A stretch of DNA of 36,583 bases, taken from a virus. The stretch lies in the IMG/VR virus record IMGVR_UViG_3300044980_000018, positions 1 through 36,583 of that record; one strand, written 5' to 3'. Below are positions 1 through 36,583 of the stretch, piece by piece. The notes beneath the pieces are model-generated. The model had not been told where the DNA came from. It saw only the letters and a list, made by a program, of their open reading frames with translations, and did no database searches. A program made the translations under genes and the position numbers. The stretch's first letter is position 1, and every line of letters begins with the position of its first letter.

Positions 1-127
1 TCTCGGTCCTAGCCGTCTCGCGCGCGGACGATGCCGCGATGCAGCTCACGGACTACGTGCATCGGCGCTACCGGATGCTCCCGGAGCCGCCGAAGACGGT
101 CAAGAGCACTGACCACAAGCTCGCGCT
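1..127. repeat. Left copy of exact 127-bp terminal repeat (circular join)
   Basis: These 127 bases are identical to 36457-36583. The terminase ATPase frame continues from the right end into the left end with no break, so the repeat marks a circular or circularly permuted molecule. The length 127 equals a common maximum k-mer of short-read assemblers, so the repeat is more likely an assembly overlap than a physical phage end. The unit genome is then 36,456 bp. Confidence 0.95.
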
Positions 128-566
128 TGAGAACGGCTCTAGCTTCACAAGCATCGCGAGCGGGGACAACGCGCCCAGGTCGTACCACGTCAACATGATG
201 ATCGAGGATGAAGCGGCCTTCGTGGCGCACGCTGTCTACATGGCGGCCCGCCCGACCGTGCGGGCCAAGCGCGGGAGCTACATCATCCTGAGCACGCCGA
301 AGGGCAAGGCTGGACACTTCTACGAAATCGTTTGCAACCAGACCGGCTGGACCAAGTTCTTCGTGCCGTGGACCAAGACGAAGCGCTTCACTCCCGAGGA
401 CATCGAGAAGATTCAGCGCGAACGCGTCGAGATGGGTGAGGACTGGTTTCGGCAGGAGTACGAGTGCGAGTTCTTGCAGACATCGGGCCAGATGATCGCG
501 GAGAGCCAGATCGAGGCGGCGCGGGGGGATGTGAAGATGGATGACAACTCGGACGTGGTGTGGTAG
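1..566 (+). CDS. terL: Terminase large subunit, ATPase half (3' part; begins at 36225)
   Basis: This is the C-terminal part of the packaging ATPase whose start lies at the right end of the window. Across the join it is 265 residues counted from CTG 36225, against roughly 400-550 for usual TerL proteins. Walker A (HRGAGKS) is in the other fragment. Here Walker B is seen as MMIEDEAAF (about residues 143-151) and the coupling motif as IILSTPKGKAGHF (about 182-194), followed by the usual linker signature WFRQEYECEF. The protein stops at TAG 564-566, exactly where a normal TerL would enter its nuclease domain. That domain is encoded separately at 3292-4008. The family assignment is firm; that both halves work together as one motor is inference. 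Confidence 0.93.
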   Translation, partial: SVLAVSRADDAAMQLTDYVHRRYRMLPEPPKTVKSTDHKLALENGSSFTSIASGDNAPRSYHVNMMIEDEAAFVAHAVYMAARPTVRAKRGSYIILSTPKGKAGHFYEIVCNQTGWTKFFVPWTKTKRFTPEDIEKIQRERVEMGEDWFRQEYECEFLQTSGQMIAESQIEAARGDVKMDDNSDVVW

Positions 567-569
567 GGC

Positions 570-839
570 TTGCCCAAGGGCTGGACCCAGCACGCTCGGC
601 TGGGTGGCAACGTGCCGATCGCTCGCTCGGCGCCCGGCCCGCTTAAGGAACCGATGACCGAAGCCGACAAGCAGAAGCTGGTCACGCAGTTCGACGAGAT
701 GGCGGCGTTCGCGGCCCAGATCAGCATCCCGGTCGCGCACGGGCTGCGGCTCGGCTGGTTGATTCAACAGCTCGGCGCGACCATCCAGGCAATCAAACCA
801 GAGCGGCCCACGTTGGCTGCCGTACCGGAGGCAAGCTGA
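570..839 (+). CDS. Hypothetical protein, 89 aa
   Basis: Family not recognised. It is the first gene after the terminase ATPase, three bases after its stop. The longest form starts at TTG 570. An alternative is ATG 654, which has AAGGA four bases upstream and would give 61 residues beginning MTEADKQKLV. The C-terminal part looks amphipathic-helical with a hydrophobic stretch (ISIPVAHGLRLGWLIQQLG), too polar for a confident membrane span. Its stop overlaps the next ATG (TGATG at 837-841), so translational coupling is likely. It belongs to the block of small genes lying between the two terminase halves. Confidence 0.6.
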   Translation: MPKGWTQHARLGGNVPIARSAPGPLKEPMTEADKQKLVTQFDEMAAFAAQISIPVAHGLRLGWLIQQLGATIQAIKPERPTLAAVPEAS

Positions 840-1063
840 TGCTGACGTGGTCTTGCGACAACTTCGCGACGTGCGGAACTCCGCCTGTCACGAGCGATGG
901 TCTGCCGCCCGGCTGGTCGGACAACGTGATCCAGGGCCAGCGGACGATCCTCTGCCAGGTCGATACGCCGCAGATCCTCACGGCGTTCCCGAGCACTCCG
1001 ATTGCCGTCTCGGCTGCCGCTGCTGCCGCTGCGGTCAACCAGGCCCAGGTGCAAGGTGGCTGA
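839..1063 (+). CDS. Hypothetical small protein, 74 aa
   Basis: Family not recognised. The start ATG overlaps the previous stop. The protein has three cysteines, two of them in SCDNFATC near the N terminus (residues 6 and 12), and one in ILCQVDTP. The C terminus ends in a run of alanines (AVSAAAAAAAVNQAQ), probably a flexible or helical tail. The Cys pattern is too sparse to call a zinc site. Its end overlaps the next gene by 8 bases. Confidence 0.6.
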   Translation: MLTWSCDNFATCGTPPVTSDGLPPGWSDNVIQGQRTILCQVDTPQILTAFPSTPIAVSAAAAAAAVNQAQVQGG

Positions 1064-1439
1064 CCGCGCGCCCCGCTACGTCTCGATGTACTGGGTGCTG
1101 GGTGCCGAGCGCGTGAGCCAGGCCGTGCCGGCTGGTCCGTCAGATGCTCAGTTCGTGCTCGAGCTGGCGAACGAGTTCGAGGTGGCCAGGATGGAGAACG
1201 CATTCCTCTGGGTCGAGGCCTCCGACTGGGACCGGCTGCTGCGGCTGGTTCCGGAGGAGCTGAGGACCGCCAGAGCGCCGCCGACCATGGACGCCATGGA
1301 GAAGGCGCGCAAGAAGCTGGAGCTGAAGACGCCAATGGTGATGCGCGGCGCTGGCTTGACCGAGGACGTGACCGAGAAGCTGCGTCAGGACGGGGCTGGC
1401 GAGCCGTCGACCAAGGCGCCCAAGCCGGTGTTGCAGTGA
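1056..1439 (+). CDS. Hypothetical protein, 127 aa
   Basis: Family not recognised. GTG 1056 was chosen because it follows an AGGTGCAAG purine-rich stretch and gives the usual short overlap with the upstream gene; an open frame extends further back but runs inside the neighbour. The protein is soluble and mostly helical by composition. The segment from about residue 25 to 65 (AQFVLELANEFEVARMENAF and onward) resembles a compact folded domain, and the C-terminal third is Lys/Pro-rich and probably disordered. It lies in the coupled small-gene block between the two terminase halves. Confidence 0.65.
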   Translation: MADRAPRYVSMYWVLGAERVSQAVPAGPSDAQFVLELANEFEVARMENAFLWVEASDWDRLLRLVPEELRTARAPPTMDAMEKARKKLELKTPMVMRGAGLTEDVTEKLRQDGAGEPSTKAPKPVLQ

Positions 1440-1657
1440 GCGATCGGGCCGTGCTGGACTCTGGGTTTGCATTGCACGTCTATCCGAGCGACCCGCCGCG
1501 CTCTGCCCTACCGGAGACGCCAGCGGGTCGGCTCGACATGGTCATGGAGCTTTGGAAGGGTCGCGAGATCTGGTGCTCTTGCTGCGAAGAGTTTCACAGG
1601 GAAGGCGGGGGGCTGATTGACGACGATGAAGCCCGCAGACTCCTGGAGATGTCGTGA
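1436..1657 (+). CDS. Small Cys/His protein, 73 aa, paralogue of the 31850 gene
   Basis: Starts at GTG 1436 in a GTGA overlap with the previous stop. The C-terminal half has TPAGRLDMVMELWKG, then WCSCCEEFH, then LIDDDEARRLLEMS. The same order appears in the gene at 31850-32113 (SPAGKLQVIMELMGG, CVCEVCGDEHW, LISKEDGLNLLDKP), so the two are diverged paralogues. The Cys/His cluster suggests a small zinc-binding fold; no catalytic residues are evident. The next gene overlaps by a GTGA. Function unknown. Confidence 0.7.
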   Translation: MSDRAVLDSGFALHVYPSDPPRSALPETPAGRLDMVMELWKGREIWCSCCEEFHREGGGLIDDDEARRLLEMS

Positions 1658-1902
1658 CCTGGACCCTCATCATCGACGAGTACGAGGGCAAGCCCGACGG
1701 CACAACCTTCGAGGCCGAGAGCTTCGCTGAGATCGAGGGCCTCATCCGGACCATGACCGGCAACAGCGACACAGGGCACCGCCGGGCCATCACCGCGCAC
1801 GTCATGCAGGGCGACCGGAAGTGGTTCGAGGTGCGCTGGGCCGAGATGACCAAGTCGCACTGGTTCAAGTATTGTCCGCCGGAGCGTGCTGGTGCTAGAT
1901 AG
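1654..1902 (+). CDS. Hypothetical protein, 82 aa
   Basis: Family not recognised. GTG 1654 overlaps the preceding stop (GTGA) and has GGAG five bases upstream. The N terminus (MTWTLIIDEYEGKP) looks like a beta hairpin and the middle is acidic and helical (ESFAEIEGLIRTM); Trp and aromatic residues cluster at the C terminus (KWFEVRWAEMTKSHWFKY). A compact alpha/beta fold is plausible but no family can be named. It is part of the coupled block separating the terminase halves. Confidence 0.65.
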   Translation: MTWTLIIDEYEGKPDGTTFEAESFAEIEGLIRTMTGNSDTGHRRAITAHVMQGDRKWFEVRWAEMTKSHWFKYCPPERAGAR

Positions 1903-2218
1903 CTCCAGTCTCCGGCGCGGCATGCTCTGGACCTGGCGCACCGCCGACGGCAAGCTCCAGGTCCGCGAGGCCGGCGGCGACTGGACCGACGTGGGCGTGC
2001 CCGGAGACCTGCGCGCGCTGTTCGCGTTCTTCGATCTCGAGATGCCACCGCAGCCGATGTGGATGCCGTGGCATCCGATTCGCGACTGGTGGCTACGGCG
2101 CCGTGCCAAGCAGTGGTATCGCGGCTGGTACGAGACCAAGCACCGACTGGAGCTGGAGCAGAAGCGCAAGCTGAGGCTGGCTCAGCTCAAAGACCTGTAT
2201 GTGAGGAAGACGCCATGA
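1892..2218 (+). CDS. Hypothetical Trp-rich basic protein, 108 aa
   Basis: Family not recognised. GTG 1892 is preferred over GTG 1886 because CCGGAG lies seven bases upstream of it. The protein is rich in Trp and Arg (WMPWHPIRDWWLRRR, then WYRGWYETKH) and ends in a long basic helix (LELEQKRKLRLAQLKDLY). Such a tail could bind nucleic acid or line a membrane surface, but nothing decides between these. It ends in an ATGA overlap with the next gene. Confidence 0.6.
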   Translation: MLDSSSLRRGMLWTWRTADGKLQVREAGGDWTDVGVPGDLRALFAFFDLEMPPQPMWMPWHPIRDWWLRRRAKQWYRGWYETKHRLELEQKRKLRLAQLKDLYVRKTP

Positions 2219-2562
2219 GTGAGTTCGAGACGAGCGGCAATATCGCCATGGCCCAGACCAACGAGCAGCGCCCGTGGTCTGATGCCAACGTGACTCCCGA
2301 CATCTGGCGCCTCTATGCCCTTCGCCTCGGCCGCGACACCTATCCAGGCGGTGGCAAACTCATGTTCGAGGGCAGCTTCAAGGACGCGCATGACTTCCTG
2401 GACTTCCTCGAGAGGATGCCGATGAACACGCCCGGCATGGAGGCGATCAAGAAGATCCAGAACCCGCAGCCGTACATCGTGCGCGTGGTCGGGCCGCTCG
2501 TGACCGTGAAGCTGGGGAACGAGAAGACGTGCTTGAACCTGTCGTTCAATGGGGAGAAGTGA
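2215..2562 (+). CDS. Hypothetical protein, 115 aa
   Basis: Family not recognised. ATG 2215 overlaps the upstream stop (ATGA); an open frame extends upstream only inside the neighbouring gene. The sequence looks like a folded alpha/beta domain: ITPDIWRLYALRL-like helix at residues 26-38 (as TPDIWRLYALRLGRD), a second helix DAHDFLDFLERMP, then beta-like strands YIVRVVGPLVTVKLG near the C terminus. There are no Cys clusters, unlike several neighbours. It overlaps the next gene by one base (TGATG). Confidence 0.65.
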   Translation: MSEFETSGNIAMAQTNEQRPWSDANVTPDIWRLYALRLGRDTYPGGGKLMFEGSFKDAHDFLDFLERMPMNTPGMEAIKKIQNPQPYIVRVVGPLVTVKLGNEKTCLNLSFNGEK

Positions 2563-2906
2563 TGATCGTGCGCAAGACCGATGGCAGCCTTGGTTACTGC
2601 GGCAATGAGCAGATCAAACGGACGAACGATGCGATCAATCTGCTGCTCGATGGGCAAGCCATCACCGAGAAGCCGACCCAGGTGGATCCGCTGCCGGATT
2701 ACTGCATTGGGGGGCTTCGTCGCATCGCTGGCTCGAACACCTGGTTCTGCCCCAGATGCGGATTGCGCTTCGTGGCCGAGGACCCCAAGGAACTCGAAGG
2801 CGAAGGCATTTGCTGTGGGCCGATGAGCGGGGCAATCACTCGCGGTATTCCGGGCGTCAACGAGGGCAAGCCATTCAGCGACAGAGGGATCACGCTTGTC
2901 CCCTAA
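2562..2906 (+). CDS. Hypothetical zinc-ribbon-like protein, 114 aa
   Basis: ATG 2562 shares a base with the preceding stop (TGATG) and follows GGGGAGAAG. A central WFCPRCGLRF and a later ICCGP supply two Cys pairs typical of a small zinc ribbon (residues about 67-95), with another Cys in the segment YCIGGLRR. The N terminus is polar and helical. A structural zinc site is likely; DNA or RNA binding is possible but unproven. The end overlaps the TTG-started ORF at 2896 by 11 bases. Confidence 0.65.
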   Translation: MIVRKTDGSLGYCGNEQIKRTNDAINLLLDGQAITEKPTQVDPLPDYCIGGLRRIAGSNTWFCPRCGLRFVAEDPKELEGEGICCGPMSGAITRGIPGVNEGKPFSDRGITLVP

Positions 2907-3165
2907 GTGGCACGCCCGTGACGTGCACTGCCCGAAGAACGTGCTGCGCGTCAACGAGGGGGTGAGATGGCTAGTGCCGTGCAAGTTTGCAGCAGGTCAC
3001 AGAGGCGAACACCAACCAGAGGAGACGCAAGATGAACAAGGGACAGCAGTTGCCAGTTGGACACGGGACGGGGAGCAGGTACGAGCGGGGCCTTCAGAAG
3101 GCGGAGGACTACATCGAGGCCCTGCCGGAGCACCCGACGGAGGCGCAGAAGAAAGCCTATGCTGA
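2896..3165 (+). CDS. Small C-GHxGxH protein, up to 89 aa, overlapping the next gene
   Basis: Starts at TTG 2896 with GAGGG seven bases upstream. The first 45 residues carry HCPKN and then WLVPCKFAAGHRGEHQP, the same Cys and GHxGxH pattern as the protein at 32766 (FCELAKGHDGPHDR). This small motif supports a real gene. The last 45 residues overlap the well-started gene at 3032 in another frame and look low-complexity (Gly/Pro/Glu). Either the overlap is real or a base change has lengthened the frame. The function is unknown. Confidence 0.45.
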   Translation: MSPKWHARDVHCPKNVLRVNEGVRWLVPCKFAAGHRGEHQPEETQDEQGTAVASWTRDGEQVRAGPSEGGGLHRGPAGAPDGGAEESLC

Positions 3166-3292
3166 TCACGTCGAGCGCTGGAATCGGCCGCAGGAGCGAG
3201 TCCAGAAGGGCGAGCTGGCGGGATCGGACTACCGCGTGAAGATCATCTACGAGAACAATGGCGCGCTGGTGCAGTTGCCTGCCGGGAAGTAG
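3032..3292 (+). CDS. Hypothetical protein, 86 aa
   Basis: Family not recognised. ATG 3032 is chosen because AGGAG lies at a good distance upstream; the frame is open from 2987. It is a polar, charged protein with a helical middle (AQKKAYADHVERWNRPQERV) and a beta-like end (DYRVKIIYENNGALVQLP). It is the last gene before the nuclease half of the terminase, and its TAG shares one base with that gene's GTG, so the two are probably translationally coupled. Confidence 0.65.
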   Translation: MNKGQQLPVGHGTGSRYERGLQKAEDYIEALPEHPTEAQKKAYADHVERWNRPQERVQKGELAGSDYRVKIIYENNGALVQLPAGK

Positions 3293-4008
3293 TGGATAAC
3301 TCCGCACTCGGCGTCGACCTCGGCGAGACGCACGACCCGACCGCGCTGGTCGCCCTGCGTCAGGTCGGGGACGAGTTCCATGCCACGCACCTGGAGCGGC
3401 TCAAGCTCAACACGAGCTATGAGCGCGTCACACAGGGCGTGGTCCAGCTCATGGAGAAGCCCTGGTATGTCGACACGGCGCTGGTGGTGGATGCTACGGG
3501 CGTGGGAAGGCCGGTTGTGGAACGCATGGAGGACGTGGGGCTCAACCCGATCCCGGTCGTGATCACGGGCGGGGTCAACGAGATCCACGAGCCGGGCGAC
3601 TGGTCCTGGCGTGTGCCGCGCAAGACGTTGCTCACGATCGTGCAGATCCTGTTTATGCGCGGCCAGATCAAGCTACCGGCTGGCCACAAGCTGACGGCCG
3701 AGCTTGAGCACGAGATCCGCAACGTCAAGCGGCGCGCGAAGGCAGGCACGAACGAGGCCACCGAGATCGGGCGCGAGACCGAGCACGATGACATCTTCTT
3801 CGCGCTGTGTTTAGCTGCCTGGCAGGTGACCAAGTATTACCAGCCGGTCCAACAGACGCTGGCGAAGACGCTTGAGCGCAGCACATGGCTCCTGGACCAG
3901 CAGAAGCGGGACTATGAGGAGATGCAGCGCCGCATGAGCCAGAACCCCGAAGAGATCGAGGTCGACGACTGGCTCCAGAGCGCGGAGCGTGGGGTTGAGG
4001 CATGGTAG
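3292..4008 (+). CDS. terL: Terminase large subunit, separate nuclease domain, 238 aa
   Basis: This is the RNase H-like headful/cos-cleaving nuclease domain of a phage large terminase, encoded alone. The three acidic sites of the fold are visible: GVDLGETHDPTAL (D9), ALVVDATGVGRP (D67) and ETEHDDIFFALCLAAW (D166/D167). No Walker motifs are present; those are in the gene at 36225-566. The GTG 3292 start puts the first catalytic strand within six residues of the N terminus, so no upstream ATPase part is hidden. In ordinary phages both domains form one chain. Here they are 2.7 kb apart with ten small genes between. The catalytic residues look intact. A working two-subunit TerL is inferred. Confidence 0.9.
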   Translation: MDNSALGVDLGETHDPTALVALRQVGDEFHATHLERLKLNTSYERVTQGVVQLMEKPWYVDTALVVDATGVGRPVVERMEDVGLNPIPVVITGGVNEIHEPGDWSWRVPRKTLLTIVQILFMRGQIKLPAGHKLTAELEHEIRNVKRRAKAGTNEATEIGRETEHDDIFFALCLAAWQVTKYYQPVQQTLAKTLERSTWLLDQQKRDYEEMQRRMSQNPEEIEVDDWLQSAERGVEAW

Positions 4009-4322
4009 GCGCCGCCGCCACCGTCAACGAGCTGCTGACCGTCACCGCGCGTCACGGCCTAGTCCCGGCCGAGATCCGCCTGGCTGACGGGACGCACCTG
4101 CTGCTGGCGCCCAAGGACGCGCCCATGCCGCCCGAGGATCCGAAGGCGCCCAGGGAACTGCCAGACGAGTTCGATGACCTGCCGGTGCCTGACGGCCTGC
4201 CGCCGAACTGGAAGGACCCGCGCGACGGACGCGACACCGAAGACAACCGCAAGAGGTCCGAGGCTGCGCAGGCTGAGGCTGACAGGCTGGTGTTAGGCGA
4301 AGCGATCCCGGAGGAGAAGTGA
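4002..4322 (+). CDS. Hypothetical protein, 106 aa
   Basis: Family not recognised. It overlaps the terminase nuclease gene by 7 bases and has a GAGG-type site upstream of ATG 4002. Residues 1-37 look folded (VNELLTVTARHGLVPAEIRL, then GTHLLLAPKD); the rest is Pro/Asp-rich and probably disordered, ending in a charged helix. The position directly before the portal gene suggests a packaging or head role, but no motif confirms this. The stop codon is followed immediately by the first base of tRNA-Asn. Confidence 0.65.
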   Translation: MVGAAATVNELLTVTARHGLVPAEIRLADGTHLLLAPKDAPMPPEDPKAPRELPDEFDDLPVPDGLPPNWKDPRDGRDTEDNRKRSEAAQAEADRLVLGEAIPEEK

Positions 4323-4394
4323 TGTCCGGTAGCTCAGCGGTAGAGCGCCCGCCTGTTAAGCGGGTGGTCGCTGGTTCGAATCCAGCCTGGACAG
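4323..4394 (+). tRNA. tRNA-Asn (anticodon GUU)
   Basis: A 72-base cloverleaf. The acceptor stem TGTCCGG pairs with CTGGACA (one G-T pair), the D arm is GCTC/GAGC, the anticodon stem CCCGC/GCGGG encloses loop CTGTTAA (anticodon GTT), the T arm GCTGG/CCAGC encloses TTCGAAT, and the discriminator is G. CCA is not encoded. It starts on the base after the previous gene's stop, so it is probably cut from the structural-gene transcript. Confidence 0.96.
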
Positions 4395-4400
4395 CGAACC

Positions 4401-4482
4401 GGATGAGATGCCCCAACGGCGGGGCAGCGGACTGTAAATCCGTGGCCTCCGGGCACGGCAGGTTCGATCCCTGCCTCATCCA
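4401..4482 (+). tRNA. tRNA-Tyr (anticodon GUA)
   Basis: An 82-base class II tRNA. Acceptor GGATGAG pairs perfectly with CTCATCC, discriminator A. The anticodon stem GCGGA/TCCGT (one G-T) encloses CTGTAAA, giving anticodon GTA. The long variable region GGCCTCCGGGCAC is the type expected for bacterial tRNA-Tyr. The T arm GCAGG/CCTGC encloses TTCGATC. The D loop is short. CCA is not encoded. Only six bases separate it from tRNA-Asn. Confidence 0.95.
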
Positions 4483-4502
4483 CCGACAAGAGGAGGCCAC
4501 GG

Positions 4503-6407
4503 GTGGTGACACGAACCCGCCGACCCAGTAAGCGACCCCAGATTGATACGCCCTGGTGGGCGATGGCTGAAAAGGACGCAGGTCCAGCCATGATAGACCA
4601 GGTAGCATCAATCCAGGGCCAGCAGGGAGGCATCAGATCGCGCAACTTCAGGGCCGCGAAGCTCTACGGTGGCCACGGCTTTATCAGCGCTGGCCGATTC
4701 AGCCCTGCCCTTGGGAACGCGGGCGTAAACTCGGGCTACTTCGGCAGCTACACGAGCCCGCGCTACAACCTGATCTACTCGATGGTGAACACGGTTCTCG
4801 CGCGCCTGATAGCCCCAGGCTTGCCGGGCGTGCGAATACTGACGAACGAGGCCGATTGGCCGTTGCAGGAGCGCGCGCAGCTGCTGGAGCGCTGGATCGA
4901 GGGAATATTCTACCAGTGCGACACCGACGAGCAGGCGATAAAGGCGCTCAAGGACTGCTTGGTGTTCGGGACCGGGTTCGTCAAGGCGTACACGGACAAC
5001 GACGGCCGGATCGTCAATGAGCGCATCTTCCCGGAGTCGCTCTGGACCGAGATATTCGACGGCAAGGACGAGCGGCCGCGCACATACTACTACAACGACA
5101 TCATCGACCGCGAGGTGCTGATTGACCGCTACCCGGACTCCGAGAAAGAGATCCTCGAAGCGCAGACCTTCGCGCAAGAAGGCTACGACGGCGACCGCGC
5201 CGGCAGCAGGCAGGTCGCCTGGTACGAAGCCTGGCACTTGCCGACCAGCGAGAAGCGAGGAGACGGTCTCTACCTCGCGGCGATCCCGGGCAAGGTCCTC
5301 GAGGCGCGAGAGTGGAAGCGCCGCAAACCTCCGATCGCTGCAATCAAGTTCGACCAGCTACTTAGCGGATACCTTGGTCGCGGCATGGCTGAGTTACTCT
5401 ACCCACACCAAGCAGCACTGTCCGCTATTCAGCGTGCAGAGTACTACGCGTGGTCTCAGGTGGCGCTGCCTCGGCTGTGGATCAACATTCGAAGCAAGAT
5501 CAACGAAATCCACATGATGTCGAGCCGCTCAAGCGGCATCATGCGCGGCGTCGGTGACCCGCCGACGGTGCTGAACTGGAGCGCCACGCATCCGGCGTTC
5601 GTCGAGTACAAGGACTGGGTGATCTCGAGCGCGCACGAGTTCATGGGCATCTCGCAGATGTCGGCCAGCGGAATGAAGCCGGCGGGCCTGAACTCCGGAG
5701 CCGCTCAGCGCGAGTATATGGATATCCAGGTCGAGCGGTTTGCAGTGCTCAGCCACAAGTGGGAGAAGTTCTTCACCGACATCGCGACGATCGACATTGA
5801 CGAGGCCAGCGACTCCTACGGCGACGATGAGAAGGCCGGCGAGACTGCCATGCGCGCGCAGGATGGCTTCACGAAAACGATCAAGTGGTCGCAGGCGAAG
5901 ATGGACCGCGACGTGTTCTGGATCAAGGCGTACCCGGTCAGCTCGCTCCCGCACAGCCCTGCCGGTCGGCTCGCGATGGTCTCGGAGCTAATGCAAGCTC
6001 AGCTGATCACGCGCGAGGAAGGTCTCAAGCTGCTGAAGTTCCCGGACCTGGACGAGACGCTGGCCATGGAGAACGCTAAAGAGGACTACGCCAACCGCAA
6101 CGCCTGGCTGATTCTCCGCAAGGGAGAGATGCCGCCCTATGACGGGATCGTGGATCTCCAGCTCTGCTGCACCAAGCTCCAGATGCTTTACATGAAGGCC
6201 CTGAACGGTGGGCTATCCGTCAACAGCCCGGCCGCAAAGAATACCCGGATCTGGTTGCAAGGCGCGGCCGATCAACTCGACCAGGCGAAGCAGGCGGCGG
6301 TCGCCAAGCAGGCCGCACTTGCCCCACCCGCGCTTCCGCCCGCACCTGGACCGCTCGCCAAAGGTCCGCCACCGCCAGTCAACACGGAGATGCCGATAGC
6401 AGCCTAG
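4503..6407 (+). CDS. Portal protein, 634 aa
   Basis: The dodecameric head-to-tail portal through which DNA is packaged and ejected. Length (634) suits podovirus portals. Supporting segments are the N-terminal RSRNFRAAKLYGGH, the wing/stem region with PPIAAIKFDQLLSGYLGRGM (a common portal pattern placing a conserved pro-rich turn before a surface helix), GMKPAGLNSGAAQREYMDIQ and the helix VERFAVLSHKWEKFF. The C terminus is Pro/Ala-rich. AAGAGGAGG at 4488-4496 sets the start at GTG 4503 (GTG 4506 also possible). It is followed by scaffold and capsid genes, the standard order. Assigned from motifs and context; no search could be run. Confidence 0.85.
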   Translation: MVTRTRRPSKRPQIDTPWWAMAEKDAGPAMIDQVASIQGQQGGIRSRNFRAAKLYGGHGFISAGRFSPALGNAGVNSGYFGSYTSPRYNLIYSMVNTVLARLIAPGLPGVRILTNEADWPLQERAQLLERWIEGIFYQCDTDEQAIKALKDCLVFGTGFVKAYTDNDGRIVNERIFPESLWTEIFDGKDERPRTYYYNDIIDREVLIDRYPDSEKEILEAQTFAQEGYDGDRAGSRQVAWYEAWHLPTSEKRGDGLYLAAIPGKVLEAREWKRRKPPIAAIKFDQLLSGYLGRGMAELLYPHQAALSAIQRAEYYAWSQVALPRLWINIRSKINEIHMMSSRSSGIMRGVGDPPTVLNWSATHPAFVEYKDWVISSAHEFMGISQMSASGMKPAGLNSGAAQREYMDIQVERFAVLSHKWEKFFTDIATIDIDEASDSYGDDEKAGETAMRAQDGFTKTIKWSQAKMDRDVFWIKAYPVSSLPHSPAGRLAMVSELMQAQLITREEGLKLLKFPDLDETLAMENAKEDYANRNAWLILRKGEMPPYDGIVDLQLCCTKLQMLYMKALNGGLSVNSPAAKNTRIWLQGAADQLDQAKQAAVAKQAALAPPALPPAPGPLAKGPPPPVNTEMPIAA

Positions 6408-6416
6408 GAGCCCACA

Positions 6417-7403
6417 ATGCCAGAGCCGACACCGGTAGCACCGGTGCCCGCTGTGGTGACCACGGAAGCTAAGGATCAGCCCACCGCTCCTGAGCTTCCG
6501 CAGACACCACAGCCCACCGCAACCGAAAAAGACAAGGAAGCCCGCAAGGCCGCGCGCATCGCGAACGCGAAGCGTCAGTTCGACCGGCTGAACGGAGAGC
6601 GCGAGAAGTTCCAGGAGGAGCAGAACAACTGGAAGCAGATCAGCGCTCAAGCACTGCGCGACGCTGGTGCACTCCAGCAGCTGCGTAAGCTCGCGGCTGA
6701 GGATCCGGTCAAAGCCCTTGAGGCGATGGGCCACAAGTTCGAGGACGTCCTCAAGCGGACCGCGAACCGTGGCGCCGTCACGCCTGAGACGATCGAGGCG
6801 ACGGTCAATGAGCGCGTCCAGGCCGAGCTCGCGAAGTTCAAGGCCGACATGGATGAGATGGCCCGCGTCAAGGGCATCAAGGACCGCGAGCAGAGCGAGG
6901 CCAACGCAATCGCGAACGCCAAGCGGCTGATCGCGGAGGAGTTCGCGGCCCACAAGGACGAATACGAGTTCATTGATGACACGCCAGCCACGCTCGAGGA
7001 CGCCTGGAAGCTGTGCGTCGAGACGTACCAGGCCACGATGGATCCGAAGACCAACCTCGGTGGGATCAAGCTGACCTGGAGAGAGGCACTTGACAAGCTC
7101 GAGGAAAAGGCTTTTGAATACCATCTAGGAGTTCAGGAGAAGTCGAAGAAGGTCAAGGCCGCGCTTGAAGCCAAAGCCGCCGAGGCCGCGAAGAAGAAGG
7201 CAGAAGAGGCAGCAAGGGCAGCACCGGTCAAGAACACCTGGCCGCGCAGGACCGAGAAGGCGGCGGCGTCAGCCCCTCTCACGGCGGCGTCTCAAGCCCC
7301 GAACCCAGCAGAGTCGGTTCAATCAAGGCCACTCAGCGTCACCGAGAAGATTCAGCGGAATCTCGAGCGCTACCGAGCGGCCAGGGCTTCTAACGACGCT
7401 TGA
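6417..7403 (+). CDS. Scaffolding protein, 328 aa
   Basis: Scaffolding proteins guide procapsid assembly and then leave the head. This one lies between portal and capsid, is very rich in Lys, Glu and Ala, and is mostly coiled-coil (from about residue 35, EARKAARIANAKRQFDRLNG, then EKFQEEQNNWKQ). A Pro/Thr-rich N terminus and a basic Ala/Lys-rich C terminus flank the helical core, as in many phage scaffolds whose basic tail contacts the capsid. AGGAG precedes ATG 6417. No protease gene is apparent nearby, so scaffold exit without cleavage is more likely. The call rests on position and composition. Confidence 0.75.
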   Translation: MPEPTPVAPVPAVVTTEAKDQPTAPELPQTPQPTATEKDKEARKAARIANAKRQFDRLNGEREKFQEEQNNWKQISAQALRDAGALQQLRKLAAEDPVKALEAMGHKFEDVLKRTANRGAVTPETIEATVNERVQAELAKFKADMDEMARVKGIKDREQSEANAIANAKRLIAEEFAAHKDEYEFIDDTPATLEDAWKLCVETYQATMDPKTNLGGIKLTWREALDKLEEKAFEYHLGVQEKSKKVKAALEAKAAEAAKKKAEEAARAAPVKNTWPRRTEKAAASAPLTAASQAPNPAESVQSRPLSVTEKIQRNLERYRAARASNDA

Positions 7404-7420
7404 GCGTCTCGGAGTAACAC

Positions 7421-8872
7421 ATGGCTGCGCAGCTTCCCGTTCCTGGAACAATCGTCACTGAGCAGGCAATCGCCAAGGAGACGTACCTCTCAGCGGACGA
7501 CATCGAAAACGTGATGATTGAGGCTGGCTACTGGGCCATGCATCTCATCAAGGGCGCCGACATGAGCGGCGCCAAGGGCAAGCGGACCCCGATCCCGATC
7601 ATCTACGGATCCGGTGGTGGCGTCGGCTCGATCTACACGGCGGCATTCGCCTCGGCCGGCCCCGCAACTGCGGCGGTCTTCGAGGTCACGCCCGGGACCG
7701 CATTCGGCGTCGGCCAGATCAGCCGTCAGGCGATCTTGCAGACCGAGGGCCAGGAGCACGCCTTCATCGAGGCACTCACCCTGGAGCTTGAGACCAAGCG
7801 GCGCCGGCTGCTTCAATACCTGGCCTTCTGCTTCTACGGAGACGGCTCGGGCGTACTGGCCCAGATGTCGGAGTCCCAGACGCTCGCCAGCACGGTCTGC
7901 ACGCTGGCTGACCCGGCAACGGCAGTGCGGTTCAACATCGGCGACGTGGTCCAGATCTCAGCCACGGTCGGCGGTGCGGTGCTGACGGCCGGCACCAACG
8001 CCTCACTGACCAACCAGGGCATCACCTACTCGGGATGCGCCTATGTAGTCGGCGTGAACGTCATCGGGAGCGCGGCCGGGACTCTGGGATTCTCGGCGAC
8101 CCCGAGCGGCGCGGCCACGGCCCTGAACACCATCTGGTCCGGCATCGCGGCCGGGGCGTTCATCTACCTGGTCGGAGACGCTGCTGTCCCGGCGAACCCG
8201 TATGGTTTCGGGAACTCTGTCATCCCCGGGATCATGGCCTGGCAGCCGCTGGTTGCTCCGATCATCTCGGACAACTTCTACGGCCAGAACCGGTTCAACA
8301 ACACCTACCTCTACGGGGCGACGATCGATGCCACCTCGTTTGCGGCCACCTCGCTCAACCTCGGCAGCATCCGCGAGTCTCTGACCTACGGAGTGGCTCA
8401 GCTCCACGCGATCAGCGCGAAGCCGACCATCATCCTCGGGAACCCGGCGCTCTTCTACGCGCTGAGCCTGAGCCTCCAGAGCCAGGGTATGTACCCCGGC
8501 TCGAGCGGCGAGGGCCCGAGCGGCGAAGGCAGCTTCGGATTCAGCTCGCTCAACATGCCGACCCCGCACGGGACCATCAAGGTCATGTCCGACCCTCAGT
8601 GCGCCCCGTTCCTCAACCCGGCCAGCTTCGACCCGGCCAACGGCTACTCTGGCGCCTACACGGCCTTCATCCTCGAGGAGGATGCCTGGAAGCTCTTGGG
8701 CGCCGCCGAGGACGGCTCGGTTCCGTTCATCGAGAAGCGCGGCGGGCGTGACGGTGACGGGCTCCAGACCATCCCCGGACTAGATGTCATGTGGTTCGAC
8801 CTCAAGTTCTACGGCCTGCCGATCACGTTCGCACCGGGACACGGGTTGACCGTTTTGTGCCCCCAATCCTGA
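7421..8872 (+). CDS. Major capsid protein, 483 aa
   Basis: The HK97-type shell protein by position and profile. A helical N-terminal region (residues 20-45) is followed by a conserved GSGGGVGSIY loop and the long spine helix EALTLELETKRRRLLQYLAF (about 117-136). A beta-rich segment at about 152-255, full of Gly/Thr/Val, resembles an inserted domain like those of P22-type capsids. The C-terminal part (SLNMPTPHGTIKVMSDP, then AFILEEDAWKLLG) fits the A-domain with its axial strand. GGAG lies seven bases before ATG 7421. It is probably the most abundant virion protein. The fold class is inferred from sequence pattern only. Confidence 0.87.
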   Translation: MAAQLPVPGTIVTEQAIAKETYLSADDIENVMIEAGYWAMHLIKGADMSGAKGKRTPIPIIYGSGGGVGSIYTAAFASAGPATAAVFEVTPGTAFGVGQISRQAILQTEGQEHAFIEALTLELETKRRRLLQYLAFCFYGDGSGVLAQMSESQTLASTVCTLADPATAVRFNIGDVVQISATVGGAVLTAGTNASLTNQGITYSGCAYVVGVNVIGSAAGTLGFSATPSGAATALNTIWSGIAAGAFIYLVGDAAVPANPYGFGNSVIPGIMAWQPLVAPIISDNFYGQNRFNNTYLYGATIDATSFAATSLNLGSIRESLTYGVAQLHAISAKPTIILGNPALFYALSLSLQSQGMYPGSSGEGPSGEGSFGFSSLNMPTPHGTIKVMSDPQCAPFLNPASFDPANGYSGAYTAFILEEDAWKLLGAAEDGSVPFIEKRGGRDGDGLQTIPGLDVMWFDLKFYGLPITFAPGHGLTVLCPQS

Positions 8873-8916
8873 GGCGTAACAAATCCCACTTGCGTAACTC
8901 AAGAACAGGCGACATA

Positions 8917-8949
8917 CTCCATGGGCCGGCAATGGCGCCAGCCATGGAG
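8917..8949 (+). promoter_or_regulatory. Hairpin overlapping the ribosome-binding site of the HNH gene
   Basis: CTCCATGG (8917-8924) pairs perfectly with CCATGGAG (8942-8949) around a 17-base loop. The right arm covers most of the GGAGG that precedes the endonuclease start at 8955. The structure could hide that site and keep endonuclease translation low on the strongly expressed capsid transcript. No T-run follows, so it is not an intrinsic terminator. Confidence 0.5.
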
Positions 8950-8954
8950 GAGTC

Positions 8955-9464
8955 ATGGACATCGAAGAGAGGCGCAGGAAACGCGCGGCCTATATGCGCG
9001 AGTACTGGAAGCGCAATCCAGATAAGGCCAGAGCGCAGAAGCGGAAGTATCGCGCAGAGCATGGAGCGGAGATCAACGCCAAGATCCGGGCTGATCGCAA
9101 ACTCCGACCTGAGTACTACCGAGCCATCGACGCCAAGAAAACTGCCAAGCGCAAGCCGGCCATACTTGCCCACATGCGGGTCTACAACGGACGGGCAGAG
9201 GTCAAGCGCCGCGCTCGGTACACTCAAGCTCTTCGAAAGTACGGCCTCAGCTTTGAACAATTCGATCGTCTCGTCATCGAATCGTGCGGAAGCTGCGCGA
9301 TCTGCAACGATCAGCTCTCGGGGCAGAAGGATCCAGCGATCGATCACTGCCACAAATCGAGCATCGTTCGAGGACTGCTCTGCTGCCGATGCAATCGAGG
9401 CCTGGGGTATTTCCGCGACTCACCCGACCTTCTCGGGGCCGCAGCTCAGTACCTCAGAAGTTAG
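8955..9464 (+). CDS. HNH endonuclease, recombination endonuclease VII type, 169 aa
   Basis: A stand-alone HNH nuclease of the endonuclease VII family, which cleaves branched or double-stranded DNA; in this setting it is probably a homing enzyme. The N-terminal 100 residues are a basic helical DNA-binding arm. The core has CGSCAIC (C111, C114, C117), IDHCHKSSIVRGLLC (D130, H131, H133) and CCRCNRGLGYF (C143-N147), the family's zinc and catalytic pattern. It interrupts the run of head genes between capsid and small virion proteins, has weaker spacing than its neighbours (83 bases upstream, 45 downstream), and is flanked by two hairpins. No split gene or intron boundary is evident around it. Confidence 0.88.
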   Translation: MDIEERRRKRAAYMREYWKRNPDKARAQKRKYRAEHGAEINAKIRADRKLRPEYYRAIDAKKTAKRKPAILAHMRVYNGRAEVKRRARYTQALRKYGLSFEQFDRLVIESCGSCAICNDQLSGQKDPAIDHCHKSSIVRGLLCCRCNRGLGYFRDSPDLLGAAAQYLRS

Positions 9465-9482
9465 CTACCAGCAGGGCACGAC

Positions 9483-9502
9483 CCTCCTGGCTATCCAGGA
9501 GG
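9483..9502 (+). promoter_or_regulatory. Hairpin sequestering the ribosome-binding site of the 9510 gene
   Basis: CCTCCTGG (9483-9490) and CCAGGAGG (9495-9502) form a perfect 8-bp stem with a four-base loop (CTAT). The AGGAGG ribosome-binding site of GTG 9510 lies wholly in the right arm. Translation of the next gene would then need ribosomes to open the stem, for example when reading from upstream. There is no T-run, so termination is unlikely. Confidence 0.6.
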
Positions 9503-9509
9503 TGAGGAC

Positions 9510-9893
9510 GTGAGCAACACTCTGTTTCCGGGTGACATCAGCACCATCGCAAGAAACGCTCGGATGATCTGCTTCTCGTTCGCGCCGCAGGGCGCGGGCG
9601 CGCCGAAGGTCGTCTTCGGCCAGGGCATCAAAAGCGTCACGCGCACCTCGGCCGGCCTCTGGGTCGTGAACTTCGCCAAGACCTATCGATTCATGATCGA
9701 GGCACAGCTCACGCCGAGTTTCAGCGCCTTGACCACGCAGATCGTCCAGTTCCAGGGAATCAACGTTACGGCGCACGGGGCCGGCAAGCAGAGCTGCACG
9801 ATCCTGAACCAGACCACGGCTGGAGTCGCGACCGACATCGCGGCCAACGCCAACAACCTGATCTACGGCGAAATCTTCGTCCAGAACGCGTGA
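9510..9893 (+). CDS. Small virion-associated protein, 127 aa, paralogue of the 9903 gene
   Basis: Family not named with certainty. It is a beta-rich, Gly/Thr/Val-rich protein of the kind found as capsid decoration or head fibre proteins just after the capsid gene. The stretch GIKSVTRTSAGLWVVNFAKT aligns with YISKVTRTGVGVFVVQVLQT of the next gene, so the two are tandem paralogues. The GTG 9510 start has AGGAGG seven bases upstream, locked in a hairpin. The position suggests a high-copy head component; there is no direct proof. Confidence 0.7.
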   Translation: MSNTLFPGDISTIARNARMICFSFAPQGAGAPKVVFGQGIKSVTRTSAGLWVVNFAKTYRFMIEAQLTPSFSALTTQIVQFQGINVTAHGAGKQSCTILNQTTAGVATDIAANANNLIYGEIFVQNA

Positions 9894-9902
9894 GGTAAGA
9901 TC

Positions 9903-10391
9903 ATGCCGGGCGGATTCGGTGCATTCGTAGACCAAAGCTCAGTTCTTTCGACGGCGAAGGATGCCAACCATGTCGGTGGGTACTTCTTCCCGCAAAGCTC
10001 TAGCGCTCCGACCGTACCGAAGATCCCAACCGGCTACATCTCGAAGGTCACGCGAACCGGCGTCGGCGTCTTCGTTGTGCAGGTCCTCCAGACGGCTGGG
10101 TTCATCAAGCCCATCGCGGCAGCGACTCAGAACAAGACGCCGATGAACATTCAGCTCACTCCCTGCATCGATCCAGCCGGAGCGGTTCAGACGATCTCGG
10201 CTCAGGTCGTGGGCGGCCTCACGTTCAAGGCCAACAGCTTCTCGTTCGGTGTCACGGTCTTCAGAACCGACACCAACGTCGCCTACGACATCATCCAGCC
10301 CGGCAGCCCCACGCTTAACGGGAGCTTCATCAACTGGCGCGTGATCTACAGCGGTCTCTACATCACCCGATGGGGACTCGGAGGAGCCTGA
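9903..10391 (+). CDS. Small virion-associated protein, 162 aa, paralogue of the 9510 gene
   Basis: A beta-rich protein related to its upstream neighbour through VTRTGVGVFVVQVLQTAGFI (residues about 42-61) and the following proline/threonine-rich strand. It has an N-terminal extension of about 20 residues (GGFGAFVDQSSVLSTAKD) and a longer C terminus ending FINWRVIYSGLYITRWGLGG. AGGTAAG precedes ATG 9903. It is probably a decoration or head-surface protein; the pair may assemble together. Its stop overlaps the next ATG (TGATG). Confidence 0.7.
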   Translation: MPGGFGAFVDQSSVLSTAKDANHVGGYFFPQSSSAPTVPKIPTGYISKVTRTGVGVFVVQVLQTAGFIKPIAAATQNKTPMNIQLTPCIDPAGAVQTISAQVVGGLTFKANSFSFGVTVFRTDTNVAYDIIQPGSPTLNGSFINWRVIYSGLYITRWGLGGA

Positions 10392-10663
10392 TGAAACCTG
10401 ACATTCACGGCATGGCGATCGAGATCGCGGCGAAGAAGGGTTTCAAGCCTCCCAAGGGAGACGACGAAGGACCCGAAGCCGAGCCGCTCAGCCCGCATGT
10501 TCTGGACGCGGCCTCGGACATCTGTGGTGTCCTTGGCTGCCCGCCCGAAAAGACCGAGCAGCTCGCCAACGCGCTCGCAAGTTTCCTTGACGCTTACAAC
10601 GGGGATGGTGACTCCGAGCCCGCCCCAGCAGCTGCGGAACCCAGCGGACCACCTGAGGAGTAG
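10391..10663 (+). CDS. Hypothetical acidic protein, 90 aa
   Basis: Family not recognised. ATG 10391 is preceded by GGAGGAG and overlaps the previous stop (TGATG); the frame is open from 10370 but that start would lie within the neighbour. The centre is helical (LSPHVLDAASDICGVLGC, then PPEKTEQLANALASFLDAY), and the C terminus is acidic and Pro/Ala-rich, likely disordered. It lies between virion genes, so an accessory head or assembly role is possible. Confidence 0.65.
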   Translation: MKPDIHGMAIEIAAKKGFKPPKGDDEGPEAEPLSPHVLDAASDICGVLGCPPEKTEQLANALASFLDAYNGDGDSEPAPAAAEPSGPPEE

Positions 10664-10668
10664 TCCCC

Positions 10669-11634
10669 TTGCGGTCGCAGTCGTTCGTCGAAATCGCGTT
10701 GGCGGTCCGGCAGGCGGCGGACCTCGGAGGGCAGCAGAACGCCTTCGGGGGTAACTCTGGTGACAACATCACCGACAGCGAGCTTCAGTACAAGATCTGG
10801 GCTTCGACGGCTCGGCTGTGGGGGAAGATCGTTCAAAACTTCCCGGAGAACTACTTCTTCCGAACGTACTTCATCAACACGACCGGCGGCACCTACAGCT
10901 ACCAGCTTCCATACGACTTCATGAAGGAACTGAAGGTCGGGGTTCAGCTCGCACCTGGATCGAACGTCTTCCTGGACATCCTGCCCTACAACCTCCACGA
11001 GCAGGACCACTACAACTACCTTCCTGGGATCTACGCCCCGGTCAGTGGCCTGACGACGCTGCGCTACCAGGCGCAGGAACAGAACATGGTGTTTCAGCCG
11101 CAGACGGGCGTTCTGCCGGCACAGGTCCGGGTCCAGTACATCCCATGCGCGCCGTTCCTGTGCCCGAACGTGCCGACGGCTTGGGCTGCGACCACGGCCT
11201 ATACTCAGGGCGCGCTGGTCTCGAGCAACGTGACGAACTCAGGAGTCGTCACCAGCCAGACGTTCATCGCGCTCAACGCAGGCACGAGCGGCGGTTCGCT
11301 GCCGGCCTGGAATGTGCCTGGGACCGTCAACGACAACGGGATCACCTGGGCCTACAAGGGTCCGACCGCGCTCTTTCAGACCACATTCGACGGCATCAAC
11401 GGCTGGGAGGACTGGATCGTCCTCGATTGCGCGATCAAGTGCTCGGTCAAGCAGGAGTCCAGCGTCATCCAGGAGATGATGGCCCAACTCGCCCAGCTCG
11501 ATGAGGCGATCATGATCGAGAGCGCCAACCGCCAGGCCGCAGACCCCCATACGGTCACTGGGGGCTGGGGGATGCGTGAAGGCGGGGCGTTCGGTGGAGG
11601 CTGGGGCGACATGGGCGGGATGGGTTGGGGCTGA
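10669..11634 (+). CDS. Head-tail adaptor with inserted carbohydrate-binding-like domain, 321 aa
   Basis: The N-terminal helices (SFVEIALAVRQAADLG, then ELQYKIWASTARLWGKIVQN) and TYSYQLPYDFMKELKV are typical of podovirus tail-tube/adaptor proteins of the P22 gp4 / T7 gp11 kind that extend the portal. Between about residues 165 and 232 sits a separate module, TAWAATTAYTQGALV through DNGITWAYKG, with the Trp/Tyr-Gly-Val pattern of small carbohydrate-binding or surface-exposed domains found inserted in many phage structural proteins. The C terminus is Gly/Trp/Met-rich (GGWGMREGGAFGGGWGDMGG). TTG 10669 has GAGGAG eight bases upstream. The adaptor call is by pattern and order; the domain's ligand is unknown. 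Confidence 0.75.
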   Translation: MRSQSFVEIALAVRQAADLGGQQNAFGGNSGDNITDSELQYKIWASTARLWGKIVQNFPENYFFRTYFINTTGGTYSYQLPYDFMKELKVGVQLAPGSNVFLDILPYNLHEQDHYNYLPGIYAPVSGLTTLRYQAQEQNMVFQPQTGVLPAQVRVQYIPCAPFLCPNVPTAWAATTAYTQGALVSSNVTNSGVVTSQTFIALNAGTSGGSLPAWNVPGTVNDNGITWAYKGPTALFQTTFDGINGWEDWIVLDCAIKCSVKQESSVIQEMMAQLAQLDEAIMIESANRQAADPHTVTGGWGMREGGAFGGGWGDMGGMGWG

Positions 11635-11999
11635 TGGCTGGTCTGCGCGCATTCGATCCGATCAACTCATCGGACCGAGACCTTCAGCTGCTCCAGAAGG
11701 AGCTTCAGAACGTGCTCCAGCCGGTGACTGTCTGCCAGTTGCTGACCGGAGTGCTCAAGTCGGTCTCGTTCACGGCCGTCGACTCTGACGTGCTGGTGCC
11801 ACACGGTCTAGGTTCGCTGCGCGTCGGCTGGCTGGCCGGGTCCCTATCGCTTCCGGCGATCATCTTCACATCGCCAAGCCCGCAGCAGCAGAACCAGTTG
11901 ATCCTGCGCTGCGAGCAGCTGGCCGGAGTCACGGCCGCAAACAAGATCAGCTCGCAGAACCCACTCACCGCCCAGGTCTGGGCCTACCTGATCGGCTGA
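11634..11999 (+). CDS. Hypothetical tail-associated protein, 121 aa
   Basis: ATG 11634 overlaps the upstream stop (TGATG); an ATG nine bases earlier is also in frame. N-terminal helices (RDLQLLQKELQNVLQ) lead to a beta region with VLVPHGLGSLRVGWLAGS. The phrase VPHGLG followed by a hydrophobic strand is common in small phage tail or fibre-associated proteins. It stands directly before the fibre gene, so an attachment or chaperone role is possible. The function is not known. Confidence 0.65.
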   Translation: MAGLRAFDPINSSDRDLQLLQKELQNVLQPVTVCQLLTGVLKSVSFTAVDSDVLVPHGLGSLRVGWLAGSLSLPAIIFTSPSPQQQNQLILRCEQLAGVTAANKISSQNPLTAQVWAYLIG

Positions 12000-12002
12000 C
12001 CG

Positions 12003-13457
12003 ATGCCCAGCACCCCTAAATACGGAATGCCAATCCCGCAGGGCGGGACAACGCCTGGCGCCCTGAACAACACGACAGCAGGGTCCTATCCGTTCATGTT
12101 CGGAGACCCGACGACCGGGATCCTCAACATCCTGGACTCGCAGACCTATGGCGTCCCGAACCCGGTCCCTATCGCCACTGGCCTGAACCCGAACGGAAAC
12201 CTCAACCTCGGCGGGTTCGGAATCACGAACGCCAGCACCGGATCGTTCTCTGGCGCGCTCACGATCGGCGGTACACTCGGAGTCACCGGAATCACGACGC
12301 TGACGGGCGGCGTGGCGTCGCCTCTGCTGATCGGCGCAGGGCTGCTGAACACGGTAACGATCACCGGCAAGGCCACCGGGACCGACCCCACGATCACGGT
12401 GGCCGGGGATGCGACGCGGAACCTGGGCCTGGTCCTTCCTGCCGCATCTACCTCAACGCAGGTCGGATTGAGCATTACGACCAGCGCGGGAGCAACGGCG
12501 GCACTGCTTGGTGGTGGGGCCAGCACAGGTTACGGGTACCTCTGGCTTGGGGCATCGGCATCCAACGCCAGCGGCACGAACTATTCTCTCGCCTCCAACC
12601 TGACGAATCTCTTCCTGAACTCTGGAAGCTCGATCCAGTTCGACGTTGCCGCAGCGACATACCTGAACCTAACCTCGGCATCGCTGGCAATTAGTGGCAT
12701 CCCGATCCAGCAAAATACCGCCGCCACCGCCCTCACGCTCAAGGGCAACGCGGCGGCGACGGGCTCGACTGGAGGCGTTGTCCTGGTTGGAAGCCAGAGC
12801 ACCACGCAGACCAGCGGGATCACGCTCGCGGTTCAGAACCCCGCCGGCACGTCCATCGCCACCGTGGACTTCGCCGGGAGCTTCGTCTCGGCATCCGGCA
12901 AGTTCGGCGCGATCACCACGGCCGGAAACGTCGGCCTGACGCTCACCGGGAACGCGGCGGCCGCCGGGACTGCTTGCCAGATCATCGCCAACACAGACGT
13001 GACCGGAACCGGCTACATCCTCGGCCTTCAGTCTGGCTCGCTTCAGTTCGCCGTGTCCGGGCGCGGTCACCTGATTCCGCTGAGCACCGTCCCAAACACG
13101 CCGGCCTCCGCGAACTTCAACGGCGGCTACACGGCCACGGCGGCCGTGACGGCCATCAGCGTCAATGGCAGCGACGCCGCGTTCCAGCTCAAGTTTACCG
13201 TGAACGGCGTCCCGACCTCGATCAACGCCGGGTCCGTGCTGGTGACGATCACGCTGGCTCAGGCGTACCAGAGCACGTCGGTGGTCGGTTTCGCCTGCTA
13301 CGGAAAGGCTGCGGGGCTCAGCGATACCGTCGGCCTCGCGGTAGTGCAGAACGCCGTCGGGACCATCCAGATCATCAACACCCAGACCTTCACGCCCGTG
13401 AGCGGGACCTCGTACGTCTTCAACGTCTTCACTATGGGCGCCGGGTCGACCTCCTGA
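12003..13457 (+). CDS. Tail fibre protein, 484 aa
   Basis: A probable receptor-binding fibre. The N-terminal 65 residues (PKYGMPIPQGGTTPGALNNT) are a likely virion-anchoring segment. From about residue 66 the chain becomes a low-complexity Gly/Thr/Ala/Ser beta repeat, for example NLNLGGFGITNASTGSFSG and TLGVTGITTLTGG, the pattern of trimeric beta-fibres. The C-terminal 130 residues (from about 355) are a less repetitive globular tip (SVNGSDAAFQLKFTVNG). It is the only clear fibre gene in the genome. It overlaps the next gene by one base. Host-receptor specificity would lie in the tip. Confidence 0.78.
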   Translation: MPSTPKYGMPIPQGGTTPGALNNTTAGSYPFMFGDPTTGILNILDSQTYGVPNPVPIATGLNPNGNLNLGGFGITNASTGSFSGALTIGGTLGVTGITTLTGGVASPLLIGAGLLNTVTITGKATGTDPTITVAGDATRNLGLVLPAASTSTQVGLSITTSAGATAALLGGGASTGYGYLWLGASASNASGTNYSLASNLTNLFLNSGSSIQFDVAAATYLNLTSASLAISGIPIQQNTAATALTLKGNAAATGSTGGVVLVGSQSTTQTSGITLAVQNPAGTSIATVDFAGSFVSASGKFGAITTAGNVGLTLTGNAAAAGTACQIIANTDVTGTGYILGLQSGSLQFAVSGRGHLIPLSTVPNTPASANFNGGYTATAAVTAISVNGSDAAFQLKFTVNGVPTSINAGSVLVTITLAQAYQSTSVVGFACYGKAAGLSDTVGLAVVQNAVGTIQIINTQTFTPVSGTSYVFNVFTMGAGSTS

Positions 13458-16400
13458 TGGACCTCCAGAAGCAAGTTCTGTCGCTGCCGATGTCTCTCGG
13501 TATCGACACCGAGAACGCGGCGCCGCTCATCGACAACCAGCGGTTTGCGTTCCTCAGTAACTGCGTGTTCAACAAGGACAACAACGGCCAGCTGCATAAG
13601 CGCTCCGGGCACAATCCGCTTCTGCGCACGCTCCAGGGTGGCGGTATGCTTCCCGCCGCTCAGCTGCTCGCGATCTTCAATGAAGAGACCTGCGCGGTAG
13701 CCGGTGGCGCGCTCTATGGGTATTCGACCCAGGCGCAGAACTGGGCGAACCGTGGCTCGCTGCCGATGGTTCAGGAGGTCGAGACCAACATCGCCGCCGG
13801 AGCATTCTCGGTCCAGAACCCGGATGCGGTCATCCTCAACGGCATGGCGTACTACGCCTACGAGATGAACGGCAACAGCTGGGTCAAGGTCGTTGACGAC
13901 TCAAACAAGAGCATCAAGGCGACGATCAAGCTGTTCGGCGGAAGCGTCCCGAACTACACGCCAAAGCTCGTATCGAACGGCACGAACGTGATCGCGCTGA
14001 GCACAACAGCGCTCGGCGTCATGTGGGCAACGACGATCAACGCGACGACCTACGCAGCGACCTTCTCCAGCGTTCTCGGCATTACGCTGGACGTTGTAGC
14101 GAACGAGGGCTGCTTCGACGCGGCTGTCCTGAGCGGGACGCTCTATGTGGCGTTTATCCACTCTTCGGGCGTCTACATCTACAGCTATAGCGCATCCACC
14201 CTGGCCAATATCGCCACTGCCAACCCCGGGTTAGCTGGGACTACCGGAGCTGTCGCGCCTGCTCCGATCAGCCTCTCGACGGCCGGGACAAGCATCGTTC
14301 TGACTTGGCAGTTTGCCCAGAACGCCCCAGCCAACGCAGGCAAGTTCCAGACCGTTGCCTATTCGAGTTCGGCGCTGATGAGCCCGACGACCTATTCGCT
14401 GTTCCCAGTTGCTGGTGCTCCGGCCGCAGCTCCAAGGTTGGCAACGCTTGGCCTGACCTATGGATCCGCGAACATCCTGCTGGTCTTCTATGAACAGGCT
14501 CCGAGCGGAATCGCAATCCTGTCCAGCATCAACTTCGAGGTGGTCAATCTTTCCGGCGGCAACGTCGCGATGGGCACCTGGTCCACGGGGACCAACATCT
14601 CCGGGCAGCCATTCGTCCAGGGCTCGAATCTCTACCTGCCGGTGGTCTACCCGTCGCAGGTTCAGCAGACGCTCTTCCTGACCTATCAGGCGCTCGGAAC
14701 CACGCCCATCGGCCTCGCTCAGGTCGCCGGCCGGTACTTCTCCAGCAACGACGCCGGGGCTGCACCGACGAACTTCCGGACCCCGCAGTCGTTCGTCACC
14801 AGCACGGGCCAGTCGCTCCCGGTCGTCGTCCAGCCGCAGGGCACGTCGGCGTCATCGGTCAGCGCGTCGCTCTCTGAGCTGTCGTTGTCGTTCTCGGTGG
14901 CCATGAACTCAGCCCAGCTCGGCGGAGATCAGCATCTCGCGCTCGGGTCGATGATGATGGACTACGACGGGACGAACCTCGTCGAGCATAACTTTCACCT
15001 GTTCCCGGAGACCCTGAGCATCAGTTATCTGACGAGCCAGCTGACCGTGATCACGGACTACTACGATCCGACCGATGCCGGACCCGGCAGCCAGTTCACG
15101 ACCAGGATCGCGATCCCGGACAACGCGGCGAGCCCCGGCGGTCCCGTCGGCCAGCTGATCACGCCTGGTGAATACATCACCTTCTCTGCGGCATCATCCA
15201 ACCCGATAGGGGCGAGTTCATCGGTCGTCTACTTCACGGTCAACGGCGTCGGCACGGCACCGACTGGGATCGGCACAGGCGCCGTTCCGTTCAACATCAC
15301 GTCCAACATGACGGCGATCCAGATCGCGACGGCCCTCTACGCCTTCCTCCAGGCGAGCTATTCGGCCACCTATCTGATCTCGTACACTCCGATCTCGCAG
15401 ACGAACGTTGCGCAGCCTCAGTACATCTACGTCTCGAATGATCAGCTGATCGCTGCCGGGTTCTTCCCGCCTGTTCTGAACCGCGTCAGCACGGCGACTC
15501 AGGTCTACATCGGGAACGGAGTGGCCAAGGCGATCGCCGGGATCTCTACGCCACCGGCTAACCTTATTTCTTCGGGGCAGTATGGGTCTTTCGGAGCAAT
15601 GAACTCGAACGGGACGGCGGCGGTCGTCCAGACCTACTTCTGGTTCAACAACTCGGCCAATCAAACGGTCGGAAACGAGACCCTGGTCGCAACTGATCCC
15701 ATGCCGTTCGGGATGCTGGCTGGCTCAGGAACGGCCAATGGATACCCGGTTACATACGGATCATACGCAAGCGGTGGATTCCAGTACATCGGGATCGAGG
15801 TAACGCTTGCGGCAGGAGATACGGCGCAGGCCGTTGCCGCCAAGGTTGTCCTGGCGCTCACCGCGTTGCAGACCGGTCCATATGTCGGCGGCATCCTGTC
15901 GGATCCGTACAACGGAGCTTTCATCTCAACCCAGCATGGAAACGTGGTCGAGATTCAGTCTCCGACATCCGGCGCCTTCCCCATCATCCAGCCAGCCAAC
16001 TACCCGACCACGACCATCGGGCAGGGCTACGTCGGGACAGTCGTCAACAACTCTAACCAGCCTTACGCCGAGATCAACTACTCTGCTGTCCGCGAGTGGA
16101 TCGACTCCCAGAACCAGTTGCACCAGAGCGCTCCGAGCGAACCCGCCACTGCCTATATCCCGACCTACCAAGCCACCGGTCTGCCAGCCACGCTGCCTGC
16201 CAACGCCAGCAACATCATCCCCGCTGGCTCTGCCGTTCCGGTCTCGGCCGTCGTGCAGCTCGGCGTTCAGCCGCTCAGCCTGACGCTCAAGACAGCCGCG
16301 CTGACAGGGACTGAGCTTGACACCGCGATCTATCGGACCATCAGCGGAGCCACGGTCGGAAACCAGATCTACTACCGGATCACGCCGTCGACGAGCCCGC

Positions 16401-17668
16401 TGTTCAATCAGCCGACCAGCACGATCGCGATCGCTTATGCGGACTACTCGGGCGACGGCGAGAGCTCCACGGCTACAGGGACGACCGCCACTGGAGTTCA
16501 GGCAAACCAGCTTCTCTACACGACGGGCGGTGTCCAGCCGAACGCCGCGCCGCCGGCCTGTTCTTACGTGCTGAACCATCAGAACCGCCTCTGGCTGACC
16601 GGGCTAGAGAACCCGGACGAGCTTTGGTACTCGGAGACGTGGGAGTCTGGCTTTGCGGTCAATTTCACGAGCGCCCAGCAAGTGCTCCTGAACCCGATCG
16701 TGGGCGCGGCCGTGGGTGGGCCGATCGTCGCGCTAGCGAGCATGGATAGCTACCTGATCGTCTTCCAGGAAAACCAAATCTGGTACATCCAGGGCTATGG
16801 GCCGGACCCGACGGGCGGGAACGGGTTATTCAGCCCGCCGCAGATTGTCGCCAGCTCGAGCCAGATCGGCTGCCGAGACCCCCAGAGCGTGGTCCTGATG
16901 CCGAACGGCGTCATGTTCAAGTCCACGCAGGGGTTCTGGCTGCTCGGCCGAGACTTGCAGCTCCGCTACGTCGGCGCGGCGGTCAAGGGATACAACGCTG
17001 ACGTCGTGACCAGCTCGGCGGCGCTCGCGAACAACAGCCAGATCAATTTCCTGAGCAATAGCGGCACGACGCTGATGTACGACTGGTATTACGATAGCTG
17101 GGCGACCTTCACGACGAACGGCCTGGACTCCGTGCTGGATGCGACCGGGACTTTCAACATGATCACCAGCTCTGGAGCGATCTGGTATCAGGTTAATGGC
17201 CAGTACATCGATGGGGACGGGTCGCCGGTCCTCATGGGCATCACGACCGCATGGCTCAAGCCGCAGAACGTGCAGGGCTTCCAGCGCATCTGGCGGATCT
17301 TGCTTGAGGGACTGTTCTACGGCTCGCAGCAGTACAACGTGACGATCGCCTACAACTATGGTGCAATCGTGGACAACTTCCCGGTGTTCGTCGGAGCCGG
17401 TGGAGCTCAGGTCGGCGTCTGGGGCCAGTCCGCAACCTGGGGCGAGTTCCCGTGGGGCGAGGATGCAGGTAGCGCGACGACGTATGCCAACCAGATCCAG
17501 CTGCGGATCGACAACTCGAACCAGCTTTGCGAGTCGCTCCAGTTGTCGATCTCTGACCTGCCTCCTGTGCCGGTCAATCAGACGTGGTCTTTGAATGCGC
17601 TCGACCTCGTGTTAGGGGTTAGGAGCGGTGGTTTCAAGCGCATCGGTCCTCCGCAGAGCGTGGGGTAA
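13457..17668 (+). CDS. Very large tail nozzle / hub protein, 1403 aa
   Basis: ATG 13457 overlaps the fibre stop (TGATG); the frame is open much further upstream but only within the fibre gene. The start (SLPMSLGIDTENAAPLIDNQ, then NCVFNKDNNGQLHKRSGHNP) is typical of podovirus tail proteins of the P22 gp10 / T7 gp12 class that close the tail tube. The C-terminal third has propeller-like strands with RLWLTGLENPDELWYSETW and YLIVFQENQIWYIQG. At 1403 residues it is about twice the usual length. The extra middle (residues about 400-950) is a Thr/Ser/Ala/Gly-rich beta region that might be surface exposed. Assignment by pattern and order. Confidence 0.72.
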   Translation: MDLQKQVLSLPMSLGIDTENAAPLIDNQRFAFLSNCVFNKDNNGQLHKRSGHNPLLRTLQGGGMLPAAQLLAIFNEETCAVAGGALYGYSTQAQNWANRGSLPMVQEVETNIAAGAFSVQNPDAVILNGMAYYAYEMNGNSWVKVVDDSNKSIKATIKLFGGSVPNYTPKLVSNGTNVIALSTTALGVMWATTINATTYAATFSSVLGITLDVVANEGCFDAAVLSGTLYVAFIHSSGVYIYSYSASTLANIATANPGLAGTTGAVAPAPISLSTAGTSIVLTWQFAQNAPANAGKFQTVAYSSSALMSPTTYSLFPVAGAPAAAPRLATLGLTYGSANILLVFYEQAPSGIAILSSINFEVVNLSGGNVAMGTWSTGTNISGQPFVQGSNLYLPVVYPSQVQQTLFLTYQALGTTPIGLAQVAGRYFSSNDAGAAPTNFRTPQSFVTSTGQSLPVVVQPQGTSASSVSASLSELSLSFSVAMNSAQLGGDQHLALGSMMMDYDGTNLVEHNFHLFPETLSISYLTSQLTVITDYYDPTDAGPGSQFTTRIAIPDNAASPGGPVGQLITPGEYITFSAASSNPIGASSSVVYFTVNGVGTAPTGIGTGAVPFNITSNMTAIQIATALYAFLQASYSATYLISYTPISQTNVAQPQYIYVSNDQLIAAGFFPPVLNRVSTATQVYIGNGVAKAIAGISTPPANLISSGQYGSFGAMNSNGTAAVVQTYFWFNNSANQTVGNETLVATDPMPFGMLAGSGTANGYPVTYGSYASGGFQYIGIEVTLAAGDTAQAVAAKVVLALTALQTGPYVGGILSDPYNGAFISTQHGNVVEIQSPTSGAFPIIQPANYPTTTIGQGYVGTVVNNSNQPYAEINYSAVREWIDSQNQLHQSAPSEPATAYIPTYQATGLPATLPANASNIIPAGSAVPVSAVVQLGVQPLSLTLKTAALTGTELDTAIYRTISGATVGNQIYYRITPSTSPLFNQPTSTIAIAYADYSGDGESSTATGTTATGVQANQLLYTTGGVQPNAAPPACSYVLNHQNRLWLTGLENPDELWYSETWESGFAVNFTSAQQVLLNPIVGAAVGGPIVALASMDSYLIVFQENQIWYIQGYGPDPTGGNGLFSPPQIVASSSQIGCRDPQSVVLMPNGVMFKSTQGFWLLGRDLQLRYVGAAVKGYNADVVTSSAALANNSQINFLSNSGTTLMYDWYYDSWATFTTNGLDSVLDATGTFNMITSSGAIWYQVNGQYIDGDGSPVLMGITTAWLKPQNVQGFQRIWRILLEGLFYGSQQYNVTIAYNYGAIVDNFPVFVGAGGAQVGVWGQSATWGEFPWGEDAGSATTYANQIQLRIDNSNQLCESLQLSISDLPPVPVNQTWSLNALDLVLGVRSGGFKRIGPPQSVG

Positions 17669-17671
17669 GCA

Positions 17672-19435
17672 ATGGCGAACACTCCTGGCATCCTGAACGA
17701 CTTCATGAGTGGCCTCTTCGGCGGCGGTCAGTCCGCTGCCGATGCGCTCAAGGCCAACGGATACACGCCCTATCAGGTCACGCAGGGGCCGAATGTCTCA
17801 AAGAACTTCCAGGGCTACCAAGGCGCGCAGGCCAACACGGCGGCGAATGCGCCATACCAAGCCGCTCAGTCGCAGCTGCTCGGCCAGCTCCAGGGCGAGG
17901 CCAGCGGAACCGGCGGACCCACCGTTGCCGACCAGCAGCTCCAGGCTGGGACCGGTCAGGCTCTCGCGGCGCAGAAGGCTGCGATGGCCGGGCAGCGAGG
18001 CCAGAACGCGGGCCTCGCTCAGGCGCAGCTTGGGACGAACCTCGCCAACACGACGGCGGGAGCGGCCGGACAGGCAGCGGCACAGAGGGCGGAGGAACAG
18101 CAGAACGCTCAGGGCGCGCTCGGTGGCCTGACCCAGGGCGCCATCGGCCAGGGTAACCAGCTTGCCGAGGCGAACCAGGCCAGCACGAACCAGGGCCTCG
18201 CCGCCACTTCGCAGGCCGCACAGAACTACGGAAACCTCCAGAATCAGGATTGGCAGTACACGAACAACCTGAACGCCGCCCAGCAGGCCCAGTACAACCA
18301 GATGATCGGCTCCATGACCGGGGCGGCCGACCAGAGCCAGGCGAACATCGGCAACCAGCTCGCCGGCAGCGCGATCAACACGGGGATCCAGGGACTCAGT
18401 CAGATCTTCAGCAACCAGAGCGGCGCGGCTGACGGCACCGTGGTCATGGCTGATGGCGGCGCAGTCGGGATGCAGCCGCATTACTCGCAGTATGACCTGA
18501 CCGGCCCCGGTGGCGGGGCGGGCGGCGGGACCGGCTACGACCCGACCGCGCGCATGGGCGGGCAGCCGATGGCGGATGGCGGGATCACTGGGTTTCCTGG
18601 CATCACCGGACCGTCGACCGTATCCGGGGACATGGGGGCCATGCCGCCCTCGCTTCAGCCGGCCATCTCGGCAGCTTCGATGCAGGGCGGAGTGGCTGGG
18701 CTTGCAGATGGCGGCATCTCGTCCAGCGCCGGGCCGATGCCGATGTACCCTGGGATCAGCGTGGCGACGGCGCCGGCGCCGGAGTTGACGAACTGGCTGG
18801 CCAAGAAGAGCAGCGGCGGAAAGCCCCAGGCTAAGCCAGGTCAGCAGAGCCAGCCCCAGAGCGCCAGCGCGGGGCAGGGGCAGGAAGCCTACGGAATGCC
18901 AAGCGGTGGCGATCAGTATGACACAGGCCAGGCGGCCTATGGGATTCCGAGCCCAGACTCCAGCGGGCCGAGCGTTGACACATCAGGAACGGGCGCTGAC
19001 TTCGGCAGCCTCGGCGCGACAGATGCGGCCGGAGCCGCTGGCGCAGTCGGGGCGGTGGCTGAAGGCGGGGTCTTCGACTGCAACGGCCGTGTCGCAGGCA
19101 TGGCTGACGGCGCCGTCTCCGCTCCGGTCGCCCACGGCCCCGAGAAGGCCATCATCGGCGAGAACGGTCCCGAGGCGGTTGTGCCCATCAAGCCGAACGG
19201 CGACGTAGACCCAGCCAGGGCGCGCAATCCTGCCGTCAGGCAGCTCCTGGCCAGTCACCCAGGGCTCAGGCACATCCAGGACGCCGGAGCGCCCCAGGGG
19301 CAGCCTACGGGCACCGGAGACCATGCCACGGCGGCGGCGCTGGCCATGGCCGGGGCGCACCTGTCTGACCGGGTAGCACACCTGGAGCAACTTCTGAGCA
19401 GCCAGGCACGGAAGAGCCAGCGGAGGGCGGCATGA
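17672..19435 (+). CDS. Internal virion / ejection protein with ADGG repeats, 587 aa
   Basis: Residues 1-240 are Gln/Ala/Asn-rich and helical (ALAAQKAAMAGQRGQNAGLA), as in podovirus ejection proteins. The second half holds repeated ADGG elements (VMADGGAVG, PMADGGITG, LADGGISS, VAEGGVFDC, MADGAVS) and then IIGENGPEAVVPIKPNG at about residues 491-507, the signature found near the C terminus of tape-measure-like and internal virion proteins. A final helix (HLSDRVAHLEQLLSSQ) may oligomerise. GGGGTAAG precedes ATG 17672; the end overlaps the next gene by an ATGA. It is probably injected or lodged in the tail channel. Function inferred. Confidence 0.7.
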   Translation: MANTPGILNDFMSGLFGGGQSAADALKANGYTPYQVTQGPNVSKNFQGYQGAQANTAANAPYQAAQSQLLGQLQGEASGTGGPTVADQQLQAGTGQALAAQKAAMAGQRGQNAGLAQAQLGTNLANTTAGAAGQAAAQRAEEQQNAQGALGGLTQGAIGQGNQLAEANQASTNQGLAATSQAAQNYGNLQNQDWQYTNNLNAAQQAQYNQMIGSMTGAADQSQANIGNQLAGSAINTGIQGLSQIFSNQSGAADGTVVMADGGAVGMQPHYSQYDLTGPGGGAGGGTGYDPTARMGGQPMADGGITGFPGITGPSTVSGDMGAMPPSLQPAISAASMQGGVAGLADGGISSSAGPMPMYPGISVATAPAPELTNWLAKKSSGGKPQAKPGQQSQPQSASAGQGQEAYGMPSGGDQYDTGQAAYGIPSPDSSGPSVDTSGTGADFGSLGATDAAGAAGAVGAVAEGGVFDCNGRVAGMADGAVSAPVAHGPEKAIIGENGPEAVVPIKPNGDVDPARARNPAVRQLLASHPGLRHIQDAGAPQGQPTGTGDHATAAALAMAGAHLSDRVAHLEQLLSSQARKSQRRAA

Positions 19436-21108
19436 GCTACCGGCAGATCCTCGCCAAGATCGCGCTCGACCACCACAAGAGCGGCGGCGCGGACATCAAC
19501 GCCGAGGTGGCGAGGCGGTTTCTGGCCGGGGGGGATGTGACCAGCGGGGTGCCGGATGCGCTGCCACCCGGCGCGGGATCCGACATGCCGGACTCTGGAC
19601 CGGGTGCCGAGCCTGCGACTGGGCCGAGTCCGGTGGCCAAATTCCTGGCGCCCGGACAGGATCCGAACGGACCGCCACCTGTCGGAGCAACCGGCCAGAA
19701 TCCAGATGGGTCGTGGATCATGCCGGAGGCGGCGGCCGAGCCAGCAACTGCCGAGGCGGATCACTCGGGGCAGCCGGGCGCGAAAGAGCCCACCGTCACC
19801 GGAGACCATATCGAGCCTCCCGCACCTGCTAAGCCGAAGCCTGTTTCACGTGGAACCGGACCAGCCCGGCAACCCCAGCCAGACGCCACCAGCCAATCCG
19901 AGGACGCGATCCAGCGCCAGCAGGATCAGGGCGTCGACCTTCAGACCGCCGAAGCTGGCCAGGAGGGAGATGCCAAAGCAGCCGCGATCCAGGCAGCGAC
20001 CAGGGATGCCCAGGCCGAGCGGAATGCGGATATCGCCTTTCGCAAGGAACTCGATGACCGGAACCTGCGGCTCGGCCAAGAGCAGGACAACATGATCCAT
20101 GAGTACGCGAACGCATCGGTTGACCCGAAGCGCTACTGGAACAGCCTCGACACCGGCCACAAGATCCTGGCTGGGCTATCGCTCGTGCTAAGCGGCAACG
20201 GGGACGGCAGTCCCGTGATCCGCGCGATCAACACGGACATCGACAACCAGAAAGAGCAGATCGAGCGCACCGGCAAGGCGGCCGGGATGCTGGGAACCCT
20301 GATGGAGCGCTACAGCTCCATGGGGCTCAACCACGTCCAGGCGATGGAGCATTCCGTCGCTACTGCCAAGCTCATCGCCGACGAGCAAGTCGATGGCATG
20401 ACCCAGAAGTTCGCCGGGGTTCGGGCGACGGCGGCAGTCCCGATCTTGAAGGCGAACAATGCCCAGAACCGGATCAACGCCCAGAATACGAACATGAAGA
20501 CGGCGGCCGAGATCCAAGCACAGAAAGCCGCGGCCGGTGAGAGCTACGCCAGGACGCGCGGACAGAATCTCCAAAACGAACTTTCTCAAGCCACGAACGA
20601 CTACTGGCGAAAGCAGGGTCTTCTCGGGGTCCCGCACGAAGGGATGGTCACAGGTCCGAACGGCGAGGAGGGCTATTCGCTCGGCGGCGCCGCTGGTGCC
20701 AAGATTTTCAATGACGAGTCGGGGCCAGCCGTCCAGGCAGATAAGGCAATGAAGGCAATCCAGGAACTCCGCAAGCCAGGCGTGATTGCGAATGCCTTCA
20801 ACCAAAAGGCACTCAAGCAGGCCGGGGAGGATCTTGGCTCGGCTGTTCTCCAGATGCAGGGACTGAAAGACAAGCCGAACTCTGCCGAGATCGTAAAGCA
20901 CTTCACGGGGGATGCGTCGGAGCTTGTCCCGGGCCTCGGTGGCGACTGGGAGAAGCAGTACGTCCCCGGCCTAACGCGGATGATTCAGAACCATATCGAC
21001 CTCGCAACCCAGCACGGCAACGTGCAGTTCAGGCCCGATCCTGCCGCTGCGGCCCGTGCTCTCCGCAGACCCATGCTGCCCGGAACAGAGAAGAAGCGCC
21101 GTGGCTGA
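19432..21108 (+). CDS. Internal virion / ejection protein, 558 aa
   Basis: The second of three long internal-type proteins. The N terminus has a small folded start (SYRQILAKIALDHHKSGG), then a Pro/Gly/Ala-rich disordered stretch to about residue 150, then a long helical region rich in Gln, Ala, Lys and Glu (AAAIQAATRDAQAERNADIA; IQAQKAAAGESYARTRGQNL). A hydrophobic segment HKILAGLSLVLSGNG near residue 243 resembles short amphipathic parts of DNA-ejection proteins. No enzymatic motif was seen. It overlaps the previous gene by an ATGA and the next by eight bases. Assigned from order and composition. Confidence 0.65.
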   Translation: MSYRQILAKIALDHHKSGGADINAEVARRFLAGGDVTSGVPDALPPGAGSDMPDSGPGAEPATGPSPVAKFLAPGQDPNGPPPVGATGQNPDGSWIMPEAAAEPATAEADHSGQPGAKEPTVTGDHIEPPAPAKPKPVSRGTGPARQPQPDATSQSEDAIQRQQDQGVDLQTAEAGQEGDAKAAAIQAATRDAQAERNADIAFRKELDDRNLRLGQEQDNMIHEYANASVDPKRYWNSLDTGHKILAGLSLVLSGNGDGSPVIRAINTDIDNQKEQIERTGKAAGMLGTLMERYSSMGLNHVQAMEHSVATAKLIADEQVDGMTQKFAGVRATAAVPILKANNAQNRINAQNTNMKTAAEIQAQKAAAGESYARTRGQNLQNELSQATNDYWRKQGLLGVPHEGMVTGPNGEEGYSLGGAAGAKIFNDESGPAVQADKAMKAIQELRKPGVIANAFNQKALKQAGEDLGSAVLQMQGLKDKPNSAEIVKHFTGDASELVPGLGGDWEKQYVPGLTRMIQNHIDLATQHGNVQFRPDPAAAARALRRPMLPGTEKKRRG

Positions 21109-24100
21109 GATCCCGCTAAGCCAGGCAGCAGACCAGATCGCGGCCGGCACCTTCATGCCCACGGTCGAGCAGCCGATGATCGGGCCAGACGGCACGGCCC
21201 AGATCGTCCAGCCGGCTGGCGTCAAGCAAGCCCTGGCTGACGGGTTCAAGCTCGTCGACCATGCGACCGCCCAGCACGTTGCGGACGTGCAGGAGGCTGG
21301 TGAGCACCCGATCAAGGCGTTCGGCGTCGGCCTCGCTAAGGGCGTGGTCCCGTTCGCTCCGTCGATCATCCAAGCCGCAGGAGGGCCGACACTTGAGGAA
21401 CAGAGAAACCTCGCGGAGGGCAATCCGCTCGCGACGCCCGCTGGTGAGCTTACTGGAAACGTGGGCCAGGCGGTCATTGGAGGACTGCTCACCGGTGGGG
21501 CTTCCGATGTTGCCGAAGGAGCCTCACTCGGAAGCAAGGTCTTCGACGCCGCCGACATGGCCAAGCAAGCCGCCATCTTCGCCGGCCAGGGCGCCAGCAA
21601 CGAGATCAACGAGCAAGATCTAGGTGACCATGGATACAACGGAGAGGCTGTGGTGTCTCAGGCTGGACTCGGAGCGTTGCTTGGTGCCGCATCCAGTCCT
21701 GCTTTCGCTCTGGCCAAGGAAGTGCTTCCGAATCCGATTACCGCAGCCGGTAATGCGATTGCCAAAGCGAGTGACGCCCTCACTGGCGCGCTGGGGCGAA
21801 CGGCCGGTGAGGGCGGGGAAGCTGCGGCGCGGAGCATTGGGGAGCTAGGCGCGGCCGAAGCACAGAACAGGATCGCCACGGACATTGCGAGCGGACTTCA
21901 GGACACGGTCGACAAGAGCTTTGATCAGATGAGCGCGATCCACGAGGACCTGAAGCCGGCACAGGTGCGGGCGCTGAGCGAGCAGGATGCCTATGGCACG
22001 ACCGACCCAGTTGCTCAGATCGAGCGGACCATCGCCAACGATCCGAACGAGTCTTCTTATCTGGTAGCTCCGAACGGTCGGGTCTTATCAAAGATCGGAG
22101 GAGCAAATCATGTCGCCCTCGACCCAGCGGAACTAAAAGATCTCGAGCAAGGCACGATCCTTACTCACAATCACCCAGGTGGATCCTCTCTCTCCAGCGA
22201 CGACGTATCGATCGCATCTGTAATCCCCGGCGTGCATGAAGTTAGGGCAGTATCAAGAGGGATGGATGGTGTGGTCCGAGTTCATTCCATCTCGCCAGAG
22301 GGTCCGGCATGGCCGCATCCGATTAGCATCAACACCGCCTTCGATGATCAGATCGGGGAGATGGGCACTGCACTTTATCGGCTTCCGATTGATCAGAGAG
22401 CGAATGCTGTCTGGGAGAAGATAGCCACGAAGCTCGGCTTGAAGTACACGACTTCCGAGCTTGAGCCGGGCCTAGTCGGTCACACAGTCGGCAAGACTGC
22501 GACGGCCATCAATGCATTCAGAACTAACGGGATCGATCCGACGCTCTCCAGGCTTACGGCACTGGCCGACGATGGCAGGATCAGCAAGCCCCTGGTGAGC
22601 GAGGTCGAGACCGCTGTCAGGGACTGGAACGAGGCCACGTCCAAGGCAACCACGATGCTCGACTACCAGGCCGCGAATCATCAGCTTGGGCGAACCCTCG
22701 ACGACAACGTGATGAAGTACGCCAAGGACCTAACGCCTGGCGTGGCGCCGGTGGTGCGCGACGTGGAGCAGAACATCCGCACACCGCTGCGCCAGATGCT
22801 GCGCGACCCGGAGATCATGGGGCCACGGCTGGCGAGCGCCAATGGTGCGCTGACTGATGCTGAGCACGCGCTGTTCCAGTCAACCGAGGCTCTCTATCGC
22901 GGGCTGGGGTTCACTGATCTCCTGGCGGATGGCCGACCAGCCGACAAGGCTAGGATCAGCGCGAGTCGGGTACTTACCAACCTGCGCAACTCGGAGAAGC
23001 TCGGCCAACAGCAAAACAACGCCGTGATCCAGCGGTTCCTCGCGGATGCCAAGAACCTCAACGACGTGACCGCCCAAGTCGCCAAGGATGGCGGGCACAC
23101 CACCGATACCGAGCAAATCCAGAACCTGCTCCGGGACCAGGCCACCAAGCAGGCACAGGGCCAGGCGACGGCCAAGCTCTCCGGTTCTGGCACGCTCAAC
23201 GGCGGCATGGGCTATAGCGTCGGCGGCTTCGGCCCGGAAGTCGCGGCCGGGCTGCTCGGTCATGCCGCGTCCATGGCCACCGGAGTCCCCGGCCTCGGAG
23301 CTGCGGCTGGGCTCGCGACCCGTGGCGTGCGCCTCGTCAAGCACCCCGCGAGTACGCTGGAGATGCTCGGCAAGATCAAGGCCCTCGCCGACAAGCACAC
23401 GGCCGACATCGCCAAGGCCGCCAGCTCTTTCTTCACCGGGACCGGCCGAGTGGTTGCTCCGGTGGTCGCCGGCAATGCCCTGCGCGCCGGCAAGGACTAC
23501 GGCGACCACGACAGCGACACTGAAGCCAGGATGGCAGAGGTGCGGACGCTGAGCAGCAATCCGGGGCTACTGAGCAACACGCTGATGCGGAACACGACCG
23601 CGCTGGCCGACGGGGCTCCCGTGACGGCGCTCTCGGTGCAGACCAACACGCAGACGAGGCTTGGCGTTGTGGCATCGACTCTCCCGAATCCGGGGCCACA
23701 GGGCATGATCCGCACCAAGTACCCGCAGAGCATCGACGCGACCCAGAAGTTCGAACTGTGCCTGAACGTCATGAGCCACCCGGCCAAGGCAATCCAGGCC
23801 GCTATGGTAGATGAGAACCTGACTTCTGACATGGTCGACTGGGGGGACCGTGGAGCCCCCAAGACCATGGCCGCCATACGCCAAGCCTTCCAGTCGGAGA
23901 TGGTCGACCGCTATGACCACGACTACACCCTCGGCCAGAAGCAGATGCTCTCGGTGCTATTCAAGGCGCCAGTTACACCAGATGTCGCTCCGGCTCAGGT
24001 GGCGTTCCTTCAGGCAACCTTCGCTCCGCCGGCTCCGACGCCTCCTCCTGGAGGCACGGGAAAGCCAAGCCTGACCGGACTCGCGAAGCTGAACCCCGGA

Positions 24101-24148
24101 AATGCTATAGCTACACCAACGCAGTCTAGACAGATGGAGAGGGCTTAA
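21101..24148 (+). CDS. Large internal virion protein with a JAMM/RadC-like HNHP motif, 1015 aa
   Basis: GTG 21101 overlaps the upstream gene by 8 bases. The N-terminal 270 residues contain Gly/Ala-rich hydrophobic segments (VGLAKGVVPFAPSIIQAAGG; QAVIGGLLTGGASDVAEG), as in proteins that cross membranes during DNA ejection. At about residues 300-420 there is a compact domain with YLVAPNGRVLSKIGG, TILTHNHPGGSSLSSDDV (H356, H358, D368) and HEVRAVSRGMDGVVRVHSIS. The HNHP...S..D pattern is that of JAMM/RadC-like metallopeptidases; no upstream catalytic Glu could be fixed. The rest is helical with more Gly/Ala segments near 710-740. It might cleave peptidoglycan or a host protein during entry. The enzyme role is inference. 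Confidence 0.7.
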   Translation: MAEIPLSQAADQIAAGTFMPTVEQPMIGPDGTAQIVQPAGVKQALADGFKLVDHATAQHVADVQEAGEHPIKAFGVGLAKGVVPFAPSIIQAAGGPTLEEQRNLAEGNPLATPAGELTGNVGQAVIGGLLTGGASDVAEGASLGSKVFDAADMAKQAAIFAGQGASNEINEQDLGDHGYNGEAVVSQAGLGALLGAASSPAFALAKEVLPNPITAAGNAIAKASDALTGALGRTAGEGGEAAARSIGELGAAEAQNRIATDIASGLQDTVDKSFDQMSAIHEDLKPAQVRALSEQDAYGTTDPVAQIERTIANDPNESSYLVAPNGRVLSKIGGANHVALDPAELKDLEQGTILTHNHPGGSSLSSDDVSIASVIPGVHEVRAVSRGMDGVVRVHSISPEGPAWPHPISINTAFDDQIGEMGTALYRLPIDQRANAVWEKIATKLGLKYTTSELEPGLVGHTVGKTATAINAFRTNGIDPTLSRLTALADDGRISKPLVSEVETAVRDWNEATSKATTMLDYQAANHQLGRTLDDNVMKYAKDLTPGVAPVVRDVEQNIRTPLRQMLRDPEIMGPRLASANGALTDAEHALFQSTEALYRGLGFTDLLADGRPADKARISASRVLTNLRNSEKLGQQQNNAVIQRFLADAKNLNDVTAQVAKDGGHTTDTEQIQNLLRDQATKQAQGQATAKLSGSGTLNGGMGYSVGGFGPEVAAGLLGHAASMATGVPGLGAAAGLATRGVRLVKHPASTLEMLGKIKALADKHTADIAKAASSFFTGTGRVVAPVVAGNALRAGKDYGDHDSDTEARMAEVRTLSSNPGLLSNTLMRNTTALADGAPVTALSVQTNTQTRLGVVASTLPNPGPQGMIRTKYPQSIDATQKFELCLNVMSHPAKAIQAAMVDENLTSDMVDWGDRGAPKTMAAIRQAFQSEMVDRYDHDYTLGQKQMLSVLFKAPVTPDVAPAQVAFLQATFAPPAPTPPPGGTGKPSLTGLAKLNPGNAIATPTQSRQMERA

Positions 24149-24151
24149 CCC

Positions 24152-24523
24152 ATGGCAATGTTTCTCAATGTGGCCCAGATCGACGCCACCCCAGGCAAAC
24201 CGCAGAGCATCGTGACGAGCGCCACAAGCGCCAATATCAAGATGCCGGTCAGCGCCCCGAACGCGATGAACACCACGGCTGGTCAGACTGGTGGACCGCA
24301 GGACTTGGCGGGGCGCGGGCTCTGGCTGGTCTACGTCTCCGGGTCAGCCGTCAACGTCCGCTTCGGCCTGACGGCTCCCACGGCCGTCGGAACGGATCCA
24401 GTCTGGGGCCTCGGTTGGCTGCCGCTCCCGATTGCCATCCCGCCCGGGACCTTCGTCGCCGCGCTCGGCACCGCGACGGCTGGCAGGGTGGACTTCTTCC
24501 GCGTCTACGCCTTCAGGGATTGA
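24152..24523 (+). CDS. Small beta-rich virion-type protein, 123 aa
   Basis: Family not recognised. It is a Gly/Ala/Thr/Val-rich beta-type sequence (GRGLWLVYVSGSAVNVRFGL, then IAIPPGTFVAALGTATAG), resembling small phage surface or fibre-tip domains. GAGAGG stands upstream of ATG 24152, three bases after the previous stop. It is the last substantial gene of the rightward structural operon. A role as a minor decoration or tail-tip protein is plausible but unproven. Confidence 0.65.
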   Translation: MAMFLNVAQIDATPGKPQSIVTSATSANIKMPVSAPNAMNTTAGQTGGPQDLAGRGLWLVYVSGSAVNVRFGLTAPTAVGTDPVWGLGWLPLPIAIPPGTFVAALGTATAGRVDFFRVYAFRD

Positions 24524-24526
24524 GCC

Positions 24527-24631
24527 ATGAACGACACCGAGAAGGCGATGCTGCTGGCGATGGTGCCGATCCTGGTCCGCTGGATTCGAACCACCGTCAT
24601 CCAGGTTCAGAGCCTGGTATCCTTCCGCTAG
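24527..24631 (+). CDS. Candidate 34-aa hydrophobic microprotein
   Basis: ATG 24527 to TAG 24629-24631, three bases after the preceding stop. The sequence begins MNDTEKAMLLAMVPILVRWI and continues with TTVIQVQSLVSFR. A hydrophobic core (AMLLAMVPILV) beside Arg/Trp could form one short membrane-active helix. It ends the late operon, a frequent place for lysis genes, and the genome has no recognisable endolysin or holin. It overlaps the convergent minus-strand gene by 35 bases. Its size makes the gene call uncertain. Confidence 0.45.
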   Translation: MNDTEKAMLLAMVPILVRWIRTTVIQVQSLVSFR

Positions 24632-25214
24632 ACGACCCCGAATCAGAAGGTGGGTGCATGCAGCTCGCCAGCCCGCACACTCGGCACGAGCCGGGAGTGG
24701 CGGCGAGGATGGGGCGGGGCACTGCGGAGGATGCGTCCAGAACGGCGTGGCTGATCTTGGCCTGGAAGAAGTGCTCAATCAGGTACTTGCCGACGCAGAC
24801 CTCGCATCCGGTGTGAATCGGGCATGGTCCGTCCTTCACGTTCGGAATCTCGACCGCATCCAGCGTGGCCCTCGTCTCTACGACGTGCGCCGCTGTCATG
24901 GCCACAACCTGCTCCGTGACCAGCTCCCGCCTCGCCTGCTCTGCGATCCCGGCAAAGGCGGCGGCGAGACGAGCCATGGCCTGCTCATTGGTGATGCATT
25001 GGCCGAGTGTCTCAACCCACGCCCGCGCCCGCGCCTCGTGGGTGAGCGGGGCGGGGGCTGAGGGCTGAGGCGGCTGGTAGTTCGGCCCCAGCGGGTTGGC
25101 TCGCGCCGGCTGGAATCCACCGGCCGGCCAGGTTTGCTGCGCATGGCAGGCGGTGCATGGAAGAGGTAGGTAGTGCTCTGGACACTGACCGCCGTAGTTC
25201 CCTGGATCACTCAT
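24597..25214 (-). CDS. Hypothetical Cys/His-rich protein, 205 aa (last gene of leftward operon)
   Basis: Family not recognised. The start ATG at 25214 follows the operon pattern of short overlaps (8 bases with the upstream gene); the frame extends 15 codons further back without a supporting site. Three Cys/His clusters are visible: QCPEHYLPLPCTACHAQ at the N terminus, PCPIHTGCEVCVGKYLIEHF near residue 135, and CRVCGLASCMHPP near residue 185. The middle is helical. Zinc binding is likely; similar Cys-rich accessory proteins recur in this genome. It converges on the end of the structural operon. Confidence 0.65.
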   Translation of the reverse strand: MSDPGNYGGQCPEHYLPLPCTACHAQQTWPAGGFQPARANPLGPNYQPPQPSAPAPLTHEARARAWVETLGQCITNEQAMARLAAAFAGIAEQARRELVTEQVVAMTAAHVVETRATLDAVEIPNVKDGPCPIHTGCEVCVGKYLIEHFFQAKISHAVLDASSAVPRPILAATPGSCRVCGLASCMHPPSDSGSSSGRIPGSEPG

Positions 25215-25362
25215 CTTCGCACTCCTCGCACAACGGCAGCACCGCGACCAGCCTACCATGCTTCTCCGTCTTGAACGACCACCGCAGCAGGTCCAGCGCC
25301 AGCACCGAGCCGCAGACGTGGCACTCGGCTACGCGGATCCGGGGCGGGGGAGTGAGGGTCAT
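25207..25362 (-). CDS. Small zinc-finger-like protein, 51 aa
   Basis: Starts at ATG 25362 in an ATGA overlap with the preceding gene's stop (25359-25361). The chain has RVAECHVCGSVLALDLL and ends PLCEECEDE, giving two CxxC knuckles about 30 residues apart, the layout of a minimal zinc ribbon. A longer frame extends upstream but is Arg/Ser-rich noise through neighbouring genes. The function is unknown; a nucleic-acid or protein-binding adaptor is possible. Confidence 0.65.
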   Translation of the reverse strand: MTLTPPPRIRVAECHVCGSVLALDLLRWSFKTEKHGRLVAVLPLCEECEDE

Positions 25363-25499
25363 CGGCGCGCCCAGGCCATGGCGATGGCATCGATGATAAG
25401 AAGGCGCATGGCGACGGTCCCACCAATTGCTCCGACAGCGATGCCAGCCGCGAACGCCCACCAGCTCCACGAGAACACGAGATGCACGGTATAGGTCAT
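25359..25499 (-). CDS. Single-span membrane microprotein, 46 aa
   Basis: ATG 25499 to a stop at 25359-25361, overlapping the next gene (ATGA). The sequence MTYTVHLVFSWSWWAFAAGI continues AVGAIGGTVAMRLLIIDAIA, with one clear transmembrane helix (about residues 7-34) and a short basic tail ending MAWARR. It lies in the leftward early operon, so an early membrane role such as superinfection exclusion or host-envelope modulation is as plausible as lysis. No family is recognised. Confidence 0.6.
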   Translation of the reverse strand: MTYTVHLVFSWSWWAFAAGIAVGAIGGTVAMRLLIIDAIAMAWARR

Positions 25500-25501
25500 G
25501 G

Positions 25502-25909
25502 CTAGGCCTTCCCCTTCGCGCCCGTCGGGACGACCTCGACCTGGATCGTCTTCTGGCGCTGGCCGCTGCCGCGCGTGACCGTGGCGCTCTTGGGCTCGGT
25601 GATGTCCTGGCTCCCCTTGACGCGGATGGCGGGCACGGACTTCCCGAAGGCATCGATCTGGCGAGTGCAGAGCGTCACGCGCTTGTGCAGCCACTCGTTG
25701 GTCTCGACGCCCCACATGAGTTTGAGTGCCTCGGCGTTGGAGCGGTTCAGGAGCCATTCCTTGTCGGTGCCCTCGAACGTGACGATACCCTTGACCTTGC
25801 CGTCGGGCATTTTCTCCAGCTTGATGCCGCCGATCTTGACCGTCTGGTCCTTGCCCTGGAGGTCGGCGGCCTTCAAGAAGCGGGACGGGAACATGGCTTC
25901 GTAGTTCAT
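25502..25909 (-). CDS. Conserved-looking phage protein, 135 aa, next to exonuclease
   Basis: ATG 25909 overlaps the upstream stop (ATGA). The sequence MNYEAMFPSRFLKAADLQGK, then VTFEGTDKEWLLNRSNAEAL, MWGVETNEWLHKRVTL and VPAIRVKGS resembles a type of small protein common in phage genomes near recombination genes. The beta-strand pattern could be an OB-like fold. Placement two genes from a RecE-like exonuclease suggests a recombination accessory, perhaps a DNA-binding partner. The biochemical role is not established, and the resemblance is from memory of the pattern only. Confidence 0.7.
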   Translation of the reverse strand: MNYEAMFPSRFLKAADLQGKDQTVKIGGIKLEKMPDGKVKGIVTFEGTDKEWLLNRSNAEALKLMWGVETNEWLHKRVTLCTRQIDAFGKSVPAIRVKGSQDITEPKSATVTRGSGQRQKTIQVEVVPTGAKGKA

Positions 25910-26205
25910 TGGGAGAACTCCCGGTTGGTGTGCTTGCGGTACTCGTCTTGGGCGTTCCGGATGCACCACTGGCAGACCCTGGCCTCGTCAGGCTGGCAGT
26001 CAAGGATCCGCTCGATGATGTTCTCTAGATGGCACTCGACGGCGTTGCGCTGGATGATGTCCGAGTCGAGATCCTCCAATTCGCTGATGAGCTGAGCCCG
26101 CGTCTTCTTGAGCCGAGCATCGCGCTTCGCCTGAAACTTCAATGCCGCGCCGCTCTGAAGCCCAGGCAGCGGGTTGCTACGGTAGCCGATCTCCTTCTCG
26201 CTCAT
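25906..26205 (-). CDS. Hypothetical charged helical protein, 99 aa
   Basis: Family not recognised. It is coupled by ATGA overlaps on both sides (26203-26205 and 25906-25909). The first 35 residues are basic (LKFQAKRDARLKKTRAQL); the middle is an acidic helix (ISELEDLDSDIIQRNAVECH), and the C terminus has RVCQWCIRNAQDEYRKH, a single CxxC that might pair with nearby His. A small helical zinc-hook or dimer is possible. It lies directly after the exonuclease gene and may assist it. Confidence 0.65.
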   Translation of the reverse strand: MSEKEIGYRSNPLPGLQSGAALKFQAKRDARLKKTRAQLISELEDLDSDIIQRNAVECHLENIIERILDCQPDEARVCQWCIRNAQDEYRKHTNREFSQ

Positions 26206-27029
26206 ATATCCTCTCCATCCATCGTCAGGCCCAGCCCATCCAGGCCTTCTGGTTCAGCGGTTGCCCACTTCGGCAGGCTCAGCACTCCCGCCCAGTACGC
26301 CGGCCACTCCCCGCGCTCCTGGCACTCCTTCACGCGGTCGAGCAACGGCAGGTAGATCGACCGGCCCAGCTCCAGGTGGTCCGGCGTGACGGTGTAGAGC
26401 GCGGCGGCGAAGGGGGCTCGGTTCTCGACGGCGAGGATCGTGTAGGGGAGCCGAACGCCGGTCATGGCCTCGTAGCCGTCAACGTAGTAAGCCGCCTGGC
26501 AATGGTAGCCCAGTGACGCGGCCGAGCGCCCGAAGCCGAGCGGCGAGGCATCCCGGCAGGTCTTGAGGTCGATGATCCCGTAGCCCCGGCTCATGTGGTC
26601 GATTCGGCCTTTGCCAGGCAGGCCGTTCTTGTGGGTCCACTGGATCGTGACCTCGTTGTCGAGGTTGGATAGGAGCTTGCCGGCTACCTTGCGCGCGACC
26701 GCCGCGATCTGCTTCGCGTGTTCGAAGGCGTCCACGAGGATGATCGTCTTGTTGGCGTTCTCCTCCTCGAAGGCTCGCCATGCGTTGCTGTTGCGCTTCT
26801 CACCCCAGACCGCGACGTGCGTGTCCAACTTCTCGGGCTCGAACGTCGCGTAGTGCGTCACCACGCCGAGGATGATCGGGTCCGTCATCGGCTGGAACCC
26901 TTGCTCCTTCGTGAACTTGTAGTGCATGGGGCTGCGCTGCATCATCTTGAGCAGCGACCAGTTCTCGCCGGGCAGGGCGTCGTACTCGGCGCGGGTCAGG
27001 ATGCCGGGGGCGGTGGCGTAGGTGGTCAT
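26202..27029 (-). CDS. PD-(D/E)XK exonuclease, RecE/DUF3799-like, 275 aa
   Basis: A phage recombination exonuclease that would resect double-stranded DNA to give 3' tails for annealing. Family marks include the N-terminal ENWSLLKMMQRSPMHYKF, GVVTHYATFEPEKLD (H59), then NEVTIQWT (E126), GKGRIDHM (D144), YGIIDLKTC (D154, K156) and YHCQAAYYVDGYEA (Q178): the ordered E, D, (D/E)xK and Q of the PDDEXK core. The length matches stand-alone exonuclease VIII-type domains. No single-strand annealing protein is recognised beside it; the gene at 25502 is the best candidate partner. Coupled by ATGA overlaps on both sides. Confidence 0.85.
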   Translation of the reverse strand: MTTYATAPGILTRAEYDALPGENWSLLKMMQRSPMHYKFTKEQGFQPMTDPIILGVVTHYATFEPEKLDTHVAVWGEKRNSNAWRAFEEENANKTIILVDAFEHAKQIAAVARKVAGKLLSNLDNEVTIQWTHKNGLPGKGRIDHMSRGYGIIDLKTCRDASPLGFGRSAASLGYHCQAAYYVDGYEAMTGVRLPYTILAVENRAPFAAALYTVTPDHLELGRSIYLPLLDRVKECQERGEWPAYWAGVLSLPKWATAEPEGLDGLGLTMDGEDI

Positions 27030-27370
27030 CGAGCCAGCATCCTGACCGCGCTGCGTGTCTCATCCATGGATTCCAACTCAGCCACCGCAGCCAAGAGGAC
27101 ATCGACGGCCAGCAGCGCATCATCCCAGCCCTTGTCGATCCACTCCATGGCTTGGCGTTGAAGCGTGGACTCTGTCACGACGGCGCTTCCTTTCGGTAGG
27201 TATTCAGCACGGGCATCCCGGATTTCACCGATCACATGCTGCTCAACATCCTGGCGCAGCATGGTGACATGGAGATGGTGCATTTGCTCCTGACTGATCG
27301 GCCCAGAGAGACCCTTCAGGACATTCTCGAAGGCAGACACACTCATTTCCGCGAACTCGAGCGATGTCAT
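27026..27370 (-). CDS. Hypothetical protein, 114 aa
   Basis: Family not recognised. ATGA overlaps link it to both neighbours. It is a helical, moderately acidic protein (EFAEMSVSAFENVLKGLSG; HHLHVTMLRQDVEQHVIGEI; DALLAVDVLLAAVAELESM). The C-terminal helix is hydrophobic enough to mediate oligomers but not to span a membrane. Its position upstream of the exonuclease suggests an early accessory role; nothing more can be said. Confidence 0.65.
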   Translation of the reverse strand: MTSLEFAEMSVSAFENVLKGLSGPISQEQMHHLHVTMLRQDVEQHVIGEIRDARAEYLPKGSAVVTESTLQRQAMEWIDKGWDDALLAVDVLLAAVAELESMDETRSAVRMLAR

Positions 27371-27759
27371 CGCACCAACTCCCCCGCCAGCCTTCGTATG
27401 GTCTCGGCGCAGAACACCAGCACCGCCGGGTCGATCTCGCGGTACTCGCCCGTCGACCTATCCATGCTGGCATAGCGGGTATCGTAGGCCAGCCGCTCCA
27501 TCTCGTGGAGGATCTCCTCGGCGGGACGCTTGCGGGGTTGCGGTGGCGGCTGACGACAGGCCAAGCACAGTCCGCACTCGCCATCCAGGCAGGCGAACGG
27601 CGGCTCATGCTCCGGCGGGTTGCGTTGCAGCACCAGCCTCTCGGCCATCTCGGCTAGGCAGGTCACCTTTGGCATCGTGTGGATGCAGCCGACCGTATGG
27701 CAGATGCCGCAGGTCTCGCTATGTGCGGCCGGGGGATTCTTCCATCTCGTGCCGATCAT
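27367..27759 (-). CDS. Hypothetical Cys-rich protein, 130 aa
   Basis: Family not recognised. It has two clear Cys/His clusters: ETCGICHTVGCIHTMPKVTC near residues 15-34, and FACLDGECGLCLACRQPPP near residues 55-73. Together they could bind one or two zinc ions. The C-terminal half is helical (AEEILHEMERLAYDTRYA; LVFCAETIRRLAGELV). It is coupled to both neighbours by overlaps. Many Cys-rich small proteins are spread through this genome, hinting at a common style of zinc-based adaptor. Confidence 0.65.
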   Translation of the reverse strand: MIGTRWKNPPAAHSETCGICHTVGCIHTMPKVTCLAEMAERLVLQRNPPEHEPPFACLDGECGLCLACRQPPPQPRKRPAEEILHEMERLAYDTRYASMDRSTGEYREIDPAVLVFCAETIRRLAGELVR

Positions 27760-27974
27760 GTGGTCTCCTTGAGTGCGGCGCGGGCCGCGTAGAGGTGAGC
27801 CGGGGTCAGGTTCCCGTCGAGAATCGTGTCGCCGTCGCGAGCCAGCTCGACATCGGCCAGCAGGTCACGCAGCGCCTCCACCAGCTCCGCCCGCGCGTCC
27901 TGCTGGATCTTCTCGATGTCCTCCGAGAACGCGATACCGTCCAGCTCGCGCGCCCACTCCGCCGCCGTCTTCAT
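27756..27974 (-). CDS. Small helical protein, 72 aa, MKTxAEW family
   Basis: Begins MKTAAEWARELDGIAFSEDI, then EKIQQDARAELVEALRDLLA. The opening and the IQxDA phrase match the rightward gene at 28986 (MKTPAEWGRVYLDI, AAIQADALEAAAKVV), so both derive from the same small family now present on opposite sides of the control region. It looks like a pair of amphipathic helices, with a C-terminal LTPAHLYAARAALKET. Function unknown. ATGA coupling on both sides. Confidence 0.65.
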   Translation of the reverse strand: MKTAAEWARELDGIAFSEDIEKIQQDARAELVEALRDLLADVELARDGDTILDGNLTPAHLYAARAALKETT

Positions 27975-28201
27975 CGGTCGTCCGGGTGGCGCGGGTAGAA
28001 CGAGTCGCGGTCGTCGCGCGGCTCGCCGTAGTGCTCGGAGTATTCCTCCTCCCGAGGACCGTCGATGTAGCGGGCGACCTCGGCACGCGGGAACCTGGCC
28101 GCGTCCTCGGCCCGGGCCAGCGTCTCATCGCGCTCAATGGCCGCCTGCGCGCGGGTGACGAAAACCCCACAACCTAGGTCGACCATGCACCGCTCCGTCA
28201 T
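27971..28201 (-). CDS. Hypothetical protein, 76 aa (first gene of leftward operon)
   Basis: ATG 28201 has GAGGG seven bases upstream, and a promoter-like pair lies 27-55 bases upstream (28228-28256). The N terminus (MVDLGCGVFVTRAQAAIERD) is followed by a charged, Arg/Glu/Asp-rich tail with YIDGPREEEYSEHYGEPRDD that is probably disordered. As the first product of the leftward operon it might be regulatory, but no DNA-binding motif is visible. Confidence 0.65.
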   Translation of the reverse strand: MTERCMVDLGCGVFVTRAQAAIERDETLARAEDAARFPRAEVARYIDGPREEEYSEHYGEPRDDRDSFYPRHPDDR

Positions 28202-28227
28202 CTCGTGTCCCTCGCTTTCTGCCCAGC

Positions 28228-28256
28228 ATCCTGCGACAGGTCGGGCGGGTTGTCAA
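28228..28256 (-). promoter_or_regulatory. Leftward sigma70-like promoter
   Basis: On the minus strand, TTGACA (28256-28251) is 17 bases from CAGGAT (28233-28228). The -35 is perfect and the -10 matches at three of six positions. Transcription would start near 28221, giving a leader of about 20 bases before ATG 28201. It would drive the leftward recombination operon. Confidence 0.55.
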
Positions 28257-28285
28257 GTGGCTTGCACAAGATAATTCGCACCCGG

Positions 28286-28314
28286 TTGACAAGCGCGCCC
28301 GAAGCGGCCACTAT
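28286..28314 (+). promoter_or_regulatory. Rightward sigma70-like promoter, predicted leaderless transcript
   Basis: TTGACA (28286-28291) is 17 bases from CACTAT (28309-28314). The ATG at 28322 begins eight bases after the -10, exactly where transcription should start, so the HTH mRNA would be leaderless. No ribosome-binding site is visible upstream of that ATG. The -35 also forms a 7-bp inverted repeat with the leftward -35 (TTGTCAA at 28250-28256, TTGACAA at 28286-28292), a possible operator arrangement. Confidence 0.6.
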
Positions 28315-28321
28315 CCACTAC

Positions 28322-28504
28322 ATGAAAGAACCCACCGCCGCAGACATCCGCGCCGAACTGGCCCGCCGCGAACTCACTCAGGACTGGCTGGCCGACAAGA
28401 TCGGAGTCCACCCCTCCAGGCTTTCCCGCGTTCTCCATGGTGACCGGCTCGCCGCCTACGTGCTCCGCAAGGCCTGGCGAGCGCTAGAGGCCAACCATGG
28501 ATAG
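28322..28504 (+). CDS. Cro/CI-type HTH regulator, 60 aa
   Basis: A minimal helix-turn-helix protein. Residues 19-38 (LTQDWLADKIGVHPSRLSRV) give the turn of an XRE-type DNA-binding domain. There is no dimerisation or cleavage domain, so it resembles Cro or plasmid-type regulators rather than full CI. ATG 28322 is chosen because the frame upstream is open only through the promoter. The gene sits at the centre of two divergent promoters and probably binds the 28250-28292 region. With no integrase in the genome, control of lytic timing is more likely than stable lysogeny. It overlaps the next gene by 8 bases. Confidence 0.75.
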   Translation: MKEPTAADIRAELARRELTQDWLADKIGVHPSRLSRVLHGDRLAAYVLRKAWRALEANHG

Positions 28505-28763
28505 CAGACCCTGCGGCTGTCCCGAATCCCTCGACCTGCGCCGCCAGATCGCCGAATCCGCCGCGAAGGGCCTGACCTGCTCGGCCTGCGGGCTTGGCTG
28601 CGGCCAGGTCTACTCCGGCAAGTGCGCCGAGTGCTGGGCGGGTGAGGCGGAGAGGCTGAGGGCGGCGCTGGAGAAGTGCGCTGACATGAACGACTGGGGT
28701 GCGAGCTTCGAGGCCCGGGCCGCGCTGGGCATAGAGGGCAACGATGCCGCGAGCGATGCGTAA
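28497..28763 (+). CDS. Small Cys-rich protein, 88 aa
   Basis: Family not recognised. It overlaps the HTH gene by 8 bases. N-terminal RPCGCPESLDLRRQIAESA is followed by LTCSACGLGCGQVYSGKCAE, then CWAGEAERLRAALEKCADMN. The central Cys ladder could hold two zinc ions; the flanking helices are charged. It is the second gene of the rightward early operon and could be a host-interacting zinc microprotein. No function is proposed. Confidence 0.65.
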   Translation: MDSRPCGCPESLDLRRQIAESAAKGLTCSACGLGCGQVYSGKCAECWAGEAERLRAALEKCADMNDWGASFEARAALGIEGNDAASDA

Positions 28764-28989
28764 GTACGACAAGGACGCGATCTGGAAGGATCGCATCGCC
28801 AAGCTCGAAGCGGAGCGGGATACCCTGAAGGCCGAGGCATCGGTGCAGGCATTCAACGCTTTGGCGGAAGAGAACACCAGGCTGCGCGAGCTGGCGGGGG
28901 AGCTGCTGGAGAAGACCGACCACACGGCGCCGGACTTCAACGACCTCCTCGCCCGCGCCAAAGCCCTCGGAATCGGAGGCGGGAAATGA
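28744..28989 (+). CDS. Coiled-coil protein, 81 aa
   Basis: Family not recognised. It starts at ATG 28744, or at ATG 28756, which gives a tighter 8-base overlap with the gene before. The middle is a heptad-like helix (DRIAKLEAERDTLKAEASVQ; LAEENTRLRELAGELLEKT), likely a dimeric coiled coil, ending in a Gly-rich tail. Short coiled-coil proteins of this sort are common early phage genes. It is coupled to the next gene by an ATGA overlap. Confidence 0.65.
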   Translation: MPRAMRKYDKDAIWKDRIAKLEAERDTLKAEASVQAFNALAEENTRLRELAGELLEKTDHTAPDFNDLLARAKALGIGGGK

Positions 28990-29210
28990 AGACGCCAGCG
29001 GAGTGGGGCCGGGTTTATCTCGACATCAAGGCAGATCCGAGCCGGATGAGCATCATGGAGTTCATCGCCGCCATCCAGGCCGACGCCCTCGAAGCGGCGG
29101 CGAAGGTCGTGGACGACTGGAACGGCAATGGCGAGGAGAACCCAAACCGCAAGCCAGCCACGGGGCACATGATCCGCGCACTCATCCCCAAGCCGGAGGG
29201 CGAGCGATGA
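28986..29210 (+). CDS. Small helical protein, 74 aa, MKTxAEW family
   Basis: Starts MKTPAEWGRVYLDIKADPSR and contains FIAAIQADALEAAAKVVDDW. It shares the opening and the IQxDA phrase with the leftward gene at 27756. Residues 45-60 are Asn/Glu-rich (WNGNGEENPNRKP), and the end (GHMIRALIPKPEGER) is basic. Probably a compact helical protein. Function unknown. ATGA overlaps on both sides. Confidence 0.65.
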   Translation: MKTPAEWGRVYLDIKADPSRMSIMEFIAAIQADALEAAAKVVDDWNGNGEENPNRKPATGHMIRALIPKPEGER

Positions 29211-29452
29211 AGAAGTATCATCAGCCCTGGTGCGAGCTACCGAAGGACCACGAGCACGGCTGTCAGAACGTGACGGCCACAGAATACCGCGCCCGCATTG
29301 CCGACCTCGAAGCCAAGCTCAAGGCCGCCTGGCAGAGCGCGGCCGAGGCGCAACGTCGAAGTGACTACGATCATCGCGTGCTGGGGTTGCTTGAGGGTGA
29401 TCCGGATAGCCTGTTACCCCTCGTGCCGTGCCCAGCCCCGGAGGAGAAATGA
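29207..29452 (+). CDS. Hypothetical coiled-coil protein, 81 aa
   Basis: ATG 29207 overlaps the upstream stop (ATGA); the longer frame upstream is a shadow. N-terminal MKKYHQPWCELPKDHEHGCQ has a Cys/His set that could bind one metal. A helix follows (RIADLEAKLKAAWQSAAEAQ) with coiled-coil character. The C terminus is Pro-rich. GGAGGAG at its end forms the ribosome-binding site for the next small gene. Function unknown. Confidence 0.6.
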   Translation: MKKYHQPWCELPKDHEHGCQNVTATEYRARIADLEAKLKAAWQSAAEAQRRSDYDHRVLGLLEGDPDSLLPLVPCPAPEEK

Positions 29453-29601
29453 ACGTCCCGTGCTACTCGCTCCTGATGGCGTTCACGACCATGCCGGGGC
29501 CGCAGCGGTCGGTCATCCGTCTGGCTGGGTCGACTGCGCCCATCCTCACCCAGCCAAAGCCCGAGAAGCCTACACCGGAGGCTGAGAATGACGAAGGCTG
29601 A
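29449..29601 (+). CDS. Candidate 50-aa small protein
   Basis: ATG 29449 overlaps the preceding stop by four bases (ATGA) and has GGAGGAG upstream. The sequence is MNVPCYSLLMAFTTMPGPQR, then SVIRLAGSTAPIL and a Pro/Glu/Lys-rich tail. Its end overlaps the next gene by 14 bases. The start signals and coupling support translation; the composition gives no function. A weakly hydrophobic N terminus could be a membrane-associated segment. Confidence 0.5.
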   Translation: MNVPCYSLLMAFTTMPGPQRSVIRLAGSTAPILTQPKPEKPTPEAENDEG

Positions 29602-29875
29602 TGCGTTTCAGCACTGGTGGGACTGGGAATCGGAGAAGGCTACCGAGGACTGCGCCACGCCATATGACGAGGCCAAGGCGCACTTCCTCGCCGGCCAGCG
29701 TTCCGGCTTCTCGCTGGCCACGGAAGCGGCGGCGAAGGCTCTGCCGAAGATCGAACACAGCGCCGTCAGCATGTATCACAACCAGGCATGCCACGAGGCC
29801 GATGCTGAGCGCATCCGCGCCCTCCGCTACGAGGACGTGAAGGGAGAGAAAGATGTTCCGAACGCCGATGATTGA
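29588..29875 (+). CDS. Hypothetical protein, 95 aa
   Basis: Family not recognised. GGAGG is placed well before ATG 29588. The N terminus AFQHWWDWESEKATEDCATP is aromatic and acidic, followed by YDEAKAHFLAGQRSGFSLAT, a helical motif seen in various small phage early proteins. The remainder is helical. It overlaps the next gene by 23 bases, longer than the usual four, which leaves the neighbour's start open. Confidence 0.65.
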   Translation: MTKADAFQHWWDWESEKATEDCATPYDEAKAHFLAGQRSGFSLATEAAAKALPKIEHSAVSMYHNQACHEADAERIRALRYEDVKGEKDVPNADD

Positions 29876-30233
29876 TGCGATTGCCGAGAACATGAAGATT
29901 CAGAGCGCGGACGAGACCATCCGCCGCATGGCCGAGACTATCGAGGCCCTCCGCGCCGAGCGGGATGCCATCCGCAAGCGCACGGCCGAGCTGGAGGCTA
30001 ATTATGAGGACCTGTTGTGCGAGGGGCACAACGTCATCGTGGAGCGTGACGCCGCCCTGGCCCGCGTGGGGGAGCTGGAGAAGGCGCTAGAGAAGATGCC
30101 GTGTATGCAGTTCAAGGCCGAGAAGGAGTTCTGGTGCAAGCACGATGGGTCTGCCCATTCGGTCTACTGCCCAGTGACGCTCGCCCGCCAGGCCCTCCGC
30201 ACCCACACCCCGACCGAAGCGAGGGGAGAATGA
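29853..30233 (+). CDS. Coiled-coil protein with Cys/His tail, 126 aa
   Basis: Family not recognised. It starts at ATG 29853 after GGAGAG; ATG 29868 is a second choice. A long coiled coil covers residues 20-85 (RRMAETIEALRAERDAIRKR; RDAALARVGELEKALEKM). The end carries KMPCMQF, then FWCKHDGSAHSVYCPVTL, a possible zinc-binding cluster. It ends in an ATGA overlap with the next gene. A dimeric adaptor is plausible; the role is unknown. Confidence 0.65.
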   Translation: MFRTPMIDAIAENMKIQSADETIRRMAETIEALRAERDAIRKRTAELEANYEDLLCEGHNVIVERDAALARVGELEKALEKMPCMQFKAEKEFWCKHDGSAHSVYCPVTLARQALRTHTPTEARGE

Positions 30234-30475
30234 AGACTGAGGACGAGATCCATCGCGAACTGCGCCGCAAGCTGGAGGAGAAGCTTGATGCCGCCGAGAA
30301 GAGCTCGGCCGGAATGTGCTCATCGTGCAGCGGTGACAAGCTGTGCCAGTGCCAGCATTGGCGACCGCCCGGAATCAATCATCGCGGCGAAAAATGCGAG
30401 TGGTGCAAGGATGGCGCGTGCCCGTCGTGCCAGGGCTGTGGCGGATCGGCGGACTGGGTAGCGCGTGCAACTTAG
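30230..30475 (+). CDS. Zinc-finger protein, 81 aa, upstream of helicase
   Basis: ATG 30230 is coupled to the previous stop (ATGA) after GGGGAG. The N-terminal helix (DEIHRELRRKLEEKLDAAEK) is followed by dense Cys motifs: MCSSCSGDKLCQCQHW, then CEWCKDGACPSCQGCGG. The spacing of four CxxC-like pairs resembles two zinc knuckles of DnaJ/rubredoxin type. It overlaps the helicase gene by 11 bases, so it may be a cofactor of it, but this is inference. Confidence 0.65.
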   Translation: MKTEDEIHRELRRKLEEKLDAAEKSSAGMCSSCSGDKLCQCQHWRPPGINHRGEKCEWCKDGACPSCQGCGGSADWVARAT

Positions 30476-31853
30476 ACCCTACCAGACTCTCGCTCTCGAC
30501 CAGCTCCGGGCCAAGGTCCGGGCCGGGGCGCGGCGCGTGCTGCTGGTGGCGCCGACCGGGGCGGGCAAGACCGTCATCCTGGCGTCGCTCATCCAGTCAG
30601 CGCAAGCCAAGTGGACGCGGAGCCTGATCATCGCCCACCGCCGAGAACTCATCGAGCAGACGCACGACCGGTTTGCGCGCGAGGGCATCGGCGCCGGCAT
30701 CATCATGGCCGGGCATCGGCCGACGGATGCCCTGACCCAGGTGGGGAGCATTCAGACACTCGCGCGCCGTCGCCCACCGGACGCGCGCATCCTAGTGATA
30801 GATGAGGCCCACCATGCCAAGGCGAAGCAGTACGAGAAGCTACTTGATGCGTATCCAGGTGCTATCGTGGTCGGGCTTACCGCCTCGCCGTGGCGCTTGG
30901 ATGGTCGCGGACTCGGCGACATCTTCCAGGATTCGGTTGTCGCCGCCACCCCCGCCCAGCTCATCTCGCAAGGCTACCTCTGCGGCTACACGGGGTTCGC
31001 GTTCCAAGCCCCAGACCTGACTGGAGTCCGGACCATCGCCGGGGACTGGGACGAGCGGGGGCTGAGTCTGGCGTACCAGAAGTCAACGATTTACGCGGAC
31101 ATCATTGAGAAATGGAGCAAACATGCCAAGGGCAGGCAAACGATCGTCTTCGCCAGTTCGATTGAGAACTCCATGGATATCGTTGCTCGATTTCGAGGTG
31201 CCGGAGTCCGCGCGGAGCATCTTGATTTTCGGACTCCCAGGAATGACCGTGCTCGGGCGCTTGAACAGGTGCGGTCCGGAGAAACCAGGGTCTTGTCGAA
31301 TGTCGGTCTCCTGGGCGAGGGAATTGACATCGCCAGTCTCGCCGTCGCCATCCTCGCCCGCCCCACCAAGTCCCTCACCGTCTACCTCCAGCAAGTCGGC
31401 CGGGTCATGCGCCCGAAAGCGGACGGGGCCAAGGCGCTGATTCTGGATCACGCCGGCAACGTCGAGCGGCACGGTTTGCCCGAATCCGAGCGCGACTACA
31501 GCCTGACCACGACCAAGCCCCGCGAGGTGGTGCCGGCGCTGAGGACGTGCAAGAGCTGCTTCTGCATTTGGGAAGGGGCCGGCGCATGTCCGGAGTGCGG
31601 ATTCGCTCAGCCGGCGACCGTGGCGAGGAGCGGGCCGGAGGTGTCGCTGGCTCACCAAGAGGTGCCGCTGGCCCAGGTGCGCCGGTCGAGGGATGCGCTG
31701 GTGGTCCAACTCGCTGGCGAGGCCAGGGCGCGCGGTCGTGCTCCGGGATGGGTGGTCCGAGAGCTCAAGTCGCGCATGCCCGGCGCGAGCTTCCCCGCTG
31801 GCTGGTGGCGTGCGAATGTGGCGGGCGAAAAGGGAAACTGGAGGTGGGCGTGA
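30465..31853 (+). CDS. SF2 DEAH-type helicase with C-terminal zinc ribbon, 462 aa
   Basis: An ATP-dependent DNA or RNA translocase of superfamily 2 (UvrB/RecQ-side, phage DEAD/DEAH type). Motifs in order: LRPYQTLALDQL (Q-like), LLVAPTGAGKT (motif I, residues 27-36), IIAHRRELIEQT (Ia), ILVIDEAHH (II, DEAH at 113-116), VGLTASPWRLDG (III), TIVFASSIENS (IV), VLSNVGLLGEGIDIASL (V) and YLQQVGRVMRP (VI). After the helicase core, CKSCFCIWEGAGACPECGF is a zinc ribbon. The last 60 residues are basic. GTG 30465 overlaps the previous gene. It is probably used in replication restart or recombination. Confidence 0.9.
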   Translation: MQLRPYQTLALDQLRAKVRAGARRVLLVAPTGAGKTVILASLIQSAQAKWTRSLIIAHRRELIEQTHDRFAREGIGAGIIMAGHRPTDALTQVGSIQTLARRRPPDARILVIDEAHHAKAKQYEKLLDAYPGAIVVGLTASPWRLDGRGLGDIFQDSVVAATPAQLISQGYLCGYTGFAFQAPDLTGVRTIAGDWDERGLSLAYQKSTIYADIIEKWSKHAKGRQTIVFASSIENSMDIVARFRGAGVRAEHLDFRTPRNDRARALEQVRSGETRVLSNVGLLGEGIDIASLAVAILARPTKSLTVYLQQVGRVMRPKADGAKALILDHAGNVERHGLPESERDYSLTTTKPREVVPALRTCKSCFCIWEGAGACPECGFAQPATVARSGPEVSLAHQEVPLAQVRRSRDALVVQLAGEARARGRAPGWVVRELKSRMPGASFPAGWWRANVAGEKGNWRWA

Positions 31854-32113
31854 CGAGATGGTGTAAGCATGGATTCCAGATCGAGATGTGCGCGCACTGC
31901 ATGGGTCCGCCGCCAGGGCTGGACAGTGGCGCGGCGCTGGTCGCCAAGGGTCTGGCACCGCTCAGCCCGGCCGGCAAGCTTCAGGTGATCATGGAGTTGA
32001 TGGGCGGCCCACCCACTCGTTGCGTCTGCGAGGTTTGCGGCGACGAGCATTGGATTGAGCATCCGGCGCTGATCTCGAAAGAGGATGGGCTCAATCTGCT
32101 GGACAAGCCATGA
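31850..32113 (+). CDS. Small zinc protein, 87 aa, paralogue of the 1436 gene
   Basis: GTG 31850 overlaps the helicase stop (GTGA). Its two Cys/His sets are WCKHGFQIEMCAHCMGPPPG at the N terminus and CVCEVCGDEHWIEH further on. The C-terminal half (SPAGKLQVIMELMGG, then LISKEDGLNLL) matches the 1436 gene in order and spacing. The N-terminal WCKHGF...CAHC element is absent there. It lies between a helicase and a VRR-NUC nuclease, so a DNA-related partner role is possible. Confidence 0.7.
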   Translation: MTRWCKHGFQIEMCAHCMGPPPGLDSGAALVAKGLAPLSPAGKLQVIMELMGGPPTRCVCEVCGDEHWIEHPALISKEDGLNLLDKP

Positions 32114-32436
32114 CCGAGTCCTTGCTGGTCCGTCAGATTCTCCTGCGCTTCGGCTCCCACCCCCAGCTCAGGCTCTGGCGCAGTCAGCCGCTCGTCGCCC
32201 GCACGCGCGATGGCCGGGTGGTCAGGGCGCTGCCGGTGGGATGGCCGGATATCACGGGCGTGCTCGCGCCCAGCGGTCGGTTACTGGGCATCGAGGTCAA
32301 GACCGACAAGGGCCGCGTCAGCCCAGCGCAAGCGGCCATCCATGAGACCTGGCAGAAGTTCGGTGCCGTCTTGGTCGTGGCGCGCGACGTGGAGGACGTG
32401 ACGCACGCGCTACGTCTAGCCGGATGCTACGTCTAG
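32110..32436 (+). CDS. VRR-NUC nuclease, 108 aa
   Basis: A minimal stand-alone VRR-NUC (PD-(D/E)XK superfamily) nuclease. LRLWRSQPLVARTRDG is followed by GWPDITGVLAPSG (D47), GIEVKTDKGRVSPAQ (E62, K64, Q74) and FGAVLVVARDVEDV, the standard order of the family. Such enzymes cut branched DNA and are often next to phage helicases, as here. ATGA overlap with the zinc protein. The 3' end lies in a 13-bp direct repeat, whose second copy contains the stop codon. Confidence 0.88.
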   Translation: MTESLLVRQILLRFGSHPQLRLWRSQPLVARTRDGRVVRALPVGWPDITGVLAPSGRLLGIEVKTDKGRVSPAQAAIHETWQKFGAVLVVARDVEDVTHALRLAGCYV

Positions 32437-32438
32437 CC
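32409..32438 (+). repeat. Two perfect 13-bp direct repeats, period 17
   Basis: GCTACGTCTAGCC occurs at 32409-32421 and again at 32426-32438 with GGAT between. Because the period is 17, the copies are read in different frames; the second contains the VRR-NUC stop TAG (32434-32436). It may be a recent slippage duplication or a pair of binding sites at the edge of the 162-bp intergenic region. Confidence 0.85.
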
Positions 32439-32545
32439 ACCACCTGATATTTTTCCCCCACTGTCGCCCTTGCGTGCTAGGGTGGCAGTCCCTATGGCGC
32501 GCGACCGCCTCCAGATACTGACTGTGAGCTGCCGCTAGAGCTCCA

Positions 32546-32588
32546 CGCCCTGATCCGGGTCGCGCCGGGTCAGGGCGGTTTTGTTTTT
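32546..32588 (+). terminator. Strong intrinsic terminator within the leader of the next operon
   Basis: CGCCCTGA...TCAGGGCG with an inner CCGG/CCGG forms a stem of about 13 bp (32546-32577, loop GTCGCG), followed at once by GTTTTGTTTTT. It is a classic Rho-independent terminator. Only about ten bases separate it from the start of the two-TM gene. The intergenic stretch before it (32437-32545) contains a small hairpin (TAGGG 32478-32482, CCCTA 32490-32494) and a weak promoter-like pair TTGCGT-17-TATGGC (32470-32498). Confidence 0.9.
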
Positions 32589-32598
32589 GAGGGTGGAT

Positions 32599-32766
32599 AT
32601 GCGAAGGCTGCTCGACGACCCGAAGATCTTCTCCTACGTGATCCTGGTTCTCTACATGCTCAACTCGAGCCGCTGGCTCTACGCGCGCAACTATGGCCAG
32701 GCGCTCTACTGGTTCGCCGCGTTCCTAATCACGTTCTCGGTCATGTTCCTGATGGAGGCGCACTGA
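32599..32766 (+). CDS. Two-span membrane protein, 55 aa
   Basis: ATG 32599 with GAGGG upstream; a TTG at 32581 would put the start within the terminator T-run. The sequence MRRLLDDPKIFSYVILVLYM, then RWLYARNYGQALYWFAAFLI and TFSVMFLMEAH gives two hydrophobic helices (about 11-22 and 35-52) joined by a basic loop. Similar small membrane proteins occur in other phages with unknown roles. A two-span topology is also that of class II holins, so lysis is one option. It lies before replication genes, which argues against a simple lysis cassette. TGATG overlap with the next gene. Confidence 0.75.
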   Translation: MRRLLDDPKIFSYVILVLYMLNSSRWLYARNYGQALYWFAAFLITFSVMFLMEAH

Positions 32767-33041
32767 TGGCTGACCAATGCGGTGAGAAGTTCGGCCCCGA
32801 GAAGTGGTTCTACTTCTGCGAACTCGCCAAGGGCCACGACGGCCCGCATGACCGCAAGGCACGGCCTGCGCCCCCGCTCGCCTATGACGCCGCACGAGCC
32901 CGCATCGAAGCCGAGCGGGACCAGGATGAGTTCTGGAGAGCGTGTATGGCCGCGTGCCTGGCCAACGACGACGGCGCCGAGACCGCCGCAGAGCTGGCCG
33001 ACGCCGCCCTGGCCGAGGCGGTTCGTAGGGGGCGGGTGTGA
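32766..33041 (+). CDS. Small C-GHxGpH protein, 91 aa
   Basis: The N terminus DQCGEKFGPEKWFYFCELAK, then GHDGPHDRK gives the C...C..GH.GpH pattern of a small zinc-binding module, recurring in the gene at 2896. The remainder is helical (ARARIEAERDQDEFWRACMA; ETAAELADAALAEAVRRG). Its ATG overlaps the preceding stop, and its own stop overlaps the next GTG. Function unknown. Confidence 0.68.
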   Translation: MADQCGEKFGPEKWFYFCELAKGHDGPHDRKARPAPPLAYDAARARIEAERDQDEFWRACMAACLANDDGAETAAELADAALAEAVRRGRV

Positions 33042-33433
33042 AGCCCCGGCGCGTGCAGCACCCACACCACCAGACCGGTCGCTGCCACTGCGGAGCGGTG
33101 GGTCAACTCTGGGGCGGGCGGTGCGACGGATGCCTTGAGCGCCACGAGAACCAACGAGCCCGCGAACTACCACCCGGCGAGGAGCGCAAGCCGCTAGCGT
33201 GGGCGAGTTGGGAGACGAGGCCGATCACCGCTGCCGAGGCCAGCCACAGGGTCCGCGCTTGGGGTCCAGGCAATGCTGGGAATGCCGACGTGGATTCCTA
33301 CATCCGATCGCGCCTATCGCTGCACGACAGCACGGTTGCCGGCCATAAACTGACCAAGGATCGCGACTGGCATGAGACCGAGCATCTACGCTCACGCAAG
33401 AAGCCTGACGCTCCGCTTGGGCGCAAGCCATGA
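33038..33433 (+). CDS. Hypothetical zinc-ribbon protein, 131 aa
   Basis: GTG 33038 is coupled through GTGA. HHQTGRCHCGAVGQLWGGRC, then DGCLERH supplies a CxC...CxxC ribbon within the first 40 residues. The rest is charged, with WASWETRPITAAEASHRVRA and an end rich in Lys/His (KLTKDRDWHETEHLRSRKKP), and may bind nucleic acid. It overlaps the VirE-type gene by an ATGA, so a role with that replication ATPase is possible. Confidence 0.65.
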   Translation: MKPRRVQHPHHQTGRCHCGAVGQLWGGRCDGCLERHENQRARELPPGEERKPLAWASWETRPITAAEASHRVRAWGPGNAGNADVDSYIRSRLSLHDSTVAGHKLTKDRDWHETEHLRSRKKPDAPLGRKP

Positions 33434-34734
33434 CCCCCGACCAGGAGCCGCCGCCTATCGAGGAGGAGTATGCGGCCGAGGTGGTGCCGATCCGGGACGG
33501 GCGTGTCCTGTGTGAGGGCGTGCCGGATGCCAGCGTCTCGAGCATCCGCACCCTACTGCGGGACCATCGGCGCGTGCTACTTGGGTCCGACGAACCGATC
33601 CGGTTCAACACGATGCGCGAGTCACTCGAGCACGGCGCGCGCGTTTTCGATGGCCGGGACGCCATGGTCGAGACCATCCGGGTAGCGGCTGAGGACCGGG
33701 TCTGCGTCCTGGTTCAAAAGAAGGACAAGACATTCCGCGCCAAGCTCAAGCTACCGATCATGGACACACAGCGCCAGGTGTTGAAGCTGGCCAAGGAGAA
33801 CTCCTACAGCCCAGTGGTTGAGTATCTCGAGGCGCTCCAGGCCTGCGAGCCAGGCGCAATCCACATGGTCGCCACCGAGGCGCTAGGGCTGTCCCGCGAG
33901 ATCCAGCTCCAGGTCTTCCGGATGTGGCTGATCTCGTGCGTGGCGCGGGCGCTCAAGCCAGGCTGCCAGGTCGACACCGTCCTGGTCCTGGTCTGCCCAG
34001 AGGGTGGCGAGGCTAAGTCTAGCTTCTTCCGGGCGCTGGTGCGGGACGACTACTGGTTCAGCGATACCCACCTGGACATCGTAGGTTTCGGCCGCAAGGA
34101 TGCCTACCAGCAGCTCCATGGCACATGGATCTACGAGATCCAGGAGCTTGAGGGCGTCCACACGAAAGAGGAACGCGCCAAGTACAAGAGCTTCCTGCCA
34201 AGCCGCTTCGACAAGTTCCGGGCGGCCTACGCGGCCGAAACCAAGAACCATGCTAGGTGTAACGCCTTCGGGGCCAGCTCCAACTCCGAGGACTTCATGA
34301 CCGGCATCGACACGGCCTTTGACCGGCGCTTCTGGCCGTTTCGAATCACCTGCGAGATCGACCTGGCGATGGTTCGCAGCCTCCGAGACCAACTCTGGGC
34401 AGAGGCACGCGATGCCTTCCTGGCCGGTGAGCCATGGCACTTCTCCAAGCGTGACCCGAGGCAGGACCAGATCCGCGAGATGCAGTCAGAGTTCGTCAAC
34501 GACTCCGACCCCTGGGAGCAACCCTTGTCGGGGTGGATCGAGACGGCATCCGACCCCAAAACCGTACCCGATGCGCTGACCTTTTTAGGTGTTCCCACCT
34601 CGGACCAAAACAAGCCGAACCAGATGCGCGTTGCGGAGCTGCTCAAAAAACTGGGGCTGAAAAAGGGCGCCAAACGCCGTCATTTAGGCAAAGTCATCAC
34701 CCCTTGGAGCAAAGGTGGGAACGAATGGGCATAG
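33430..34734 (+). CDS. VirE-type SF3-like replication ATPase, 434 aa
   Basis: A virulence-associated E (VapE/VirE) family P-loop protein, the usual replicative helicase-like ATPase of phages and islands without a DnaB. Walker A is VLVLVCPEGGEAKSSFFRAL (about 185-203; the usual GKS is AKS), followed by WFSDTHLDIVGFGRKDAYQQ, Walker B-like GTWIYEIQELEG (E236), KYKSFLPSRFDKFRAAYA and the arginine-finger segment TAFDRRFWPFRIT. The N-terminal 120 residues lack primase motifs. The C-terminal 40 residues are basic. ATGA coupling with the previous gene. Replication initiation is the probable role; the AT-rich stretch just downstream is an origin candidate. Confidence 0.85.
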   Translation: MTPDQEPPPIEEEYAAEVVPIRDGRVLCEGVPDASVSSIRTLLRDHRRVLLGSDEPIRFNTMRESLEHGARVFDGRDAMVETIRVAAEDRVCVLVQKKDKTFRAKLKLPIMDTQRQVLKLAKENSYSPVVEYLEALQACEPGAIHMVATEALGLSREIQLQVFRMWLISCVARALKPGCQVDTVLVLVCPEGGEAKSSFFRALVRDDYWFSDTHLDIVGFGRKDAYQQLHGTWIYEIQELEGVHTKEERAKYKSFLPSRFDKFRAAYAAETKNHARCNAFGASSNSEDFMTGIDTAFDRRFWPFRITCEIDLAMVRSLRDQLWAEARDAFLAGEPWHFSKRDPRQDQIREMQSEFVNDSDPWEQPLSGWIETASDPKTVPDALTFLGVPTSDQNKPNQMRVAELLKKLGLKKGAKRRHLGKVITPWSKGGNEWA

Positions 34735-34877
34735 AAAATTCAATGGCTTGCGACGATGTTCCTACCGTTACCACCTTACTCTATTGGATTACACAACACA
34801 CACACAGTAGAGAATTAATACGTGGAGTCGCAGGTGGAGGTGGTGACGTGGGAACACCCATGGAGGAAGACCGATGA
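34725..34877 (+). CDS. Candidate 50-aa protein in AT-rich stretch
   Basis: ATG 34725 is preceded by GGTGGGAACG and overlaps the VirE stop by 10 bases. The product MGIENSMACDDVPTVTTLLY, then WITQHTHSRELIRGVAGGG has no known family. Most of it is encoded in an unusually AT-rich stretch with a CA-rich tract (34791-34806), which might instead be non-coding control DNA. An ATGA overlap with a downstream microprotein favours translation. Low certainty. Confidence 0.4.
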   Translation: MGIENSMACDDVPTVTTLLYWITQHTHSRELIRGVAGGGGDVGTPMEEDR

Positions 34878-34957
34878 AGAAATCGCCGCCAGCTTTCCAG
34901 GTTCAGCAGATGCTTTTGGCCATTACGGCCTTTGCCGGCGCCGGGCCGAAGCAGTGA
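34874..34957 (+). CDS. Candidate 27-aa microprotein
   Basis: ATG 34874 overlaps the 34725 stop (ATGA) and has a strong GGAGGAAG site upstream; its TGA overlaps GTG 34954 (GTGA). The product is MKKSPPAFQVQQMLLAITAF plus AGAGPKQ, with a short hydrophobic helix. The continuous overlap chain is the main support. An alternative reading runs the following gene through this region from GTG 34822 or 34843. Confidence 0.4.
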   Translation: MKKSPPAFQVQQMLLAITAFAGAGPKQ

Positions 34958-35280
34958 CCTATACCACCCCCTACTGCCCGTCCTGCCTCGAGACCGGCAT
35001 GCTCTGCCAGTCCTGCCTGACGCGCATCGCCCAAGCCAAGGCCGCTGCCTGGACGCCAGCTAAGCCAGGGCTCACCGGCAGGTTTCTCAAGCTGCCATCC
35101 GACGACTCGGTCCCGGCCCGCGTCAAGGTCGGTGGCGTCGAGCTCTCAGAGCACGGCCCTGGCTGGTCCTGGTCCACGCGCCACGGCGGCTGGCTCTACC
35201 TCGAGTGTGAGCAGCCCAACGCCCTGGTCAGGGTCAAGCTGACCACCGGGCGCGTCATCGAGTTTGGGGACGACCTATGA
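34954..35280 (+). CDS. Hypothetical zinc-knuckle protein, 108 aa
   Basis: GTG 34954 is chosen because it overlaps the preceding microprotein stop and starts just before the Cys motif; longer forms from GTG 34843 or 34822 are open. The N terminus YTTPYCPSCLETGMLCQSCL forms a CxxC...CxxC zinc knuckle. The rest is beta-rich (ARVKVGGVELSEHGPGWSWS; WLYLECEQPNALVRVKLTTG), resembling a small barrel. Function unknown. The end overlaps a 37-aa zinc microprotein. Confidence 0.6.
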   Translation: MTYTTPYCPSCLETGMLCQSCLTRIAQAKAAAWTPAKPGLTGRFLKLPSDDSVPARVKVGGVELSEHGPGWSWSTRHGGWLYLECEQPNALVRVKLTTGRVIEFGDDL

Positions 35281-35390
35281 GAGGCCACCGACAAACTCCC
35301 CAGCAGACATGCGATGCCTGCGAACGCGATGCCCAGTTAACGCGCTTCCGTGGCCGCTGGCTGTGCGGCAGGTGCTTGCTTGGGGCCTGA
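35277..35390 (+). CDS. Zinc-ribbon microprotein, 37 aa
   Basis: ATG 35277 overlaps the previous stop (ATGA), ending at TGA 35388-35390. The product begins MRGHRQTPQQTCDACERDAQ and ends RFRGRWLCGRCLLGA. Two CxxC pairs 15 residues apart form an almost complete zinc ribbon in only 37 residues; the intervening Arg/Trp stretch is basic. The paired Cys spacing makes random occurrence unlikely. It is the last gene before the packaging promoter. Confidence 0.6.
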   Translation: MRGHRQTPQQTCDACERDAQLTRFRGRWLCGRCLLGA

Positions 35391-35412
35391 GCCCTCAGAT
35401 GGCGGCGAAAAC

Positions 35413-35441
35413 TTGCCAGAGGGGCGTATAGGCGCTAGGAT
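35413..35441 (+). promoter_or_regulatory. Sigma70-like promoter before the packaging genes
   Basis: TTGCCA (35413-35418, five of six consensus) is 17 bases from TAGGAT (35436-35441, four of six). Transcription would begin near 35448. An ATG at 35442 would lie upstream of that point, so the first usable start of the next gene is ATG 35463. It would open the packaging and structural operon. Confidence 0.65.
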
Positions 35442-35462
35442 ATGCCTGGACGCAGGCACTTT

Positions 35463-35849
35463 ATGCCCCAACACGCCACAAAAACGAGCTGGGGACCAGG
35501 TCAGTCTGGCAATCCCACTGGAATGAGCAGCGAGCTTCGCCGCCTGGTTGATGCCGCGCGCCTTGAGGCAGCCAAGGGCGCCGTCCGAGACGTGCGCCGG
35601 CTGAGGAAGATTGCCAAGAGCCCCGGCGAGAACGATGCCGTGGCGGTCAGCGCAACGCGGGCCACGCTTGAGGTAGCTGGTGCGACCAAGCAGGTTGAGC
35701 GGGACGAGCAAGACGGCCTCACAGCCGCGCAACTCATGGAGGGCATCATCGCGATCCTGCGCCTGAAGATGCCGGCGGCCGTCGATGTCCTTGACGCTGA
35801 ATTCTCGGAGGTGCCACGTGCGTTACCCGATTCTGATCCTGCTGCTTAG
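35463..35849 (+). CDS. TerS-position protein with GQSGNP motif, 128 aa
   Basis: It lies just upstream of the large terminase and probably acts as, or with, the small terminase subunit that recognises viral DNA. The N-terminal TSWGPGQSGNPTGM is the GQSGNPxG basic turn of DUF5681-type proteins, common at phage packaging modules. Helices follow (ELRRLVDAARLEAAKGAVRD; DAVAVSATRATLEVAGATKQ), suiting an oligomeric ring. ATG 35463 is preferred to 35442 because of the promoter position. It overlaps the lipoprotein gene by 32 bases. The TerS role is from order and motif, not proven. Confidence 0.65.
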   Translation: MPQHATKTSWGPGQSGNPTGMSSELRRLVDAARLEAAKGAVRDVRRLRKIAKSPGENDAVAVSATRATLEVAGATKQVERDEQDGLTAAQLMEGIIAILRLKMPAAVDVLDAEFSEVPRALPDSDPAA

Positions 35850-36234
35850 CGCCTGCGGAGCTGTGCCCGATGTCCGCGCTCTGCCGCAGGTCCAAGTCAC
35901 GGAGCCTGTCGTAGATGCCGGCTGGGACGGAGGTGACGACCTTGACGCCGGCTTGGCTCCGGAAGTAGATGCGGGGCCTGGGCCGTGCGCCGGGTTCGAC
36001 TGCCGACCTCCGGGCGGCTTCGGCGCTGACTGCCCGAGCGATTGCGTCGACGGGGGCGTCTGCGACCTGAGCGACGGCGGCCCGTACGGTGACGAGCCAG
36101 CGCCGTTCTGCCCTGGCGCTAGCCGAGCAGACGACCAGTGGGCCGAGGACCTCGCCGACGGTGGCGCTTACGTCGCGTGCGTCGTCGGCTGTAGTGCTGC
36201 CGCGTTCGCCGCCTGGGAGACCTGCTGCAACTAG
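35818..36234 (+). CDS. Cys-rich, Asp/Gly-rich lipoprotein, 138 aa
   Basis: GTG 35818 has GGAGG six bases upstream. The N terminus MRYPILILLLSACGAV (GTG read as Met) is a short signal sequence with lipobox LSAC; Cys13 would be lipidated and Gly14 permits outer-membrane sorting. The mature part is acidic and Cys-rich: VVDAGWDGGDDLDAG, PCAGFDCRPPGG, DCPSDCVDGGVC and WETCC. Asp-Ala-Gly and Asp-Gly-Gly linkers resemble lipoproteins of Myxococcota. It is wedged between TerS and TerL, overlapping both. Superinfection exclusion, receptor blocking or lysis support are possible; none is shown. Confidence 0.7.
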   Translation: MRYPILILLLSACGAVPDVRALPQVQVTEPVVDAGWDGGDDLDAGLAPEVDAGPGPCAGFDCRPPGGFGADCPSDCVDGGVCDLSDGGPYGDEPAPFCPGASRADDQWAEDLADGGAYVACVVGCSAAAFAAWETCCN

Positions 36235-36583
36235 ACCCGCGCATCGGGCAGGTCTACCGCAAGGCCAAGGCCGGCCCGGCGAGCGTGCTGGAGTTCGCCG
36301 AGATCGTCCGGTTCGAGCCCGATCCATGGGAGGACTGGCAACGCGACTTCCTACTCTGCGACGACGACCAGATCGCGCTGGCCTGTCATCGTGGCGCTGG
36401 CAAGTCGGCGGTCACGAGCGTCAAGGCGCTGTTCAAGATCGTCTCGCGGCCCGGGTTCTCGGTCCTAGCCGTCTCGCGCGCGGACGATGCCGCGATGCAG
36501 CTCACGGACTACGTGCATCGGCGCTACCGGATGCTCCCGGAGCCGCCGAAGACGGTCAAGAGCACTGACCACAAGCTCGCGCT
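36225..36583 (+). CDS. terL: Terminase large subunit, ATPase half (5' part; continues at 1-566)
   Basis: The N-terminal part of the packaging ATPase. DPWEDWQRDFL (residues 34-44) is the adenine-binding Q region, and LACHRGAGKSAV (52-63) is Walker A; VLAVSRADDAAMQL follows. The frame crosses the circular join without a break. No ATG or TTG lies in frame upstream of the Q region: an in-frame TAG is at 36192. CTG 36225, five bases after GGGAG, is the best start; GTG 36285 is the alternative but would remove 20 residues. CTG starts are rare, so the start is uncertain. It overlaps the lipoprotein gene by 10 bases. Confidence 0.9.
   Translation, partial: MQLDPRIGQVYRKAKAGPASVLEFAEIVRFEPDPWEDWQRDFLLCDDDQIALACHRGAGKSAVTSVKALFKIVSRPGFSVLAVSRADDAAMQLTDYVHRRYRMLPEPPKTVKSTDHKLA
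36457..36583. repeat. Right copy of exact 127-bp terminal repeat
   Basis: Identical to bases 1-127. Everything from 36457 duplicates the left end, so one copy should be removed before counting genes or making alignments. See the left copy for interpretation. Confidence 0.95.

Follow-up and report, generated by a model that had tools for sequence, protein, structure and literature searches.

Gene content of the terminase region

The window, i.e. the whole stretch of 36,583 nt analyzed here, is a metagenomic contig from an IMG/VR virus record. Its positions 1-127 were identical to 36457-36583, and with this exact 127-bp terminal overlap, a length that would fit an assembler k-mer, the contig closes to a circle of 36,456 bp. 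As a result of closure, the ORF of a terminase large subunit (TerL) ATPase is continuous over the junction. One ATPase and one nuclease were revealed when the circularised genome was scanned in six frames with family HMMs. A second terL, which the preliminary description of this DNA had considered as a contrary finding, was not detected by that scan.

The ATPase gene lies on the plus strand, with its 5' part at 36285..36583 (bases 36457-36583 repeating 1-127) and its 3' part at 1..566. Its frame was open from the GTG at 36285 through the junction to the stop at 566, encoding 245 aa. The preliminary description had the junction crossing and the stop right, but it placed the start at 36225, where the codon is CTG. 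The reading frame does extend back to that codon, but its first ATG, GTG or TTG is at 36285, so the protein has 245 aa unless the CTG initiates. Walker A (HRGAGKS), Walker B (MMIEDEAA) and the STP coupling motif, which characterize the ASCE ATPase of Terminase_6-type TerL, were found in the protein, and relatives keep all of them with little or no variation. The protein ended soon past a QEYECEF motif, that is, at the domain linker, in agreement with what had been described. It matched almost the entire PF03237 domain (Terminase_6N, 6-214/215, E 7e-10) and, among PHROGs, phrog_7579 (terminase large subunit, 239 positions, E 2e-33). A profile of the split ATPase family matched T4 gp17 (E 3e-20) and the P74-26 ATPase (E 7e-20). 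The fold model was built on the ATPase of a related locus, L014, the window ATPase crossing the contig ends; this AF2 model (pLDDT 91) had structural matches to the same two proteins.

The nuclease gene (3292..4008, plus strand, 238 aa) begins with a GTG that shares bases with the stop codon of the ORF before it (TAGTG). The acidic sites GVDLG, VVDATG and EHDD provide the metal-binding triad of an RNase H-like nuclease (D9, D67 and D166/D167), as had been claimed for this gene, and these residues are invariant or nearly so among relatives. Its match to PF17289 (Terminase_6C, 2-151/155, E 1.6e-7) exceeded the curated cut-off; the profile search suggested earlier thus gave a nearly complete Terminase_6N for one gene and a nearly complete Terminase_6C for the other. 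In PHROGs the nuclease matched phrog_27743 (233 positions, 'unknown function'). The split nuclease-family profile matched the G20c/P74-26 TerL nuclease (E about 1e-17), and the window nuclease as modelled by AF2 (pLDDT 88.3) matched the terminase nucleases of G20c, HCMV, D6E, T4 and P22. Past the nuclease domain, residues 184-238 (3841-4005) form a C-terminal extension of two predicted helices, absent from most relatives; they could be a docking element.

Between the ATPase stop at 566 and the nuclease start at 3292 there were 2,725 bp, consistent with the distance of 2.7 kb reported before. This block (570..3292, plus strand) contained about 9-10 small same-strand ORFs with starts near 570, 839, 1002, 1436, 1654, 1886, 2215, 2562, 2896 and 2987, the first of them beginning 4 bp past the ATPase stop. 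Their codon-position GC, including the third-position bias, matched that of the remainder of the genome. None of these ORFs had a significant Pfam or PHROGs family match or a homologue within the gaps of other split loci, and neither Hint nor homing-endonuclease domains were found in those searched. Rfam gave no intron match in the window at the gathering threshold, and relaxing the cut-off to E 1 over 400-3500 brought none either.

A 106-aa ORF (4002..4322, plus strand) overlaps the nuclease stop. It is followed by a tRNA gene (4323-4394, plus strand) and then by a portal gene (4503..6407, plus strand; weak matches to SU10-like portals and phrog_156), which begins about 500 bp past the nuclease gene; another tRNA gene was located at 24573-24637 on the minus strand. 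Upstream of the ATPase gene, a candidate small terminase-like protein (35442..35849, plus strand) carried a GQSGNP motif and a weak DUF5681 match below the cut-off. An Asp/Cys-rich lipoprotein-like ORF (35785-36234) was observed between this candidate and the ATPase gene, and the style of this ORF suggests a myxobacterium-like host.

Split TerL genes in other genomes

When IMG/VR was scanned with a single sequence, be it the window ATPase or the window nuclease, there were no matches, so alignments were needed. The family was opened by an alignment which included the fused TerLs of Thermus phage Riverbug and Meiothermus phage MMP17, and the subsequent scans were performed with nuclease and ATPase alignments against viral contigs and species genomes. 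After removal of near-copies, separate ATPase and nuclease ORFs were found in 82 non-redundant loci, and fused forms were found too, which answers the search for relatives proposed in the preliminary description. Before that removal, the scans had returned 48 loci from species genomes in addition to those on viral contigs. The species genomes were of Methanothrix and other archaea, and among bacteria Acidobacteria, Chloroflexota, Gemmatimonadota, Actinomycetota, Myxococcales and a Salinibacteraceae MAG; one source was an isolate genome, Sinorhizobium americanum CFNEI 156. The best identity of the window to any relative was at most 35-39%.

The position of the cut was constant over the 82 loci. 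The split ATPases ended a median of 14 aa past the ATPase domain, and the split nucleases usually had their start on the first strand (...F[IV]G[LV]DLGQ) or slightly ahead of it, as the window nuclease does. The catalytic motifs are kept in both halves, in keeping with the earlier view that neither gene looks like a random truncation and that the nuclease begins within six residues of its first catalytic strand. Most pairs were adjacent or overlapping, and the gaps ranged from overlapping genes to 7.9 kb. The frame relations +2, +1 and 0 were found in 47, 22 and 13 loci, respectively, thus no single frameshift could explain the split pairs.

Other split pairs also had phrog_7579 and phrog_27743 as best matches. 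HTH small-terminase-like genes were located upstream of the ATPase in split loci, and portal genes of several families came directly after the nuclease in many of them. With its linker cut, intact motifs in both halves and placement with the split pairs, the window virus falls by sequence into a group of viruses of bacteria and archaea that is widespread, has a two-gene TerL and is for the most part unannotated.

Widely separated pairs and selection

Several relatives also had gaps between the two genes, of 0.7 kb (L272), 1.6 kb (L014) and 2.6 kb (L288). The gap of about 4.8 kb in L163 is less certain because the ATPase is at the contig start and the gap genes are on the opposite strand. The largest distance was in L160 (contig IMGVR_UViG_3300021504_000002), where the ATPase is 7.9 kb upstream of the nuclease with many small genes between. 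A DNA methyltransferase-like ORF was observed among the small genes of the 7.9-kb gap in L160 and L307. The contents of the window gap had nothing detectable in common with the gaps of the other separated pairs.

L014 and L160 were 77% identical in the ATPase and 62% in the nuclease, and the gene immediately upstream of the nuclease was homologous too, which indicates that the separated state was inherited. Between them the ATPase had a dN of 0.16 and a dS of 2.4, and the nuclease a dN of 0.31 with synonymous sites saturated, so both halves have been selectively maintained despite their distance. For close adjacent pairs dN/dS was about 0.02-0.17 in both genes. All of these values were measured on relatives, to which the window has the limited identity given above.

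Phylogeny

In the tree of concatenated halves, the window was placed in a clade of 31 rows, 25 split and 6 fused (support 81/92), and the nuclease tree gave the same placement (90/82); in the ATPase-only tree it had another, weakly supported position. The concatenated tree required a minimum of 4 transitions between the split and the fused state. The fused TerLs of Acidobacteria and those like Riverbug were nested within the mostly split clade, which suggests by their position that re-fusion has occurred; multiple independent splits are a possible alternative. L008-L010 stood beside T4-like fused TerLs (99/94) and look, from this placement, like another split. The deep branches of the trees were weakly supported, and split pairs as one clade against all fused rows gave an AU p of 0.06, a borderline value that neither establishes such a clade nor firmly rejects it.

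Comparison with known terminases

Reviews portray TerL as a single chain whose ATPase and nuclease are connected through a flexible linker (PMC7617512); the TerL-associated nuclease domain has been called universal across Caudovirales (PMC7824862). T4 gp17, P74-26 and G20c TerL have the ATPase and RNase H-like nuclease folds and the motifs of the split halves, but they carry both domains in one polypeptide, whereas the window has them on separate genes. The closest cultured relatives of the window ATPase (31-33% identity) were those of Thermus phage Riverbug and Meiothermus phages MMP7 and MMP17, which are of the Terminase_6 type like the window but are single fused chains of 415-417 aa. The nearest PHROGs, phrog_7579 (ATPase, 239 aa) and phrog_27743 (233 aa), correspond to the two halves. 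PHROGs does not annotate phrog_27743 as a terminase; it is assigned here, by sequence, as the putative nuclease subunit of TerL.

A two-gene TerL as such is already known. Most phages of cluster AY, Arthrobacter phage BlueShadow among them, have TerL across two ORFs, an ATPase ORF followed by a nuclease ORF as in the window (PMC12820723), and since these phages form plaques, a two-ORF TerL is viable. Genes 2 and 3 of cluster AY are adjacent, unlike the two window genes with 2,725 bp between them. When the nuclease subunits of the clade were searched by tblastn against a cultured-phage collection, only fused TerLs or nothing was obtained and no Arthrobacter phage was found, so cluster AY, compared here by its description, looks like another lineage. 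In Campylobacter DA10-like TerL, some genomes read as two proteins (1-248 and 248-427), described as an internal stop that individual strains carry, which differs from a lineage-wide split (PMC7291426). Apart from BlueShadow/AY and this Campylobacter note, no general description of a split TerL was found in the literature searched. Within that literature, the following appear to be new: the archaeal and bacterial breadth, a distance between the halves that reaches 7.9 kb, the probable re-fusions and a function for phrog_27743.

Two candidates for a split TerL were rejected, and a third was left aside. MMP7 (MK071653.1, L003) shows two CDS only since its circular record was cut inside terL; the record of Caulobacter phage Sansa, found through a 181-aa 'DNA-packaging protein', carries a terL of 1,431 bp; and gp1/gp2 of SIO1 were set aside as overlapping ORFs in an old sequence.

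A probable large terminase of two subunits

Both genes of the window are real and were cut at the natural linker with all catalytic residues kept, and the lineage they come from is a broad one that has inherited the two-gene state and keeps it under selection. Since the two domains are on separate genes 2,725 bp apart and no polypeptide of the window combines them, this is a two-subunit form and not a standard TerL. The most probable reading, to which we give a probability of about 0.86, is a heteromeric large terminase, composed of an ATPase motor and a separate cutting nuclease in non-covalent association. The two-subunit enzyme of the preliminary description is supported by the recurring linker cut (82 loci), purifying selection in relatives and the lack of a detected intron or second TerL.

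In such an enzyme, the 245-aa ATPase subunit would form the translocating motor ring, and the 238-aa RNase H-like nuclease would be a separate subunit which cleaves the concatemer when packaging begins and again when it finishes. These roles were assigned because of family knowledge and the conserved active sites. The halves would have to meet without a covalent link, either by touching each other directly or via the portal or the small terminase. We infer that the two chains assemble into one motor, and likewise the timing of nuclease presence on it.

It is very improbable that the ATPase and the nuclease are not partners, the former packaging DNA in a nuclease-free manner like phi29 gp16 and the latter having another role, e.g. 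junction resolution. The nuclease profile is specific for TerL nuclease domains, and in most relatives the nuclease is the next gene past the ATPase, often overlapping it; its place directly before the portal in many relatives and its fusion with the ATPase in the nested ones also argue for partnership. These facts have to be set against the phi29-type motors with only a vestigial nuclease (PMC7672431), the RNase H-like resolvases which phages possess, and the contact between the halves being a deduction.

An assembly chimera, with halves that either adjoin each other in the actual genome or stem from separate phages, could be imagined for a metagenomic contig with the ATPase spanning its ends, but it is very improbable too: the start/stop overlap at the nuclease and the 4-bp spacing after the ATPase are in the style of a natural operon, the gap ORFs have the codon-position GC of the genome, the gapped layout recurs in independent contigs, and the genome has no other TerL. 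Least credible is a single TerL gene with a self-splicing intron, or a protein rebuilt via inteins or frameshifting, for although terL introns (PMC11878797) and TerL inteins (PMC7156551), which differ from a two-gene TerL, are known in phages, the searches for introns (Rfam) and for Hint or homing-endonuclease domains were negative over the ranges given above, the gap is packed with ORFs, the gaps of relatives have unrelated contents, very different lengths and all frame relations, and none of these processes bridges gaps of such size.

There is debate about the way in which the TerL domains couple ATP hydrolysis to DNA translocation and cutting. With natural separate gene products, the coupling could be tested directly by mixing, omitting or titrating the nuclease in a packaging assay. 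A more far-reaching proposal is tentative and rather unlikely, namely that a broad clade of bacterial and archaeal tailed viruses has an obligate two-subunit TerL, in which a dissociable nuclease joins for the initiation and termination cuts and the ATPase ring translocates without a covalently attached nuclease. If true, it would argue against a translocation force from interdomain movement within one chain. Models of the T4 type have the two domains of a single chain moving relative to each other, and the P22 nuclease on its own shows weak activity when the ATPase domain is missing (PMC7617512). The heteromeric terminase would give a function to an unannotated phage family, phrog_27743, and it warns annotation pipelines that a short 'TerL' lacking the nuclease is not necessarily a fragment.

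Modules and single genes in host genomes

Stand-alone nuclease genes were observed in peatland Euryarchaeota/Methanomicrobia MAGs (L130-L133), with the ATPase only on other contigs in the two genomes checked. In addition, two chromosomal ATPase-nuclease modules (L109:4342-6555 and L096:4995-6594) had no capsid or portal genes nearby. L109 was surrounded by an HTH gene, RT, serine recombinase, HD phosphohydrolase and DUF499, and L096 by MCM and an XPB-like helicase; both are possibly remnants or domesticated modules.

Follow-up and report, generated by a model that had tools for sequence, protein, structure and literature searches.

Large terminases and related gene arrangements

The large terminase (TerL) of the T4 type, represented by gp17, joins a packaging ATPase domain (Terminase_6N) to an RNase H-type nuclease domain (Terminase_6C), and the C-terminal nuclease has been called a universal feature of Caudovirales (PMC7824862). 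The terminase described here has the same two domains with conserved catalytic residues, and its nearest cultured relatives are those of the Thermus phages Riverbug and P23-45/G20c. However, TerL is one polypeptide in these phages, while it is encoded here by two genes with about ten others between them. Separate terL fragments also occur in Jug phages, in which the terL genes are split by group I introns (PMC12363816). In that case, splicing restores one reading frame, whereas the present locus has no intron, its two parts have their own starts and many genes lie between them. Two protein families match the halves at the same length: phrog_7579 (terminase large subunit, 239 positions) for the ATPase and phrog_27743 (233 positions) for the nuclease, the latter being labelled as of unknown function and not as a terminase.

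The intervening genes also recall the morons of tailed phages, which are likewise short genes without known function between conserved structural genes, and, as is expected of morons, they are absent at the same site in related genomes (58 out of 62 two-gene loci lack them). The block differs from morons in that a consensus scan, limited to sigma-70-type sites, found no promoter or terminator of its own, in having the base composition of its flanks and in lying inside what is usually one gene. Within the literature searched, which was covered in part, no description of a two-gene TerL lineage was found.

The DNA analyzed (hereafter the window) is the whole 36,583-nt IMG/VR contig of an uncultured phage. 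Its ends share an exact terminal repeat of 127 bp (positions 1-127 and 36457-36583), which indicates that the window represents a complete circle of 36,456 bp.

The two halves of TerL

The ATPase gene, on the plus strand, spans the contig ends (36285-36583 joined to 1-566). Its N-terminal part (36285-36581) contains the Walker A motif CHRGAGKS and runs on across the 127-bp repeat to position 1, and its C-terminal part (3-566) contains the Walker B motif MMIEDE, an STPKG motif and the TAG stop codon at 564-566. Since the last ORF of the window supplies the missing N-terminus, the ATPase protein is whole, with 245 aa. The residues upstream of the block match Terminase_6N (PF03237) at 30 bits, against a Pfam cut-off of 22, and also match phrog_2. 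This above-threshold match and the aligned Walker A and B motifs are those of the P-loop packaging ATPase of a T4-type TerL.

The nuclease gene (3292-4008, plus strand) encodes 238 aa from its own GTG start, with catalytic Asp residues at D9, D67 and D166/D167. The residues downstream of the block match Terminase_6C (PF17289) at 31.9 bits, against a cut-off of 22.6, and the three acidic nuclease positions are retained among relatives. AlphaFold models the nuclease with confidence (pLDDT 87.7), and the best PDB match of the model is the G20c TerL nuclease (5m1f), followed by other terminase nucleases. Family match, aligned acidic residues and fold are thus all those of the RNase H-fold nuclease of a T4-type TerL. 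Long C-terminal helices, encoded at 3843-4005, are predicted outside the nuclease core fold and could form a docking arm.

When aligned to the intact TerLs of Riverbug, P23-45 and a Meiothermus phage, the ATPase half stops, and the nuclease half starts, at the inter-domain linker. Both halves are complete and domain-bounded, and their catalytic residues are kept. The departure from a T4-type TerL lies in the single polypeptide, which is replaced by a stop at 564-566, a separate start at 3292 and about ten ORFs between them. Because about ten genes intervene, fusion of the halves by frameshifting or read-through is excluded here, hence they would act in trans.

Searches of 50,697 phage records by tblastn with the nuclease, the portal and the major capsid protein (MCP) returned no near relative, and two nucleases from genome-contig loci found nothing nearer in phage records than the fused Meiothermus TerLs. 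Peptide-pattern scans of viral contigs with either half gave no matches.

The block of small genes

The interval between the terminase halves is filled, as the sequence-only reading had described, by small genes: ten consecutive ORFs of 73-127 aa, all on the plus strand, at 570-3292. Nine of the ten look coding and one, g9, is doubtful. The coding scores of g1-g3, g5-g8 and g10 in their own frames match those of neighbouring genes. The coding signal of g4 is weak, yet its own frame scores best, and that of g9 is negative, with a 134-nt overlap with g10. Open reading frame and codon score are the basis for g1 (570-839, 89 aa), which has a TTG start with a possible ATG at 654 and no family match, for g2 (839-1063, 74 aa), which has a Cys cluster, for g5 (1654-1902, 82 aa) and for g6 (1892-2218, 108 aa), which has an alternative GTG at 1886. 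The highest codon score within the block belongs to g7 (2215-2562, 115 aa), while g10 (3032-3292, 86 aa) is preceded by a strong GAGGAG ribosome-binding site. The remaining genes are g3 (1056-1439, 127 aa), g4 (1436-1657, 73 aa), with a CSCC..H cluster, g8 (2562-2906, 114 aa), with a zinc-ribbon-like CPRC...CC pattern and a weak match to PF06827 below the cut-off, and ORF 9 itself (2896-3165, 89 aa).

Linkage by ATGA, GTGA or TGATG overlaps, proposed earlier for the whole block, is present at five of the nine internal junctions (g1/g2, g3/g4, g4/g5, g6/g7 and g7/g8), while the other four overlap by 8, 11, 11 and 134 nt. Across the genome, 20 of 39 pairs of same-strand neighbours overlap or sit at most 5 nt apart. 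Tight packing is therefore usual in this genome and is not a special mark of the block. The Cys/His clusters that had been noticed are found in g2, g4, g8 and g9, and the likeness of the block to its surroundings was borne out: its GC content (60-68%) is similar to that of the flanks, and a comparison of codon use, suggested at the time as a check, found block and flanking genes equal.

Comparison of the g1-g10 proteins with PHROGs, Pfam, PADLOC and NCBIfam gave no match above noise, and g7 gave only chance-level matches to phage records. Firm relatives were obtained for two block genes, g3 and g4, and two or three have any detectable relative. The gene g4 has a paralogue in the early region, at approximately 31850-32113 (z 10.9), and has a segment in common with the portal (z 8.7). 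For g3, a homologue (z 7.5-9.4) occurs at 4379-4756 of L068, a related contig, upstream of an intact and different TerL. ORF 9 and an early gene at 32766-33041 have a short Cys/His motif, C..GHxGxH, in common (z 5.0), and a later gene of the L068 cluster, near the g3 homologue, bears a weak likeness to g6 (z 3.4). By its gene content, the block resembles a set of small accessory genes native to the phage. No convincing repeats that would mark an insertion were seen at the block boundaries. Among the relatives found, none carries the block at the same place, which suggests that the arrangement is lineage-specific.

The segment PAGRLxMVxEL is common to the small zinc-ribbon-like family (approximately 31850-32113 and 1436-1657) and to residues 477-502 at the C-terminus of the portal.

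Two-gene terminases at other loci

Profile-guided scans of IMG/VR and genome contigs yielded more than 100 loci. After removal of redundancy at 90% identity, 62 loci, the window included, have the ATPase and the nuclease in separate frames; they lie on IMG/VR contigs and on genome contigs labelled as methanogens, Acidobacteriota, Actinomycetota, Gemmatimonadota and others. The sequence-only reading had tied the presence of the block to a split terL, and comparison of relatives, as it had proposed, undoes this tie: 58 of the 62 loci are blockless, and their nuclease genes start, by extrapolation from the profile, at -27 to +152 nt relative to the ATPase stop. Among the 62, a long insert separates the two genes only in the window and in L023, where this distance is 2729 and 4843 nt, respectively. 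In L013 and its kin, one small ORF lies between the halves and the nuclease bears a zinc-ribbon-like extension. A tandem pair of nucleases follows the ATPase gene in L047 (G006:286-1517) and L049 (G007:14572-15731), the second copy of which may be a diverged duplicate.

In the nuclease tree, 60 split sequences fall into one large part together with 5 fused and 9 ATPase-less ones, while the other 10 fused sequences stand apart. The 5 fused ones, all Acidobacteriota-labelled, are nested in the split part and the Thermus-type fused sequences are separate. The tree needs at least three changes between fused and split forms, with many weak inner branches, and the window nuclease is a long branch whose position is unsure. 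Because split sequences fill a large part of the tree, the split seems to predate the block by far, and the two-gene TerL looks like an old state of the whole terminase lineage. Fused TerLs among two-gene kin on Acidobacteriota-labelled contigs (L160, L183, L188, L200 and L202) are possible secondary fusions.

Metagenome assemblies can hold frame errors. One such case is L010, which was rejected as a fused TerL as its ATPase is frameshifted and its nuclease starts at its own ATG. The ATPase-less methanogen loci L205-L208 were set aside because their stops had been read through and their parts are on different contigs. The overlapping start and stop codons at many loci argue against frame errors as a general cause of the split.

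Long inserts are not limited to the window. In L023, the halves are 4.8 kb apart, with opposite-strand genes included. In G001, they lie at opposite contig ends, which L008 bridges, giving approximately 9 kb between the halves as inferred across the two contigs; L008/G001 is thus probably a third case. No detectable relation was found among the genes of the three inserts, and the three loci occupy different parts of the nuclease tree, hence insertion at the joint apparently took place more than once. From these arrangements, the joint between ATPase and nuclease evidently tolerates insertions, and contiguity of the halves would not be required. An HNH-like gene (G001 2352-2786) lies directly downstream of the ATPase gene, inside the joint.

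Relatives by portal and capsid

L068 is the closest contig by portal and MCP, with 52% identity for each. Its TerL is intact, belongs to another family (best match Terminase_3) and is encoded directly upstream. A fused TerL is also present in about 60 portal relatives that are more distant and in which an ATPase was detected. A syntenic relative, G004, with 27% identity in portal and capsid and 41% in the helicase, encodes TerL as two overlapping genes without a block, and small genes follow its nuclease. The portal of the window is homologous to those of both contigs. The different TerL states of L068 and G004 indicate that, in this group, the type of terminase is not tied to that of the capsid. 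Small genes appear to collect at several joints of the packaging module.

Origin and role of the block

It is likely, in our view, that the block is a cargo of small accessory genes lodged between the two genes of an ancient two-polypeptide terminase. The large terminase of this phage lineage would consist of two proteins: a packaging ATPase of 245 aa and an RNase H-type nuclease of 238 aa, which presumably docks in trans on the ATPase ring and cuts the DNA when packaging begins and when it ends. The joint would be occupied by about ten small genes similar in kind to the early accessory genes, probably in a common operon, and these would be co-transcribed as cargo. Their products are most likely accessory factors, several of them zinc-ribbon-like, with no required role in the motor.

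A version of the cargo explanation, compatible with it and possible although rather doubtful, is that the terminase genes arrived by recombination and flanked a small-gene cluster that was already resident. L068 retains the portal-adjacent gene and the g3 homologue, yet has another TerL; the weak likeness to g6 in its cluster and the uncoupling of terminase and capsid types among relatives point the same way. Nonetheless, L068 offers a firm match to just one block gene and has its cluster upstream of every terminase gene, and no intermediate was found among relatives.

The block genes could also be dedicated partners of a two-part motor, such as linkers, adaptors or regulators. This is consistent with their place in the packaging operon, with the g3 homologue near packaging genes in L068 also and with the motif common to g4 and the portal. 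It is nevertheless improbable: in 58 of the 62 loci, nothing is encoded between the halves, the g3 homologue accompanies a fused, different TerL and the long inserts of L023 and L008 have nothing detectable in common with the block. The earlier proposal that the genes assist the split motor is thus not sustained as a requirement, since nearly all two-gene terminases do without them.

Its other proposal, a cargo that broke terL, stands for the cargo and falls for the breaking. Insertion of the block into an intact terL would agree with its position exactly at the domain boundary and with the intact TerL of L068, the closest portal and capsid relative, but is very improbable. The halves are already separate in 61 other non-redundant loci, nearly all blockless; the TerL of L068, being of another family, is not the uninterrupted form of that of the window; and on the tree, the fused sequences closest to the window are outnumbered by split ones. 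Since 58 of 62 two-gene loci lack the block, it was not the cause of the break in terL, and a linker gene is not required.

An arrangement in which the halves would be exons of a single gene, brought together through an intron of group I or II or through an intein, as the origin of the split terL of Jug phages (PMC12363816) might suggest, is scarcely credible. Rfam yields tRNAs only and no intron, about ten open coding frames occupy the interval, an intein is excluded by the stop codons and the nuclease gene carries a start of its own. In relatives, the stop and start codons overlap or genes on the opposite strand separate the halves.

Beyond the cargo explanation of the block, we consider it likely that tailed phages and proviruses include a widespread and so far unrecognized lineage in which DNA is packaged by an obligate two-subunit TerL, where a free-standing nuclease would join a separate ATPase ring in trans, the window showing that the halves need not be genome neighbours. 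Separate ATPase and nuclease proteins would offer a natural system for testing pumping apart from cutting. The nuclease gene is easily missed because the matching PHROG family is labelled as of unknown function, and a terminase tree or completeness check built around a full-length TerL will interpret such genomes wrongly.

Other features of the packaging region

A candidate small terminase gene (TerS) at 35442-35849 is DUF5681-like, with a score below the Pfam cut-off. Downstream of the packaging genes, a tRNA-Asn and tRNA-Tyr pair (4323-4484, plus strand), missing from L068 and from L052/L053, lies between a 106-aa gene and the portal. An Rfam tRNA match of 35.8 bits is located at 24573-24637 on the minus strand, where ARAGORN makes no call. 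The 106-aa gene (4002-4322, plus strand) is kept beside the portal in L068 too. A GNAT-type acetyltransferase gene recurs beside terminase genes, in L068 (6541-7062, with a Pfam match), L052 (7458-7853) and L010 (3395-3934).

What the first reader, a model, noticed from the sequence alone, without database searches (positions are those of the whole stretch)
21990..22400. JAMM/RadC-like domain in a DNA-ejection-type protein
TILTHNHPGGSSLSSDDV has the H-x-H-P...S..D metal-binding pattern. It lies within a 1015-residue internal protein that also has membrane-like Gly/Ala stretches. Known JAMM domains cut peptidoglycan-linked or isopeptide bonds (as in phage tail K-type proteins). Here it could open the cell wall on entry or act on a host protein after injection. 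A clear catalytic Glu was not found.
Basis: partly seen in the sequence, partly recalled or inferred. Interest (0 to 1): 0.58.

Follow-up and report, generated by a model that had tools for sequence, protein, structure and literature searches.

The report
Phage-carried JAMM enzyme in ejection protein
A little-known bacterial virus carries, inside a large protein probably injected into its host, an enzyme-like domain of a kind otherwise found mostly on other phages' capsid proteins, so it is probably a weapon or tool delivered at infection.

Summary
The domain is real. Residues 300-453 of the 1015-aa protein (window 21998-22459, +) belong to a large, coherent JAMM-fold family: a family HMM scores the window 82.8 bits, still 30.2 with the motif masked, against shuffles at or below -1.8. 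The AlphaFold model is confident (pLDDT 92.7) and its best realigned solved structures are RadC and archaeal JAMM1. The 'missing' catalytic Glu is E317, present in 170 of 171 family sequences although it was not part of the search pattern. Neither Pfam nor NCBIfam named the domain at the thresholds used. Relatives mostly form C-termini of phage minor-capsid proteins: MuF in 41 and Phage_min_cap2 in 9 of 90 ORFs. Some sit on VgrG-like or exoprotein carriers, often followed by small genes that could encode immunity proteins. In the window the domain is a low-GC island in the last of three putative ejection proteins of a podovirus-like late region. Best reading: an active-site-intact metallohydrolase carried as injected cargo. 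Wall-cutting is not supported. Substrate, delivery and activity are untested.

The parts
21101..24148 (+). 1015-aa carrier protein, last of three large ORFs after the tail genes; putative ejection/internal virion protein
   Evidence: ORF and translation; no Pfam, PHROG or NCBIfam match; no tblastn match in 50,697 phage records; role by gene order, inference
21998..22459 (+). JAMM/JAB-fold domain, residues 300-453
   Evidence: family HMM 82.8 bits; AF2 pLDDT 92.7, pTM 0.87; VIA-align best rows RadC 2qlc Z 7.1 and PfJAMM1 5ld9 Z 7.0; GC 54.8% against 64.5% in the rest of the gene
22049..22051 (+). E317, predicted catalytic Glu
   Evidence: E in 170 of 171 and 100 of 100; hhalign places it on the RadC Glu; just before the first strand of the model
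22166..22174 (+). H356-N357-H358, predicted metal ligands
   Evidence: end of strand 66-72 of the model
22193..22204 (+). S365 and D368 of the motif (D368 predicted metal ligand, near the start of a helix)
22238..22246 (+). E380-x-R382, family-specific E-x-R motif not seen in the RadC set
   Evidence: R in 167 of 171, E in 149 of 171; RadC sequences
19432..21108 (+). 558-aa putative second ejection-module protein
   Evidence: position, Ala/Gly/Gln/Pro-rich, no family match
17672..19435 (+). 587-aa putative first ejection-module protein
   Evidence: position, Ala/Gly/Gln-rich, no family match
13454..17668 (+). about 1404-aa tail/internal virion protein
   Evidence: phrog_511 internal virion protein E 1.6e-7 and phrog_8094 tail appendage E 4.7e-4
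7421..8872 (+). putative major capsid protein
   Evidence: phrog_14242 E 2.8e-5
4503..6407 (+). putative portal protein
   Evidence: phrog_156 E 2e-4
24152..24523 (+). 123-aa downstream ORF, 3 nt after the carrier's stop; not a member of the putative immunity clusters
   Evidence: best blastp against 171 downstream ORFs E 5.7; no AFPxxIP or CxxCKH motif in six frames of the window

Best explanation
Residues 300-453 are a zinc-type JAMM-fold hydrolase with a complete predicted active site (E317, H356, H358, D368, with S365). It belongs to an unnamed family whose usual carrier is a phage minor-capsid (MuF-type) protein and which also occurs on other secreted or injected carriers. In this phage the domain seems to have been transplanted into an ejection-type virion protein. 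The proposed working: the protein is packaged, leaves the particle with the DNA, and the domain hydrolyses a host molecule in the cytoplasm early in infection, as an effector or counter-defence enzyme. Shown: family, fold, conserved active site, the carriers of relatives, the compositional island. Inferred: metal, activity, packaging, injection, cytoplasmic target. Within this reading I put peptide or isopeptide bonds at about 55% and nucleic acid or nucleotides at about 45% (RadC is the nearest relative by profile).
For: Family HMM from 170 domains without the window: 82.8 bits; motif masked 30.2; shuffles at or below -1.8. E317 in 170 of 171 though absent from the selecting pattern. In 10 relatives not selected by the pattern H-x-H, S and D are kept in 10 of 10 and E in 8 of 10, the other two being gaps. 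AF2 pLDDT 92.7; best VIA-align rows RadC, PfJAMM1, BubCD, Rpn11. hhalign against RadC probability 94.9 with Glu on Glu. Carriers: PF04233 in 41 and PF06152 in 9 of 90; 8 of the 23 BFVD matches at E <= 0.001 are named minor capsid protein, a set not selected by the motif. Domain GC 54.8% against 64.5%; all 47 windows of 4436 with GC3 at or below the domain's lie in this gene. Small downstream genes: 92 of 171 at most 110 aa, against 62 of 360 control ORFs.
Against: All Z-scores are under 8, where unrelated arrangements can score, and plain Foldseek against PDB gave nothing below 1e-3 (best a deaminase, E 0.016). The carrier has no detectable homologue, so 'ejection protein' rests on gene order; an AF2 model of its C-terminal part without an alignment is unusable (pLDDT 43.6). 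The domain is mid-protein here but C-terminal in most relatives, and no immunity-like gene follows it, unlike in many relatives. H-x-H-x6-S replaces the canonical x7. The family was sampled with a motif-based pattern. Low GC can also reflect the domain's amino-acid content, although GC3 is low too.
Confidence: 0.6

Rival explanations
1. Cell-wall enzyme: the domain cleaves peptide bridges in peptidoglycan during entry, as proposed for lambda K-type JAMM proteins and by analogy with the transglycosylase domain of T7 gp16 (both recalled).
For: By gene order the carrier is the last of the ejection-module proteins, where T7 keeps a muralytic domain (recalled; order).
Against: No peptidoglycan-hydrolase family was listed for the 90 or 20 relatives scanned at E <= 0.001; relatives ride on head proteins; resemblance to 7 Prok-JAB sequences is weak (probability 9.7).
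Confidence: 0.1
2. Processing protease: the domain cuts its own carrier or other virion proteins during assembly, or frees effector parts after injection.
For: Polyvalent proteins are proposed to be processed by their own peptidases (PMC5512222, passages); in L076 the domain lies between MuF and further effector-like segments; here it is mid-protein.
Against: In 106 of 120 viral rows it lies within 135 residues of the C-terminus, so usually nothing downstream remains to be released.
Confidence: 0.15
3. A fold kept for structure or binding only, with no catalysis in this phage.
For: Activity was not testable; the protein is a sequence orphan outside the domain.
Against: E, H, H, S and D are all kept in the window and almost without exception in the family.
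Confidence: 0.1

Closest known systems
RadC-clade JAB domains (PF04002)
   Same: HNHP motif; Glu aligned with E317; profile-profile probability 94.9; nearest solved structure 2qlc, Z 7.1, 19% identity over 100 residues
   Different: Below the Pfam cut-off (12.2 against 22.1 bits); lacks RadC's PREV and LDH stretches; has E-x-R and P..W; spacing x6 rather than x7; virion carrier
MuF polymorphic toxins of temperate phages (PMC5576092; passages and section 7 read)
   Same: Many family members are C-terminal extensions of MuF proteins (41 of 90 ORFs match MuF), often with a small gene after them
   Different: The window protein has no MuF match and carries the domain in the middle; that paper reports metallopeptidase domains in 20% of MuF toxins without naming JAB in the text searched
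Tox-JAB-1 and Tox-JAB-2/DUF4329 (PMC3482391; passages read)
   Same: JAB fold used as toxin module; Tox-JAB-2 noted in tailed phages
   Different: Motifs given there are NxxxE/HxH and E/H[ST]H; this family has HNH, and neither family appeared in the Pfam scans
RadC domains in polyvalent proteins (PMC5512222; section 16 and passages read)
   Same: JAB domain in large proteins predicted to be delivered with DNA
   Different: Those are the RadC clade proper; carriers there differ
AfJAMM, PfJAMM1, BubCD and Rpn11 isopeptidase-type JAMM domains
   Same: Fold and active-site residues
   Different: 11-18% identity in the rows of these proteins; no evidence of a ubiquitin-like substrate

Membership tests
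JAMM/JAB superfamily | H-x-H and Asp metal ligands plus upstream Glu, and the Ser before the Asp | tested here: met
   E317, H356, H358, S365 and D368 present and conserved
JAMM/JAB superfamily | exact spacing of the published motif E-Xn-H-S/T-H-X7-S-x-x-D | tested here: not met
   here H-N-H-X6-S-x-x-D; Asn between the histidines is known in distant JAMM relatives, and RadC also has HNH
JAMM/JAB superfamily | JAMM/deaminase-type alpha-beta fold | tested here: met
   AF2 pLDDT 92.7; best VIA-align rows are RadC and JAMM proteins, Z 7.1 and lower, below the tool's 8
JAMM/JAB superfamily | bound zinc and hydrolysis | not testable with these tools
   no assay; model coordinates not available
RadC family (PF04002) | Pfam gathering score | tested here: not met
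   12.2 bits against 22.1
RadC family (PF04002) | PREV and LDH stretches of RadC sequences | tested here: not met
   seen in most of the RadC set, absent from the window domain
Prok-JAB / lambda K type | PF14464 match | tested here: not met
   no match at E <= 1 for the protein or E <= 5 for the domain; hhalign probability 9.7 against 7 members
MuF polymorphic toxin | MuF domain at the N-terminus | tested here: not met
   no Pfam match for the window protein
MuF polymorphic toxin | toxin domain at the C-terminus | tested here: not met
   domain at 300-453 of 1015
MuF polymorphic toxin | adjacent immunity gene | tested here: inconclusive
   downstream 123-aa ORF unlike the relatives' small genes; immunity families are too diverse to exclude
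[quoted passage not shown]
   not among the families listed for 90 and 20 members; model identities recalled
Podovirus ejection protein (T7 gp16 type) | sequence homology to a known ejection protein | tested here: inconclusive
   no match found; C-terminal fold model unusable
Podovirus ejection protein (T7 gp16 type) | position after tail genes at the end of the late module | tested here: met
   gene order; the T7 order itself is recalled

The most novel reading that the evidence does not exclude
The domain is a virion-delivered deconjugase: it enters with the DNA and strips ubiquitin-like conjugates made by bacterial antiviral systems (CBASS Cap2-type or Bil/Bub-type), so that the phage carries its own deubiquitinase-like counter-defence, moved between MuF and ejection-protein carriers.
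Probability: 0.12. Interest if true: 0.85.

Novelty: new variant of a known kind. Interest (0 to 1): 0.52.

Why it matters
A widespread phage JAMM family was not named by Pfam or NCBIfam at the thresholds used, keeps its catalytic residues almost without exception, and rides on virion proteins, so it is a ready set of testable injected enzymes. The window adds a second class of phage carrier (ejection-type instead of MuF), which argues that delivery, not a capsid-specific role, is what the domain needs. If the target is a bacterial conjugation or nucleotide-signal defence, it would explain why phages pack it in the particle rather than express it late.

Tried and rejected
Whole-protein tblastn against phages: no match. 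The search for related loci with the whole protein, the domain, the 1404-aa protein and the portal: no relatives, so the phage has no close kin in the scanned set as far as exact 8-residue patterns can tell. Window late proteins and the carrier's flanks against all loci then held, by tblastn: nothing at E <= 0.05. Domain tblastn against plasmids: only short weak matches, set aside. C-terminal half against 398 genomes: two weak matches (L256, L257), judged chance because L257 lies in a sensor-kinase-like ORF and L256 scores E 0.59 on realignment. Profile of the family against PDB sequences: nothing relevant. Plain Foldseek against PDB: deaminases first, none at E <= 0.001. C-terminal AF2 model: pLDDT 43.6, not used. 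Profile search of 299 genomes each from two phyla: 7 and 1 with a match at E <= 1e-5, so the domain is sparse in genomes. Counter-defence papers: searches listed no paper that I recognised as describing this domain; only PMC texts are held. The Bil paper (Hor 2024) was seen only as a reference entry.

Considered and dropped: tail-fibre or tape-measure role (wrong position); a chance motif (shuffles).

Full report
WHAT IS THERE. The window is an IMG/VR virus record of 36,583 bases. The protein runs from a GTG at 21101 (an upstream GTG at 21056 is also possible) to 24148, 1015 aa. The corresponding DNA pattern has one match in the window and none in 100 shuffles. Pfam, PHROGs and NCBIfam gave nothing for the whole protein. 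The isolated region gave only a sub-threshold RadC match, 12.2 bits against a cut-off of 22.1.

FINDING THE FAMILY. Tblastn of the domain against phages gave two weak matches, but both proved to be relatives. One is gp044 of Aphanizomenon phage CL131; it led to Dorea phage DO134P1, where the domain is the C-terminus of a MuF protein (PF04233 E 2e-14). A five-sequence alignment showed an invariant Glu, two Gly, THNHP, S, D and E-x-R. With L004 and L007 these make 208 motif-bearing ORF rows, of which 205 have a Glu 30-50 residues upstream and 196 an R-containing motif downstream.

IS THE WINDOW A MEMBER? An HMM from 170 non-identical domains, without the window, aligns window residues 300-453 at 82.8 bits. 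With the 14 motif residues masked the score is 30.2, while of 20 shuffles the 12 that were reported scored -1.8 or less. So the relation does not rest on the motif that selected the family.

ACTIVE SITE. It is E317: Glu in 100 of 100 rows, 90 of 90 ORFs and 170 of 171 domains, one gap. It was not part of the selecting pattern. In 10 relatives found without that pattern (L002, L003, L005, L006, L259-L264) H-x-H, S and D are kept in 10 of 10, and E in 8 of 10 with two gaps (L258 and L265 in the same table are re-finds of genomes already held and are not counted). In AfJAMM, E22 (strand beta 2), H67 and H69 (beta 4) and D80 (alpha 2) form the site, and Asn may replace Ser between the histidines in distant relatives (PMC300881, passages). 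The window model has the same order: E just before a strand, H-N-H at the end of a strand, D in the next helix. The one departure is X6 instead of X7 between H and S.

FOLD. AlphaFold2 with 100 rows gave pLDDT 92.7 and pTM 0.87. Plain Foldseek against the PDB ranked blasticidin deaminases first (E 0.016) and nothing below 1e-3. Realignment put RadC 2qlc (Z 7.1), PfJAMM1 5ld9 (7.0), PfJAMM1 with SAMP2 5lda (6.9), BubCD 9ea4 (6.7) and Rpn11 3jck (6.5) on top; AfJAMM 1oi0 scored 5.2. These Z values are middling and would not convince alone; the profile and residue evidence carries the claim. Profile-profile comparison gave probability 94.9 against 25 RadC sequences, with E317 on the RadC Glu, and 9.7 against 7 Prok-JAB sequences (18 loci were fetched; 11 did not pass my motif filter and were dropped, several of them being RadC); RadC against Prok-JAB gave 91.5. 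The family is therefore nearest to RadC but is not RadC.

CARRIERS. Of 90 ORFs scanned (the window and 89 viral ORFs, thinned for redundancy and length from 121 rows), 41 match MuF (PF04233) and 9 Phage_min_cap2 (PF06152); one each matches portal and a capsid-type protease. NCBIfam's SPP1 gp7 minor capsid model matches 36 of 90, and no model for the domain itself appears. A set not chosen by the motif agrees: of 23 BFVD structures at E <= 0.001, 8 are named minor capsid protein. Among 20 long or bacterial ORFs, one carries a VgrG-type hub domain (PF05954) and some carry Ig- or cadherin-like exoprotein domains. L076, the best blastp match of the window, is a 1122-aa ORF; I read it by eye as MuF, JAMM, then ADP-ribosyltransferase- and RelA-like segments (DRAT matches one of 90). 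In 106 of 120 viral rows the domain is C-terminal.

PARTNER GENES. The ORF after the JAMM gene clusters into recurring small families: 15 of 171 Cys-rich with AFPxGIP (12 with the strict motif), 11 of about 190 aa next to flavobacterial ORFs, 8 and 6 small ones, several with a 4-base overlap (the 9-member cluster may be ordinary phage genes). Such ORFs are at most 110 aa in 92 of 171 cases against 62 of 360 control ORFs; on the other hand a 4-base overlap is no commoner than in the controls (22 of 171 against 45 of 360) and close spacing is rarer (62 of 171 against 193 of 360). This looks like toxin with immunity, but it is adjacency only, and the control is crude. The window has none of these: its downstream ORF has no match, and the Cys-rich motifs are absent in six frames.

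THE WINDOW'S CASE. The late region reads portal-like, Glu/Ala/Lys-rich scaffold-like, capsid-like, tail-like, then three large ORFs (587, 558, 1015 aa), the last being the carrier. That order is podovirus-like (T7 order recalled), and none of the late ORFs given to PHROGs was listed as MuF. The domain is a compositional island: GC 54.8% against 64.5% and GC3 58% against 76% in the rest of the gene. Of 4436 windows of 154 codons in nine late genes, the 47 with GC3 as low or lower all lie in this gene. The simplest reading is a recent transplant of a cargo domain into an ejection-type protein.

MECHANISM. Shown: family, fold, complete conserved site, carriers, island. Inferred: zinc, hydrolysis, packaging, injection, cytoplasmic action. 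MuF toxins and polyvalent proteins are proposed to be delivered with DNA (PMC5576092, PMC5512222, PMC3482391; passages read). The last two argue that RadC-like and toxin JAB domains lack the ubiquitin-tail groove and may act on nucleic acids, which is why I split the substrate about evenly. Cap3 of CBASS is a JAB deconjugase (PMC10097602, passages), so a delivered deconjugase is conceivable but unproven.

NOVELTY. The JAB fold as a phage or toxin module is known. The searches listed no paper that I recognised as describing this HNHP family or its presence in an ejection-type protein; supplements were not open to me, and the MuF paper's 'metallopeptidase' class could include it. I call it a new variant of a known kind.

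Noticed in passing
window 39-566 and 3292-4008 (+): The terminase large subunit looks split: phrog_5909 positions 5-87 match the first ORF and 110-183 the second, about 2.7 kb apart. Possibly an intron or inserted genes.
   Followed up: no
window 4323-4484 (+): tRNA-Asn and tRNA-Tyr genes side by side just before the portal gene.
   Followed up: no
window about 24.5-28 kb: AT skew turns negative here, suggesting that genes run on the minus strand between the late module and the helicase region.
   Followed up: no
downstream ORFs of L011, L033, L045, L048, L077, L103, L104, L125, L136, L161, L166, L177, L178, L183, L193: Recurring Cys-rich small protein (CxxCxH...AFPxGIPxxIW.G.NxH..P.PGDxGIxFE) next to JAMM genes of viral, bacterial and archaeal contigs; candidate immunity protein or partner.
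   Followed up: partly
downstream ORFs of L132, L133, L139, L151, L154, L159, L170, L174, L175, L205, L210: A family of about 190 aa follows the JAMM ORF, mostly in flavobacterial contigs, where the domain ends large proteins (one of 20 long ORFs scanned has a VgrG-like domain); candidate immunity family.
   Followed up: partly
L076:2802-6167 (+): 1122-aa ORF that reads as MuF, JAMM, ADP-ribosyltransferase-like and RelA-like segments in one chain (by eye).
   Followed up: partly
L014: Two JAMM motifs in one 695-residue open frame, suggesting tandem domains.
   Followed up: no
window 30465-31853 and 33430-34734 (+): A DNA helicase (phrog_16 E 1.2e-93) and a primase/helicase (phrog_36873 E 8.6e-45) of an otherwise orphan phage.
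   Followed up: no
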